Below the pieces are notes generated by a model. The model saw nothing but the letters and a program-made list of their open reading frames with translations. It was not told where the DNA came from and did no database searches. Positions 1 through 48,922 of a DNA stretch of 48,922 nucleotides are shown piece after piece. Source of the DNA: an uncultured Faecalitalea sp. (GTDB lineage: Bacteria; Bacillota_I; Bacilli_A; Erysipelotrichales; Erysipelotrichaceae); the NCBI GenBank assembly GCA_946408025.1, contig CAMJQJ010000007.1, positions 1 to 48,922 of the forward strand. The letters are read 5' to 3'. Position numbers and translations under genes: made by a program. Positions within the stretch are counted from its first letter, which is position 1; the number at the start of each line of letters is the position of its first letter.

Positions 1-804
1 ACAACAATTGGCAGTGCTCATATGGAAAATCTCGGAGGAAAGAAACAAATTGCTCAAGCAAAGTTGGAAATCTTAGAGAATCTAAAACCAGGTGGTCTTT
101 TCTTATATGACAAAGAAAGTCCGGAAATTCAGGAATGCCTGCTAGAAATGGACGTTGATCCATCCAAACGTTTGATTTCCTTTGGCTTTAAAGGAGATAT
201 TTCCGTTACTTCATCTATTGATTATACAGAAAATGGAATTGAGTTTTATTGTTCAAGTCTAGCTGATAAAATCACGTTACATGCACTTGGAGATTTTCAG
301 GCAAAAAATGCTTTACCATGCATTTATGTAGCATTGGATCAGGGAATCTCGAATTCGTCAATTTTAAAAGGATTAAAAGATTTAGAAATGACGAAGATGC
401 GTACAGCACTTTTAAAGATTCATGATGCCAAGATCATAGATGATACATATAAATCCAATCCAGAAAGTGCTAAAGCGGCAATCGATACCTTGATGAAAGT
501 ACAGGCGAAAAAACATATAGCCGTGTTGGCAGATATGTTAGATTTAGGCCCAAAAGAAAACGATCTGCATGCAATGATTGGACACTATGCAGTTGAAAAA
601 AATGTGGATATAGTCTATGCGACTGGTCCTTTAAGTAAATATACGATCGAAGCATGTACAAACATAGATTCTAAATGGTTTGAAGCAAAGGATGAAATCG
701 TTGAGGAATTAAAACATTTACTGAATGAAGATTGTGCAATCTTGATCAAGGGAAGTCGTGCAATGAATATGGATGAAATTGTAGATAAATTGAAGGAGAT
801 GTAA
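1..804 (+). CDS. murF: MurF, UDP-MurNAc-tripeptide:D-Ala-D-X ligase, 5' truncated
   Basis: This is the C-terminal two thirds of MurF, which adds the terminal D-amino-acid dipeptide to UDP-MurNAc-tripeptide in the cytoplasm. The frame is open from base 1 (TTIGSAHMENLGG), matching the MurF segment after the central ATPase core, so the ATG at 22 is internal and the true start lies off the window. The N-terminal domain and P-loop are missing. The C-terminal substrate domain holds IIDDTYKSNPESAKAAID, the family DDxYxxNPxS signature. The next gene starts 6 bp downstream and encodes the ligase that makes its dipeptide substrate. If that ligase makes D-Ala-D-Ser, as predicted, this MurF must accept it. 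The identity is secure; the truncation is due to the window edge. Confidence 0.93.
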   Translation, partial: TTIGSAHMENLGGKKQIAQAKLEILENLKPGGLFLYDKESPEIQECLLEMDVDPSKRLISFGFKGDISVTSSIDYTENGIEFYCSSLADKITLHALGDFQAKNALPCIYVALDQGISNSSILKGLKDLEMTKMRTALLKIHDAKIIDDTYKSNPESAKAAIDTLMKVQAKKHIAVLADMLDLGPKENDLHAMIGHYAVEKNVDIVYATGPLSKYTIEACTNIDSKWFEAKDEIVEELKHLLNEDCAILIKGSRAMNMDEIVDKLKEM

Positions 805-809
805 ATTAT

Positions 810-1853
810 ATGTTGAAATTAGGTGTTGTCTTTGGTGGACAGAGTAGTGAATATTCTGTTTCTTTACACTCTGTTGCTTCTTTTTTAAGACAGATTCATA
901 ATGAAAAATACGATATTACGATGATTGGCATTGACCAGAATGGGCAATTTTATGTTTATGATGGTTCGATTGATGATATAGAGCATGATCATTGGATTCC
1001 TCAGGCTACAAAAGCTGCGTGGGTTCATAAAGGAATCATGGCTTTGGATGGAAAAAATACAGTAAAAGAATTAGATTGTGTATTCCCGGTTTTACATGGA
1101 AAGAATGGGGAAGATGGTTGTGTACAGGGTTTATTGGAATTGATGAATATCCATTATGTTGGATGTGATGTTATGTCTAGTGCAATTTCCATGGATAAAG
1201 AAATCATGCATATTTTATGTGATGAAGCAAATATACCTTGCGCTGATTATGTTTGTTTAAAAGCAAATGAAGATAATCCTACTTTCGAAATGATCCAGGA
1301 AAAAATTTCACTACCTTGGATCGTAAAACCATGTAATGCGGGAAGCAGTTATGGTGTTCATAAAGTAGAGAATAAAGAAGAATTTGAAGAAGCTTGTAAA
1401 GATGCTTTCTTCTATGATGGTCGTGGTAAGATCCTAGTTGAAAAAGTAATTGAAGGCTTTGAGATTGGCTGTGCTGTTATGGGAAATGAAGAAGTATTTA
1501 CAGGTAGCTGTGATGAGATTCAGATTTCTGGAGGAATCTTTGATTTTGAAGGAAAATACGAAATGAAAGGGGCTGAAATCATCTGCCCTGCACGAATCGA
1601 TGAAGAAACTTTTACCAAGGCCAAAGAACTAGCAGCTAAAACATATAAAGCTATGAATTGTTGTGGAATGGCTCGGGTAGATATGTTTGTAACGTCTCAA
1701 AAAGATGTAATTTTAAATGAATTGAATACTATTCCGGGTTTTACAGCTACTTCACGTTATCCATCAATGATGAAAGCAGCTGGAATTGAATTTAGTGATT
1801 TAATTGATAAATTGATCGATCTAGCAATGCAAAGGACGATTTCAGCATGTTAA
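810..1853 (+). CDS. VanG-like D-Ala-D-Ser (or D-Ala-D-Ala) ligase
   Basis: This is an ATP-grasp D-alanyl-D-X ligase of 347 aa. Visible signatures are VFGGQSSEYSVSLHS at the N-terminus, FPVLHGKNGEDG, IVKPCNAGSSYG, and NELNTIPGF near the C-terminus. It resembles VanG throughout, for example VGCDVMSSAISMDKE and GFEIGCAVMG. Asp235, Phe244 and Arg316 fall where I recall VanG having Asp243, Phe252 and Arg324, its reported D-Ser determinants; the offset is a constant 8 residues. Ordinary D-Ala-D-Ala ligases usually carry a non-basic residue, often Leu, at the Arg position. The start has only a weak SD (GGAGAT) within the end of murF. The 3' end overlaps the racemase by 7 bp. D-Ser specificity is inferred from residues recalled from memory. 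Confidence 0.9.
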   Translation: MLKLGVVFGGQSSEYSVSLHSVASFLRQIHNEKYDITMIGIDQNGQFYVYDGSIDDIEHDHWIPQATKAAWVHKGIMALDGKNTVKELDCVFPVLHGKNGEDGCVQGLLELMNIHYVGCDVMSSAISMDKEIMHILCDEANIPCADYVCLKANEDNPTFEMIQEKISLPWIVKPCNAGSSYGVHKVENKEEFEEACKDAFFYDGRGKILVEKVIEGFEIGCAVMGNEEVFTGSCDEIQISGGIFDFEGKYEMKGAEIICPARIDEETFTKAKELAAKTYKAMNCCGMARVDMFVTSQKDVILNELNTIPGFTATSRYPSMMKAAGIEFSDLIDKLIDLAMQRTISAC

Positions 1854-2995
1854 AGAGTTATAGCCGAGCTTGGTGTGAAATTGATTATAAAGCAATCGAT
1901 CATAATTTGGATGAAATTCAAAAACTGGTGGGAAAAACTAAGATCATGGGAATCGTTAAGGCCAATGCCTATGGTCATGGAGATGTGGCTTGTGCAAAGC
2001 AAATGGCTAAGTGGGGTGTTGATTTCTTTGCCGTTTCCAGCGTTGATGAAGCTTTGAATCTAAGAGAAAATGGAATTGATCAAGATATCTTGATTTTAGG
2101 ATATACACCTGCTGAACATTTTCATTACTTATTCGAAAAAAACATCGTACAGTCACTGGTCTCTTTTGAGTATGCTCAAAAATTAAATGCATTTGCCAAA
2201 GAGAACGATGTGAAGATTCGTTGTCATTGCAAGGTGGATACAGGAATGTGTAGAACTGGTATTATATACCAGGATCAAGATAAGCATATGGATCAGATTG
2301 TTGCGGAATATCGCCTATCAAATTTGAATATTGAAGGAATCTTTTCGCATTTTCCTGTTAGTGATGATCTTGGAAAAGATAGTCGTACATTTACCGAGAA
2401 TCAGATTCGATTGTTTAGAGAAGTTATTGACAATCTAAAAAAGGAAGGCATTGATTGTGGTATCAAGCATATTCAGAACAGTTATGGAATTTTAAATTAT
2501 ATGGATCTTGGTATGGATTATTGTCGTCCAGGTTTGTTGTATATGGGCGTTACAAGTGATGATCATGTTCCTATTCTTTCAAAACCAAACTTTATTCCAA
2601 TCATGTCGATCTATGCCAATGTTTCTTTGGTGAAATGGATCCAAGAGGGACAAAGTGTTAGCTATGGGCGTAATTTTATCGCCACAAAGCCAACTAAGGT
2701 AGCTACTATATCGATTGGATATGCAGATGGGATCCCTCGTCTATTAAGTAATCAGGGATTTGAGGTATTGATTCATGGAAAACGTTGCAAAGTAGTTGGA
2801 AATATATGCATGGATCAATGTATGGTTGATGTAACAGATGTAGAAAATGTAAAAGAAGGAGATATTTGTTGTTTTGTTGGTCAAATGGGGAATGAAAGAG
2901 TTACGATTGATACGATTAGTCGTTTAGCCAAGACCATCAATAATGAAACGATGAGCGCTGTTGCTGCTCGTGTGCCACGTTTAGAGAAGAGGTAG
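1847..2995 (+). CDS. Alanine/serine racemase, VanT-like catalytic domain
   Basis: This is a fold-type III PLP racemase of 382 aa that makes D-Ala and probably D-Ser. The PLP lysine lies in IVKANAYGHGD (Lys38) and the opposite catalytic tyrosine in VSYGRNF (Tyr273). Near the C-terminus the motif reads TINNETMSAVAARVPR. In Geobacillus alanine racemase the same place reads TINYEVPC, with Tyr354 limiting substrate size. Asn here (codon 366) is the residue found in VanT serine racemases, and Tyr-to-Asn is known to raise serine activity. The gene overlaps the ligase and precedes a membrane protein resembling the other half of VanT. It could be the cell's only alanine racemase with dual activity, or a dedicated serine racemase. 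Confidence 0.93.
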   Translation: MLKSYSRAWCEIDYKAIDHNLDEIQKLVGKTKIMGIVKANAYGHGDVACAKQMAKWGVDFFAVSSVDEALNLRENGIDQDILILGYTPAEHFHYLFEKNIVQSLVSFEYAQKLNAFAKENDVKIRCHCKVDTGMCRTGIIYQDQDKHMDQIVAEYRLSNLNIEGIFSHFPVSDDLGKDSRTFTENQIRLFREVIDNLKKEGIDCGIKHIQNSYGILNYMDLGMDYCRPGLLYMGVTSDDHVPILSKPNFIPIMSIYANVSLVKWIQEGQSVSYGRNFIATKPTKVATISIGYADGIPRLLSNQGFEVLIHGKRCKVVGNICMDQCMVDVTDVENVKEGDICCFVGQMGNERVTIDTISRLAKTINNETMSAVAARVPRLEKR

Positions 2996-2998
2996 ATT

Positions 2999-4015
2999 AT
3001 GAAAGTAAAGAGAAAATATGCCGCAATTGATATTGCTAAATATGTTTCGGCATTATTGGTTGTATGCATTCATACATATCCGTTTTATGAAATTAGTGAA
3101 ACGTTTAATACGTTTTTTATGCAAACGATATGTCGAATTGCTGTACCATTTTTCTTTACGACTTCTGGTTTCTTCTTTTTTCGTAAATATGGCGATGATC
3201 CTGAAGAAAACACGAATAATCTGCGCAAATATATAATGCGCTTATTAAAGATTTATTTGATTTGGACCGTGATCTATCTTCCATATACAATATGGGATCA
3301 GTATCAGGCAGGGTTTAGTATTCTTGGTGTTTTCTCTTATATTCGAGATTTCTTCTTAAATGGAAGTTATTATCATCTATGGTTCTTACCAGCCTTGATG
3401 TTAGCAAGCGTGATCGTCTTCTATTTATATAAAGAAAAAGGTTTGATGTTTACCTTAAAGGTAAGCTTAGGTGCTTATTTTCTAGGTTATTTGATCAATG
3501 TTTATACACCAGTCTGGGAAAGCATTCCAGGAATTAACTTCTTGTTTGCGTTTTTTACAAAAACTTTAGTGACAGCACGAGATGGAATCTTCTTTGGGCC
3601 AATCTTTGTGGCTTTAGGGCTTTTGTTGGCGAAAACAGGACGTTTACCATCTAGAACAAGCCTAGGAGGCTTTGTAATTAGTTTTTTATTAGTGGTTGTG
3701 GAAGTGTTGATCTATAATATGACAGGCATATTGCGAGATTTAACGAGCATGTATTTGTTTTTGGTACCAGCAGTCTATTTCCTTGTAAATTGGTTGTTAA
3801 CAATCAAAATGCCATATAAACCAATTTATAGAGTATTAAGAAATGATTCGTTATTGATTTATACATCACATATTTTATTCGCAAAAATTTTATTGATATT
3901 GATGCCAAATGCACATATCGTTATTTATTTTTTGACAATTGCCCTAGCGCAGGCTTTTGCAAGTCTTGTGATGCATTATAAGGAAAGATTTCCTGTATTA
4001 GAAAATTTATTGTAG
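2999..4015 (+). CDS. Acyltransferase-3 family membrane protein, VanT N-domain-like
   Basis: This is a polytopic membrane protein of 338 aa with about ten hydrophobic segments. The N-terminus has DIAKYVSALLVVCIHTYPF, with the His typical of acyltransferase-3 proteins, followed by RIAVPFFFTTSGFFFFRKYG. Enterococcal VanT racemases carry just such a domain fused in front of the racemase, where L-Ser uptake has been proposed. Here the domain is a separate gene placed directly after the racemase, 3 bp downstream. The likeliest role is supplying L-Ser to the racemase or anchoring it at the membrane. O-acylation of an envelope polymer is the alternative. The family call is firm and the function is inferred from context. 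Confidence 0.8.
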   Translation: MKVKRKYAAIDIAKYVSALLVVCIHTYPFYEISETFNTFFMQTICRIAVPFFFTTSGFFFFRKYGDDPEENTNNLRKYIMRLLKIYLIWTVIYLPYTIWDQYQAGFSILGVFSYIRDFFLNGSYYHLWFLPALMLASVIVFYLYKEKGLMFTLKVSLGAYFLGYLINVYTPVWESIPGINFLFAFFTKTLVTARDGIFFGPIFVALGLLLAKTGRLPSRTSLGGFVISFLLVVVEVLIYNMTGILRDLTSMYLFLVPAVYFLVNWLLTIKMPYKPIYRVLRNDSLLIYTSHILFAKILLILMPNAHIVIYFLTIALAQAFASLVMHYKERFPVLENLL

Positions 4016-4018
4016 CTT

Positions 4019-5608
4019 ATGATTAGAGTATTTCAAGTTAAATGTGCATTTGAAAATGAGATTGAAGCACAGTTGATTAAAAAACTGCATATAAAAAAAG
4101 AAGATCTTTTGGGGTATACAATACACCGCAGAAGTGTGGATGCCCGCCATCAAAAGGTCTTATTTTCTTATGTCATAGACTGCTCATTAAAAAATGAGAA
4201 AAAAGTTTTAAAGAACAAAGATGTTCAACCTTGTCCGGATGAAACATATCATTTTGTTTCTAGTGGTAGTCGTATAATGAATACAAGACCTGTAGTCGTA
4301 GGATTTGGTCCAGCTGGCATGTTTGCATCATTAATCCTAGCTGAAGCAGGATATCAACCTATTGTAATTGAGCGTGGTAGTATGGTTTCTATTCGAAAAC
4401 AGAAGGTAGATACTTTTTGGCAAACGGGAAAGCTGGATCCAGAATGCAATGTTCAGTTTGGTGAAGGTGGTGCCGGAGCTTTCTCAGACGGCAAATTAAC
4501 GACGCGTTCTAAAGATTCAAGAGCACGAAAAGTTTTAGAAGAATTAGTTGGATTTGGCGCTAAAGAAGATATTTTGATCGATGCTCATCCACATATTGGA
4601 ACAGATGACTTTTTGAAGATCATTGAAAATTGTCGTAAAAAGATCATTGATCTCGGAGGAATGTTTTATTTTGATTCATGTTTAAAAGATATAAAAACAA
4701 AACAGAATAAATTGGTAGAAATTAAGATCAACCATACATGGATTCCATGTGAAAATATGATCTTAACAATTGGACATAGTGCAACTGACACGATACGAAT
4801 GTTACATCAAAATAGAGTCATGATGGAAAATAAACCATATGCGATTGGAGTTCGTATCGAACATAAACAAGAATACATAAACCGAGCAATGTTAAAAGAC
4901 TATGCTACGGATCCTAGATTGATTCCAGCAAGGTATCAGCTAACACATACAGCTTCCAATAATAAAGGTGTCTATACATTTTGTATGTGTCCAGGTGGGT
5001 ATGTCATTCCTTCCAGTAGTTCTAAAGAAAAACTTGTGGTCAATGGAATGAGCTATGCATCAAGAAGTGGAGAGAATGCTAATAGTGCTTTATTAGTACA
5101 GGTCAATGAAGAAGATTATGGAAGTGAACTTTTTGCCGGACTAAAGTATCAGGAAGACTTGGAAGAAAAAGCGTATCATATGGCCGGTGATTATAAAGTG
5201 TGTTTGCAATTGGCAAAAGATTATTTAGAGAATAAGGTTTCATCTGGTTTGGATGATGTAAAACCAACTTATGCCTTGGGATATCGATTCGTTAATTTAA
5301 ATGAATTATTTGATCCAGCAATCAATCAGGCGTTACATGAAGCCTTGATTGCCTTTGAAAAACGCGTGCCTGGGTTTGTAAGTGAAGGGGCTTTATTAAG
5401 TGCTGTTGAATCAAGAAGTAGTTCTAGTGTTCGAATTATTCGTGATCATGATCTTAAATCTAACATTCAAGGAATCTATCCTGGAGGTGAAGGAGCTGGA
5501 TATGCCGGTGGCATTATGACAAGTGCTATCGATGGAATAAAATGCGCAGAAAGTATTATTTGCCAATATCAAAAACATGATACAATGAAGCAGAAAATGG
5601 AGGGATGA
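4019..5608 (+). CDS. FAD-dependent dehydrogenase, COG2509-type
   Basis: This is a flavoprotein of 529 aa. An N-terminal domain of about 85 residues is followed by a Rossmann FAD-binding motif, VVVGFGPAGMFASLILAEAG, near residue 92. Next comes GEGGAGAFSDGKLTTR, a signature of the NAD(FAD)-utilising dehydrogenases related to the gidA/HI0933 group. Near the C-terminus GIYPGGEGAGYAGGIMTSA closes the FAD site. The physiological substrate is unknown to me. It starts 3 bp after the membrane protein and ends 1 bp before yqeG, so it is co-transcribed with the cell-wall and ribosome-assembly genes. Confidence 0.85.
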   Translation: MIRVFQVKCAFENEIEAQLIKKLHIKKEDLLGYTIHRRSVDARHQKVLFSYVIDCSLKNEKKVLKNKDVQPCPDETYHFVSSGSRIMNTRPVVVGFGPAGMFASLILAEAGYQPIVIERGSMVSIRKQKVDTFWQTGKLDPECNVQFGEGGAGAFSDGKLTTRSKDSRARKVLEELVGFGAKEDILIDAHPHIGTDDFLKIIENCRKKIIDLGGMFYFDSCLKDIKTKQNKLVEIKINHTWIPCENMILTIGHSATDTIRMLHQNRVMMENKPYAIGVRIEHKQEYINRAMLKDYATDPRLIPARYQLTHTASNNKGVYTFCMCPGGYVIPSSSSKEKLVVNGMSYASRSGENANSALLVQVNEEDYGSELFAGLKYQEDLEEKAYHMAGDYKVCLQLAKDYLENKVSSGLDDVKPTYALGYRFVNLNELFDPAINQALHEALIAFEKRVPGFVSEGALLSAVESRSSSSVRIIRDHDLKSNIQGIYPGGEGAGYAGGIMTSAIDGIKCAESIICQYQKHDTMKQKMEG

Positions 5609-5609
5609 G

Positions 5610-6134
5610 ATGGCTTTATTAAAACCGAAATACTATGTTTCCAGTTTTGAACATATGTCGATAGAGCGTTTAAAACAACAGGGAATCAAGCTATTATTAT
5701 GTGATATTGATAATACATTGGTTTCTTATGATGAAAAACATCCAAGTCCTTCTGTCGTTGCGTTCATTGATCGAGTGAAAAGTTCTGGAATCGAAGTTGC
5801 GCTTTGTTCTAATGCAACCAAAGAAAGGGCAACACGATTTTCTAAAGATCTAAATGTGTCTACAACTTATTACTTTTCTATGAAACCATTGCCGAAAAAT
5901 TTTATTCGAGCAATGAAAAAACATAATTTAAAAGCCAATCAGGTTGCCATTATCGGGGATCAGATGTTTACAGACATATTAGGTGGAAATCTTGCAGGAC
6001 TTTATACGATATTGACTGCGCCAATCGCAGTGAAAGATAGAGGCGTTACGAAAATCAATCGTTTCTTTGAAAATATTGTATATAAAGTATTAGAGCATAA
6101 AGGAGATTTTAAGAGAGGTGAATTCGATGACTAA
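5610..6134 (+). CDS. yqeG: YqeG family HAD phosphatase
   Basis: This is a HAD-superfamily IIIA phosphatase of 174 aa. The nucleophile motif is LLLCDIDNTLVSYD (DxD), the threonine/serine motif lies in VALCSNATKER, the conserved lysine in the KPLPKNF region, and the last acidic motif is IIGDQMFTDILGGNLAG. It is the usual first gene of the Bacillota block yqeG-yqeH-yhbY-nadD-yqeK-rsfS, which is conserved here apart from the absence of aroE. GGAGGG lies just before the start, and the 3' end overlaps yqeH. The in vivo substrate is not known; a ribosome-related role is suspected only from neighbours. Confidence 0.92.
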   Translation: MALLKPKYYVSSFEHMSIERLKQQGIKLLLCDIDNTLVSYDEKHPSPSVVAFIDRVKSSGIEVALCSNATKERATRFSKDLNVSTTYYFSMKPLPKNFIRAMKKHNLKANQVAIIGDQMFTDILGGNLAGLYTILTAPIAVKDRGVTKINRFFENIVYKVLEHKGDFKRGEFDD

Positions 6135-7206
6135 ATATTGTAAAGGGTGTGGCGCAAAGCTGCAAAATGATGATAAAGATGCAATCGGATATGTTCCTAC
6201 ATTGGATGCATCGTATTGTGAAAGATGTTTTCGAATTCGTCATTATGGAGATGTTACAATTTCCATGGCACAGAAAATCGAATCCAATCAAACGCTAGAT
6301 AAGATTGCCAAAGTCAAGGGAGTGATCTTTTGGGTGGTCGATCTTTTTGCATTTGAATCAAACATGATTTCTCGCTTGAATCAAAAATTGGACACCGATG
6401 AAATTGTCCTTGTCTTAACTAAACGTGATGTTCTCCCTAAAACATTAAGTGATAAAAAAATTCTAGAATTTGTCAATCGCCGTTTAGATGAAGAAGGTAT
6501 CAAAGTAAAAGATATCGTGATTTGTGGATATCTTTTAAAACATAATGAACAGTCAAAGGCATGCATTGATGAAATCTATTCCAAGATACAAATGTATCGT
6601 AAAGGAAGAGATATTGTCTTTATGGGAGTTGCCAATGCAGGGAAATCAACAATCTTAAATCAATTGCTGGCTATGGAAGATCTAACGACATCTAGACATC
6701 CTGGTACAACATTGGACCTTGTGCCAATTGAACAAGATGGATATACGATTTATGATACCCCGGGGATTGAGAATCATCATAGTGTATTGACTTTTTTGAA
6801 TTCAAAAGATCTAAAAATGGTTATTCCAACCAAACCTATCAAGCCTTTTGTTTCTCAGATTTATGAAGATCAATCTTTTGCGGCAGCTGGGCTTGCAAGG
6901 TTGGATATCGTAGTAAAAGGAAAAGCCAGTGTAGTAGGATATTTCTCCCGTTCTTTATCAATTCATAGAGGAAAATTGGAAAATGCGGATAATCTTTGGA
7001 ACAAACATTTAAATGAAATGCTGGTTCCTTGCCTTGATACTTCTATGTTGACAATGCATACATTTCAGGCGCCAAAAGTAACAAATGAAAAATTGGATGT
7101 CGTGATTCATGGGCTTGGATGGTTTTGCATAAGTGGGCAGATTCAAGATGTTTATGTTCGTGTTCATAAAGGCATCAATGTTACATTCAGAAAGGCGATG
7201 ATCTAA
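6127..7206 (+). CDS. yqeH: YqeH, circularly permuted GTPase for 30S assembly
   Basis: This protein of 359 aa has an N-terminal treble-clef zinc finger (CKGCGAKLQ ... CERCFRIRHY) and a circularly permuted GTPase. The G4 motif TKRD comes first, near residue 98, then G1 GVANAGKST and G3 DTPG. In Bacillus subtilis YqeH is needed for 30S subunit biogenesis. I chose ATG 6127, preceded by GAGAGG, over the in-frame GTG at 6118 used by the ORF track. The gene overlaps yqeG by 8 bp and its stop overlaps the yhbY start (TAATG), so translation of the block is probably coupled. Confidence 0.95.
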   Translation: MTKYCKGCGAKLQNDDKDAIGYVPTLDASYCERCFRIRHYGDVTISMAQKIESNQTLDKIAKVKGVIFWVVDLFAFESNMISRLNQKLDTDEIVLVLTKRDVLPKTLSDKKILEFVNRRLDEEGIKVKDIVICGYLLKHNEQSKACIDEIYSKIQMYRKGRDIVFMGVANAGKSTILNQLLAMEDLTTSRHPGTTLDLVPIEQDGYTIYDTPGIENHHSVLTFLNSKDLKMVIPTKPIKPFVSQIYEDQSFAAAGLARLDIVVKGKASVVGYFSRSLSIHRGKLENADNLWNKHLNEMLVPCLDTSMLTMHTFQAPKVTNEKLDVVIHGLGWFCISGQIQDVYVRVHKGINVTFRKAMI

Positions 7207-7496
7207 TGTTAAATAATAAAGATAAAAAATATTTACGAAAATTAAGCATGTCATATAGACCTCTTTTCCAAATTGGAAAAGATGGAATCAGCTATAATTT
7301 GATTAAAACAATAAGTGATTCTTTAGAAGCTCATGAGCTTGTCAAATGCAATTTGTTGCAGACATGTCCAATTGATACAAGAGAAGCGGCTATTGAGTGT
7401 GCCAGTAATACACATAGTGAGATCGTACATATTGTAGGACATACATTTGTATTGTATCGTCGCTCTAAAGAAAACAAGCTGGGGCTTAAAAAATGA
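7206..7496 (+). CDS. yhbY: YhbY family RNA-binding protein (CRM domain)
   Basis: This is a single CRM-domain protein of 96 aa. It opens with KYLRKLSMSYRPLFQIGKDGIS, the family's LR-x-G/K opening, and has a late HIVGHTFVLYRRSKEN segment. YhbY homologues bind pre-ribosomal RNA of the large subunit. The length is typical. The start ATG shares its A with the yqeH stop codon, and the end overlaps nadD by 4 bp (ATGA), so it is translationally coupled on both sides. Confidence 0.93.
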   Translation: MLNNKDKKYLRKLSMSYRPLFQIGKDGISYNLIKTISDSLEAHELVKCNLLQTCPIDTREAAIECASNTHSEIVHIVGHTFVLYRRSKENKLGLKK

Positions 7497-8509
7497 GGAT
7501 TGCGATCATAGGAGGGTCTTTTGATCCAATTCATTATGGTCATATCCATATGGGGCTGGAGTCAATTAAACAATTGAAGGTGGATGAAGTCTGGTTCATG
7601 CCTACAAAGATTACACCACTAAAAGATCGTGAATTGACCAGTGTTGAAGATCGTGTATCTATGATCAAGCTCGCAATTGAACCATACGCTAATTTCAAGC
7701 TTTGTACACTGGAATTAGAGCGTGAAGAGAAAAGTTATACGATCGACACATTAAGAGAGTTAAAGAAACGATATGCACATGAATTCTATTGGATCATTGG
7801 AAATGACCAACTTGAACAGTTTGATCGTTGGAAAGATCCAGAAAAACTAGTTAAAATGGCTCAGTTTATTTGCTTTGATCGAGATCATATGTTGACAAAG
7901 ACATCTTATGATATCAAAAGATTACATATGGAATGCATGCCGGTCTCTAGTTCTGAGATTCGTATGGGAAATAAATTGAATTATTTACCATTGAAGGTTT
8001 TAGATTATATATATGCGAACAGGTTATATGTTAAAGATTTTATAGCCAGTCGTGTACCTGAACATCGTTATAAGCATTCGCTATCTGTTGCCAAACTTTG
8101 TGAAGAGTTTGCCCAAAATAATGGCTTGGATATCAATGTGGCATATTATGTTGGCTTGTTTCACGATGTTTGTAAGGCGATGCCTAAAGATCGAATGTTA
8201 TGCTGGATCAAGGCTATTTGTCCAGAAAATGAAAAATATGCACCTCCGGTTTGGCATGGTTTTGTAGGGGCAGAAGTTGTAGATCGTATCTTTTATATCA
8301 AAGACTGGCGCATCAAAAACGCTATTTATCATCATGTGCTTGGAACAAGTAAAGATCCATACGCGATGGCAGTTTTTTGTGCAGACAAATTAGATCCGTT
8401 AAGAGATTATGATACTAGTAAAGGTATCCAGCTTTGTAACCAAGATCTATATAAAGGCTTTTTAAAGGTAAAAGAAGATAATGAGCGATATCTTAAGAAA
8501 GGAAAATAA
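7493..8509 (+). CDS. nadD: NadD-YqeK fusion: nicotinate mononucleotide adenylyltransferase + HD hydrolase
   Basis: This 338 aa protein contains two enzymes that are separate genes in B. subtilis. Residues 1 to about 187 are NadD, which converts NaMN to NaAD: IIGGSFDPIHYGH holds the HxGH nucleotidyltransferase motif, and MPVSSSEIR is the ISSTxIR-like motif. Residues 190-338 are a YqeK-type HD domain with HRYKHSLSVAKL, LFHDVCK, and late VFCADKLDPLRDY. YqeK proteins hydrolyse Ap4A. There is no stop or reading-frame break between the parts. Fusions of this type occur in some Mollicutes-related lineages. It supplies the NAD step downstream of nadABC, found at 29-32 kb. Confidence 0.93.
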   Translation: MRIAIIGGSFDPIHYGHIHMGLESIKQLKVDEVWFMPTKITPLKDRELTSVEDRVSMIKLAIEPYANFKLCTLELEREEKSYTIDTLRELKKRYAHEFYWIIGNDQLEQFDRWKDPEKLVKMAQFICFDRDHMLTKTSYDIKRLHMECMPVSSSEIRMGNKLNYLPLKVLDYIYANRLYVKDFIASRVPEHRYKHSLSVAKLCEEFAQNNGLDINVAYYVGLFHDVCKAMPKDRMLCWIKAICPENEKYAPPVWHGFVGAEVVDRIFYIKDWRIKNAIYHHVLGTSKDPYAMAVFCADKLDPLRDYDTSKGIQLCNQDLYKGFLKVKEDNERYLKKGK

Positions 8510-8510
8510 A

Positions 8511-8849
8511 GTGGAATTTAAAGAAATCGTATTAAAGGCAATTAGTGAGAAAAAGGGATTTGACATTAAAGAATATGATACGCGTAGCTTAACTCCATTT
8601 ATGGATAGCATGATCGTTGTAAGTACAACTAATATTCGTCAAAATAATGCGATAGCACAGAATATCAAGGATCGTTTAAAGGAAAATGGATTTGATGGTA
8701 CGATTCGTATCGAAGGAAATGCCGATTCAAAATGGCTTTTGATTGATCTAAAAGAAATTGTAGTACAGTTGTTTGTCAAGGATGAAAGGCAGGTGTATCA
8801 GCTGGATCGTTTGTATCGAGATGTTCCAGTAATTGAATATGATTTATGA
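8511..8849 (+). CDS. rsfS: RsfS ribosome silencing factor
   Basis: This 112 aa protein of the RsfS/YbeB/Iojap family binds L14 on the 50S subunit and blocks subunit joining in starvation. Visible family segments are DIKEYDTRSLTPFMDSMIVV, the conserved NAIA-type helix, EGNADSKWLLIDLKEIVVQLF, and YQLDRLYRD near the end. I placed the start at GTG 8511, preceded by AAAGGA, one base after the nadD/yqeK stop. The ORF-track ATG at 8481 has no SD and would overlap the upstream gene. It overlaps the methyltransferase by 11 bp. Confidence 0.93.
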   Translation: MEFKEIVLKAISEKKGFDIKEYDTRSLTPFMDSMIVVSTTNIRQNNAIAQNIKDRLKENGFDGTIRIEGNADSKWLLIDLKEIVVQLFVKDERQVYQLDRLYRDVPVIEYDL

Positions 8850-9540
8850 TACATTAGCGCAATATTATGATGCTTTAGTAAAAGATGAAGAGGCATCCAG
8901 AATGTGGGTGAATTGGATCGAATCCAAATGTAGCCCTTGCGATGTGCTTGAACTAGCCTGTGGCAGTGGAGAAATTACCGAAATGCTGGTACAGGATGGT
9001 TTTGATGTTTCTGCTCTTGATCTTTCTGATGAAATGATTGAACAGGCAAAACAAAAAGATACAGGCAACAAGATTCATTTTTATTGTCAGGATATGAAAG
9101 ATTTATCCAATTTTTCTAAATTTAGTGCAATCTTTTGTCTTTGTGACAGCTTTAATTACCTACTTGAAAAAGAAGAAGTTTCTAAATTTTTTAAAGAGGT
9201 CTCTGACCATTTAAAAAAACAAGGATATTTTTTCTTTGATACCCATTCGCTCGATCGCCTGGAAGAGTTTGAAGATGAGTTTAATGAAACAGGTTCTTTT
9301 GAAGACTGCGATTATCAATGGTCAATCATGAGTGAAGATGATCTAATCTATCAAGATTTTGCGTTTTATTTTCAGGAAGGACATGTTGTTCAAGAACATC
9401 ATATTCAAAGGGTGTATGATCCAGTCTGGCTAGAAAAAGAATTATCAAAACACTTTAATATTCTTTCTGTTAAAACAGATTTTGATCTTGAAGGAATTCA
9501 GGAAGGCGAAAAGTATTTTTATATTTGTCAAAAGAAATAA
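8839..9540 (+). CDS. Class I SAM-dependent methyltransferase
   Basis: This is a 233 aa Rossmann-fold methyltransferase. Motif I is VLELACGSGEITEML near residue 36, and the acidic end of strand 2 is SALDLSDEMIEQAKQK. FSAIFCLCDSFNYL marks motif IV. Genes like this commonly follow rsfS in Bacillota, but the substrate is unknown. I prefer ATG 8839 (MIYDTLAQYYD) over the track's TTG 8833 because YDxLAxYYDxL is the usual opening. It lacks a good SD and overlaps rsfS by 11 bp, which suggests coupled translation. Confidence 0.88.
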   Translation: MIYDTLAQYYDALVKDEEASRMWVNWIESKCSPCDVLELACGSGEITEMLVQDGFDVSALDLSDEMIEQAKQKDTGNKIHFYCQDMKDLSNFSKFSAIFCLCDSFNYLLEKEEVSKFFKEVSDHLKKQGYFFFDTHSLDRLEEFEDEFNETGSFEDCDYQWSIMSEDDLIYQDFAFYFQEGHVVQEHHIQRVYDPVWLEKELSKHFNILSVKTDFDLEGIQEGEKYFYICQKK

Positions 9541-9549
9541 GGGATATAT

Positions 9550-10143
9550 ATGATTATAGGAATAGCTGGAGGAAGTGGTTCAGGAAAGACTACATTTACC
9601 AATGCTATAAAAGAAATATTTAAAGAGGATATTTTGATCATTCATCATGATGACTATTATAAAGATCATTCCAATTTGAGCTTTGAAACAAAAAAACATA
9701 TCAATTATGATCATCCAGATGCATTGGAAACGAGTTTGTTGGTTGAACATGTAAAACAACTAAAGGCAGGTCAACCAGTTGAAAAACCGCTTTATGATTT
9801 TTCGATACATGATCGAAAAGGCAGTGAGACGATCTTTCCTAAAAAAATCATTATTTTAGAGGGCATCCTTGTATTAGAAAATGAAGAATTAAGGAACTTG
9901 ATGGATCTAAAAGTCTATGTAGATGCGACAAGTGATGAAAGAATTTTACGACGTATTCTTCGTGATACAAAAAACCGAGGAAGAACAGTTGAAGATATAT
10001 GCGATCAATATTTAAAAACTGTGAAACCTATGCATGAAAAATATGTTGAGCCTACAAGAAAACATGCGGATATCATTATAAATGGTGGGATGAATAAAAT
10101 GGCTCTTGAGTTAATCAAAACAAAAATAGAATCAGTTTTATAG
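9550..10143 (+). CDS. udk: Uridine kinase
   Basis: This 197 aa kinase phosphorylates uridine and cytidine in pyrimidine salvage. The P-loop IAGGSGSGKTTF lies at residues 4-15. DHPDALETSLLVEHVKQL is the typical uridine kinase substrate segment, followed by YDFSIHDRKG, and RRILRDTKNRGRTVEDI is the lid region. The length is slightly shorter than the usual 205-215 aa but nothing appears to be missing. The start lies 9 bp after the methyltransferase and mtnN follows 8 bp later. Confidence 0.92.
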   Translation: MIIGIAGGSGSGKTTFTNAIKEIFKEDILIIHHDDYYKDHSNLSFETKKHINYDHPDALETSLLVEHVKQLKAGQPVEKPLYDFSIHDRKGSETIFPKKIIILEGILVLENEELRNLMDLKVYVDATSDERILRRILRDTKNRGRTVEDICDQYLKTVKPMHEKYVEPTRKHADIIINGGMNKMALELIKTKIESVL

Positions 10144-10151
10144 GAGGAAGT

Positions 10152-10826
10152 ATGATTGGAATTTTAGCAGCTATGGATACAGAAGTAGAAGCTATCAAAA
10201 ATATCATGGAAATAAAGAAAGAAGAATTGTATCAGGGAATGAATTTCATTTACGGTACGATTGAAAACAAAGAAGTGGTGTTGTGCAAGTGCGGCGTAGG
10301 AAAATGTCTTGCGAGTATGAGTGCTACTTTGTTATGTACAAAAGAAAAGCTTTCCACATTAATTAACGTTGGTGTTGCCGGTGGTTTAAAGAAAGATCAA
10401 AAGGTATTAGATATTGTGATTTCAGATAAAATCGTCCAGGCTGACTATGATACCTCTCCTATTGATGGGGATGAAGGAATTGGATTGGTTTTTGAAGCGA
10501 ATGAAAAACTACAAAAGAAATGTATTGAAGCCGCTAAAAAGGCAGATATTCCCTATCATGTAGGAATGATTGCTTCGCAGGATATATTTATGGCAAGAAA
10601 AGAAGACTATGATAGATTAATGTCAAAATTTGCCGATTCGGCTTGTTCAGAGATGGAAGGTGGAGCAATAGGTCAGATTGCTCATGTATTTAATGTACCT
10701 GTGTTGGTCGTTCGTTCTTTAAGTGACGTCGTAGATCATCATGATAATCCAATGGAATTTACCACTTATGCTCAAATCGCATCGAAACAAGTCGCAACTT
10801 TGATCAAAGAAATGATGAGACTCTAA
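10152..10826 (+). CDS. mtnN: 5'-methylthioadenosine/S-adenosylhomocysteine nucleosidase
   Basis: This 224 aa protein hydrolyses MTA and SAH to adenine and a thioribose or ribosyl-homocysteine, clearing by-products of SAM use. It opens with IGILAAMDTEVEAI, including the catalytic Glu. It then has VNVGVAGGL for the nucleoside site and SEMEGGAIGQIAHVF, with the ribose-binding Met-Glu. RSLSDVVDHHD contains the catalytic Asp. A strong SD (AGGAGG) lies 7 bp before the start. This is the last gene of the long operon; a terminator hairpin begins inside its final codons. Confidence 0.95.
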   Translation: MIGILAAMDTEVEAIKNIMEIKKEELYQGMNFIYGTIENKEVVLCKCGVGKCLASMSATLLCTKEKLSTLINVGVAGGLKKDQKVLDIVISDKIVQADYDTSPIDGDEGIGLVFEANEKLQKKCIEAAKKADIPYHVGMIASQDIFMARKEDYDRLMSKFADSACSEMEGGAIGQIAHVFNVPVLVVRSLSDVVDHHDNPMEFTTYAQIASKQVATLIKEMMRL

Positions 10827-10842
10827 GGGGTCTCTTTTTTTT
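10817..10842 (+). terminator. Rho-independent terminator of the murF-mtnN operon
   Basis: A seven-pair stem GAGACTC/GGGTCTC (T-G wobble included) with loop TAAG is followed by eight T residues. The left arm includes the last mtnN codons and the loop holds its TAA stop. No comparable hairpin occurs between the genes from 804 to 10152, which supports one transcription unit. Confidence 0.85.
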
Positions 10843-10960
10843 CAGATTAATTTAGGGAAAGGATTGTATTATCGTAAGTACAAGTTCATAAGAGAATCTT
10901 ATAATTTATGTCAGAATGCATCCTGTTATTCCCAAAACCTGACTACTTATTCTTATGTTC

Positions 10961-10989
10961 TTGATACATCAAAATTATTTGACTATGAT
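10961..10989 (+). promoter_or_regulatory. Putative promoter of the Fem gene
   Basis: TTGATA, a 17 bp spacer and TATGAT fit a housekeeping promoter. It lies about 28 bp before the Fem gene start. The rest of the 191 bp gap (10827-11017) shows only the mtnN terminator and a stray TATAAT at 10900 without a partner. Confidence 0.55.
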
Positions 10990-11017
10990 AATACGGGTTA
11001 GAAAGTAAGGCGATGAT

Positions 11018-12277
11018 ATGTTATTAAAAAATATCTCTGAAGAGGAATTTAGTAATTTTTATGATGAATATGAACAAAAATGCTTTTGGCAATCGACATC
11101 AATGGCTCATTTTGAATCTTCACATGGATGGAATGTTCATTATTTAGGCTTATATGATGAGAATGTGATTCGTGCAGCTACGATATTGATTTCTAAGAAA
11201 GTGATGGGGAAGTATGCTCTTTTTGAGGCATTGCGAGGATTTTTGATTGACTATGATGATCTTGACCTTGTGGACGCATTTTTAACAGAATTAAAAATAT
11301 ATCTTCACGATCATAATTGTTTATATATGAAAACCGATCCATATTGTGAATACCAGCCTCATGATAAAGAAGGGAATGCCCTAGAAGGTCATAAAAGAGA
11401 TGATCTAATAAATTTGTTTGAAAAACATGGCTTTATTCATCAAGGCTTTCGTAATGGGTCTGACAATAATTATGAACCACGTTGGATGTCTATACTGTCA
11501 TTGGAAGGTAAAGATGAAGACGGTATTTTGAAAAATTGTGATTCAAAGACTCGACAAAATATTGTCAACACACAAAAAACCGGCCTAAAAATAGACCGTC
11601 TGAACAAATCGGAGTTAAATCGTTTACATGATATGGTCTCTACAACCGGAGAACGACGTCATTTCATGAATCCGAATCTTTCCTACTATACAGATTTTAT
11701 GACGAGTTTCCATGAAAATATGCAGGCATATTGTGTGTATTTGGATACACGTGATTACTATGAACGTTACAAAAAGAATTATGAAGAACTTTTAAAGGAA
11801 AAAGACCACATATACAAACTAATTGAAGAAACGGATTCCAAAAAGAATCGTTCAAAACTAAAAAATTGTGAGAATAAGATCACAGCGACTTTAAAGCGAA
11901 TTGATGAAGCTAAAAAACTTAGGGATGAATATGGCGATAAGATTGATCTAGCGGCAGCTATGTATGTCATCAATGATCGTGAAATCGTATATTTATTTAG
12001 TGGATCTAATGATAACTTTAAACATTTCAAAGCTGCGTATGCCTTGCAGTGGCACATGATTAAATACGGTATTGAGCATCATATCAAGCGTTATAATTTT
12101 TATGGTATTAGCGGCATATTTTCACCTGATGATGAAGAATATGGAGTATATCTTTTTAAAAAAGGTTTTGATGCAGACGTTATCGAGCTCATAGGAAATT
12201 TTGAATATATAGATCGAAAAAAGACATTTACTGTTTATGAAGAACTAAGAAAAATCAAACATCTTGTACGAAAATAA
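11018..12277 (+). CDS. FemABX-family peptidoglycan interpeptide-bridge aminoacyltransferase
   Basis: This is a 419 aa Fem transferase, an enzyme that adds amino acids from aminoacyl-tRNA to the lipid-linked precursor side chain. It has two GNAT-like halves, with WQSTSMAHFESSHGW at the N-terminus and ILKNCDSKTRQNIVNTQKTGLKI in the middle. A lysine/glutamate-rich antiparallel coiled coil at about residues 245-310 is typical of FemA/FemX. The second half ends with GISGIFSPDDEEYGVYLFKKGF. The amino acid added cannot be told from sequence. It converges on, and overlaps by 23 bp, the serine-hydrolase-like gene on the other strand. Confidence 0.93.
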   Translation: MLLKNISEEEFSNFYDEYEQKCFWQSTSMAHFESSHGWNVHYLGLYDENVIRAATILISKKVMGKYALFEALRGFLIDYDDLDLVDAFLTELKIYLHDHNCLYMKTDPYCEYQPHDKEGNALEGHKRDDLINLFEKHGFIHQGFRNGSDNNYEPRWMSILSLEGKDEDGILKNCDSKTRQNIVNTQKTGLKIDRLNKSELNRLHDMVSTTGERRHFMNPNLSYYTDFMTSFHENMQAYCVYLDTRDYYERYKKNYEELLKEKDHIYKLIEETDSKKNRSKLKNCENKITATLKRIDEAKKLRDEYGDKIDLAAAMYVINDREIVYLFSGSNDNFKHFKAAYALQWHMIKYGIEHHIKRYNFYGISGIFSPDDEEYGVYLFKKGFDADVIELIGNFEYIDRKKTFTVYEELRKIKHLVRK

Positions 12278-13466
12278 CATCTTTTGATCCAGTAAGAGAT
12301 TTTTGGTAATCAAGTATGGTCTTGGATACTTCTTGCATCATGTCATACATTCGACTGACTTGATTCGAAAAGATAACAAGAATATAGTCTCTTCCAGGAA
12401 GATAAACAATTCCACCATCGTGATATAGTAGATCAGCAGCGCCTGTTTTATGGGCGAATTCAATACCTTTATCCAAGCCTGCTTGGATTTCATCACGATC
12501 TTCACATGCTTTTAAGATAGAAATCATGTCTTGGCAGGCTCTGTCTGATATGATTTCTTTTTTATATAATTTTTCAAAAAGAGTACCAATGTCTTTTGGA
12601 TTGGAAGTATTGCCTCCTCCATCGGTAAAGAAGTTCTCACCAGGAAGAAGTCCATGGTGAAGTTCTGTGTTTTCTAAGCCGAGTTCAATGCACATCTGAT
12701 TAACTTGATAAAGACCATAAACTCCATTGCCACCACCGAGCAAAGCAGCTAAATTATTGTATGCTGTATTGCTGCTGATGGTGATCATTTGTTCGATTTC
12801 AGTGGCATGAGCAGCATAATCTATATTTCCGTTCTCGATTTCTTGAAAGACTTTGATTAATGTAGGTACTTTGATCATGCAGCAAGGATACATATTTTTA
12901 GGATTAATATAAAAGGATTGGCTAGTGCGTAGATCTTTAAAATATACAGAGGTATCACCGTCATATTTTGACAGAACCTTTTGCACTTGCGCCTGGATTT
13001 CTTCAATATCAAAATCTACGTTTTGTTTGGTCTTTTTTCCATTTTTGTCGTAATAATCCAGATGCAGCTGTCCATCTTTTGAAAATGCTACATAAGTATC
13101 TTTTGCCATTTTTCCATTATTATCAAAATAGTATGTATGATTATTAATGGTTTGAAAGCTATATAGTTTATGGCCATTTTGACCATAATAATATGTGCTT
13201 TCTTTTTGTGTTACAAATCCCTTTTTCATAAATCCGGAATCCTCATCAAAATAATATGATTTACCATTGATTTCAAGATTTCCATGATGTAGGTGACCAT
13301 TTTGATCCACATAAACCATGATGGCATCTGAAAAGGGGAGAATTTGTACAAATCCTCTTTGGGTTGATAACCAGACACAAAACACAAGAATTAAGATTGA
13401 AAAGATTCCAACAGACAAATAGATTTTTCCAGTGAAATCCAAATGTAAAAACTTTTTTTGCTGCAT
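12255..13466 (-). CDS. Cell-wall-binding serine-hydrolase-like protein with Cys in place of the nucleophile Ser
   Basis: This 403 aa exported protein has a membrane anchor at residues 11-31, then at least three choline/glucan-binding-like repeats (NGKSYYFDEDSGFMKKGF). From about residue 160 it has a class A beta-lactamase-like (beta-lactamase2) domain. The SxxK motif reads Cys196-Met-Ile-Lys199, the SDN motif reads Ser231-Ser-Asn233, and the KTG box is intact at 340-342. No Glu166-type ExxLN loop is visible, so a beta-lactamase call is not justified. Its paralogue at 14715 has Ser and SDN. The protein may be a thiol variant, a binding protein or inactive. The start is supported by AGAGGTC. 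Confidence 0.85.
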   Translation of the reverse strand: MQQKKFLHLDFTGKIYLSVGIFSILILVFCVWLSTQRGFVQILPFSDAIMVYVDQNGHLHHGNLEINGKSYYFDEDSGFMKKGFVTQKESTYYYGQNGHKLYSFQTINNHTYYFDNNGKMAKDTYVAFSKDGQLHLDYYDKNGKKTKQNVDFDIEEIQAQVQKVLSKYDGDTSVYFKDLRTSQSFYINPKNMYPCCMIKVPTLIKVFQEIENGNIDYAAHATEIEQMITISSNTAYNNLAALLGGGNGVYGLYQVNQMCIELGLENTELHHGLLPGENFFTDGGGNTSNPKDIGTLFEKLYKKEIISDRACQDMISILKACEDRDEIQAGLDKGIEFAHKTGAADLLYHDGGIVYLPGRDYILVIFSNQVSRMYDMMQEVSKTILDYQKSLTGSKDVIFVQDV

Positions 13467-13556
13467 GAAAATGACCTCTTTTATTATATGTTATTATAAT
13501 ATTTAATTATTGTATCTAAAATCGAGATAAGTGGTCTTGTTTTGTACTTAACAGGT

Positions 13557-14705
13557 TTAATAGTCACCACCCTCTACATGTAGGTATTCTTCAAGAGTTA
13601 GTCCAGATTGATAAATATTTATAGCTTCACTTCCAATATATCGCACATGCCAAGGTTCTGCCATATAGCCGGTGATGCTTTCTTTACCACTTTGATAACG
13701 AACGATAAAACCATATTTATGAGCATTTTGAGCTACCCATTGAGCTTCATTAGGGCTTTCCAACAGAGCACCATTTGGTTGTATCAAATCAAAAGCCAAC
13801 CCGGTTTGATGTTCAGAATATCCAGGTCTTGCCGAGAATGTGTCGGCGCTTGCCTGACCATATGAGTTAACATAATTTTGATAAAGATTACTTTGATATT
13901 GATAACTACGATATCCGCTGTAGGAATTGCTAATTGAAAGTCCAAGACTTTGCATATCGGCAATCATTTTTTGTAGTTGAGATAAGGCCGTTGAATCTTC
14001 TTGAGAACCATAGTTTGCCGGTAATGGATGCTTCTTGTTAACAACGAGTATACCATTTACATAGTATGGTTCAATGGTGATTTGAGGTGTTGAAGGATTA
14101 TTTTGACTTTGTGTGGTTGAATTATTTTGATTAGAAGAAGTATCATTTTGATTTTCTTCATTTTGAATGACAATATTGAATTCTTTTGAAGTAGAATTAT
14201 TGTATTTATCTGTAGCTTTGATTTTGCCAATATATGTTCCAGGGGTGCTAAAATCAACATTTTGGGTATCAAAGCTTATAGAACATTCACTTAGATCTTC
14301 TACAATGAAATACTTAGAAAAATCATAATTGTTACCATTGAGAGCTATATCTATAGAATCTGAGGAAGTAGTGATTTTTGGCTTTGTTGTATCTTTTACT
14401 TTGATCGTTAGTGTTTTTGAGTGATCAATCAAAGCATGGTAAGTTAGCATAATTTTGTAAGTTCCAACAGCCGGATAATTTTTATCGGTTTCATTTTTGA
14501 TTTTAGATGTATCTAATTGAATATTTGTTGGTTCAATGAAAGATGAATTAAACAATTCTTTTGTATTAAGATTTATGGACTTTCCATATTCCATTGTATA
14601 AGATGTTTGTTTTAAGGAAGGCAAGGAAAAATAAATTGCCAAAGCAATGAGGATTATACAAATAGCTGTGCCTATACCAATATAAATTTTAGTATTTTTC
14701 TTCAT
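13557..14705 (-). CDS. VanY-like M15 D-alanyl-D-alanine carboxypeptidase with Ig-like domains
   Basis: This 382 aa membrane-anchored protein has a transmembrane segment at about 7-28 and one or two Ig/HYR-like domains at 45-185. A Ser/Asn/Gln-rich linker reaches residue 205, and a C-terminal zinc peptidase domain completes it. The VanY signature SARPGYSEHQTGLAFD supplies His299 and Asp306, and EPWHVRYIG supplies Glu350 and His353, so the metal site is complete. Family members trim the terminal D-residue from peptidoglycan stems. It starts 9 bp after the upstream serine-hydrolase-like gene, with SD AGAGGGA, so the two are probably co-transcribed. It could trim D-Ala- or D-Ser-ended stems. Confidence 0.92.
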   Translation of the reverse strand: MKKNTKIYIGIGTAICIILIALAIYFSLPSLKQTSYTMEYGKSINLNTKELFNSSFIEPTNIQLDTSKIKNETDKNYPAVGTYKIMLTYHALIDHSKTLTIKVKDTTKPKITTSSDSIDIALNGNNYDFSKYFIVEDLSECSISFDTQNVDFSTPGTYIGKIKATDKYNNSTSKEFNIVIQNEENQNDTSSNQNNSTTQSQNNPSTPQITIEPYYVNGILVVNKKHPLPANYGSQEDSTALSQLQKMIADMQSLGLSISNSYSGYRSYQYQSNLYQNYVNSYGQASADTFSARPGYSEHQTGLAFDLIQPNGALLESPNEAQWVAQNAHKYGFIVRYQSGKESITGYMAEPWHVRYIGSEAINIYQSGLTLEEYLHVEGGDY

Positions 14706-14714
14706 AGTATCCCT

Positions 14715-15950
14715 CTATTCTAAAGTGAATAAGTTTATTTCGTATGTATAGAATAAATTTGACATTTCTTTAAAAAAATCTGTTTTATTTGAAATTTGAT
14801 CTGTAAATAATACAAGAATATAATCTTTATCAGGAATGTACACGATACCACCATCTAGATATAGATCATAAGCCCATCCGGATTTATGAGCGAACTGTAT
14901 TGCATCAGGTAAACCTTGTCGAATCGCTCTTCGGTCAGCGCATTGTTTTAATAAATCTAACATCTGATCACATGCATCTTGCGAAATGATTTCGCCTTGA
15001 TACAATAAGTCAAATAATAAACCTATATCGCTAGGACAGCTGATGTTTGAACCGCTATCACTAAAATAGATATCACCGGGAGATAAACTATGATGCAGTT
15101 GTGTGTTCTGTAATCCTAGTTGCATCATATATGTATTTACAATTTGTAATCCTTTGATTCCATCTCCATTTCCTAACATGGTTATTAGGGCATTGTAAGA
15201 AGTATTATCACTGTGTATGATCATATTTTCTAAATAAGTTTGACAGGAATCATACTCTAATAAACCTTGATCTATATAGTTATATACAGTAACTAAAACG
15301 CAAACCTTGATGATCGAACATGGATAGAATGTATTATCATTGATGGAAATCTCTTGTTGTGTTCTTAAATCTTTAAAATATAAGCCGACATTCCCTTCGT
15401 ATTTATTAATGATAGTTTGAGCTTGCATTAAGAGCGTATCTTCGTCAATTAATAATTCACCGTATTCATTAAATATTTTTCCTTTGTATTGATTTGTTAC
15501 CATTTTTCCATCCTCATCAAAATATGATATCTGGTTCTTTTCATTTATTGAAATTTTCTTAAATTGATTCTTAACTTGTTTTCCATCTTCATAAAAATAG
15601 TAATAGTCATCTTCAATTCTATAGAATCCTTTTACCATGGTGCCATCTTTTTTGAAATAATAGGTATTGTCATCTATATCAGCAAAGCCAGTCTGCATGA
15701 CTCCAGTTTCTTCATCGAAATAGTAAGTTTGGCTTTCTATAGTATGGAATCCATAAAGAAAATTACCTTCTTTTGTCCTATAAACAATCTGGTCTTGTTT
15801 AAATATGTTTTTTGGCATAAAGCCAGATCGAGAAGAGGCAAACATAAAAGACAAAAGAAAAATGCCTATACATACAGAACATAATATGATTAAAACCTTT
15901 CTTTTCTTCTTTTTGCGCTCTTCACTCATAATGTTATTACTCTTATTCAT
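14715..15950 (-). CDS. Cell-wall-binding serine hydrolase (beta-lactamase-like fold), intact active-site motifs
   Basis: This 411 aa exported protein is a paralogue of the 12255 gene. It has a lysine-rich N-terminus, a transmembrane anchor near 19-40, and several cell-wall-binding repeats (YYFDEETGVMQTGFADIDDN). Its catalytic domain carries Ser212-Ile-Ile-Lys215, Ser247-Asp-Asn249, and a Lys-Ser-Gly box in FAHKSGWAY. A class A Glu166 loop is not evident, so it may be a peptidase, esterase or penicillin-interacting protein rather than a beta-lactamase. The ATG at 15950 directly abuts a TATAAT. The next in-frame ATG, at 15929 (MSEERKKKK), is an equally likely start. A vanY-like gene follows in the same unit. 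Confidence 0.83.
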   Translation of the reverse strand: MNKSNNIMSEERKKKKRKVLIILCSVCIGIFLLSFMFASSRSGFMPKNIFKQDQIVYRTKEGNFLYGFHTIESQTYYFDEETGVMQTGFADIDDNTYYFKKDGTMVKGFYRIEDDYYYFYEDGKQVKNQFKKISINEKNQISYFDEDGKMVTNQYKGKIFNEYGELLIDEDTLLMQAQTIINKYEGNVGLYFKDLRTQQEISINDNTFYPCSIIKVCVLVTVYNYIDQGLLEYDSCQTYLENMIIHSDNTSYNALITMLGNGDGIKGLQIVNTYMMQLGLQNTQLHHSLSPGDIYFSDSGSNISCPSDIGLLFDLLYQGEIISQDACDQMLDLLKQCADRRAIRQGLPDAIQFAHKSGWAYDLYLDGGIVYIPDKDYILVLFTDQISNKTDFFKEMSNLFYTYEINLFTLE

Positions 15951-16141
15951 TCATATTATAATCAATTTTCAATGTGTTTAGCGTAGTAATAGAATAAGTT
16001 GCGCGAATTTAGGAATAACAGGCAACGTTATGAAGGATAAAATTGAAATATTATAGTTAAAAAGAGAGTTTAAAATTAACGCAAGAAACTAGATATATTG
16101 ATCGTTGATATAGTAGAAATGATTTTAGGTAAAGGAGGTTA
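15951..16141. other. Intergenic region between divergent genes
   Basis: This 191 bp AT-rich gap separates the minus-strand hydrolase from the decayed LytTR gene. It holds a TATAAT-like element reading leftward at its left edge and an intact AAAGGAGG ribosome-binding site at 16133-16140 before the pseudogene. I saw no riboswitch or terminator in it. Confidence 0.5.
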
Positions 16142-16738
16142 AATGAGAATGTTGATTTTTGATGACAACAAGAAGATAGAGAAAGATTAAAAAAGAGAAT
16201 CAATAAATTCTTTAAAGATCATCAATGAGAATATTTGCTGGATAAATATGATCAGGCGTAGGAAGTATTGGATAACTCAGATAAATTGTCATATTATTCT
16301 TATTTCGAATTATATAAAGTACTTGATATATGGATATAAGGTATAAGTAAATCAATATTTGTTGAAAACGATCAGTCAGTAACAGTTTGAGAGTGAAATG
16401 GTGTCTTTGTTGCACGAGTATTATGCAGAAAACACGACCATTTATGGTAAAAAAATTCATAATATCGTATTTGTTTAAATAGTAGTATGTTTGTGGAATT
16501 TTTAGACAAAAATTCATATCTTGTATTTAATGATGGGAAATATTTGAAAACACTGTATTCTTTATATTATTGGGGAGAAAAATTATCCAAAGAATATTTT
16601 ACGAGATGCTACAAAAGTATATTGGTGAATTTAAACTATGTAGATTCAATTGTTAAAAATGATATTCTTTTAATAAATAAACAAAAGGTTCCAGTTTCAA
16701 GATTTTACCGCAAACAGTTTGAAGAAAAGTGGTTATAA
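16142..16738 (+). pseudogene. Decayed LytTR-family response regulator
   Basis: The start is still served by a strong SD, but the frame stops after 15 codons (MRMLIFDDNKKIEKD). The following receiver-like remnant (RLKKRINKFFKDHQ, EYLLDKYDQA, EVLDNSDKLSYYSYFELYK) is readable only across several in-frame stops and a frame change. The last 83 codons (16487-16738) are open and match the end of a LytTR DNA-binding domain: YFTRCYKSILVNLNYVDSIVKNDI and LLINKQKVPVSRFYRK. This looks like an AgrA/LytR-type regulator broken by multiple mutations. No sensor kinase partner is present. The open fragment might still be expressed, but nothing supports that. Confidence 0.8.
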
Positions 16739-16769
16739 AATATTCAACGAATGTTATAATATTGTATAT

Positions 16770-17093
16770 ATGAAAGAGATTATCCGCGATTTTTGTCAAG
16801 GCATCTACGATGCGATGTATTCAAATCGAGAATTTATGGAAAAATATACATTTGAAGAGCTTTTTGATATCGTCTTAAAGGCTTTTTATGCTTTGGTGCT
16901 CAAAGTGGTCACCTTGATTTTAGGTGTTGTTGCTTGTGTTTTGGCTGTTGTTAAACTAAATATTAATTTTTATACTATTTTCTGGATCGGAATTACGCTT
17001 TGGCTTTGTTGGTTTATGGCAGATGGAGAGCTTAAAAAAGCTGCTACTTTGATACGAGATATTTCCAATCTAAATGAAAAACCAAAAGAATGA
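16770..17093 (+). CDS. Small two-helix membrane protein of unknown function
   Basis: This is a 107 aa protein with an amphipathic N-terminus (MKEIIRDFCQGIYDAMYSNREF), two hydrophobic segments at about 43-63 and 66-86, and a charged tail. I do not recognise a family. The track start at 16719 lies within the end of the LytTR remnant. ATG 16770 fits better, but it has no SD and sits 9 bp after a TATAAT at 16755-16760, so a leaderless transcript is possible. It precedes the S-box region of metK without a terminator of its own. Confidence 0.6.
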   Translation: MKEIIRDFCQGIYDAMYSNREFMEKYTFEELFDIVLKAFYALVLKVVTLILGVVACVLAVVKLNINFYTIFWIGITLWLCWFMADGELKKAATLIRDISNLNEKPKE

Positions 17094-17113
17094 TCAAAAG
17101 ATCATTGTTTTAC

Positions 17114-17142
17114 TTGAAACCAAATATAAAAAATGATTTAAT
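17114..17142 (+). promoter_or_regulatory. Putative promoter of the S-box/metK transcript
   Basis: TTGAAA is followed after 17 bp by TTTAAT (or after 19 bp by TAATAT). The predicted start near 17150 falls just before the 5' side of the riboswitch P1 stem at 17154. Confidence 0.6.
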
Positions 17143-17153
17143 ATCTGTGCACA

Positions 17154-17240
17154 TTATCAAGAGATGGGTTAGAGAGTTAGCTCGAAGATCCCACACCAAC
17201 CTGATTCGAAAATTAAGGTGGTCCCGCTAACAACGATAAG
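17154..17240 (+). ncRNA. SAM-I (S-box) riboswitch
   Basis: The conserved frame of an S-box aptamer is present. P1 is formed by TTATC (17154-17158) and GATAA (17235-17239). The 5' strand continues AAGAGATGGG, the central element is CACCAACCTGA, and the 3' strand is AAGGTGGTCCCGC then GATAAG. It lies directly upstream of metK, the SAM synthetase, which is the classical target. Binding of SAM should stabilise P1 and free the downstream terminator. Confidence 0.87.
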
Positions 17241-17284
17241 AAGTATAAATAATTACAACATACTTCTTAGAGTATGTTTTTTTT
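17239..17284 (+). terminator. S-box expression platform: antiterminator/terminator switch
   Basis: AGAAGTAT (17239-17246) can pair over eight bases with ATACTTCT (17260-17267) as an antiterminator. Alternatively ACATACT (17258-17264) pairs with AGTATGT (17271-17277), followed by eight T residues, as a terminator. The antiterminator uses the 3' edge of P1, so the two folds exclude each other. Confidence 0.85.
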
Positions 17285-17312
17285 ATGATATGATATGTGT
17301 AAGGAGGAAAAA

Positions 17313-18404
17313 ATGAAAAACTATATTTTCACTAGTGAGAGCGTTACAGAAGGGCATCCAGATAAGGTATGTGATCAGATTGCGGATGCAATCTTGGATG
17401 CAGCTCTTGAGCAGGATCCATATTCAAACATGGCAGTTGAATGTACGATCAAAGATGATTTTGTATTGATTTATGGAGAAGCTAATACAAAAGCGGATAT
17501 TGATTATGCAGCTATTGCGTTAGCAACAATCAAAAAGATTGGGTATGAGGAAGAATATCATGTTCATGTTGTTGTAAATCAGCAAAGTCCTGAAATTCAC
17601 AATGCGGTAAACCGTGATGATGTTTGTGCAGGTGATCAGGGAATTATGTTTGGTTATGCATGTGATGAAAGCAAAGAATATATGCCTCTACCAATTTACT
17701 ATGCACATAAGTTGGCTATGCAGTTGACAAAAGTAAGAAGAAACAATCCTAAATTAAAACCAGATGGCAAGACACAGGTGTCTGTTGAATATGAAAATGA
17801 TGAAATCAAACGTATTGATACAATCGTTGTTTCTACTCAACATGCAGCGGATGTTTCACAAGAAGAAATCAAAGATATCATCATGAATGATGTCATTAAA
17901 CCATGCATCAATGAGAATCTATTGGACGAAAATACAAAATACTTTATTAATCCAAGTGGAAGCTTTGTTGTAGGTGGATCTTTTGGTGATTCTGGAACAA
18001 CAGGACGTAAAATTGTATGTGATACATATGGTGGACGTGGACGTATTGGAGGAGGATGTTTCTCTAGTAAAGACCCAACGAAAGTAGACCGTAGTGCGGC
18101 TTATTATTGTCGCTATGTTGCCAAAAGTATCGTAGCAAATAATTTAGCCCGTCGTGCAGAAGTACAAGTATCTTATGCGATTGGTAAAAAAGAACCAATT
18201 TCACTTTGTGTAGATACATTTGGGACAGGAAAATTTGAAGATGAAAAGATTCTTGAAATCATTGAAAACAACTTTGATTTTAATGTAGATAACATCTTAA
18301 AAGAACTTGATCTAAGAAAGCCAATTTATCGTAAGACAAGTTGTTATGGTCATTTTGGAGATCCACAGTTCTCATGGGAGAAAATCAAAGAGTTAAAATT
18401 CTAG
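17313..18404 (+). CDS. metK: S-adenosylmethionine synthetase
   Basis: This 363 aa enzyme makes SAM from methionine and ATP. It opens with FTSESVTEGHPDKVCDQIADAILD. It contains GDQGIMFGYACDE, the adenine/methionine loop, and DPTKVDRSAAY. The usual GGHAFSGKD segment reads GGGCFSSKD here, a small departure next to the active site. I set the start at ATG 17313, which has AAGGAGG 5 bp upstream, and not at the in-frame 17295. It is shorter than the usual 380-400 aa but complete. Control is by the S-box riboswitch upstream. The nucleotidyltransferase gene follows 13 bp later. Confidence 0.96.
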   Translation: MKNYIFTSESVTEGHPDKVCDQIADAILDAALEQDPYSNMAVECTIKDDFVLIYGEANTKADIDYAAIALATIKKIGYEEEYHVHVVVNQQSPEIHNAVNRDDVCAGDQGIMFGYACDESKEYMPLPIYYAHKLAMQLTKVRRNNPKLKPDGKTQVSVEYENDEIKRIDTIVVSTQHAADVSQEEIKDIIMNDVIKPCINENLLDENTKYFINPSGSFVVGGSFGDSGTTGRKIVCDTYGGRGRIGGGCFSSKDPTKVDRSAAYYCRYVAKSIVANNLARRAEVQVSYAIGKKEPISLCVDTFGTGKFEDEKILEIIENNFDFNVDNILKELDLRKPIYRKTSCYGHFGDPQFSWEKIKELKF

Positions 18405-18417
18405 GAAGGAAAGAAGT

Positions 18418-19332
18418 ATGAACACTACATTAGTTATCATGGCAGCAGGAATCGGTTCTCGTTTTGGAGAAGGAATTAAACAGCTTGCCAAAATGGGACC
18501 AAATGGAGAAATCATTATGGATTACTCTATTTATGATGCCAAAGAAGCTGGCTTTAACAAAGTCGTATTTATCATTCGAAAAGATATTGAAGAAGAATTC
18601 AAGAACGTTATTGGAAATCGTATTCAAAAACATATTGATGTTGAGTATGTTTTCCAAGATATCAATGATGTTCCAGAAGGTTTCTCTGTACCAGAAGGAC
18701 GTACAAAACCTTGGGGAACAGGGCAGGCAGTTTTATGTGCTAAAGAAGTAGTTAAAGATCCTTTTGTTGTAATCAATGCAGACGATTATTATGGAAAAGA
18801 AGCATATAAGAAACTACATGATTTTTTAGTTTCTAATGAAAAACTTGATGCAAAATATACTATGGGTATGGCTGGTTTCGTCTTGAAAAATACTTTAAGT
18901 GAAAACGGAACTGTGACTCGTGGTATTTGTAAAGGCGAAAACGGGTTGTTGAAAACCGTTATTGAGACAAAAGGAATTAAAGAAGAAAATGGTAAGATCT
19001 TATGTGATGATCCTGAAGTAGAAGCCTGGGTAAAACCAGAAGATCTTGTATCGATGAATATGTGGGCTGCTTATCCAGATTTTATAGATTATTTAGAACA
19101 AGGCTTTAAAGAATTCTTATCAAATGTTGATGATGATCCAATGAAAAAAGAGTACTTATTACCAATCATTGTAAATGGTATGTTAGAAGAAAAGAGTGTG
19201 CAAGTTAAGATTTTGGAAACGAATGATCGCTGGTTTGGTGTTACATACAAAGAAGATAAAGAAGCCGTACAAAATTCGTTCAAAGAATTGATTGAAAAAG
19301 GTATTTATCCAGAAAATCTTTGGAATGATTAA
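18418..19332 (+). CDS. Sugar-nucleotidyltransferase-like protein
   Basis: This 304 aa NTP-transferase fold protein opens with VIMAAGIGSRFGEGIKQLAKMGPNG, the G-x-G-x-R-x nucleotide loop. The metal-binding Asp lies in VVINADDYYGKEAY. Related proteins activate sugar-1-phosphates, but the sugar is not predictable here. It follows metK with SD AGGAAAG and ends in a terminator, so SAM may control both through the S-box. Why these two are paired is unclear. Confidence 0.85.
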   Translation: MNTTLVIMAAGIGSRFGEGIKQLAKMGPNGEIIMDYSIYDAKEAGFNKVVFIIRKDIEEEFKNVIGNRIQKHIDVEYVFQDINDVPEGFSVPEGRTKPWGTGQAVLCAKEVVKDPFVVINADDYYGKEAYKKLHDFLVSNEKLDAKYTMGMAGFVLKNTLSENGTVTRGICKGENGLLKTVIETKGIKEENGKILCDDPEVEAWVKPEDLVSMNMWAAYPDFIDYLEQGFKEFLSNVDDDPMKKEYLLPIIVNGMLEEKSVQVKILETNDRWFGVTYKEDKEAVQNSFKELIEKGIYPENLWND

Positions 19333-19337
19333 TAGAT

Positions 19338-19365
19338 GAGCTTGGTTAAGACAAGCTCTTTTTTT
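19338..19365 (+). terminator. Terminator after the nucleotidyltransferase gene
   Basis: A perfect seven-pair stem GAGCTTG/CAAGCTC with a seven-base loop is followed by seven T residues. Confidence 0.9.
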
Positions 19366-19523
19366 GTGTTATTTTTGCAAAAACGAAAACGGTAACATAG
19401 TTGTAATATGTGAAATTGTCAAAATAACTGGACTTTTTTTGAAGAATCCTGTAAGTTTTTTAACTGTGTGTTTTAGAAAAACATACAAGAAATAGAAAAA
19501 TTTGTCAGGAGGCAAGAAAAAAT

Positions 19524-20486
19524 ATGATTAATAAAATCAAAAATACTGCTCTCGTTGCCGGATTATTTTTGAGTTTTACAGCAGGAAACACAGCTGTTTT
19601 CGCTAGTACAAAAACTGAAGCGGAAGTAAAGTTTCCAGTTTCTTTATCGGAAGCTTCTTATCAAGATGAAAAATCCCTGATGGAAATTATTCAAGATTCT
19701 TTTGATGAAGAATTAACGGGGTTAAAAGTAACGAACTCGACAAAGTCAAGCATTGAAATGGAATCTGATGATTATATTATCCAGGCTGAAGGAATAAATT
19801 TGGATAAAACTGGCTTGCAGAAGGTGATTTTGAAATTGACAAAGAAAGAGAATCTAAACGCTTTTCCAATTGAATTGCCAGTCACAGCTCAGCAGACTAG
19901 TACAGTTTCAAAATCTACGACCAAAACAGTAATTGTAGATGTTAAAGATGTAGTCGCTCCAACGATTGAAACAGAAGATTCATTTGTGACAGATCAAGGA
20001 GTTAGCTTAGATCTAGCTAGCCAGATCAGCGTAAGTGATGATAAAGATGAAACAGTTGAAGTATCTTTAAATGGAGATGTTGATTACAACACAATCGGTT
20101 CTTATGAAGTAGAAGCAACGGCTACAGATGAAAGTGGAAACACTACAACAAAAACAATAACGGTTAATGTTGAGGAAAACTTTTATGACAAGATTGCATC
20201 AGCTGCATTAGCTCAGCTAGGCGTATATCAAGATTGTACAATGTTGGTAACAAATTCTTTGAAGGCTGTAGGAATCAATTTTCATGGCTCACCCGCAGCT
20301 TATTTATCTTTGGGAACTGTTACAGATAATCCAGTACCAGGAGATATCATTGTATATAGTGGCCATGTGGCAATCTATATTGGAAATGGGCAAGCTGTTC
20401 ATGGTGGCTGGTTAGGAAATCAGACTGTTGTTTCAACAGTTGAATGTGATAAACCATTTATAGCTTATGTGCATGTTACAAAATAA
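19524..20486 (+). CDS. Secreted NlpC/P60-like cell-wall hydrolase with Ig-like domain
   Basis: This is a 320 aa secreted protein. A signal peptide ends near AVFAS (about residue 28). Residues 30-145 are unassigned, about 150-218 form a DUF5011/Ig-like domain (FVTDQGVSLDLASQISVSDD ... NTTTKTITV), and the C-terminal 95 residues are NlpC/P60-like. Catalytic candidates are Cys238 in YQDCTMLV, His281 in YSGHVAIYIG and His293 in AVHGGW. Such domains cut gamma-D-Glu-diamino-acid or related stem bonds. The SD is AGGAGG, and the 150 bp upstream shows no obvious regulatory fold. A terminator follows. Confidence 0.85.
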   Translation: MINKIKNTALVAGLFLSFTAGNTAVFASTKTEAEVKFPVSLSEASYQDEKSLMEIIQDSFDEELTGLKVTNSTKSSIEMESDDYIIQAEGINLDKTGLQKVILKLTKKENLNAFPIELPVTAQQTSTVSKSTTKTVIVDVKDVVAPTIETEDSFVTDQGVSLDLASQISVSDDKDETVEVSLNGDVDYNTIGSYEVEATATDESGNTTTKTITVNVEENFYDKIASAALAQLGVYQDCTMLVTNSLKAVGINFHGSPAAYLSLGTVTDNPVPGDIIVYSGHVAIYIGNGQAVHGGWLGNQTVVSTVECDKPFIAYVHVTK

Positions 20487-20508
20487 GCGCTAATGCGCTT
20501 TTTTTTTT
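20485..20508 (+). terminator. Terminator after the NlpC/P60 gene
   Basis: The six-pair stem AAGCGC/GCGCTT with loop TAAT is followed by about eight T residues. It begins in the stop codon region. Confidence 0.9.
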
Positions 20509-20509
20509 A

Positions 20510-20538
20510 TTGACTTTTATGAGGAACATGACTAAACT
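20510..20538 (+). promoter_or_regulatory. Promoter of the marR-MATE operon
   Basis: TTGACT, a 17 bp spacer and TAAACT lie directly after the preceding terminator. The predicted start (about 20545) is inside the palindrome at 20542-20563. Confidence 0.7.
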
Positions 20539-20541
20539 GTT

Positions 20542-20563
20542 TTTTGTTTACAAGTAAACAAAA
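20542..20563 (+). promoter_or_regulatory. Palindromic MarR-type operator
   Basis: TTTTGTTTAC and GTAAACAAAA form perfect 10 bp arms around AA. The site covers the predicted transcription start and ends just before the GGAGG of the marR gene. That fits autorepression by the encoded MarR protein. Confidence 0.75.
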
Positions 20564-20573
20564 TGGAGGCCGA

Positions 20574-21038
20574 ATGAAAAGAAATGTAGAAAATCTTTTG
20601 TCTCTTTTTACGAAAATCAGACGATTTTATGCTATTGAATTACAAAATAAATTAGAGGGAGAAAACTTGACGCCTAATGAAATTTCAATTTTGATTATAT
20701 TGGCTAATAATCCTTCGATTTCGACAAGTTCACAACTTGTTTGTGTCTTACAGGTTTCAAAAGGATTGGTTAGTCGAAGCGTTGATAGTCTAGTCAAGAA
20801 AAGGTTGATTCAATGCACCCCGGATTTAAATGATAGAAGAGTTCAAAGGATTAGTCTGACACCACATTCTATAAAATTAACAAAAAAAATTGCTGAAGAA
20901 ACTAATAAAATTAATGAAAGAGTATTACGAGATGTTTCTGATCAAGAAATCATGCAGCTAGAGAACACAATATTAAAAATTATCAATTGTTTTAATTTAG
21001 AGAGGGAAGATACATATGAAATTAACGATGTCCAATGA
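20574..21038 (+). CDS. MarR family transcriptional regulator
   Basis: This 154 aa winged-helix regulator has the helix-turn-helix PSISTSSQLVCVLQVSKGLVSR near residues 43-66 and the wing motif DLNDRRVQRISLT. The start is ATG 20574, with GGAGG 4 bp upstream; the track start 20544 lies in the operator. It overlaps the MATE gene by 23 bp, the standard pairing of a MarR repressor with the pump it controls. The inducing ligand is unknown. Confidence 0.9.
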   Translation: MKRNVENLLSLFTKIRRFYAIELQNKLEGENLTPNEISILIILANNPSISTSSQLVCVLQVSKGLVSRSVDSLVKKRLIQCTPDLNDRRVQRISLTPHSIKLTKKIAEETNKINERVLRDVSDQEIMQLENTILKIINCFNLEREDTYEINDVQ

Positions 21039-22389
21039 AGTAGATTTAGGAAATGAATCAGTAAAAAAATTATTTTGGATTTTGGCTTTACCAGCTATAT
21101 TGTCTCAGGCTATCAATGCTTTATATAATATCGTAGACAGAATGTATATTGGACATATACCAGATGTAGGTTCTATCGCTTTAACAGGTGTTGGAGTTTG
21201 CTTTCCAATTATTATGATCATTAGTGCGACAGCTTACTTATTTGGCGTTGGTGGAGCTCCTCGTGCAAGTATATATATGGGGAAAAAAGATAATGGAACA
21301 GCAGAAAAAATATTAGGAAATTGTTTTGTATCTCTAATTGTGGTTTCATTGGTATTAACAGGTATCGTGTGGATTTTTAATGAACCTTTATTATATTTAT
21401 TCGGTGCGAGCGACAATACAATCGGTTATGCAAAAAGCTATATTTGTATTTATGCAATTGGAACCATTTCTGTAATGTTAACACTTGGAATGAATGCTTT
21501 TATTTCAACACAAGGTTTTTCCAAAATTAGTATGCTTACTGTACTTATAGGGGCAATTACTAATATTATTCTAGATCCTATTTTTATTTTTGTATTTAAT
21601 TTAGGTGTTAATGGTGCAGCTTGGGCAACAATTATTTCTCAAACGATTAGTGCAATTTGGGCATTAAAATTTTTATTGTCTAATAAAACTTTGCTTCATC
21701 TTAGAAAAGATTGTATGAAAATTGAAAAAAATATTTTAGGCCCATGTATAGGGCTAGGGGTTGCTCCTTTTGTGATGCAGTCAACAGAAAGTATTTTAGT
21801 TTTATGCTTTAATTCTTCATTGTTAGCTTATGGAGGGGACCTTGCGGTTGGAGCGATGACTATTCTCTCAAGTATTATGCAATTTGCCATGCTTCCTTTG
21901 CAGGGGATGACACAGGGTGGACAACCAATAATAAGTTTTAATTATGGTGCAGGTAAACTTGACCGTGTAAAAAAAGCGTTTAAATTACAATTGTTATCTT
22001 GTTTTGTATATGCATTGATTTTGTGGTTATTGGTAATGTTTGCTCCGTCTTTTTTTGCTTTGGTGTTTACTTCTGATTCTAGTCTTGTTGATATTTCTTC
22101 ATGGGCAATGAGGATTTATTTCTTTGCGGTTCCAATGATGGGAATACAGGTTGCTTGTCAACAAACATTTATTGCATTTGGGAACTCAAAGACTAGTGCT
22201 TTCTTAGCTATATTCAGAAAACTAATTTTATTGATTCCACTAATTTACATTTTGCCAATAATAGTAAGCGACAAAGTGTTTGCAGTATTTTTGGCAGAGC
22301 CGATTGCCGATACAATCGCATCGATTACAACAGCTACTCTATTCTATTTTAACTTTAAAAAGATGATCCAAAATAAGAATCAGGAATAA
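21016..22389 (+). CDS. MATE family efflux transporter
   Basis: This 457 aa MATE protein has about twelve transmembrane segments. It opens with KKLFWILALPAILSQAINALYNIVDRMYIGH, the usual first helix, and an internal repeat starts near residue 240. GMTQGGQPIISFNYGAG is a family signature. It exports cationic drugs or toxic metabolites using a Na+ or H+ gradient; the substrate is not predictable. It is translated from within the end of marR (SD GAGGGA) and is followed by a terminator. Confidence 0.92.
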   Translation: MKLTMSNEVDLGNESVKKLFWILALPAILSQAINALYNIVDRMYIGHIPDVGSIALTGVGVCFPIIMIISATAYLFGVGGAPRASIYMGKKDNGTAEKILGNCFVSLIVVSLVLTGIVWIFNEPLLYLFGASDNTIGYAKSYICIYAIGTISVMLTLGMNAFISTQGFSKISMLTVLIGAITNIILDPIFIFVFNLGVNGAAWATIISQTISAIWALKFLLSNKTLLHLRKDCMKIEKNILGPCIGLGVAPFVMQSTESILVLCFNSSLLAYGGDLAVGAMTILSSIMQFAMLPLQGMTQGGQPIISFNYGAGKLDRVKKAFKLQLLSCFVYALILWLLVMFAPSFFALVFTSDSSLVDISSWAMRIYFFAVPMMGIQVACQQTFIAFGNSKTSAFLAIFRKLILLIPLIYILPIIVSDKVFAVFLAEPIADTIASITTATLFYFNFKKMIQNKNQE

Positions 22390-22393
22390 AATG

Positions 22394-22441
22394 AAGCGAA
22401 CCTAATAGTTTTGGCTTTTAAACTAAAAGGTTCGCTTTTTT
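22394..22441 (+). terminator. Terminator after the MATE gene
   Basis: The outer nine-pair stem AAGCGAACC/GGTTCGCTT, with an AGTTT/AAACT inner stem, is followed by a T run. Confidence 0.85.
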
Positions 22442-22634
22442 ATGTAAAAGGATAATAATAAGATAATGGAATTCATTATAGATAAATACATTAAATATTG
22501 AGATAGACAAAAACCATGAAAAGAAGGACTCTGATACTTATAGAATACAGAAATTACCCTTACAATTTTAAAATTATTATTTTAACTACATAAATAATCT
22601 AATTTTCTATAAACTTTTTATATAATTGAACGAT
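22442..22634 (+). other. AT-rich spacer upstream of the glycyl radical operon
   Basis: No gene, RNA fold or long repeat is visible in this stretch. A TATAAT at 22621-22626 just before the tandem repeat is the best -10 candidate, but I found no convincing -35 at the right distance. Confidence 0.45.
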
Positions 22635-22674
22635 AATGATTAAAAATGAATGAAAATGATTGAAAATGGTTTGT
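22635..22674 (+). promoter_or_regulatory. Tandem 10-bp repeats, candidate operator of the glycyl radical operon
   Basis: Successive decamers read AATGATTAAA, AATGAATGAA, AATGATTGAA and the partial AATGGTTTGT. The period of 10 bp would place equivalent bases on one face of the helix. The array lies between a TATAAT and the start of the glycyl radical enzyme gene, whose operon encodes a DeoR-family regulator, the likeliest binder. Confidence 0.5.
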
Positions 22675-22715
22675 TTGGGTGATATAGTGAAATTGTAGGG
22701 AAAGAGGTGCATCTT

Positions 22716-24986
22716 ATGGCTAGAATTAATATTGACGGTGCTCAAAATGTGGAGGTTTCAATTAAAATTCCATGTGAAAAAACACCATTAGAGCAGTTGG
22801 AAATTATGGAAGCTTATACAAAAGCTCATCAGGAATCAAAAAATGAAGATAAAGCAGTTCGCGAATTAAATTGTCTTAAGACTATATTTCCACGTTTATT
22901 TAGAAGTATAGAAGAAAATGATCTTATCGCTGGTAGACTTGATTTTTTACCAATTGGGTTTGGTAGTGTGACAAGTATCGGTGGTGTTGGCCATTATTGC
23001 GTATTTCATAAATTAAGAGCGTTTAAAGATACTTTAGAAGATGAAGAGTTAAAAAAACGAGTAGATGTTTTGTATGATTATTGGCAAGATAATGATGTTA
23101 AATCCATCTATTGTCAAGACATTTTAAATGATACGACAACAGGGCGCTTTATTGATTGTAAATTTCCTTTTATGGCCACAGCAAGATTGAGTGGAATGAT
23201 GTTGGACTATAAAAAGTTAGTTAGATTTGGTGTAGATGGTTTGATCAATTTAATTAAAGATAATGAATCCAATACATTCATGGAAGCGTGTCTAGGAACG
23301 ATGTATCTATTTAAAGATGTCATTCGTAAACAAATTGAATTGGTAGAAGATGCCATTGAAAAGACACAGGATGAGCAGAGATTAAAGGATCTTTACCTTA
23401 TGAAAGAAGACTTGATTTATATTTTGGATCATAAACCAGCTACTTTCCATCAAGCCTTACAATTATTCTGGCTATATGCTCTATGTGCAGGATGTATCAA
23501 TTATGGTCGTATGGATATTGTCTTAGGACCATATCTAAAACATGATATCGATACTGGTTTGATTGATGAAGATGAAGCTTATCGTTATGTTAAATCGTTG
23601 TGGACCATGATTGAAAATCGAAGAACGACGGTGAATGGTCGTATTATCGTAGGTGGCAAAGGTAGAGAAGATGTAGAAGCGGCAGATCTATTCTGTAAGA
23701 TTGCCTTAAGAGTATGCAAAGATACTCGTTATGTTGAACCACAATTTACACTTCGTTTTGATCATACAACTCCTGACTACATCATGGATATGGCTTATGA
23801 ATGTATCGCATCTGGGGCAACTTATCCAACTTTATATAATGATGAAGTTAATGTACCAGCTGTGATGTATGGTATGAGAGTAGATGAAAAAATTGCCGAA
23901 CAATATATTCCATTTGGATGCGGTGAATTTGTCATTCAAGGAAAGAGCGTCGGTACCCCTAATACATTGTTGAATCTAGTTAAGATCATGCAGCTTGCAT
24001 TAAATGAAGGATATGATCCTATGGATCATGTTTATAAGGCTGGTCCGGTTAAAGTGCATCCAATTGAATCTTTTGATACATTTGATAAATTCTATGATCA
24101 ATATAAAGCTTTATTAGATTATTACTTTGATTTAAGTGTATATGCACAAAAGCACAGTTATGAAATTATGAATCAAGAAGTTAGCTTCTTATTTACATCT
24201 ATTTTAATGGATGATTGTCTAGCAAGACAAAAGGCATTATTAGATGGTGGTGTTGAAATTCTTGGTGGTACCAATGAGACATATGGAAATATTAACGCCA
24301 GCGATGCCCTTTACGCGATCAAAACATTGGTATATGATCAGAAAAAGTATACTCTAAAAGAATTGAATGAAGCAGCATTGCATAATTATGTTGGTTACGA
24401 AAAAATTCGTAAAGAAATACTGGCTTTGCCTAAATATGGAAATGATATTGAAGATGTTGATGAGATGGCCAATGATTTATATGAATATGTCGCAAAAAAT
24501 ATTCGTCAACGTGGAATTGATGAAGGTATGGGCTATTATTTGATCGTAATCTCAAATAACCAGACCAATACCGATTGGGGACATCAAACGGATGCAAGTT
24601 TGGATGGAAGATTACGTGGAGTTTATATGAATCCGGCAAATAATCCTCAAGGTGGAGCAGCGAAGAGTGGACCAACGGCTGTGTTAAATTCTTTAGCTCG
24701 ATTTGATGCGAAATATCATGGCGGTAGTGTTCAAAACATTAAGTTTACACCACGAATGATGCATGAAGATAAAGAAAAAGTAAAACTTTTATTTAAAACA
24801 TATTTTGATAAAGGTGGATGTCAATTGATGGTAACTGTTGTCGATCATGGCGTATTGGAAGATGCTCAAAAACATCCAGAAAACTATCCAGATTTGATCG
24901 TTCGAGTCGCTGGGTATAGTGCGGTGTTTGTCAATTTGACAAAAGATGTTCAAGAAGAATTGTTAAGTAGGACTTTATATGATTAA
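22716..24986 (+). CDS. Glycyl radical enzyme (CxE-type lyase/dehydratase), substrate unknown
   Basis: This 756 aa protein belongs to the pyruvate formate-lyase/glycyl radical superfamily. The thiyl cysteine is Cys402 in IPFGCGEFVIQG and the radical glycine is Gly733 in VRVAGYSAVFVNL. C-x-E with Glu404 matches the eliminases (choline TMA-lyase, glycerol or propanediol dehydratase, hydroxyproline dehydratase), where Glu acts as base. Pyruvate formate-lyase has Cys-Cys. The residue between them is Gly here, whereas those enzymes usually have Val. I chose ATG 22716, behind AGAGGTG, over GTG 22707. It overlaps its activase by 8 bp and shares an operon with a DeoR regulator and a NanE-like epimerase, which suggests a sugar-phosphate substrate. 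Confidence 0.93.
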   Translation: MARINIDGAQNVEVSIKIPCEKTPLEQLEIMEAYTKAHQESKNEDKAVRELNCLKTIFPRLFRSIEENDLIAGRLDFLPIGFGSVTSIGGVGHYCVFHKLRAFKDTLEDEELKKRVDVLYDYWQDNDVKSIYCQDILNDTTTGRFIDCKFPFMATARLSGMMLDYKKLVRFGVDGLINLIKDNESNTFMEACLGTMYLFKDVIRKQIELVEDAIEKTQDEQRLKDLYLMKEDLIYILDHKPATFHQALQLFWLYALCAGCINYGRMDIVLGPYLKHDIDTGLIDEDEAYRYVKSLWTMIENRRTTVNGRIIVGGKGREDVEAADLFCKIALRVCKDTRYVEPQFTLRFDHTTPDYIMDMAYECIASGATYPTLYNDEVNVPAVMYGMRVDEKIAEQYIPFGCGEFVIQGKSVGTPNTLLNLVKIMQLALNEGYDPMDHVYKAGPVKVHPIESFDTFDKFYDQYKALLDYYFDLSVYAQKHSYEIMNQEVSFLFTSILMDDCLARQKALLDGGVEILGGTNETYGNINASDALYAIKTLVYDQKKYTLKELNEAALHNYVGYEKIRKEILALPKYGNDIEDVDEMANDLYEYVAKNIRQRGIDEGMGYYLIVISNNQTNTDWGHQTDASLDGRLRGVYMNPANNPQGGAAKSGPTAVLNSLARFDAKYHGGSVQNIKFTPRMMHEDKEKVKLLFKTYFDKGGCQLMVTVVDHGVLEDAQKHPENYPDLIVRVAGYSAVFVNLTKDVQEELLSRTLYD

Positions 24987-25875
24987 TGTTTCAAATATTG
25001 AACGCTTTGCGACCCATGATGGGCCGGGAATTCGTACAACGATTTTTCTAAAAGGTTGTTCGTTACATTGTCCATGGTGTGCTAATCCAGAAACATGGGC
25101 AGAATATCCAGTGTTGATGCATGATACTAAAACATGTGTTCGTTGTCTTGCATGTCAAAATAATTGTTCAAACATGGCAATTCATTTTGATCCAGAATTT
25201 AAATGGAACTCTCAAACATGCCAACGCTGTAATACTTGTATTGAAAACTGCCCAGTTGAAGCGCTTGAATTTTCAGGAAAGAGCATGGAAATCGAAGAAA
25301 TCGTTAAAATTGTTTTAAAAGATATTGATTATTATAAAAATAGTCAGGGTGGTGTAACAATTTCTGGAGGAGAAGCCTTTGTACAATTTGATGCGTTAAT
25401 GGAGTTGTTGAAGGCGTTAAAAAAACATAATTTACATGTTGCGATTGAAACAACGGGGAATTATTCTAATGAAAAAATAAAAAGTGCATTATCATATATT
25501 GATTTATGGCTAATTGATTTTAAACACATCGATAAAGATATGTTGCAGAAAGTAACCGGTGGTGATTATGATCAAATCATGGAGAATATTATGTATTTAA
25601 TGAATGCTTGTCCAGACCAAGTGATCATACGAACGCCAGTTATACCGAACTTTAACTCTGATCAAAAAACACTGTGTGCCATGATTGAATATGTTTCGAA
25701 ATATCCTGTCAAAGAGATGGATCTACTTCCATATCATTCTTTAGGAAAATCAAAATGGGATAAGATGCATAAAAACTATGTTTATTCTGATTTAAAGATG
25801 ATGGATAAAAGTGAACTATCTGACTATGTTGAAATTGGCAAAAAACATGGTTTGAAGATCAAACTGGGAGGTTAG
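24979..25875 (+). CDS. Glycyl radical enzyme activase (radical SAM, with extra Fe-S domain)
   Basis: This 298 aa radical SAM enzyme installs the glycyl radical on the neighbouring lyase. It opens with RFATHDGPGIRTTIFLKGC, and the cluster motif CSLHCPWC (CxxxCxxC) follows. A ferredoxin-like insert then carries two four-Cys sets, CVRCLACQNNC and CQRCNTCIENCP, as in eliminase activases. PflA lacks this insert, so its presence agrees with a non-PFL enzyme upstream. GGVTISGGEAFVQ is the SAM-binding GGE motif. The start lies inside the lyase gene. Confidence 0.95.
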   Translation: MINVSNIERFATHDGPGIRTTIFLKGCSLHCPWCANPETWAEYPVLMHDTKTCVRCLACQNNCSNMAIHFDPEFKWNSQTCQRCNTCIENCPVEALEFSGKSMEIEEIVKIVLKDIDYYKNSQGGVTISGGEAFVQFDALMELLKALKKHNLHVAIETTGNYSNEKIKSALSYIDLWLIDFKHIDKDMLQKVTGGDYDQIMENIMYLMNACPDQVIIRTPVIPNFNSDQKTLCAMIEYVSKYPVKEMDLLPYHSLGKSKWDKMHKNYVYSDLKMMDKSELSDYVEIGKKHGLKIKLGG

Positions 25876-25876
25876 T

Positions 25877-26644
25877 ATGTTAACAAAAGAAAGAAAGCTA
25901 AGGATCATGAATCTTTTAGAGGAGCGATCCTTTGTAACGATTAAGGAATTGATTGAAGATTTTAATGTTTCTCGTTCCAGCATTGTTAGAGACTTGATTG
26001 AATTAGAAAACCAAGGCTTGATTCAAAGAGAACGAGGCGGAGCGAGCTTAAAGAGCGTTAATATTACTCTAACGAGTTTTAATGAACCGGCCGTTCAAGA
26101 AAAAGAGAATCTTCATATCGTACAGAAGCAAAGGATTTGTAAAGAAGCAGCTAAATCTATTCGTGATGGAGATTGTGTTTATATTGATTCAGGAACGACA
26201 CCTGTTTATTTATTAGATTATTTGCAAGATAAAAAGATTACACTTGTGACTCCCAGTACATTTTTGATTCGTAAATTATCTGCAAATTTTAAAGGAGATA
26301 TTTATCTTCTTGGTGGTCAATTTAATAAGTCATATGATATGAGCTATGGCTCTTTGACTTTAGAAATGATTCGTCAATTCTATTTTGATCATGCGTTTTT
26401 ATCTACAAACGGTGTTGATCTTGAAACCAAAGAAGTTTATGTTTTTGATTTTAAGGTGGGGGCTGTTAAAAAGGAAATCATGTCTCGCTGTAAACATACC
26501 GATTTATTGATCGATGCATCTAAGTTTGAAACTAGAGCGATGTGTACATGGGCGAATTTAGATGATTTCCATACTGTATATACGGATTCAATCAAAGAAG
26601 GAATCGAACCATTGGAAAATTTTGTGATTTGTGAAAAGGAGTAG
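25877..26644 (+). CDS. DeoR family transcriptional regulator
   Basis: This 255 aa protein has an N-terminal winged helix (FVTIKELIEDFNVSRSSIVRDLIELENQGLI). It then has a DeoR sugar-phosphate sensor domain with YIDSGTTPVYLLDYL and DHAFLSTNGVDLE, where phosphosugars bind in the family. It starts 1 bp after the activase, with GGGAGG just upstream. It probably controls this operon in response to a phosphorylated sugar, which is the best clue to the glycyl radical enzyme's pathway. Confidence 0.92.
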   Translation: MLTKERKLRIMNLLEERSFVTIKELIEDFNVSRSSIVRDLIELENQGLIQRERGGASLKSVNITLTSFNEPAVQEKENLHIVQKQRICKEAAKSIRDGDCVYIDSGTTPVYLLDYLQDKKITLVTPSTFLIRKLSANFKGDIYLLGGQFNKSYDMSYGSLTLEMIRQFYFDHAFLSTNGVDLETKEVYVFDFKVGAVKKEIMSRCKHTDLLIDASKFETRAMCTWANLDDFHTVYTDSIKEGIEPLENFVICEKE

Positions 26645-26647
26645 ACT

Positions 26648-27400
26648 ATGAAAACAAAAGACCCAAGAAAATCTGCGATTTTAGAAAGTTTAAAAGGAGG
26701 TTTGATCGTATCATGCCAGGTACAAAAAGATGATCCAATCTATACTGATGATATCGTAGTAAAGATGGCAGAAGCTGCAAGATGGGCTGGTGCTGTTGGT
26801 ATTCGTGCAAATTCACCAGAGCAGATCAGCGCAATTAAAAAAGCTGTACCTGAACTTCCTGTTATTGGCTTATGGAAAGTTTGGCATGATGATACAGATG
26901 TCTTTATTACACCAACGATGAAAGAAGTGGACGCAATCTATGAAACAGGTGCAGAGATCATTGCTCTTGATTGTACAGCTCAGATCACGCATGAAAAAAC
27001 TGTTGCGTGGGACTTATTAAAACAGGCAAAAGAAAAATATCCAGATGCGATCTTCTTTGCGGATGTATCAAATTATGATGAGGCTAAGCATGCGATTGAA
27101 AATGGTGCTGATATCGTAGCTCCTACTTTATATGGTTACACAAAAGAAACCGCGCATATCGAAGGACCGGATTTAAGAGAGTTTGCGAGAATGTGCCGTG
27201 ATTTTAAAGATGATGCATATGTGATGATGGAAGGGCACTTGTATACACCAGAAGATGCAATGAAGTGTATTTTCTTAGGGGCTCATTCTGTCGTTGTAGG
27301 AAGTGCAATCACTAGACCTCATCTTACCGCAAAACGTTTTGTGGATTTGTTAAGCGGATATCAGAACAATTGGCGTGATGCAGAGAAAGCGAAACACTAA
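26648..27400 (+). CDS. NanE-like N-acylglucosamine-6-phosphate 2-epimerase, divergent
   Basis: This 250 aa TIM barrel is related to NanE, which converts ManNAc-6-P to GlcNAc-6-P. Shared motifs are GIRANSPEQISAIK, ITPTMKEVDAIYETGAEIIALDCT, FADVSNYDEA and VVVGSAITRP. The active-site stretch reads PVIGLWKVWHDD where NanE usually has GIIK followed by Tyr. The late motif reads MMEGHLYTPEDA where NanE has AEGR. The likely catalytic Lys and Glu are kept, but flanking residues differ. No sialic acid lyase, kinase or transporter is nearby. A different phosphosugar substrate linked to the glycyl radical enzyme is plausible. Confidence 0.78.
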   Translation: MKTKDPRKSAILESLKGGLIVSCQVQKDDPIYTDDIVVKMAEAARWAGAVGIRANSPEQISAIKKAVPELPVIGLWKVWHDDTDVFITPTMKEVDAIYETGAEIIALDCTAQITHEKTVAWDLLKQAKEKYPDAIFFADVSNYDEAKHAIENGADIVAPTLYGYTKETAHIEGPDLREFARMCRDFKDDAYVMMEGHLYTPEDAMKCIFLGAHSVVVGSAITRPHLTAKRFVDLLSGYQNNWRDAEKAKH

Positions 27401-27428
27401 TGTCAGAAGATTTTTCTGACATTTTTTT
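27399..27428 (+). terminator. Terminator of the glycyl radical operon
   Basis: A perfect ten-pair stem AATGTCAGAA/TTCTGACATT with a five-base loop is followed by a T run. It begins within the NanE-like stop codon. Confidence 0.9.
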
Positions 27429-27525
27429 CTTTTGTAGTATTCTATAGGTATGAGTAATATAGATAGACTTTAAGGTTTATTTAAGGAAGCGGAAGTAGTA
27501 TTAGAAAGGAAAGGACTTTTCAAAG

Positions 27526-29109
27526 ATGAAGAAAATAATTGGAAGAATAGCGGCAATTGTCATTGTACTGGGATTAGTTGGTGGCATCGTTTACTGGAAG
27601 ACTTTGCCTGAAGAAAATGTTTCCATAGAAACGATTTATACCGAAGAATATCAAAATGAGGTTGCTGATGAACTAGAATCAAAGAAATCACTAAATGATT
27701 ATGATGAAGATAATATGTTGATTGAATATAATCCATTCAAGACGAATACTTTATCGCTTTATGTTTATTTTAATACTGAAGATGCCACAAAAGTATCTTA
27801 TACAGTGAAGGCACCGAAAACAGACTATGAAGATTTTAGTGCTACTGTAGATGGTAGCTTTCGAACAGAACATGAATTTCAAGTTCTTGGTTTGATCCCT
27901 GATACATTAAATGAGGTTGAGTTTACAATAGAAGATGAAGAGGGAAATACAATTTCACGAATATATGAATATACTACATCCTCTCTTCTAGGAAACGAAG
28001 ATGTTCAACTTGAAGAAATGGACAGTACGGTGGATTCTGTAGAAATTGGAAATGGATTATTTGCCTTTATGGGGAATGATAGTGATGAACAGGATTTCAT
28101 GTATTACTATGATGAAAATGGTGTGATTCGTGGTGAAATACCAATTCTTGGGTATCGCAGTCATCGTTTGTTGTTTGAAGATGGTTTAATGTATTTTAGT
28201 GTTTCCGAAAGTAAGATGGTAGCGATGAACGGATTAGGCCAAATCGAAAAAATATATGATTTAGGACAATATGAACTGCATCATGACTACGTGTTTGATA
28301 ACGATGGAAATATTTTGATCTTGGCCTCTGATACAGAATCCGATACTGTGGAAGATCGAATTATCTTGTTGGATGTAGAAACAAAAGAAGTAAGTGAAGT
28401 CTTGGATCTTGAGGATTTATTTGGTTCATATAAAGAGATGACCACACATGCTGAAGATGAAGACTGGGATTGGATGCATATCAATACGCTTCAATGGTTG
28501 CCAGATGGTAGTGCAATCTTGAGCTCAAGAGAAACAAGTACGATCATTAAGATCAATGATCTGGAAACAAATCCAAGCATTGATTATTTGATCGGGGAAG
28601 AATCATTCTGGAGCGATACTGAGTATGCGGATTATTTGTTAACGCCAACGAGTGAATTCTCCAACACAGGTGGACAGCATTCTGTGACATATATGAGCGA
28701 TGACTCTTTAGAAGAGGGCCAATATTATCTATACTTATTCAATAATAATTATGGAGTTAGCTCAACACGCAGTGATTATGATTGGACACAGATTGAAGGT
28801 ATTGAAACAAAATTAGCTACAGAAGGAGATACTGATGTTGATAGTGTATCTTACTTCTATCAATATTTAGTAGATGAAAATGAAGGAATATATTCTTTAG
28901 TACAATCTTTTGAGATTCCTTATTCAGGAATTGTGAGCAGTGTTCAAAGAGTTGATGATTATATTATTACAGATTCAGGCATGCAAGGTGTACTAGGTAT
29001 ATATGATGCTCAGGGAAATCTATTAAAACAGTATAAATCAATGTTGAACAAGAAATATATTTATCGTATTTACTATTATGATTTTGATGGATTCTACTTT
29101 AATATTTAA
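27526..29109 (+). CDS. Membrane-anchored arylsulfate sulfotransferase-like protein
   Basis: This 527 aa protein has an N-terminal signal anchor (about residues 7-24, no lipobox Cys). A beta-rich domain reaches about residue 155, and a beta-propeller follows. It matches the arylsulfotransferase (AssT) family. His252/253 lie in YELHHDYVFDNDGNIL. His318 lies in DWDWMHINTLQWLPDGS, Arg335 in SSRETSTIIKI and His385 in GGQHSVTYM. These line up with the His, His, Arg and His set reported for E. coli AssT, where the last His carries the sulfuryl group. Such enzymes move sulfate between phenols outside the cell. The gene stands alone between two terminators, without a DsbA/DsbB-type partner. Confidence 0.8.
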   Translation: MKKIIGRIAAIVIVLGLVGGIVYWKTLPEENVSIETIYTEEYQNEVADELESKKSLNDYDEDNMLIEYNPFKTNTLSLYVYFNTEDATKVSYTVKAPKTDYEDFSATVDGSFRTEHEFQVLGLIPDTLNEVEFTIEDEEGNTISRIYEYTTSSLLGNEDVQLEEMDSTVDSVEIGNGLFAFMGNDSDEQDFMYYYDENGVIRGEIPILGYRSHRLLFEDGLMYFSVSESKMVAMNGLGQIEKIYDLGQYELHHDYVFDNDGNILILASDTESDTVEDRIILLDVETKEVSEVLDLEDLFGSYKEMTTHAEDEDWDWMHINTLQWLPDGSAILSSRETSTIIKINDLETNPSIDYLIGEESFWSDTEYADYLLTPTSEFSNTGGQHSVTYMSDDSLEEGQYYLYLFNNNYGVSSTRSDYDWTQIEGIETKLATEGDTDVDSVSYFYQYLVDENEGIYSLVQSFEIPYSGIVSSVQRVDDYIITDSGMQGVLGIYDAQGNLLKQYKSMLNKKYIYRIYYYDFDGFYFNI

Positions 29110-29111
29110 TG

Positions 29112-29139
29112 GAATCGGCTTTATGCTGATTCTTTTTTT
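29112..29139 (+). terminator. Terminator after the sulfotransferase-like gene
   Basis: The eight-pair stem GAATCGGC/GCTGATTC (one G-T wobble) with a five-base loop is followed by seven T residues. Confidence 0.85.
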
Positions 29140-29154
29140 GACCGTTGAACTGTC

Positions 29155-29183
29155 TTGTCAGCTGTAAATAAAAGATGTATAAT
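29155..29183 (+). promoter_or_regulatory. Promoter of nadABC-niaR
   Basis: TTGTCA, a 17 bp spacer and TATAAT precede nadA by about 33 bp. NiaR, encoded at the end of the operon, is expected to repress here with niacin. The TGTC-rich stretch ACTGTCTTGTCAGCTGT over the -35 is the best candidate site, but I cannot confirm a NiaR box. Confidence 0.7.
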
Positions 29184-29216
29184 TTGACGGTATAAGTTTA
29201 AAAAAGAGGGAAGATT

Positions 29217-30122
29217 ATGTCATTGTTTAGTGAAATAGAAACATTAAAGAAAGAAAAAAATGCGATTATCTTGGCGCATTACTATGTGCCTGATGAAGTG
29301 CAAAAGGTAGCCGATTTTGTTGGGGATTCATTTGCTCTGGCAAAAAAAGCTAAAGAAACGGATGCCAAGATTATCGTTTTTGCCGGAGTTCTGTTTATGG
29401 CGGAAAGTGCTAAATTGTTAAATCCAGATAAAAAAGTATTGATACCCGATATGAGTGCGGATTGTCCAATGGCACATATGGCCACCATTTCAAAGATTGA
29501 AAAGATGAAAGAAGAGTATGAAGATCTTGCGGTTGTATGTTATGTGAATTCGACAGCAGCTTTAAAAGCAGTTAGTAATGTTTGTGTAACATCTTCCAAT
29601 GCGATAGATATAGTGAAATCATTAAAGAATCAAAATATTTTCTTTATACCAGATCAACATCTTGGATCATATGTTAAAAAACAAGTTCCAGAAAAGAATA
29701 TTATTTTAAATGATGGCTATTGTATCACGCATCATGCGATGACAAAAAAGGCGGCTTTATCTGCAAAAAAACAACATCCAGAAGCATTATTGTTGGTACA
29801 TCCAGAATGTAAAGAAGAAGTGGTGCAGCTAGCAGATTATGCGGGCAGCACGGCAGGAATCATCAATTTCGCAAAAAAAAGTCCCAATAAAGAATTTATC
29901 ATTGGAACAGAACTTGGAGTTTTATGTGAATTGAAAAAGCAATGTCCGGATAAAACTTTCTATCCTATGTCTGAAGATTTGATTTGTTCTAATATGAAGA
30001 AAATTTATCTTGAAAAAGTACGAGATTGTTTAAAAGAGGAAAGTAACGAAATTATTCTAGATGAAAATATGATGATTAATGCGAACAAACCGTTGGAAAA
30101 AATGTTGGAGCTGGCATCATGA
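29217..30122 (+). CDS. nadA: Quinolinate synthase A
   Basis: This 301 aa iron-sulfur enzyme condenses iminoaspartate with dihydroxyacetone phosphate to quinolinate. It opens with AIILAHYYVPDEVQKVADFVGDS. Cluster cysteines are plausible in MSADCPMA, in VHPECKEEV and in the late SEDLICSNMKK. FAGVLFMAESAK and GTELGVLCEL are family signatures. SD AGAGGGA precedes the start. It overlaps nadB by 4 bp and works with it on the unstable iminoaspartate. Confidence 0.96.
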   Translation: MSLFSEIETLKKEKNAIILAHYYVPDEVQKVADFVGDSFALAKKAKETDAKIIVFAGVLFMAESAKLLNPDKKVLIPDMSADCPMAHMATISKIEKMKEEYEDLAVVCYVNSTAALKAVSNVCVTSSNAIDIVKSLKNQNIFFIPDQHLGSYVKKQVPEKNIILNDGYCITHHAMTKKAALSAKKQHPEALLLVHPECKEEVVQLADYAGSTAGIINFAKKSPNKEFIIGTELGVLCELKKQCPDKTFYPMSEDLICSNMKKIYLEKVRDCLKEESNEIILDENMMINANKPLEKMLELAS

Positions 30123-31405
30123 AACGAATTGAAACAGATATCTTGATCGTAGGAACAGGAGCTGCAGGATTGTTTGCAGCATTACATGCAGATTCAGATA
30201 AAAAAGTTTTAATGATCACAAAAGTTGAGAAAGATAAGAGTGATTCCTATTTAGCGCAGGGAGGAATATGTGTCTTAAAAGATGAAGAAGACTACGATAG
30301 CTTCTTTGAAGATACGATGATAGCCGGTCATTATGAAAATCGTAAGGAATCAGTTGATATCATGATTCGCTCAAGTAAAGAAACAATTGATGAACTCGTA
30401 GGTTATGGCGTTGAATTTGCCAAGAAAGGTGACCATTTTGACTACACAAGAGAAGGGTGTCACTCTAAACCTAGGATATTGTATCATGAAGATATTACGG
30501 GAGAAGAAATCACTTCAAAACTTTTAGCTGAGGTATTAACACGTAAAAACATCACGATCCTTGAAAATATGCCTATGGTTGACATTTTGGAAAGAGAAAA
30601 CGTTTGTTATGGCGTATTGGCAAAAAAAGAAGATGAATTTTATGCAATCTGGGCGGATCATACAATTTTGGCAACTGGAGGAATTGGAGGACTTTTTTTA
30701 AACTCAACAAATTATCCGCATTTACGAGGGGATGCAGTTGCGATTGCAATTCGCCATGGTATTCAATTGGAACATCCAGAATATATTCAATTTCATCCTA
30801 CGACCTTATATTCAAAAAAACATGGTAGAAGCTTTTTAATTAGCGAATCAATTCGTGGAGAAGGTGCTAAACTTTATGGAGCTGATGGAAAGCGATTTGC
30901 CAACGAAATATTACCTCGCGATCTATTGACCAAAGAAATCTTAAAGCAGATGAAAAAAGATCATAAGCCATTTGTTTGGCTAGACATGACTGTGTTAGGA
31001 AAAGAAAAGATTGTTTCGCATTTTCCACATATTTATCAACATTGTCTGAATGAGGGATATGATTGCACGAAAGAGTGGATTCCTGTTGTTCCAGGACAGC
31101 ATTATTATATGGGCGGAGTATATGTAGATAAAAATTCGAAGACTTCAATGGAACGATTGTATGCAGCTGGAGAAACAAGTTGCAATGGTGTGCACGGAAG
31201 AAATCGTTTAGCCTCTAATTCTTTATTAGAAAGTCTAGTTTTTGCGAAAAGAGCAATGCAGGATATAAAAACAAAGAAAGTAGTTCAATCTACATGCGAT
31301 TTAGAGGGTTTGGTAAAAGAAACGATTGAAAAACTACCTGAGGATTATGTTGAAGCATATAAAACTATTATTTTAAATGAGATTAAAAAACGAAAGGAGA
31401 ACTAA
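30119..31405 (+). CDS. nadB: L-aspartate oxidase
   Basis: This 428 aa FAD enzyme oxidises L-aspartate to iminoaspartate, in anaerobes probably with fumarate as acceptor. The FAD motif is ILIVGTGAAGLFAALHA at residues 8-24. SYLAQGGICV and HGRSFLISESIRGEGAKL are typical of NadB and fumarate reductase flavoproteins. GETSCNGVHGRNRLASNSLLE is the C-terminal FAD signature. It is somewhat shorter than the 500-540 aa of many NadB proteins because the C-terminal helical domain is reduced. It overlaps nadA and nadC. Confidence 0.95.
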   Translation: MKRIETDILIVGTGAAGLFAALHADSDKKVLMITKVEKDKSDSYLAQGGICVLKDEEDYDSFFEDTMIAGHYENRKESVDIMIRSSKETIDELVGYGVEFAKKGDHFDYTREGCHSKPRILYHEDITGEEITSKLLAEVLTRKNITILENMPMVDILERENVCYGVLAKKEDEFYAIWADHTILATGGIGGLFLNSTNYPHLRGDAVAIAIRHGIQLEHPEYIQFHPTTLYSKKHGRSFLISESIRGEGAKLYGADGKRFANEILPRDLLTKEILKQMKKDHKPFVWLDMTVLGKEKIVSHFPHIYQHCLNEGYDCTKEWIPVVPGQHYYMGGVYVDKNSKTSMERLYAAGETSCNGVHGRNRLASNSLLESLVFAKRAMQDIKTKKVVQSTCDLEGLVKETIEKLPEDYVEAYKTIILNEIKKRKEN

Positions 31406-32256
31406 TGAACACAATAACAATGTCAATGAATGTGGATGGATTGATTCTACAGGCTTTGAGAGAAGATATCACAAGTGAAGATATTACAACTAATGCCATT
31501 ATGAAAAAATATCAGGAAGGATCTGTACAATTGATTTGTAAACAAGATGGTGTTATTGCCGGCCTACCTGTATTTGAAAGAGTGTTCCATTTGACAGATC
31601 CTAAAACAGAGGTGTTCTTGTTTGTGGAAGATGGAGCCAAAGTAAAAAAAGGTCAGCAGATTGGTGAAGTGCATGGCGATATTCGTGTACTTTTGTCTGC
31701 GGAAAGAACGGCTTTGAATTTTCTTCAAAGAATGTCTGGAATCGCGACATATACACATGAAAGTGCAAAACTTTTAGAAGGAACAAAAACAAAATTATTA
31801 GATACAAGAAAAACGACACCAAATATGCGTGTGTTTGAAAAATATGCTGTTAAAGTTGGTGGTGGTTATAATCATCGCTATAACCTTTCGGATGGCATAT
31901 TGTTAAAGGATAACCATATTGCTGCAGCTGGTGGTATTACTGAAGCTATCAATCTAGCCAAAGAATATGCATCATTTGTTCGTAAGATTGAAATTGAAGT
32001 TGAGAATATGGATATGGTCAAAGAAGCGGTTGAGGCTGGTGCAGATATCATCATGTTAGACAATATGAGTATTGATGAAATGAAAGAAGCGGTTGCATAT
32101 ATCGATGGTAGAGCGTTGACAGAATGTAGTGGCAATGTCACAAAAGAAACAATCAAAGATTTAGCACAAGTCGGAGTGGATTATATTTCAAGTGGTGCTT
32201 TGACACACTCTGCTCCTATCCTAGACTTATCTTTAAAGAATCTAAAAGCGGTGTAA
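31405..32256 (+). CDS. nadC: Nicotinate-nucleotide pyrophosphorylase (quinolinate phosphoribosyltransferase)
   Basis: This 283 aa enzyme converts quinolinate and PRPP to NaMN with loss of CO2. Motifs include SAERTALNFLQRMSGIAT, LLDTRKTTPNMRVFEKYAV, GGGYNHRYNLSDGILLKDNH and IEIEVENMDMVKEAVEAGAD. The ATG overlaps the nadB stop by one base. NaMN then goes to the NadD domain encoded at 7493. Confidence 0.96.
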   Translation: MNTITMSMNVDGLILQALREDITSEDITTNAIMKKYQEGSVQLICKQDGVIAGLPVFERVFHLTDPKTEVFLFVEDGAKVKKGQQIGEVHGDIRVLLSAERTALNFLQRMSGIATYTHESAKLLEGTKTKLLDTRKTTPNMRVFEKYAVKVGGGYNHRYNLSDGILLKDNHIAAAGGITEAINLAKEYASFVRKIEIEVENMDMVKEAVEAGADIIMLDNMSIDEMKEAVAYIDGRALTECSGNVTKETIKDLAQVGVDYISSGALTHSAPILDLSLKNLKAV

Positions 32257-32258
32257 TC

Positions 32259-32771
32259 ATGTCCAAAAATCATCGTTTGGATATAATCGTCAAAACTTTG
32301 TGCGATTCAAGTCAGCCTGTTTCAGGAACGAAGCTAGCAAAAATTTGTGATGTGTCTAGGCAAGTCATTGTTCAAGATATAGCTTTGTTGAGGGCGAAAA
32401 AAATCGATATCATATCTACCAGTAAAGGATATATCATCTTAGATCATGATGTGAAAAGAGAAATTTATGTTTGTCATACTGATGAGATGATCGAAGATGA
32501 GTTGAATACGATTGTTGATCTAGGTGGAAAAGTAGAGAATGTTTTCGTGGATCATGCGATTTATGGAAGAATTGAGGCAAACTTGAATATTCATTCGCGA
32601 AAAGATGTCAAAAATTTTGTAACCGAAACCGCATTGAAAAAAATTAAACCATTGACAGAACTCACTGGTGGGAAACACGGCCATTTGGTTTGTGCTTCTA
32701 GTGATCCTGTTTTAGATGAGATAGAAGAAGCATTGGCTAAGAAGAATATTCTGACAAAAAAAGGTGAGTGA
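32259..32771 (+). CDS. niaR: NiaR niacin-responsive repressor
   Basis: This 170 aa protein has an N-terminal winged helix (SGTKLAKICDVSRQVIVQDIALLRA) and a C-terminal 3H domain. The 3H domain takes its name from three conserved histidines that bind metal and nicotinic acid; candidates are in VCHTDE, DHAIYGRIEA and GGKHGHLV. It regulates NAD synthesis and niacin uptake genes in Bacillota and here closes the nadABC operon, implying autoregulation. It starts 2 bp after nadC. Confidence 0.93.
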   Translation: MSKNHRLDIIVKTLCDSSQPVSGTKLAKICDVSRQVIVQDIALLRAKKIDIISTSKGYIILDHDVKREIYVCHTDEMIEDELNTIVDLGGKVENVFVDHAIYGRIEANLNIHSRKDVKNFVTETALKKIKPLTELTGGKHGHLVCASSDPVLDEIEEALAKKNILTKKGE

Positions 32772-32813
32772 TTGTCTAGTTGTGTTATAATCATTCAAAG
32801 GATGTGATTATAT

Positions 32814-33692
32814 ATGCAACCACCAGTGTTTGATAAATTTCAAAATGAAGATCGTGATTTTAAATCAATAGGAAAAAGTTTATGGGTGTATTTTGCTGTA
32901 ATGCTTATCATAACTATGCCTTTTTCCTATATCGATAATGGATTGTCGGCAATTATTTCCATTATTACGATTCTTGTCACGATCTTTTATTGTAAGCGAA
33001 AAACCAAAATACAACTACCAGGCTTTATATATAATTTAAATTGCTCTGTAAAAGAGCTGGGTAAGTATTTTGTCTTGATGACCGGATTATCCATGGTTGC
33101 TATCTTGTTTATTGGCATTGTCAGTGCAGTATTTACCATGATCACAAACTTAGATATCCCTCAGGCGGATTTTACATTTGATTTTAGTTCTTTGTCAGGG
33201 TGGCTTTTTTTATTCTATGTTTGTTTGATTGGACCAATCTTTGAAGAAGTTTTATTTCGTGGAGTAATCTTAAGAACACTTAATAAATATAATCGTTATT
33301 TTGCTATTATCGCTTCAGCATTGATTTTTGGCTTGTTTCATTTATATTTGGAACAGGGTGCACATGCATTTGTACTAGGCTTGGTTCTAGCATATGTTTC
33401 TTTGAAGACGGATTCTTTGATGACTTGTATTTTGCTACATATTTTTCATAATACGATAACGACATTTTCTTCATTCTCAACACCATTGACCATGTTTGAT
33501 TTAGTATTTCGCCTTGCCTGCATGATTGTCGCAATAATTTGGTTATCAAATCATATGAAAGATCTAAAGAAGGAATACCAAGGGGATCCAATAAGTTATC
33601 CGTTTTTCTCAAAACTTTTTTTACGATTTTCTTTTATATCTTGGTTTATTTTGTTTATATTTGAGACTATTGCTAGTTTTTTTGTGGGTTGA
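32814..33692 (+). CDS. CPBP family intramembrane glutamic endopeptidase
   Basis: This 292 aa protein has about eight transmembrane segments. The Abi/CPBP motifs are present: FEEVLFRGVILR (EExxxR), LIFGLFHLYL (FxxxH) and LLHIFHNTITTF (HxxxN/D-like). Family members act as intramembrane proteases or in bacteriocin self-immunity, and the substrate here is unknown. A TATAAT at about 32783 is a likely -10, and AAAGGATG serves as SD. It stands alone between niaR and a terminator. Confidence 0.9.
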   Translation: MQPPVFDKFQNEDRDFKSIGKSLWVYFAVMLIITMPFSYIDNGLSAIISIITILVTIFYCKRKTKIQLPGFIYNLNCSVKELGKYFVLMTGLSMVAILFIGIVSAVFTMITNLDIPQADFTFDFSSLSGWLFLFYVCLIGPIFEEVLFRGVILRTLNKYNRYFAIIASALIFGLFHLYLEQGAHAFVLGLVLAYVSLKTDSLMTCILLHIFHNTITTFSSFSTPLTMFDLVFRLACMIVAIIWLSNHMKDLKKEYQGDPISYPFFSKLFLRFSFISWFILFIFETIASFFVG

Positions 33693-33716
33693 TTTAAAGA
33701 TAAATCAACCTTTTTT
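33687..33716 (+). terminator. Terminator after the CPBP gene
   Basis: A perfect ten-pair stem GGTTGATTTA/TAAATCAACC with loop AAGA is followed by six T residues. It overlaps the stop codon. Confidence 0.9.
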
Positions 33717-33731
33717 GTTAAATCGTATCAT

Positions 33732-33760
33732 TTGAAATCGATAAACCTGTATGTTATATT
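33732..33760 (+). promoter_or_regulatory. Promoter of the ZTP riboswitch-pflB transcript
   Basis: TTGAAA, a 17 bp spacer and TATATT place the transcription start near 33767, right at the 5' edge of the riboswitch. Confidence 0.7.
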
Positions 33761-33767
33761 TAGGGTG

Positions 33768-33840
33768 CTTATATTACTGACGGAAAAAGTGGAACTGACC
33801 ACATGGAAGTATAAGAGTTTAAATGCCGTCCGTCTGGGCA
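33768..33840 (+). ncRNA. ZTP (pfl motif) riboswitch
   Basis: P1 is CTTATA/TATAAG (33768-33773 with 33810-33815). ACTGACGG, the GTGG/CCAC hairpin and GGAAG make the first domain. The second is the hairpin TGCC...GGGCA containing CCGTCTGGGC, the hallmark 3' motif. The loop CCGTC can pair with GACGG (33779-33783) as the pseudoknot that forms the ZTP site. ZTP accumulates when 10-formyl-THF is short. A link to pyruvate formate-lyase, a formate source, is the context that named the motif. Confidence 0.85.
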
Positions 33841-33865
33841 GCCATAGAAAAGACAGGAGGACAAC

Positions 33866-36112
33866 ATGAGAAAAGAGTGGCAAGGTTTCAAAGGAACAAA
33901 ATGGCAAGATGAAGTGGATGTTCGTGAATTTATTCAGAACAACTATACTCCATATGATGGGGATGAAAGCTTTATGTCTGAGCCAACAGAAGCGACAGAG
34001 AAATTATGGGGAGCTTTGCAAAATCTTCAAAAAGAAGAGCGTGCCAAAGGTGGCGTTTTAGATATGGAAACAGATATTGTTTCTTCATTAACATCTTATG
34101 GGCCAGGTTATATCGATGAATCATTGAAAGATTTAGAACAGATCGTTGGGTTACAGACAGATAAACCATTAAAACGTGCTTTTATGCCATACGGTGGAAT
34201 TCGTATGAGTGAAGAAGCATGTACAACATATGGTTATAAACCAAGCGAAAAATTACACGAAATCTTTACGAAATATCATAAAACTCATAATGATGCGGTA
34301 TTTAGTGCATATACGCCAGAAATGCGTGCAGCAAGGCGAAATAAGATAATCACAGGACTTCCTGATACATATGGACGTGGACGTATTGTTGGGGATTATC
34401 GTAGAGTTGCGTTATATGGTATTGACTATTTGATTGAGAAAAAGGAAGAAGATTTGGCACTTTGTGGCGATGGCACAATGCTGGATCATATTATTCGTCA
34501 GCGTGAAGAGTTGGCTGATCAAATCAAGGCTTTAAAAGGTATGAAAGAAATGGCTGCTGCTTACGGCTATGATATTTCTGGGCCAGCTAAAAATGCCAAA
34601 GAAGCCGCACAGTGGTTATATTTTGGATATTTAGCTGCAATTAAAACTCAAAATGGTGCAGCTATGAGTGTTGGACGTATTTCAACTTTCCTTGATATTT
34701 ATTTTGAACGTGATCTAAAAGCAGGAATCTTAACAGAAAGTCAGGCACAGGAAATCATTGATCATATGACCATGAAGTTTAGAATGGTTAAATTTGCTCG
34801 TATTCCAAGTTACAATCAATTATTCTCTGGTGACCCGGTTTGGGCGACTTTAGATGTTGCAGGTATTGGCATGGATGGAAGACATATGGTAACTAAGACA
34901 TGTTATCGTTTCCTACATACGCTTGAAAATATGGGGCCTAGTCCTGAACCAAACTTGACTGTACTGTATTCATCTCACTTACCTGAAAACTTTAAAAAGT
35001 ATGCTGCAAAGATCAGTGTTGCGACTAGCTCTGTTCAATATGAAAATGACGATGTGATGCGCCCAGTTTGGGGTGATGACTATGCAGTATGTTGCTGCGT
35101 AAGTGCAACACAGACAGGTAAAGAAATGCAATTCTTCGGTGCTCGTGCAAATCTAGCGAAATGTTTGTTGTACGCAATCAATGGTGGTGTCGATGAGAAG
35201 ACAAAAACGCAGGTAGGACCGGAATATAAACCTATTACAAGTGAGTATCTAGACTTTGATGAAGTAATGCATAAATATGACATCATGATGGACTGGTTGT
35301 CTGGACTATATGTAAATACATTGAATTTGATCCAGTATATGCATGATAAATATTATTATGAAGCAAGCCAGATGGCATTGATTGATACAAATGTTCGTCG
35401 TACATTTGCAACAGGTATTGCTGGTTTTTCTCATGTGGTTGATTCATTATGTGCTATTAAATACGCAAAAGTAAAAACAGTCCGTGATGAAAATGGTTTA
35501 GTTGTAGATTATGAAATTGAAGGAGATTTCCCTCGTTATGGAAATGATGACGATAGAGCTGATGAAATCGCTGTATGGTTGTTAAAAACGTTCATGCGTA
35601 AAATTGAAAAACATCATACATATCGCGATAGTGAACCAACTACTTCTATTTTGACGATTACATCCAATGTTGTATATGGAAAAGCGACTGGAGCTTTACC
35701 AGATGGTAGAAAAGCAGGGGAACCTTTATCACCAGGTGCCAACCCATCTTATGGTGCTGAAAAGAATGGCTTGTTAGCATCATTAAACTCAGTAGCTAAA
35801 CTTCCTTATGAATATGCTCTTGATGGTATTTCAAATACGCAAACGATAAACCCTGGAGCCTTAGGCCATGATGATGAAGAAAGGGCAGAAAATCTAGTTC
35901 ATGTCATGGATGGATATTTTGATCAGGGTGCGCATCATTTAAATGTCAATGTATTTGGCGTTGAAAAATTAAAGGATGCTATGGAACATCCAGAAAAAGA
36001 AGAATATCAAAACTTCACGATTCGTGTTTCTGGATATGCGGTTAAATTCATTGATTTAACTCGTGAGCAGCAATTAGATGTTATTGCTCGTACGTGTCAC
36101 GATCATCTATAA
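33866..36112 (+). CDS. pflB: Formate C-acetyltransferase (pyruvate formate-lyase)
   Basis: This 748 aa glycyl radical enzyme converts pyruvate and CoA to acetyl-CoA and formate. The active-site cysteines lie in [11 protein letters not shown] (Cys409-411). Most PFLs have Ala-Cys-Cys, so the first of the three is an extra. The radical site is Gly723 in [28 protein letters not shown] and [11 protein letters not shown] are PFL signatures. AGGAGGA lies 6 bp before ATG, only 14 bp after the riboswitch, and no terminator is visible between, so control may be translational. A hairpin separates it from pflA. Confidence 0.97.
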
Positions 36113-36117
36113 AATAT

Positions 36118-36142
36118 AAAAGCCTGTTTTCAGGCTTTTTTT
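36118..36142 (+). terminator. Hairpin/terminator between pflB and pflA
   Basis: The nine-pair stem AAAAGCCTG/CAGGCTTTT with loop TTTT runs into a T tract. It lies 15 bp before the pflA start. It may lower pflA expression relative to pflB by partial termination, since little activase is needed. Confidence 0.8.
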
Positions 36143-36157
36143 AGAAAGGAAATAACT

Positions 36158-36889
36158 ATGACTTTGGGTTCAATTCATTCAATTGAAACTTTTGGATCTG
36201 TCGATGGGCCAGGTGTTCGTTATGTAATCTTTATGCAGGGATGCAGGATGCGATGTCAATTTTGTCATAATGCCGATACATGGAGAATTCAAGAGCCTGA
36301 CCAAAATCCAGTAGATGTATTAGATAAAGCCTTACGTTATCGTCCATATTGGAAGGATAAAGGTGGTATTACCGTAAGTGGAGGAGAACCATTGTTACAG
36401 ATTGATTTTTTGATAGAACTGTTTACTCTTGCCAAAAAAGAAGGTGTTCATACAGTTCTTGATACCTGTGGGCAGCCTTTTACTTATAATGAACCATTTT
36501 TTAATAAGTTTAATCAGTTGATGGATGTATGTGATCTAGTTTTATTAGATATTAAGCATATAGATAATGATAAGCATCAACTATTAACCGGCCATACGAA
36601 CCAGAATATCTTAGAAATGGCAAAATATCTTTCTAAGATAAATAAACCTGTATGGATTCGGCATGTACTAGTTCCACAAAGAACGGATGAAGATGTTTTC
36701 TTAAAAAAATTATCTCAATTTATTTCAGAATTAAAAAATATAGAAAGAGTGGAAGTTTTACCGTATCATACATTAGGGGCTTATAAATGGCGTGAGTTAG
36801 GTCTATCATATCCTTTAGAAGGGGTTGATCCTCCAACAAAAGATAGGATAGAAAATGCAAATAAAATTTTAAAGACAGGCTGGCGATAA
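36158..36889 (+). CDS. pflA: Pyruvate formate-lyase activating enzyme
   Basis: This 243 aa radical SAM enzyme installs the glycyl radical on PflB. It opens with IETFGSVDGPGVRYVIFMQGC, and the cluster motif is CRMRCQFC (CxxxCxxC). GGITVSGGEPLLQ is the SAM motif and DVCDLVLLDIKHID follows. It lacks the ferredoxin-like insert present in the other activase at 24979, as expected for PflA. SD AGAAAGGA precedes the start. Confidence 0.96.
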   Translation: MTLGSIHSIETFGSVDGPGVRYVIFMQGCRMRCQFCHNADTWRIQEPDQNPVDVLDKALRYRPYWKDKGGITVSGGEPLLQIDFLIELFTLAKKEGVHTVLDTCGQPFTYNEPFFNKFNQLMDVCDLVLLDIKHIDNDKHQLLTGHTNQNILEMAKYLSKINKPVWIRHVLVPQRTDEDVFLKKLSQFISELKNIERVEVLPYHTLGAYKWRELGLSYPLEGVDPPTKDRIENANKILKTGWR

Positions 36890-36903
36890 AAAGTCAGCCT
36901 TTT
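36877..36903 (+). terminator. Weak terminator after pflA
   Basis: The six-pair stem AGGCTG/CAGCCT is followed by only four T residues, one of which belongs to the stem. It overlaps the pflA stop. Read-through to the MATE gene is possible, although a TATAAT near 36951 could start that gene separately. Confidence 0.55.
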
Positions 36904-36973
36904 CCTATCGAATGGAAAATATCTACTCTTAAAGGATAATGAATTTCTGTTATAATATCAAAGGTGATGAAAT

Positions 36974-38305
36974 ATGGCTGTATTACAAAAATCTATGACA
37001 CAGGGAACCATTTGGAAACAAATGGTAGTATTCGCTTTACCAATATTCTTTAGCAATCTATTTCAACAGTTATATAATGCAGCGGATTCGCTGATTGTTG
37101 GTAATTTCTTAGGTAGTGAAGCTCTTGCTGCAGTAAGTTCATCAGGGAATTTGATATTTATGATGATTGGTTTGTTTAATGGGGTTGCTTTGGGTGCAGG
37201 TGTAGTAATTTCACGATATTTTGGTGCCCAGGATCATGAACGCCTTCGTATCGCTATACATACAGATGTAGCCTTTGGATTGATAATGTCAGTCATCTTA
37301 ACGATTCTTGGTGTGGTATTGGCACCATTGATATTAGAATTAATGGGCACACCTGAAACTGTCATGCCCGAATCTATAAAATATTTCCGTGTTTATTTTG
37401 CAGGTGCATTAGGACTAGTTATGTATAATATTTTCGTAGGGATCCTTCAATCATTAGGAGATAGCAAACATCCATTGTATTACTTAATCGTTTCAAGTTT
37501 GATTAATATTATTCTTGATTATGTGTTAATTGCCTGGTTTGGTATGGGGGTTGAAGCTGCGGCTTTTGCGACAATTTTATCTCAGTTTGTAAGTGCATTT
37601 TTGTGCATGCGACTTTTGCATAAAAGTCAAGAAAGTTATAGTCTTTCTTTTCATGAAGTTCGAATTAATAAGGAAATGTTGATAGAAATATTGCGTAATG
37701 GAATTCCAAGTGGAATACAGAATTCAATTACTGGGGTGGCAAATGTTGTGGTTCAATCCAATATCAATGCTTTTGGAGCTATGGCAATGGCTGGGTGTGG
37801 TGCGTATTCAAAAATTGAAGGATTTGCCTTTCTGCCAATTATGAGCTTTAATAATGCGATAACTACATTTGTTGGTCAAAATCTGGGAGCAAGGCAGGAA
37901 AATCGTGCTCAGAAAGGGGCGATTTTTGGGATTGCGTGTAGTGTTATTATCGCAGAGCTTATTGGAATAGGGACTGTAGTGTTTGCGGATCAATTGATTT
38001 TGTTGTTTGATAATAATTCCGAAGTGATTTCTTTTGGCGTTGCTAGATCTCAGATTGCCGGCTTCTTCTTTTGTTTATTGGCCTTTACACATGCTATATC
38101 AGCAGTAAAACGAGGAGCAGGGAAACCAATGATACCGATGATGGTGATGATTGTTTGCTGGTGCGTTATTCGAGTAATTTTCTTAAGTGTTACAGGATAT
38201 TTATTCCATGATATACAATTTGTTTATTGGGTTTATCCTCTGACTTGGGGATTGTCGTCTCTATATTATGCTTATGATATCATTAAGCATAAAAAGTTAT
38301 TTTAA
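36974..38305 (+). CDS. MATE family efflux transporter (second)
   Basis: This 443 aa protein has about twelve membrane segments. It opens with IWKQMVVFALPIFFSNLFQQLYNAADSLIVGNFLG, a typical NorM/DinF first helix. FNNAITTFVGQNLGARQENRA marks the second half. Its sequence differs clearly from the MATE protein at 21016, so the two are not a recent duplication. AAAGGTGATG serves as SD. The substrate is unknown and no regulator is adjacent. Confidence 0.92.
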   Translation: MAVLQKSMTQGTIWKQMVVFALPIFFSNLFQQLYNAADSLIVGNFLGSEALAAVSSSGNLIFMMIGLFNGVALGAGVVISRYFGAQDHERLRIAIHTDVAFGLIMSVILTILGVVLAPLILELMGTPETVMPESIKYFRVYFAGALGLVMYNIFVGILQSLGDSKHPLYYLIVSSLINIILDYVLIAWFGMGVEAAAFATILSQFVSAFLCMRLLHKSQESYSLSFHEVRINKEMLIEILRNGIPSGIQNSITGVANVVVQSNINAFGAMAMAGCGAYSKIEGFAFLPIMSFNNAITTFVGQNLGARQENRAQKGAIFGIACSVIIAELIGIGTVVFADQLILLFDNNSEVISFGVARSQIAGFFFCLLAFTHAISAVKRGAGKPMIPMMVMIVCWCVIRVIFLSVTGYLFHDIQFVYWVYPLTWGLSSLYYAYDIIKHKKLF

Positions 38306-38392
38306 ATGCTTATTTTATCGTTTTCTGCAAATAATACGATTCTGTCATGAATACAGTTATTTTGAAGTTGTAATTTTTTAGATTAAAATGAT

Positions 38393-38434
38393 AAGGACTG
38401 ATCCCTGTATTTTTCAGGTATTGGTCCTTTTTAT
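38393..38434 (+). terminator. Terminator after the second MATE gene
   Basis: The outer stem AAGGAC/GTCCTT and inner stem CCTG/CAGG enclose a loop of about seven bases and lead into a T-rich run. The 276 bp gap up to the PBP gene (38306-38581) otherwise holds only the bidirectional hairpin at its right end. Confidence 0.75.
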
Positions 38435-38517
38435 TTTATTGTAATACCCAATATTTACTACACGTGGGTTATCTATATTCGGTTTTCTTTTTTACTCATC
38501 GTTAGTTTTGGTAAAAG

Positions 38518-38566
38518 AAAAAACGAACCTTTTAGTTCGAACATTCAAACTTTAGATTCGTTTTTT
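38518..38566 (-). terminator. Bidirectional terminator, serves the PBP gene
   Basis: AAAAAACGAA pairs perfectly with TTCGTTTTTT across an AT-rich loop, so it has a T run on either strand. It lies 15 bp beyond the PBP stop codon. Confidence 0.75.
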
Positions 38567-38581
38567 CTTATATTTCTTTTA

Positions 38582-41113
38582 TTAGAACAAATTTAATAAT
38601 TGTTGAATTAGTTTTCTAGGGTCCCAACTTAAGATAGCGGCAATGTTTTGTGTCTGTGTACCTGTATTGCCACCTTGGTTTTCTCCATCACCTGTATCTC
38701 CGCCAGTTCCATCTCCTGGATCAGGTGGATATGTACAAGTCGTTCCGTTCCATGTACCACCACTTGCAATACATTCTTCTTCAGGTGTTGGTGGATATGT
38801 ACATGCTGTACCATCCCATGTACCACCATTGGCAATACATTCTTCTTCAGGTGTTGGAGTTTCAGGTTCTTCTTCCTCTTCTTTTACACAAGTAGAACTT
38901 TCTGCATCCCATGTACCACCTTCAGCCTCGCAAGCTTTTTGTTCTTCTGAAGTATCGTCTTCATCATCGTCTGTCGCAGATGTATCAGGATCTCCTTTAC
39001 TTGCAAATTCAGTCTTGATGTAACCACCTTTATAATCAGTAATTCCATCAGGACGAGGAATATCTACATATTGCTCTCTAGAACTCATGTAATCTAACAA
39101 ATAATCTGTAATTTCAAAAGCCATATTGTAATATATGATTTGGTTAACAGGTATGTAATAACCTTGTTGTTCATACTGTGTCAAGTAACCGGACCAGCAT
39201 GCAACAGTATATGCACTAGAATAACCAACCGACCATTCATCACGGATTGCAGCTTGTGGAATTCGATATTGTAATCCATAAGTTCCCCAGTCAGATGTAC
39301 CGGATTTACCATAGATTGGGTATGAAGATGAAGCTAATTGATCATTCATCATTCCGTAGTTTCCATTTACAACATCATATAATAACTGCGACATCATCCA
39401 TGCTGCTTGTTCAGAAATGACTTGAATCGGCTCTAAATTTGGAGTTATTTCAGAATTATCGTTACGATATACAATCTTACGAATTGTATGATCTTCAATT
39501 CGTTTTCCTCCATTAGCAAAGATTGTATAGGCGCTTGCCTGTTCTCTTGAAGAAGCCTGCATATCGGCACCACCGATACAATACTGTTCGACAAAGGCTT
39601 CTGCAACATCATCTGTATAACCAAGTTTCTTACAATAATCTTTCCAATAGTCATACCCTGTTTTATCTACTAGATCAATCATAGCTTGGGCAGCTGGTGT
39701 GTTTTTAGATACACCCAGTGCTTTAGCTAGTGACATTTTTCCATCATATTTACCATCTGAGTTTCCTAAATTAGTTCCAGAGTTAAAATAGTCTTTTGCT
39801 TTATCGTTTACCGTGTGTACGGTTGACCATCCTAAGAGATCAAATGTCGATGCATAAGCTAATAATGGTTTCATAGAAGAACCTGGAGATCTTTGCATTA
39901 TAGAACTATCTTTACGATCTGCAGAGTTTGGATCATAGAATCGCCCAGGACCTACTGCTAATACTTCACCAGTATCGTTATCCACAACGGTGAAACCAAC
40001 ATCAAACGCTTCGTCTGGGAAGGCGAAAATTTCGCCATTACAGATAGCATTTGCCTGATCTTGTAAATCTGTATCAAGACATGTATAGATGTCCATTGGA
40101 ACAATGGCTGGATCTTGTCCGGTCAAAGTAGCAGCTTCACTTAATACTTGATCTAAGTAAGCAGCATACGGATTTGAGTTTTCCTGTGTTGTATACTGAA
40201 GTGAGAATGCCAAATCTGTGTTTACATATAAGTTATATTCTTCTTCTGTAATATACCCGTGTTGAAGCATCATAGCTAGTGTAGTATTACGTCGTTCTGT
40301 TGCAAGCTGTAAATGATCTGTATCTGGATCATTTAAGTTGTTGACTGGATTGTAGTAGTCAGGAGCATTGATTGCACCCGCCAAGAATGCGGCTTCACTA
40401 ACGTTTAACTGAGAAACATCTTTATTGAAATAATAATTAGCGGCTTTTTGAATGCCTCGAGTATTTCCGCCTGAACCAAACCAAATACGATTAACATAGA
40501 ATTCAAAAATAGACTCTTTATCCAATGATTGTTCTGCAATTAAAGAAAGATAAATTTCTTGGACTTTTAATTTGATTTGATCGACAGCGGTATAACCACC
40601 AGATTCTTGTAGCTGTTCTTCTTTTTTCTTTGTAAAGGCATTATCGATCATCTGCATGGTCAATGTTGAACCACCTTGAGAAAAATCTCCAGTCCTTAGG
40701 TTAGTTAAAGCAGCGGCCATAAAACGAGGAAGATCAAAACCATTATGTTCAAAGAAACGAGAATCTTCGATCGATAAGAAAGCATCAATAACAGATTGCG
40801 GTATCTGTTCATAAGAAACATCTTCACGGATTTCAGAGCCTAATTCTGTCCAAACGTTCCCGTTTCCATCAAATATTCGCGTGTTTTGTGTTGTGATGAG
40901 TCCATCTTTATTGAAACGCATACCATCTGGATCGTTAACAATATTTACAAGGATAAAGAATACAGATATACATCCTACTAAAAAGACTGTCAGTACGCCG
41001 ATAGCAAGCTTGTTCCAAACGTCTAACTTTCGGCGACCATTTGGTTTAGGCTTTTTTGGGGGTTTGGAATTTGAACCTGCATTATTTTTGAGTTTTGACA
41101 TTAGTTTTGCCAT
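38582..41113 (-). CDS. Class A penicillin-binding protein (transglycosylase/transpeptidase)
   Basis: This 843 aa bifunctional PBP polymerises and cross-links peptidoglycan. It has a basic cytoplasmic tail, a transmembrane segment at about 38-60, and a GT51 domain with IEDSRFFEHNGFD and QGGSTLTMQM. Its transpeptidase domain has SPGSSMKPLLAY (SxxK), a SKN-type SxN motif and KSGTSDWG. The last 110 residues are unusual: an acidic linker, three cysteine-paired GGTW modules and a Gly/Thr-rich stretch. I set the start at ATG 41113, with AAGGAGG 9 bp upstream, not the track's 41143. The SD lies within the end of recU, the same recU-PBP pairing as in B. subtilis. Confidence 0.95.
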   Translation of the reverse strand: MAKLMSKLKNNAGSNSKPPKKPKPNGRRKLDVWNKLAIGVLTVFLVGCISVFFILVNIVNDPDGMRFNKDGLITTQNTRIFDGNGNVWTELGSEIREDVSYEQIPQSVIDAFLSIEDSRFFEHNGFDLPRFMAAALTNLRTGDFSQGGSTLTMQMIDNAFTKKKEEQLQESGGYTAVDQIKLKVQEIYLSLIAEQSLDKESIFEFYVNRIWFGSGGNTRGIQKAANYYFNKDVSQLNVSEAAFLAGAINAPDYYNPVNNLNDPDTDHLQLATERRNTTLAMMLQHGYITEEEYNLYVNTDLAFSLQYTTQENSNPYAAYLDQVLSEAATLTGQDPAIVPMDIYTCLDTDLQDQANAICNGEIFAFPDEAFDVGFTVVDNDTGEVLAVGPGRFYDPNSADRKDSSIMQRSPGSSMKPLLAYASTFDLLGWSTVHTVNDKAKDYFNSGTNLGNSDGKYDGKMSLAKALGVSKNTPAAQAMIDLVDKTGYDYWKDYCKKLGYTDDVAEAFVEQYCIGGADMQASSREQASAYTIFANGGKRIEDHTIRKIVYRNDNSEITPNLEPIQVISEQAAWMMSQLLYDVVNGNYGMMNDQLASSSYPIYGKSGTSDWGTYGLQYRIPQAAIRDEWSVGYSSAYTVACWSGYLTQYEQQGYYIPVNQIIYYNMAFEITDYLLDYMSSREQYVDIPRPDGITDYKGGYIKTEFASKGDPDTSATDDDEDDTSEEQKACEAEGGTWDAESSTCVKEEEEEPETPTPEEECIANGGTWDGTACTYPPTPEEECIASGGTWNGTTCTYPPDPGDGTGGDTGDGENQGGNTGTQTQNIAAILSWDPRKLIQQLLNLF
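38724..38855 (-). repeat. Tandem 66-bp coding repeat in the PBP C-terminus
   Basis: Two adjacent 66 bp units (38724-38789 and 38790-38855) are alike over most of their length and encode PEEECIA(N/S)GGTW(D/N)GT(A/T)CTYPP. A third, diverged half-unit at about 38884-38935 encodes CEAEGGTWDAESSTC. Each module holds two cysteines about 13 residues apart that could form a disulfide loop outside the cell. Confidence 0.85.
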
Positions 41114-41117
41114 GAAT

Positions 41118-41702
41118 TCAATCCTCCTTAAAATATTTTGCATCCACCTCTTTTAAATATGCTAATCGTGGACGCAGTCCTTCTTTGATCAGTTGACCAT
41201 TCTCTAAAAACCATTTATATGGAATAAAGCTTTTTGTCGTCTGATGATATTTTTTGATAAGCAATGGAGCATCGACCAGAAAGGTTTGCTGATAATGTGT
41301 AAAACGAATAATAAAGAAACCGATACCTCCATGAATCTTTACTTTTTTTAGATGTTCTATTTGATGATCATGTATCATCAATTTTGGAAATCCGGTTTTA
41401 TTTTTTGTTTCCTTTGCCTCAAAGTCGATATAACGTCCCCTATATACCCCATTGTAATCTGTAGTAGAAGGAGTTTTATAATAAGCTTCTACGATCTTAG
41501 CCTTATTTCTAGCCGGATAATCAACTCGAACCACTTGAACAGGGGTTGGTTTCTTATAAATTAATGCGATATCACAGGCTCTGTAATACTTGTTAGAATC
41601 ATTAATATCTGATTCAAGGCTCATTCCTCTTTGTGAATAAGTTGTGCTGGACTGTGATAAATTAACCGGCGAAATAGCGGTAGGATATTTTATCGTGCTC
41701 AT
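41118..41702 (-). CDS. recU: RecU Holliday junction resolvase
   Basis: This 194 aa nuclease resolves Holliday junctions in recombination. It has RGMSLESDINDSNKYYRACDIALIYKKPTPVQVV, the RecU opening. YRGRYIDFEAKETKNKTGFP contains the acidic and Lys catalytic residues. HDHQIEHLKKVKIHGGIGFFIIRF follows. The track start (TTG 41738) coincides with the -35 of a good promoter, so I use ATG 41702, which lies 7 bp after the -10 and has no SD. A leaderless transcript is likely. It is followed 4 bp later by the PBP gene. Confidence 0.93.
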   Translation of the reverse strand: MSTIKYPTAISPVNLSQSSTTYSQRGMSLESDINDSNKYYRACDIALIYKKPTPVQVVRVDYPARNKAKIVEAYYKTPSTTDYNGVYRGRYIDFEAKETKNKTGFPKLMIHDHQIEHLKKVKIHGGIGFFIIRFTHYQQTFLVDAPLLIKKYHQTTKSFIPYKWFLENGQLIKEGLRPRLAYLKEVDAKYFKED

Positions 41703-41709
41703 CGAAAAT

Positions 41710-41738
41710 ATTATATATGAAAAGATAAGAACATTCAA
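41710..41738 (-). promoter_or_regulatory. Promoter of recU-PBP, predicted to give a leaderless mRNA
   Basis: Read on the minus strand: TTGAAT, a 17 bp spacer, TATAAT, then ATTTTCG and the ATG. The usual start point 6-8 bases past the -10 falls on or just before the start codon. Confidence 0.65.
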
Positions 41739-41746
41739 ATTTGCGA

Positions 41747-41775
41747 TTGATTTTTTAGCCTAAAGACGGCATAAT
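41747..41775 (+). promoter_or_regulatory. Promoter of gpsB
   Basis: TTGATT, a 17 bp spacer and CATAAT lie back to back with the recU promoter. The transcript would begin near 41782, 19 bp before the gpsB start, and include its GGGGGA ribosome-binding site. Confidence 0.6.
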
Positions 41776-41800
41776 GTATAGAGAATTGGGGGAACAAATT

Positions 41801-42133
41801 ATGGCAAAAGATACAAATTTGACAGCTCAGGTTATTTACGAAAAAGAATTTCATGTAGATATTAAAGGATATGCACCTGCAGAAGTAGATGAATTCCTAG
41901 ATCAAATTATTGAAGATTATCAGATATATGATGAAAAAATTGAAGAGTTAGGACAGGCTTTGACTCGTTATGAAGAAAAAATCAAAGAACTTTCTCAGCA
42001 AATTTTTACTCTTCAGACAGAAAATCAAAATTTGAACGAAAAAGTTAATTCTGATTTTGTGAACGGAAACAGCGATATGGTAGATGTTTTAAAACGTATC
42101 GCACGTTTAGAAAAAGCTGTATTCAATCAGTAA
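41801..42133 (+). CDS. gpsB: GpsB cell-division/PBP-coordinating protein
   Basis: This 110 aa DivIVA-family protein has the lipid-binding-type N-terminus IYEKEFHVDIKGYAPAEVDEFLDQIIEDY, a coiled coil at about 40-82, and the short C-terminal helical bundle DMVDVLKRIARLEKAVF. GpsB docks class A PBPs at the division site in Bacillota, so the neighbouring PBP gene is a likely partner. ATG 41801 has GGGGGA upstream; the track start at 41774 lies inside the promoter. rnpB follows directly, an order common in Bacillota. Confidence 0.95.
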   Translation: MAKDTNLTAQVIYEKEFHVDIKGYAPAEVDEFLDQIIEDYQIYDEKIEELGQALTRYEEKIKELSQQIFTLQTENQNLNEKVNSDFVNGNSDMVDVLKRIARLEKAVFNQ

Positions 42134-42140
42134 GAAAAAA

Positions 42141-42489
42141 GTCTGAATCTAGACAGTCGCTGGCGTTTAGCTAGAGGAAAGTCCATGCTCGCACGATCTG
42201 AGATGATCGTAGTGTTTGTGCTAGATGAATAAATAAGTCTAGGCAGGTCCCAACCTGACGGCTGTCGATTTTCCTAAGGGAAACTATGGAAATAGACTAT
42301 AAAAGTGCCACAGAGACGAGACAATATGGAAACATATTGGGTGGAACGGGTAAACCCCGCAAGCGAGAAACCCAAATTTGGTAGGGGAGTCAGCTGGATT
42401 GAAATGAAATGAAGGCTGGATAACGAAAGTTATAGATAAATGACTGTCACTGACTTGTCAGAACAGAACATGGCTTATTGATTCAGATG
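42141..42489 (+). ncRNA. rnpB: RNase P RNA
   Basis: The conserved 5' core GAGGAAAGTCCATGCTCGCAC is present. So are AGTGCCACAGAGACGAGAC, GGTGGAACGGGTAAACCCCGCAAGCGAGAAACC, and the 3' core AGAACATGGCTTA. The termini pair as P1 (CTGAATC with GATTCAG). The length of about 349 nt is ordinary for a bacterial RNase P RNA. It lies 8 bp after gpsB and ends before a terminator. Confidence 0.95.
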
Positions 42490-42491
42490 TT

Positions 42492-42518
42492 AAGCAGGTG
42501 TAAAATCCTGCTTTTTTT
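42492..42518 (+). terminator. Terminator of rnpB
   Basis: The seven-pair stem AAGCAGG/CCTGCTT with an eight-base loop leads into a run of T residues just after the RNase P RNA. Confidence 0.9.
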
Positions 42519-42570
42519 CTCGTATTTTTAAAATTATGTGATACAATACCTGAGGAAGAAAGTAGGTGAG

Positions 42571-42642
42571 ATGATGTCTCCAGATCCGAGTGAATATTAT
42601 TCGAATAGTTTTGACAAATGCGGAGGCATCATTGAACAGTAG
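42571..42642 (+). CDS. 23-codon leader ORF upstream of corA-like gene
   Basis: ATG 42571 is preceded by AGGTGAG and opens a 23-codon frame, MMSPDPSEYYSNSFDKCGGIIEQ, ending in TAG. A likely -10 (TACAAT, 42543-42548) lies upstream. The start SPDPSE has alternating proline and acidic residues, like MgtL of Salmonella (MEPDPTP...), whose EPDP stretch destabilises ribosomes at low Mg2+. Codons 17-19 form the left arm of a hairpin whose right arm begins in the stop codon. The frame differs from that of the downstream transporter. Translation is inferred from the SD and the coding content; no protein evidence exists. Confidence 0.6.
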   Translation: MMSPDPSEYYSNSFDKCGGIIEQ

Positions 42643-42663
42643 CCTCCGCCAAAAAAGGAGGGG
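42620..42663 (+). promoter_or_regulatory. Mutually exclusive hairpins controlling the corA-like SD
   Basis: GCGGAGGC (42620-42627) pairs perfectly over eight bases with GCCTCCGC (42642-42649). The CCTCC within that right arm (42643-42647) can instead pair with the transporter's ribosome-binding GGAGG (42657-42661) across a nine-base loop. The first fold leaves the SD free and the second hides it. Confidence 0.6.
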
Positions 42664-42667
42664 TACT

Positions 42668-43618
42668 GTGTTAGAATTCTACAAAACATTTGAAGATGGT
42701 ACACGCAAGATAGATGCAGCTGAACCAGGTTGCTGGATCAATGCGGTAGCACCCACAGAAGAAGAAAGAAATTATCTGATTGAAGAAATTGGAGTTTTGC
42801 CTGAATTTGTAAAATCTTCTTTGGATGAAGAAGAAAGTTCACATATTGATTACGATGATGATTTTAGACAGACATTGGTTATTGTTGACTATCCTAGTGC
42901 AGATGATGAACAGACTGGAGAAGATTTTACAACTTTGCAATATACAACATTGCCATTAGGTGTTGTAATCTTAAAAGGATATATCGTAACAATTTCTTTA
43001 CATGAAAATTACAATATTGAAGATATGGCTCAGCAGCGAATCAAAGGAATTGATACACGTTTAAAGACGCGTTTTTTATTGTTGTTATTTTTACGCATAT
43101 CACAACGCTATCTTATTTACTTAAGACAGATTGATCGTTTATCTTCAAGAACTGAAATGCGTTTACATCAGTCTATGCAAAACAAAGAACTGATACAGAT
43201 GCTGGGGCTAGAAAAGTCTTTAGTATATTTTTCAACATCTTTAAAATCTGTTGAAATTACTTTAAATAAAATTAGACGAGGAAAGCAAATTAAGTTATAT
43301 GAAGAGGACGAAGACTTATTAGAAGATGTAATGATTGAGGTCCATCAGGCTATTGAGATGTGTAACATCTATTCAAACATTTTGTCTGGTACAATGGATG
43401 CATTTGCAAGTGTTATTTCTAATAACTTGAATATTGTTATGAAGGTTTTAACAGTTATTACCATAGTAATGTCTATTCCAAATATTATCTTTAGTTTCTA
43501 TGGGATGAATGTTGATGGACTTCCATTTGCGTCTAGTATTTGGATTCCGATTGGTATTGCGGTGATTGCTTGTGCGGTTGCAACATATATCTTTTCAAAA
43601 AAAGATATGTTTCATTAG
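42668..43618 (+). CDS. CorA-type Mg2+ (divalent metal) transporter
   Basis: This is a 316 aa CorA-family channel: a large cytoplasmic N-terminal domain, a long helix, then two C-terminal membrane segments. The signature YGMNVDGLPF (GMN) closes the first membrane helix near residue 283, and the protein ends in a basic KKDMFH tail. I place the start at GTG 42668 (MLEFYKTFEDGTRK) behind GGAGGGG. The in-frame ATG 42590 in the track has no SD and reads through the leader hairpin. Mg2+ is the usual substrate, but Co2+, Ni2+ or Zn2+ are possible in the family. A leader ORF and hairpins precede it. Confidence 0.93.
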   Translation: MLEFYKTFEDGTRKIDAAEPGCWINAVAPTEEERNYLIEEIGVLPEFVKSSLDEEESSHIDYDDDFRQTLVIVDYPSADDEQTGEDFTTLQYTTLPLGVVILKGYIVTISLHENYNIEDMAQQRIKGIDTRLKTRFLLLLFLRISQRYLIYLRQIDRLSSRTEMRLHQSMQNKELIQMLGLEKSLVYFSTSLKSVEITLNKIRRGKQIKLYEEDEDLLEDVMIEVHQAIEMCNIYSNILSGTMDAFASVISNNLNIVMKVLTVITIVMSIPNIIFSFYGMNVDGLPFASSIWIPIGIAVIACAVATYIFSKKDMFH

Positions 43619-43633
43619 TAAATAATTTAAATG

Positions 43634-43675
43634 ACGAACTTCGATAGATTCAATATCTTTAGAGGTTCGCTTTTA
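43634..43675 (+). terminator. Terminator after the corA-like gene
   Basis: CGAAC/GTTCG and AGAT/ATCT stems form an imperfect hairpin followed by four T residues. It is weaker than the hairpin at 43741. Confidence 0.55.
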
Positions 43676-43740
43676 TAGTTTTTATTAAAAAATAGTTAAT
43701 AGGTAGGATAATGTATTTGTTTTTCGATTAAAAGATAAAG

Positions 43741-43783
43741 AAAAAGGTTTGATCCTCATACAGTAGAGGTATCAAACCTTTTT
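43741..43783 (-). terminator. Bidirectional terminator between corA-like and thiT
   Basis: AAAAAGGTTTGAT pairs with ATCAAACCTTTTT over 13 bases, plus CCTC/GAGG inside, with one bulged T. Both strands have T runs, so it can end the converging transcripts. Confidence 0.85.
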
Positions 43784-43835
43784 ATGTCAATTGCTTATAG
43801 ATCAATTTTGTATACAGTTACAATCATTTACTGTC

Positions 43836-44345
43836 TTATTTCTTGATTCTTGGTTCTAATGCTTTATACAATAAAGGAATAATTATTAACCCTATGATTA
43901 AGGTTGGAATCATATAAGTAGCCTGGTAAACGATGCTTCCCCATAAATCAACGCCCCATACTACTGTGCCGGAAATAGTTGAACAAACAAAACGAATAAA
44001 GTTGGTTACGAACACACCAGTATAGAAATAACCAAAGTTTGGAAATAAACATGCAATTCCATATACGCTGAATGCAAATAAATAGTCAAGTAGGAAACCA
44101 AGTAAATTAGCTGTATACATTGGCCCTGTTACGAATTGAGCAAAAACAGAGACAAAAGATACTAATAATCCTTTTTTCCATCCTAGGTGATAACTAGCCA
44201 TTAACAATGCAAGAGTAGAAACCCCTAGACTTCCTCCGTTTGGCATTTGGAAAATTCCTAATGTATTGACGAATGTATCCAATACCATGAATAAGGCAAC
44301 ATAAAATGCCATCAAAACTAGATCTTTTACTGATAAATTCTTCAT
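43836..44345 (-). CDS. thiT: ECF thiamine transporter S component
   Basis: This 169 aa membrane protein has six hydrophobic segments. It resembles ThiT-type substrate-binding components, which work with a shared ECF energising module not found in this window. MPNGGSLGVSTLALLMASYHLGWKKGLL fits the family's conserved loop and helix. A TPP riboswitch directly upstream supports thiamine or a thiamine precursor as substrate. I use ATG 44345 (MKNLSVKDL) with SD GGAGGT; the track start at 44405 lies in the riboswitch. The SD is part of the riboswitch's own terminator-like hairpin. Confidence 0.85.
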   Translation of the reverse strand: MKNLSVKDLVLMAFYVALFMVLDTFVNTLGIFQMPNGGSLGVSTLALLMASYHLGWKKGLLVSFVSVFAQFVTGPMYTANLLGFLLDYLFAFSVYGIACLFPNFGYFYTGVFVTNFIRFVCSTISGTVVWGVDLWGSIVYQATYMIPTLIIGLIIIPLLYKALEPRIKK

Positions 44346-44372
44346 AAAAAAACACCTCCATGTTTGAGGCGT
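44346..44372 (-). terminator. TPP expression platform: hairpin that also holds the thiT SD
   Basis: On the minus strand ACGCCTC pairs with GAGGTGT (one G-T wobble) around AAACATG, followed by seven T residues and then at once the ATG. The right arm includes most of the GGAGGT ribosome-binding site, so this stem can both stop transcription and mask translation. Confidence 0.75.
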
Positions 44373-44404
44373 AAGGATCATTACAAAAATATCAAATACT
44401 TTCA

Positions 44405-44488
44405 TAGACTCCCTACGCTAGCATTACCTAGTTCAGGTCATAAGGGACCGTTATCATAACATCTCAGCCAAAATTGGCGCCCCTGTCT
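44405..44488 (-). ncRNA. TPP (THI-box) riboswitch
   Basis: The minus strand reads GGGGCGCC, then GGCTGAGAT in the J3-2 pyrimidine pocket. It continues GACCTGAACTAGGTAATGCTAGCGTAGGGAGTC, the complete THI-box core. It lies upstream of the thiamine transporter gene, so TPP should switch the gene off. Confidence 0.95.
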
Positions 44489-44498
44489 TGACAGTTCT

Positions 44499-44526
44499 AT
44501 TATAGATATTTTTTTTAATGATGCAA
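44499..44526 (-). promoter_or_regulatory. Promoter of the TPP riboswitch-thiT transcript
   Basis: On the minus strand TTGCAT, a 16 bp spacer and TATAAT place the start near 44492, just before the aptamer. The -35 overlaps the end of the upstream metallophosphoesterase gene. Confidence 0.65.
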
Positions 44527-45372
44527 GTTAAAATAATAAATTTCTGGTGTAGACAACATGCGAACATTAACATTTGTACAACCAACTCCACTAGAAATAA
44601 TATAATCAAAGCTTAAATTTCTCGAAATTGATCGATTTAACTGAGTGGCATTTTCAATTTTTCTATAACCACCAATGATTGGATAGGTTACTTGGGTCCC
44701 GTGGGAATGTCCCGCAAGGGCTAAAGAGATAGGATGTGAAGCAAGAGTTTCATTAATCAAAGTATCTGGATAGTGGCTCACAAGTAAGTTATATTCATCT
44801 GAACTTAAATTAGATAATGCTTGTTCAAAGTTTGGCTGAGGAGATAAACCAATTAAACGAATAGATGCAGTAGATTGATTTCCAATCTTAACATTGACAT
44901 CACTTAAAATTTCGAACTGGCTATTGGAATAAATGTTATTTACAGTATTTAACATTGTTTCATCTAACTGATCTTTTTCACCAAGAACCGCAAATTTACC
45001 TAAAGGAGCATCAATTTTTGATAAAAAATTGATTAAAAGCTGATTGTTTTCATCGTTGATCTGATCAGATGAATCATAAAGATCACCACCAAATATCACA
45101 ACATCTGGAGCTAGATCATAAATGGTGTTAAAGAGATTTTCAGTTCGTTCTTGATTTTGAAATTCGCCGAATTCTAAGTCTGTGAAATAAAGGATGGAGA
45201 CATCATTCAAACTTGTTGGGATAGCTTCATCCTGCAGGGTCTGATAAATAACATTTAGATTATTAGGATTTACATAGATTGCTCGATACAAAGAAAAAGT
45301 GATCGATATCATGATACCGACAAGGATGCTTAAAAGAATGATCAGCTTTTTTTGTAGATTTGTAATTTCCAT
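44515..45372 (-). CDS. Membrane-anchored metallophosphoesterase-like protein with altered metal motifs
   Basis: This 285 aa calcineurin-like protein has an N-terminal transmembrane anchor (about residues 9-31). Of the family's metal-binding blocks, GGDLYD (GDxxD), VSHYPD and AGHSHG (GHxH) are intact. The first block reads TDLEFG instead of DxH, so a His is Glu, and the third reads LGEKD instead of GNH(D/E). Glu could still bind a metal, but loss of the Asn-His pair makes normal phosphodiesterase activity doubtful. I use ATG 45372 behind AGGGGTGA, not 45408. The substrate is unknown. Its end overlaps the thiT promoter. Confidence 0.82.
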   Translation of the reverse strand: MEITNLQKKLIILLSILVGIMISITFSLYRAIYVNPNNLNVIYQTLQDEAIPTSLNDVSILYFTDLEFGEFQNQERTENLFNTIYDLAPDVVIFGGDLYDSSDQINDENNQLLINFLSKIDAPLGKFAVLGEKDQLDETMLNTVNNIYSNSQFEILSDVNVKIGNQSTASIRLIGLSPQPNFEQALSNLSSDEYNLLVSHYPDTLINETLASHPISLALAGHSHGTQVTYPIIGGYRKIENATQLNRSISRNLSFDYIISSGVGCTNVNVRMLSTPEIYYFNLHH

Positions 45373-45419
45373 ATGTTCACCCCTATGCAAAAAATTGTAA
45401 CATATCAAATTGAAAAATC

Positions 45420-45445
45420 AAAAAAAGGATAACTTTCGTTATCCT
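45420..45445 (-). terminator. Terminator of rnj
   Basis: A perfect eight-pair stem AGGATAAC/GTTATCCT with a four-base loop (GAAA on the minus strand) is followed by a T run. It overlaps the rnj stop codon. Confidence 0.9.
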
Positions 45446-47252
45446 ATTCATGTGCAGTATTTACTTTGCGAGGTTTGCGTGTTGCTTTTCGCGCGTTTTG
45501 TAATTCTTCCATCGTAGCTTTTGAATTGATGATAACAGGAATTACGATTGGATTACGATGTGTCTTTCTATATAAGAAAGGCTCTAGTGTTGAACGAACA
45601 CAGTTTTTTAATTCAGAGAATGTCGTTTTTTCTTTCATTCTTTCCTGTAAAGAAGCATTTACAATAAATTCAGCTTCTTTAATCAATCCTTGAGAATCTT
45701 TGATGAACACAAAACCACGCGATACAATAACAGGACGCATCAAGATTTTATTGATCTTGGAATCAATGGCAATAATGACTGCCACCAATCCATTATCTGC
45801 CAATATGCGACGATCTTTTAAGACCGCAGTGGATAGCCCGCTGATGTCGTTGCCATCAACATAGATATCATCACCTTGATATCGCCAGTCACTTTGAAGA
45901 ATTTCATGATTACGCAAAATTAAGATATCTCCATTTGCACAAACAAAGATGTTTTCTTTAGGGATACCTACTTCCATAGCGGTTTGACGGTGTTGCATCA
46001 ACATTTTATATTCACCGTGTATAGGCATAAAATATCTAGGACGAATCAACTGCAACATAAGCTTTTGTTCTTCTTTAGAAGCATGCCCTGTTGTGTGTAG
46101 ATTGTTCAAAACAGATTTTGTAAGAACGGTAGCTCCAGCACGGAACAAATTGTCTACGACTTTATTAACGCTGGATGTGTTTCCTGGGATTGGATTACTG
46201 GAGAAAACGATTGTATCACCTGGTTTTAGGTGAATGTGACGATGTGTACCATTGGCAATTCGACTTAGTGCAGCCAAAGGTTCTCCCTGGCTTCCTGTAC
46301 ATATAATACAAATTTTATCATCTGGTGTATGGGCTAATTCATCCGGTGACAACATATCACTGTTCTTGATATGGATCGTACCCATTTTTCGACCAATATC
46401 CACCACGTTCTCCATGCTTCGACCAAATACGATAACTTTACGTTTGCATTTGACAGCAGCTTCAATGATTTGAGAGACACGATGTACATTTGAAGCAAAT
46501 GTCGCAACAATCAAGCGCTGTTTTGTCTTGCGCATGATTTCTAAGATTTCATCTGCTACTTTCTTTTCTGAGATAGAGAAGTCTTCAACTCCTGAATTGG
46601 TGGAATCCGACATTAATAAATCTGGCTTTAAAACTCCAATATGAGCCATTTTTTGATAATCGGCATTGGTTCCGACTGGAGTTAAGTCAAATTTAAAGTC
46701 ACCAGTATGTACGATTGTTCCGTTTGGTGTTGTGATCAATACCCCTAATGAATCCGGGATGGAGTGGATCGTATTGAAAAATCCAACGGTAAAATAACGA
46801 GTCGAAACGCGACTGTCTTCGTTGATTTCAATGATCTTTGTGTTTTCTAATCCTTTATGTTCACTTAATTTTTTTTGAATTAGAGCTTTGGCAAATCGTG
46901 GTGCATAAATCGCATCGATTTGTACTTGTTTTAATAGGAATGGGATCCCTCCAATGTGGTCCTCATGTCCATGCGTTATTACTAAAAACTTTCTTTTTTT
47001 GTTCATACGAATCAAGTGGTGATAGTCAGGAATGACATAATCGACACCCAAAAGCTCATCACCAGGAAATAAAACACCGCAGTCCACGATGCATATTTCA
47101 TTCTCGTGTTCATAACAATACATGTTTTTACCAACTTCGCCTAGTCCACCTAATGCATAGATCAGGGTATCAGTTTTTTCAACATGATTTTTGGTATGAT
47201 ATGGTTTTCTTGAGTTCGTATGCCCTAAAACGTTATTCTGTCTAGTTGGCAT
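45444..47252 (-). CDS. rnj: Ribonuclease J
   Basis: This 602 aa metallo-beta-lactamase/beta-CASP nuclease is a central mRNA-decay and RNA-maturation enzyme of Bacillota. It has an N-terminal extension of about 28 residues, then LIYALGGLGEVGKNMYCYEHE. The metal motif is ITHGHEDHIGGIP, and HTGDFKFDLTPVG follows. The beta-CASP part has CTGSQGEP, VVFSSNPIPGN and the late MPIHGEYKML. GGLGEVG is characteristic of RNase J. The SD is AGAGGAAA. I do not distinguish J1 from J2. Confidence 0.95.
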   Translation of the reverse strand: MPTRQNNVLGHTNSRKPYHTKNHVEKTDTLIYALGGLGEVGKNMYCYEHENEICIVDCGVLFPGDELLGVDYVIPDYHHLIRMNKKRKFLVITHGHEDHIGGIPFLLKQVQIDAIYAPRFAKALIQKKLSEHKGLENTKIIEINEDSRVSTRYFTVGFFNTIHSIPDSLGVLITTPNGTIVHTGDFKFDLTPVGTNADYQKMAHIGVLKPDLLMSDSTNSGVEDFSISEKKVADEILEIMRKTKQRLIVATFASNVHRVSQIIEAAVKCKRKVIVFGRSMENVVDIGRKMGTIHIKNSDMLSPDELAHTPDDKICIICTGSQGEPLAALSRIANGTHRHIHLKPGDTIVFSSNPIPGNTSSVNKVVDNLFRAGATVLTKSVLNNLHTTGHASKEEQKLMLQLIRPRYFMPIHGEYKMLMQHRQTAMEVGIPKENIFVCANGDILILRNHEILQSDWRYQGDDIYVDGNDISGLSTAVLKDRRILADNGLVAVIIAIDSKINKILMRPVIVSRGFVFIKDSQGLIKEAEFIVNASLQERMKEKTTFSELKNCVRSTLEPFLYRKTHRNPIVIPVIINSKATMEELQNARKATRKPRKVNTAHE

Positions 47253-47308
47253 ATTTTTCCTCTTTCTAATTTCGTTTTTCTTTTATCATTATAACAAACA
47301 AATATCTT

Positions 47309-47338
47309 AAAAAAAAGCAGAAGCTAAATAACTTCTGC
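47309..47338 (-). terminator. Terminator of def
   Basis: The seven-pair stem GCAGAAG/CTTCTGC around an eight-base loop that includes the def stop codon is followed by eight T residues on the minus strand. Confidence 0.9.
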
Positions 47339-47878
47339 CAACTCATCTTCTTTCCATGGATCATTTTTATCGATGCGATCATAGAATAATATACCGGATA
47401 AATGATCAATTTCATGCTGTAAGGCAATCGCAAAATACCCTTCTGCACTGATTGTCACATTATCGTCTTTGATCAAGTCATAACCACGAACTTTGATTCG
47501 TGCATGACGGAATACGTGTCCTTCATGAGCATCTTTGACTGATAAACAGCCTTCTCCGTTGTCTAAATAAGCATTTTGTACAGACTCACTGACGATTTTT
47601 GGATTGGCAAGGGCAACTTCTTGCACATTGCCTTCTTCATCGGGTACTACGACCGCAATTAATTTTTTAGGCACACCTACCTGAATTGCTGCAATTCCAA
47701 CAGCAGGTTCTAGATTGTCTCTTTCGGCAATTTCTTCATCTGTTGAATTACGTACGTATTCTAACATCGCTTCTAGAAGTTCTTTATCTTCCGCATTTAA
47801 TGGAAGTTCTACTTTTTCACTTTTTTGTCTAATTCTTGGATCTGTATCCAAGATGATATTTTCACATGTAATCTTCAT
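47324..47878 (-). CDS. def: Peptide deformylase
   Basis: This 184 aa metalloenzyme removes the N-formyl group from new proteins. All three motifs are present: GIAAIQVGVP (GxGxAAxQ, with Val-Gly-Ile here), EGCLSVKD with the metal Cys, and QHEIDHLSGILFYDRI with the two His and the catalytic Glu. The length and the 12-residue spacer between motifs suit the Gram-positive type 2 group. It has its own terminator and lies upstream of rnj on the same strand. Confidence 0.96.
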   Translation of the reverse strand: MKITCENIILDTDPRIRQKSEKVELPLNAEDKELLEAMLEYVRNSTDEEIAERDNLEPAVGIAAIQVGVPKKLIAVVVPDEEGNVQEVALANPKIVSESVQNAYLDNGEGCLSVKDAHEGHVFRHARIKVRGYDLIKDDNVTISAEGYFAIALQHEIDHLSGILFYDRIDKNDPWKEDELAEVI

Positions 47879-47977
47879 ACTATCTATCCTCGGACTCTAT
47901 TCTAGTTTATTTTTTCGCAAATGACAATTTATTTGATTATTTTTCTCAATGCTTTACACATGTGATAAAATAGGTGC

Positions 47978-48877
47978 ATGGTTAGAAAAAGACTTTCAAG
48001 AAAAGATAAAGCGCAGAAGAAATTAGAACAGAAAAAAAAGCGTACTCAGAGGTTACGTTCTTTTATTGACTTGATCATGCTGCGTAAACATAGTGATATA
48101 TATATTAATATAGCAGTTTTTATTTTGATTATTTTTGGAACGTTTATGATCGTTTCGACCAATGTAGGGCAAACCACGACAAATTCTACAGTTGTGTTGA
48201 CTACTTTGATCAAACAAATTGCTTTTTTATTTATAGCTTATTTTTGCATGTGGGCAGTGAATCATATTTTTAGCTTTCGCTGGTTTTCTAAGATTGAAAT
48301 GTTGTTTATTTTAGCAATGTCAGTATTTATGATGTTGCCTTTTGCCTTTAGTGCATCTGGAGGAAGCCAGGCATGGATTCGATTGCCAGGAGGTATAACG
48401 ATCCAACCAAGTGAATTTACTAAGCCGCTTTTGATCATCTTAATTTCATGTGCTATCTATAAGGCAAAATTGAATCCAAAGCTGCAGGAAAGATGGTCAA
48501 CTTTATTTCGTTTCCCTATTTACGCTCTTGTATTAGATATTATCTTTTTGATTCTTCAAAGAGACTTGGGAACGATGTCTATTGTTGTGATGATCTTCTT
48601 TATTTGTATATTGATTCCTGATTATTCATCAATTCGAAGAATCCAGAAGAACTTAAAGCGCCTTTTCACGGTTGGTGTTTTAGGAGTAGTGGTTCTATTT
48701 GGTATCACGAATATTGGGACTGAAATCATTGCTCATACACCTTTTTCCCATGTTGCGACTCGTATTGAAAATGCGAAAAATCCATATAATGATGTATATG
48801 GAGAAGGATACCAGCCAGCCAATTCTTTATATGGTATCGCATCAAGTAATATTATAGGAAAAGGCATCGGAGCTTCT
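47978..48877 (+). CDS. ftsW: FtsW/RodA-family SEDS glycosyltransferase, 3' truncated
   Basis: The first 300 codons of a SEDS peptidoglycan polymerase are present. A basic N-terminus of about 40 residues precedes the first membrane helix. ASGGSQAWIRLPGG, IQPSEFTKPLLIIL and LQRDLGTMSIVV are SEDS signatures. GEGYQPANSLYGIASSNIIGKGIG matches the extracellular loop of FtsW more than RodA. It is absent from the ORF track because it runs off the end. The natural sequence stops at about 48877, where adapter begins in frame, so the C-terminal helices are missing. ATG 47978 has AGGTG only one base away, so the start is uncertain. Confidence 0.88.
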
Positions 48878-48922
48878 AGATCGGAAGAGCGTCGTGTAGG
48901 GAAAGAGTGTAGATCTCGGTGG
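48878..48922. other. Illumina TruSeq adapter contamination
   Basis: All 45 terminal bases, starting AGATCGGAAGAGCGTCGTGT, match my recollection of the reverse complement of the TruSeq universal adapter. They are not biological and should be trimmed. In frame with ftsW they add a false RSEERRVGKECRSRW tail. Confidence 0.98.

Follow-up and report, generated by a model that had tools for sequence, protein, structure and literature searches.

A murF-linked VanG-like ligase cassette in Faecalitalea and its relatives, a probable housekeeping route to a D-Ala-D-Ser cell wall

What ends the peptidoglycan stem of a gut bacterium whose chromosomal ligase resembles a vancomycin-resistance enzyme is the question raised by the first genes of the stretch of DNA analysed here. 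This stretch of 48,922 nucleotides (the window) spans one entire contig from the metagenome-assembled genome (MAG; 1.53 Mb, 79% complete) of an uncultured Faecalitalea sp. Of the named species, Faecalitalea cylindroides is the closest to it (97% identity in the ligase). The contig begins inside murF, the gene of the UDP-MurNAc-tripeptide:dipeptide ligase: its 3' part occupies positions 1-804 of the forward strand (TIGR01143 positions 156-418 at C7:1-792) and its 5' part is on another contig of the assembly, C12 (TIGR01143 positions 1-173 at C12:33314-33835). The gene of the ligase starts at 810 on the same strand and overlaps by 7 nt a racemase gene (1847-2995, forward), and after a further 3 nt a gene for an AT3 membrane protein begins (2999-4015, forward), which makes the operon a tight one. 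The genes that follow at 4019-9540, also on the forward strand, are housekeeping genes (FAD protein, yqeG, yqeH, yhbY, nadD-yqeK, rsfS and a methyltransferase). No vanRS, vanXY or vanH was found among the genes adjoining the ligase operon, and the scan of window proteins revealed no mobile-element family. The sequence-only reading that preceded this analysis had placed the ligase in a murF housekeeping operon without mobile DNA, and both the tight murF-ligase spacing and the scan of the window proteins bear this out.

The ligase ORF (810-1853) starts with ATG and encodes 347 amino acids, for which the top match in PDB is VanG (4fu0, E 9e-89). The two sequences align without a single gap from approximately residue 205 to 340, and this gap-free alignment to the solved VanG chain, rather than a superposition, puts Asp235 (codon 1512-1514), Phe244 (codon 1539-1541) and Arg316 (codon 1755-1757) on VanG Asp243, Phe252 and Arg324, respectively, i.e., at the constant offset of 8 that the sequence-only reading had proposed; its VanG numbering agrees with the 4fu0 chain positions. 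The same three residues (D/F/R) are kept in the ligases of 17 out of 17 named relatives, whereas ordinary ligases (Salmonella DdlA and an Agrobacterium Ddl in a control alignment, and the Ddls of the order) have G/Y/M, and thus the triple is not due to chance. In particular, where a housekeeping Ddl has Tyr in the omega loop and Leu or Met at the Arg site, this ligase has Phe and Arg. The triple had been read as a set of D-Ser determinants, which holds as far as the match to VanG and the difference from ordinary ligases are concerned; however, the D-Ala:D-Lac ligases VanA and VanB carry D/F/R in the control alignment as well, so the triple is a mark of a Van-type, non-D-Ala:D-Ala ligase and, taken alone, is no mark of D-Ser use. 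The assignment of D-Ser therefore depends on the omega loop, the racemase and the absence of an adjoining vanH. The omega loop of the ligase (DFEGKY) is similar to that of VanG (DYTEKY), while the VanA and VanB loops are unlike it and lack GKY. Among NCBIfam models the VanG one scores highest (408 bits, compared with 367 and 313 for D_ala_D_ala, 304 for VanC, 302 for D_ala_D_lac and 280 for VanL), although this is below the curated cut-off of the VanG model NF000091 (495 bits), and the ligase, approximately 44% identical to VanG, forms a branch separate from it. We thus consider it a predicted VanG-like, D-Ala:D-Ser-type ligase.

The genes downstream of the ligase make the case stronger than the sequence-only reading, which missed both of them, could know, because they resemble the two halves of VanT, and we regard the presence of a VanT-like racemase and a putative VanT membrane half beside the ligase as the decisive evidence. 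The racemase (1847-2995), a predicted cytoplasmic catalytic subunit of serine/alanine specificity, has VanTG (4ecl) as its top PDB match and vanT-G-Cterm as its best NCBIfam model (425 bits versus 325 for alr; the cut-off of the VanT-G model NF033131 is 460). The catalytic Lys and Tyr are conserved, and Asn, within the motif TINNETMS, occupies the site of VanTG Asn696 and Alr Tyr354, as it does in 17 out of 17 named relatives. This site was shown to govern substrate choice (PMC4517790, PMC3485190): E. gallinarum VanT also has Asn there (PMC3485190), and a change of Gln to Tyr in a related racemase lowers its activity on L-Ser (PMC4517790). The membrane part of a VanT may be fused to the racemase or stand alongside it, and here it is the separate adjacent AT3 gene, the best NCBIfam model for which is the membrane part of vanT-CELN (132 bits). 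Another AT3 protein encoded in the MAG reaches 70 bits, and further AT3 proteins of relatives gave no VanT match. By analogy with VanT, serine supply or acyl transfer may be proposed as the role of the AT3 protein.

The order murF-ligase-racemase-AT3 was found in all 17 named loci examined, which include those of Faecalitalea, Holdemanella, Faecalicoccus, Floccifex, Catenisphaera, Absicoccus and Ileibacterium. The idea of a D-Ser wall was made conditional on this ligase being the only one, and a PF07478 search for a second ddl supports that: one true ligase was found in each of 14 clade genomes, i.e., in this MAG, 79% complete as it is, and in 13 others, the weaker matches (30-51 bits) being ORFs of the size of carbamoyl-phosphate synthase (carB) or biotin carboxylase. 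In this MAG and in near-complete relatives the linked racemase is the only Alr-type racemase, and the other PF01168 matches are mostly YggS-type proteins of approximately 210 amino acids. In 13 near-complete genomes that have only this cassette, the ligase, the racemase and MurF are each encoded solely in it; all 13 have a single MurF and no second MurF-Ddl cassette.

Such a second cassette does exist in the family. Among 171 Erysipelotrichaceae genomes at least 90% complete, approximately 21 have only the VanG-like type of ligase, approximately 18 have it together with an ordinary, EL-type Ddl, and most others have the EL type only; in the dual genomes tested, a second, divergent MurF is encoded beside the EL-type Ddl. 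Thus, there are two alternative murF-ddl cassettes in Erysipelotrichaceae, which occur singly or together. Both have murF and the ligase gene adjacent to each other, but the second one lacks D/F/R and is associated with an ordinary Alr, the racemases being of the Tyr type in most genomes that have only this cassette. The alternation is seen even within a genus (g64), where the VanG-like cassette is accompanied by a VanT-like racemase in two species, and the MurF-Ddl alternative by an ordinary racemase of the Alr type in three. In the course of this survey we also noticed MurF-ligase fusion ORFs of 785-812 amino acids (L048:4678-7032, L158:109-2532, L273:807-3242, L274:854-3289) and two genomes, G017 and G144, with no ligase or racemase match at 98-99% completeness; congeners of G144 have both genes, and a wall-less state, divergent sequence or masked sequence may be the reason. 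The VanX/VanY content was dropped as a marker, VanY-family genes being present in 20 out of 20 genomes searched.

If the ligase and the racemase serve the same chemistry, their specificity residues may be expected to change together. In 83 adjacent ligase-racemase pairs (82 distinct ones; one gene lies on two loci) Phe in the ligase is accompanied by Asn in the racemase 67 times and by another residue 7 times, while Tyr is accompanied by Asn in no pair and by another residue in 8. Fisher's test, a statistic that ignores kinship, gives p of 2e-7; correction for kinship leaves 3 independent changes, of which 2.5 run in the same direction and none in the opposite one, and this is not significant (p of 0.25). 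The coupling is consistent but falls short of proof. One relative (G161, from the genus that holds Floccifex; L258:6712-8918) has an intact cassette in which the ligase Phe is replaced with Tyr, as in ordinary Ddl, and the racemase Asn is replaced with Tyr, with TAT codons at both sites where relatives have TTT or TTC (ligase) and AAT (racemase). Its ligase is nested within the clade (SH-aLRT of 100 for a set of 24 ligases and 95 for 22), so the paired change is best read as a return to alanine use. G161 retains the AT3 gene, and the AT3 protein is thus not strictly tied to D-Ser. Two further sets of loci show other combinations: murF-linked ligases with Y/Y/L or F/Y/L accompanied by racemases with Asp, Ser or His at the specificity site (L028, L029, L275 and L276 from G027, G024, G192 and G197), and, in the genus g62 (L256, L257, L267, L268), a D/F/R ligase beside a racemase fusion of 611-619 amino acids that has an additional N-terminal part and Pro at the specificity site.

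From the gene content and order, the key residues and their coupled states in relatives, the single-copy status and the conservation we infer enzyme specificity, wall composition and drug phenotype, and the reading that we find probable is that a D-Ala-D-Ser wall, made constitutively as a housekeeping function, is the normal wall of this organism. The racemase would convert L-Ser to D-Ser and, because no other alanine racemase was found, would also make D-Ala; the ligase would join D-Ala and D-Ser, and the MurF encoded just upstream would load the dipeptide on UDP-MurNAc-tripeptide, while the AT3 protein may aid D-Ser supply or another step. In a constitutive housekeeping pathway, as distinct from inducible resistance, no VanXY would be needed to clear D-Ala-D-Ala. 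As a side effect, vancomycin would bind less well, and a low level of intrinsic resistance would be expected. The sequence-only reading had arrived at such a wall from the ligase; the sole ligase, the VanT-like racemase and the AT3 gene now support it, while the wall structure and the weakened binding keep the conditional form in which they were put forward. Against this reading stand the scores of ligase and racemase below the curated cut-offs, the D/F/R triple shared with D-Lac ligases, the lack of significance of the coupling after correction for kinship, the seven Phe ligases beside racemases without Asn, the AT3 gene retained in G161 and the 79% completeness of the MAG. VanTG is also reported to prefer L-Ala, and the D-Ala pool could thus compete with D-Ser.

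The same consideration leads to the alternative that has to be weighed most carefully, namely that the enzymes are relaxed or ancestral ones able to use serine, that a larger D-Ala pool makes the wall mainly D-Ala-D-Ala, and that the residues reflect ancestry shared with the Van enzymes. A 2015 study in mBio reportedly found that VanTG-type racemases act on Ala too, the phylogeny-corrected test of coupling is underpowered, and many of the genomes with both cassettes have a single Asn-type racemase, which must provide the ordinary Ddl with D-Ala as well. Yet the combination of Phe and Asn is kept at ligase identities down to approximately 40-50%, G161 and the clade of F/Y/L and Y/Y/L ligases are without both residues together, and the cassette-only genomes kept the VanG-like cassette rather than the alternative one. 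There is also a precedent in Clostridium innocuum, for which PMC8888209, citing David et al. 2004, gives serine-ended precursors and a vancomycin MIC of 4-16 mg/L, in agreement with what the sequence-only reading had stated about its precursors. We therefore hold relaxed specificity to be unlikely, though deserving of attention.

The other two alternatives concern the identity of the genes. A D-Ala:D-Lac ligase similar to VanA or VanB would also have D/F/R, but a VanG-like omega loop with the GKY that is missing from VanA and VanB, the lower D_ala_D_lac score and the presence of a racemase and AT3 gene where a vanH might adjoin make this identity extremely improbable, and it was rejected on the omega loop and the lack of a linked vanH. 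That a vancomycin-resistance cluster was acquired and inserted into the chromosome is suggested by the VanG- and VanT-like character of the single genes, which resistance scanners label as such, and by one vancomycin-related gene reported in each of five Erysipelotrichaceae isolates (PMC8063399). In relatives, canonical van clusters include a VanY-family gene (approximately 250 amino acids); here, the adjoining genes include no vanRS, vanXY or vanH, the scanned window proteins no mobile-element family, the murF-linked order is the same across many genera and the cassette is the sole source of ligase, racemase and MurF. An acquired or inducible vanG-type cluster was thus rejected on synteny, sole-copy status and the lack of mobile-element families in the scanned proteins and of adjoining VanXY and VanRS, and we consider it highly improbable.

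The locus differs from known systems in several respects. As in the VanG cluster (VanG, VanXY, VanT), there are the ligase determinants, the racemase Asn and an AT3-type membrane part, and 4fu0 and 4ecl are the closest structures; unlike it, the locus has no VanXY or VanRS, the VanT is split with the racemase preceding the membrane part, and the genes are joined to the murF operon. D-Ser chemistry would be shared with the intrinsic or acquired VanC and VanL clusters, and VanL likewise has separate membrane and racemase subunits, but VanC and VanL genes belong to van clusters of hosts that also have a Ddl of their own, and their models score lower here. C. innocuum is also a related gut organism with chromosomal genes, and it combines serine-ended precursors with low-level intrinsic resistance; the present system, known from genes, differs in being apparently the only route and in having a MurF of its own and an AT3 protein encoded separately. 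No vancomycin MICs for Faecalitalea or Holdemanella were found in the literature searched. Merdibacter massiliensis, a member of the same family, was reported to be vancomycin-susceptible although teicoplanin-resistant (PMC6538751), which counts against the D-Ser reading to the extent that this species has the cassette.

The cassette may extend to a pathogen. The genus g61, with many closed genomes of 1.7-2.4 Mb (L259-L266, L278), has murF, a D/F/R ligase and an Asn racemase in this order and a single ligase. The 16S genes of genome G152 match, 407 bases apart, the Erysipelothrix PCR primers MO101 (one mismatch) and MO102 (exactly), and on this basis the genus is probably Erysipelothrix. Vancomycin resistance is intrinsic to Erysipelothrix, with an MIC of 32 mg/L and a cause said to need further work (PMC9637936); MICs of 64-256 were given elsewhere (PMC12837339). 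The cassette of this genus is thus a lead, a candidate cause of that resistance. A broader proposition, which we put forward as speculative, is that in a broad set of Erysipelotrichaceae, Erysipelothrix included, the stem normally ends in D-Ser and in nothing else, by way of a dedicated MurF-ligase-racemase-AT3 cassette for which a D-Ala cassette can be exchanged; the resistance of Erysipelothrix would thereby be explained, and such operons, predating antibiotic use, may be the source of vanG-type genes.

D-Ser walls, VanG-like ligases, VanT-like racemases and C. innocuum as an intrinsic case are already known. Within the literature searched, the finding of a murF-linked cassette of four genes as sole route in many gut genera, of an alternative between two cassettes, of a paired reversal in G161 and of a probable extension to Erysipelothrix appears to be new. 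If the proposed wall is confirmed, the common gut commensals Holdemanella, Faecalitalea and Faecalicoccus would share a wall chemistry hitherto seen as drug resistance or as peculiar to C. innocuum, scanners for resistance genes would be reporting housekeeping genes as acquired vancomycin resistance, and these three genera should be spared by oral vancomycin. The same residues in the probable Erysipelothrix genomes offer a testable answer for the vancomycin resistance of a pathogen of animals and humans. The conserved stand-alone AT3 gene is a natural setting for probing the AT3 half of VanT, the role of which was raised as a question in recent papers (PMC9558356, PMC12423673).

Elsewhere in the window, a FemAB-type gene, two choline-binding proteins of the beta-lactamase family and a VanY-family carboxypeptidase (11018-15950) may form a wall-modification cluster. 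SAM-I/IV, ZTP and TPP riboswitches and a class B RNase P RNA are located at 17149-17262, 33763-33846, 42144-42482 and 44393-44494, and an arylsulfotransferase (ASST) is encoded at 27526-29109 in this Gram-positive gut bacterium.

Follow-up and report, generated by a model that had tools for sequence, protein, structure and literature searches.

The first genes of this contig, from an uncultured Faecalitalea sp., encode a ligase, a racemase and a membrane protein that resemble parts of the VanG and VanT systems, and they raise the question of whether the lineage makes D-Ser for vancomycin resistance, makes it for its ordinary cell wall, or makes D-Ala alone. The window, i.e. the whole stretch of DNA that was analysed, is 48,922 nucleotides long. 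We propose, with a probability of roughly three in four, that the locus encodes a housekeeping pathway for D-Ala-D-Ser which runs constitutively and relies on a dual Ala/Ser racemase (Table 1). In this pathway the racemase would make both D-Ala and D-Ser, with Asn366 substituting for the gate tyrosine and so leaving room for the hydroxymethyl group of serine. D-Ser would then pass to the co-encoded VanG-like ligase to give D-Ala-D-Ser, and MurF, the enzyme that joins the D-Ala-D-X dipeptide to the wall precursor, would add it. The split-off VanT membrane domain could serve in the uptake of L-Ser or in acyl transfer. Since no other Alr or D-Ala:D-X ligase was found, D-Ala-D-Ser would be the normal, constitutive end of the precursor and not an induced resistance state, and the D-Ser-ended precursor would have a lower affinity for vancomycin. 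We infer the enzyme activities, the D-Ser in the wall and the weaker vancomycin binding from sequence.

Table 1. Coordinates of the locus and of the residues discussed in the text (window positions).
Feature	Position	Strand	Basis or remark
murF, 3' part, cut by contig start	1..804	+	TIGR01143 184 bits, Mur_ligase_C/M
VanG-like D-Ala:D-X ligase, predicted D-Ala:D-Ser	810..1853	+	best PDB match VanG 4fu0
Ligase Asp235 = VanG Asp243 (Gly in Ddl)	1512..1514	+	
Ligase Phe244 = VanG Phe252 (Tyr in Ddl)	1539..1541	+	
Ligase Arg316 = VanG Arg324 (Met in Ddl)	1755..1757	+	
VanT-type PLP racemase (fold III), predicted dual Ala/Ser	1847..2995	+	sequence, fold, profile
Racemase Lys38, PLP lysine	1958..1960	+	invariant in 22 relatives
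Racemase Tyr213 (Tyr in VanTG; Ala in 5yyc, C. difficile Alr), gate-covarying	2483..2485	+	
Racemase Tyr225 (Tyr in VanTG; Met in 5yyc, C. difficile Alr), gate-covarying	2519..2521	+	
Racemase Tyr273, equivalent of catalytic Tyr265	2663..2665	+	invariant in 22 relatives
Racemase Asn366, Tyr354-equivalent gate	2942..2944	+	phmmer, MAFFT alignments
Separate VanT membrane-domain gene (acyltransferase-3)	2999..4015	+	3 nt after racemase

The genes are arranged in the order murF, ligase, racemase and membrane protein, followed by ordinary housekeeping genes. The racemase start overlaps the ligase stop by 7 nt, the gaps elsewhere are 3-5 nt, and no terminator-like site was found in window positions 1-6200. 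A whole murF (453 aa) occupies the same place in a genome of the same genus (G001, locus L039), and more than 20 genera in the family share the order murF-ddl-alr.

The first-pass annotation of this DNA had placed an asparagine at the position of Tyr354 of the Geobacillus alanine racemase, and this was borne out. The codon is AAT, codon 366 of the 382-aa racemase frame, which agrees with the numbering Asn366 given there, and the codon before it also encodes Asn. The alignment of TINNETMS with TINYEVPC of the Geobacillus enzyme, on which that annotation relied, is correct and gap-free; TINYEVPC begins at chain residue 351, so that its Y is Tyr354. In phmmer searches, TINNE lined up ungapped with TINYE in two alanine racemases of solved structure, 4luy and 5yyc, and with ITNE in 4ecl, the catalytic domain of VanTG, and a MAFFT alignment of 87 racemases set Asn366 in the same column as Geobacillus Tyr354. 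An alignment with a tyrosine at this position had been named as an observation that would speak against the idea; the position was checked and holds asparagine, as it does in VanTG and in every one of the 25 racemases from the window's own lineage. The racemase therefore lacks the inner-gate tyrosine of an ordinary Alr and carries the asparagine of VanT, whose presence at the Tyr354-equivalent site, also part of the original claim, is described in PMC3485190. The further premise, that the change from Tyr to Asn raises serine racemisation, holds: PMC5025676 describes Tyr354Asn in Geobacillus Alr, for Patrick et al. 2002, as yielding a bifunctional alanine/serine racemase. An altered gate alone is no proof of serine racemisation, since the gate residue is Gln in 4y2w, a structure deposited as an alanine racemase, and since one locus among the relatives (L080) pairs a serine-type ligase with a Tyr-gate racemase.

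The rest of the enzyme points in the same direction. Its best PDB match by sequence is VanTG 4ecl (280 bits; next 255), and among the NCBIfam profiles it scores 425 bits with vanT-G-Cterm and 325 with alr, i.e. 100 bits apart. A Tyr-gate Alr of the same order, used as a control, gave 293 bits with the vanT-G profile against 337 with alr, and the racemase of a vanG-like operon in the order gave 517 with the vanT-G profile. The window racemase passes the alr cut-off but misses the curated vanT-G-Cterm cut-off of 460, and we therefore do not name it VanT-G. In comparisons of its AlphaFold model (pLDDT 90), VanTG was the closest structure (Z 46.1, rmsd 1.4 A), followed by a structure at Z 43.0, with Geobacillus Alr at Z 39.8. 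Before the tree was built, the gate column was removed along with two columns that co-vary with it (Tyr213 and Tyr225, which also tell Asn-gate from Tyr-gate enzymes). The tree united VanTG, VanT-C, VanT-N and the window racemase in one 73-row clade (SH-aLRT 99), which also contains two Tyr-gate rows; the racemase thus groups with the characterised VanT types over the Tyr-gate Alr. Inside this clade it belongs to a 25-row set (SH-aLRT 99), all of whose members have Asn at the gate. The PLP lysine and the catalytic tyrosine of fold-III alanine racemases are both in place and invariant in relatives, so the racemase looks active. To judge from sequence and model, it is of the VanT type, despite missing the VanT-G cut-off. 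VanTG itself still prefers Ala over Ser.

The ligase scores 408 bits with the NCBIfam VanG profile, below the cut-off of 495. It has the equivalents of Asp243, Phe252 and Arg324 of VanG, which we take to be the serine determinants of that enzyme, at positions where the Ddl controls have Gly, Tyr and Met. The same Asp/Phe/Arg triad occurs in VanA-type ligases too, and it therefore marks a ligase as other than Ddl and not as one for Ser alone.

A search for a second alr elsewhere in the genome, proposed as a check by the first-pass annotation, found none in the window's own genome, which is 79% complete; it holds a single Ala_racemase_C match, and the only other Ala_racemase_N match is a YggS-type protein. 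A second D-Ala:D-X ligase was likewise rejected there, as the VanG-like ligase is the only Dala_Dala_lig_C match above 60 bits and the other ATP-grasp match is a biotin carboxylase. The genome of the same genus mentioned above (G001, 95% complete) agrees on a single racemase and a single ligase. Across the 15 genomes of the lineage (a 14-row clade and the basal G042), ten of which reach 90% completeness or more with contamination of 5% or less, each has a single Ala_racemase_C protein, adjoining the ligase, and a single full Dala_Dala_lig_C gene, which in G014 lies in two pieces on different contigs. Further ligase matches in other genomes of the clade were discarded as weak; they fall mostly in frames of about 1070 aa, presumably carbamoyl-phosphate synthase. 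Other members of the family possess a different ligase of about 390 aa (P0004), which scores as a D-Ala:D-Ala ligase. Within the 25-row set, the 11 rows that adjoin the 14-row clade of the window have this Ddl (G057 in a divergent form), and it is absent from all 14 rows of the window clade (14/14) and from the more basal G042. The simplest reading is that the serine-type pair entered the mur operon first and that the old ligase was lost at the base of the window clade; the absence of Ddl from G042 would be a separate loss. That D-Ala-D-Ser is the only precursor end throughout the lineage, following a single loss of Ddl after the module had entered the mur operon, is a claim to which we would give even odds.

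A single racemase and a single ligase could also sustain a mixed pathway, in which a bifunctional racemase and ligase would produce D-Ala-D-Ala and D-Ala-D-Ser in a proportion set by the L-Ser and L-Ala pools. The ligase needs D-Ala at its first site in any case, and phosphate was released by the VanC2 enzyme whether it was given D-Ala by itself or D-Ala together with D-Ser (PMC12004154). Against such a mixture, the serine-type residues of ligase and racemase are kept throughout the clade with no exception, and the dedicated Ddl was dropped; we consider it unlikely, though deserving of some weight.

The housekeeping D-Ala-D-Ser pathway gains further support from the membrane gene. Its product matches the NF033132 profile at residues 4-327, as well as NF000033 (vanT-L-mem) and Pfam Acyl_transf_3, and in the tree of such proteins it falls in a clade of fused and separate VanT membrane domains (SH-aLRT 97), which excludes 17 of the 18 acyltransferase-3 proteins of the order that do not adjoin a racemase. 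The membrane (AT3) domain linked or fused to a VanT racemase is thus present here as a separate downstream gene. Its K14-x10-H25 motif is intact, and according to PMC9558356 acyltransferase-3 proteins need K-x10-H as an essential motif. The VanT membrane domain has been put forward as an L-Ser transporter in a source that calls its role unknown (PMC9558356), and a case for a function as acyltransferase has been made (PMC12423673). The gene is missing at the ligase locus in four relatives (G025, G028, G042 and G057), while G040 has it on another contig, so the supply of D-Ser may not strictly depend on it. The adjacent VanT membrane gene, together with the lack of a second alr or ddl in the genomes searched, is the strongest evidence added here to the first-pass annotation, which had not named it. 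Whether the locus is the housekeeping counterpart of the vanG module, with the membrane protein kept for a wall job outside resistance, we hold to be evenly balanced.

These observations also bear on the possibility that the pair are ordinary housekeeping enzymes, an alanine racemase with a D-Ala:D-Ala ligase, in which the residues that set specificity drifted or were inherited without serine activity. The Gln gate of 4y2w, the alr score of the racemase and the position of the genes in a mur operon without resistance regulators are all compatible with it. The gate, Tyr213, Tyr225, the ligase triad and the VanT membrane gene nevertheless agree with one another and are conserved in the clade, and it is a VanG-like ligase that the Ddl-less lineage retained; we regard ordinary enzymes as decidedly improbable.

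A vanG-type operon would have VanXY beside the ligase and VanR/VanS. No VanXY was found beside the ligase in the window, nor at the related loci with murF, and reading the translations of window positions 1-10143 revealed no VanR or VanS frame, the sequence upstream of murF lying beyond the contig. The VanX-type family PF01427 has no match in the window's own genome and is present in just 3 of the 15 lineage genomes, a rarity that one would expect of cells in which no D-Ala-D-Ala needs removing. VanG and VanT are the closest solved structures to the ligase and the racemase, which would suit an acquired, inducible vanG-type vancomycin resistance operon. Its VanXY, VanRS and VanX-type parts are absent, however, in the scopes just given, the gene order is shared across the family, and the lineage has no other ligase from which induction could switch; such an operon is very improbable indeed.

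Gate residue and ligase type were compared among relatives, from which 80 racemase regions were taken, with 82 racemases of the order counted. An Asp/Phe/Arg ligase adjoins 50 of the 82, and the gates of these are Asn in 46 and Ile, Pro, Val and Tyr in one each; the other 32 include 24 with Tyr and two with Asn, both of the latter at contig edges, where a ligase could be missing. Fisher's test gave p 9e-16 for this association, with kinship ignored. Outside the order, 85 racemases (the 80 best hits from other genomes and five plasmid records) comprised 70 with Tyr and 15 with Asn. All 13 that are linked to a serine-type ligase have Asn (13/13), and 70 of the 72 without such a ligase have Tyr; the two unlinked Asn enzymes are one with an Asp/Leu/Arg ligase and one near a contig edge. 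Chance as the origin of the Asn gate was rejected in view of how often Asn occurs in racemases without a linked ligase. On the tree, the label needs few changes and just three well-supported independent pairs remain, which leaves a sign test without power, and the association was rejected as independent evidence. The co-occurrence of gate and ligase is largely shared ancestry, and an Asn gate marks the D-Ser module well but does not point to many origins. D-Ser supply to the adjoining VanG-like ligase, as the first-pass annotation had it, thus stands as the best reading, but its description of the gate as independent support was too strong, as gate and ligase were mostly inherited together.

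Several loci seen in this comparison are of interest in their own right. L080 (G010) and L098 (G064), of the same genus, have racemases beside serine-type ligases with a gate of Tyr in the former and Asn in the latter, which makes them a natural pair for testing the gate residue. In L084 (G024) and L085 (G027), the gate is Ser or Asp and the adjoining ligases have Tyr/Tyr/Leu, not Asp/Phe/Arg, possibly reflecting another D-amino-acid specificity. The serine-type ligase lies in a single frame of about 785-811 aa in L049 (2623-4974), L052 (2431-4854), L080, L092, L096 and L098; the extra upstream part is at the place of murF in other loci, and these frames are probably MurF-ligase fusions. Three plasmid records (L239, L242 and L243) have racemases automatically labelled 'vanT gene in vanG/vanL cluster'. 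Plasmid labels of this kind were kept out of the evidence, and the three matches, when checked, had a Tyr gate, a residue that would separate them from real VanT.

Other wall genes lie further along the window. At 11018-15950, a FemAB gene adjoins a VanY-family DD-carboxypeptidase (13557-14705, minus strand), and two beta-lactamase-family proteins with choline-binding-type repeats flank them, forming a second wall-related cluster. At 38582-41143 (minus strand), a class A penicillin-binding protein has a C-terminal tail that repeats short Cys- and GGTW-containing units.

If the proposed D-Ala-D-Ser pathway is true, the lineage would be a naturally poor target for vancomycin because the usual D-Ala-D-Ala end is missing and not because of an acquired resistance operon, and vanG or vanT calls made in this lineage by resistome surveys would be misreadings of core cell-wall genes. 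Together with its sister group, which kept both ligases, the lineage would then show a stepwise route for a switch in wall chemistry. The separate, conserved VanT membrane gene with its intact motif makes the role of this domain testable outside resistant pathogens.

Known systems share much with this locus. The VanT racemases (VanTG 4ecl, VanT-C, VanT-N and the split VanTm/VanTr of VanL) have the same fold, Asn gate and Tyr213/Tyr225 as the window racemase, which is 38-40% identical to VanTG, and both they and the window link a VanT membrane domain with a D-Ala:D-Ser-type ligase. In VanT, however, the membrane part precedes the racemase, whereas the window has a separate gene for each, that of the racemase coming first, the locus is without VanXY and VanRS, and the racemase is the sole one of the cell. 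The vanG-type operons of the order (family f2, e.g. L068) have a homologous ligase, membrane part and racemase. In this sister family the typical order is ligase, VanXY, membrane part and racemase, unlike the window with its different order and no VanXY, and its genomes have a separate Ddl elsewhere (Gly/Tyr/Met, GYM type), which the window lineage does not. Intrinsic synthesis of D-Ala-D-Ser occurs in Enterococcus gallinarum (VanC), and reportedly in Clostridium innocuum, which may be a relative in the same family as the window lineage. The VanC cluster of E. gallinarum (L241) includes VanXY, VanR and VanS, whereas the window lineage lacks both VanXY at the locus and a separate Ddl. Tyr354Asn of Geobacillus stearothermophilus (Patrick et al. 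2002, as conveyed in PMC5025676) is the same substitution at the same position, but it is an engineered single change, whereas the asparagine of the window is natural, clade-wide and accompanied by co-varying residues. The parts are known, and what is new is their occurrence as sole ligase, sole racemase and a split VanT with the racemase first.
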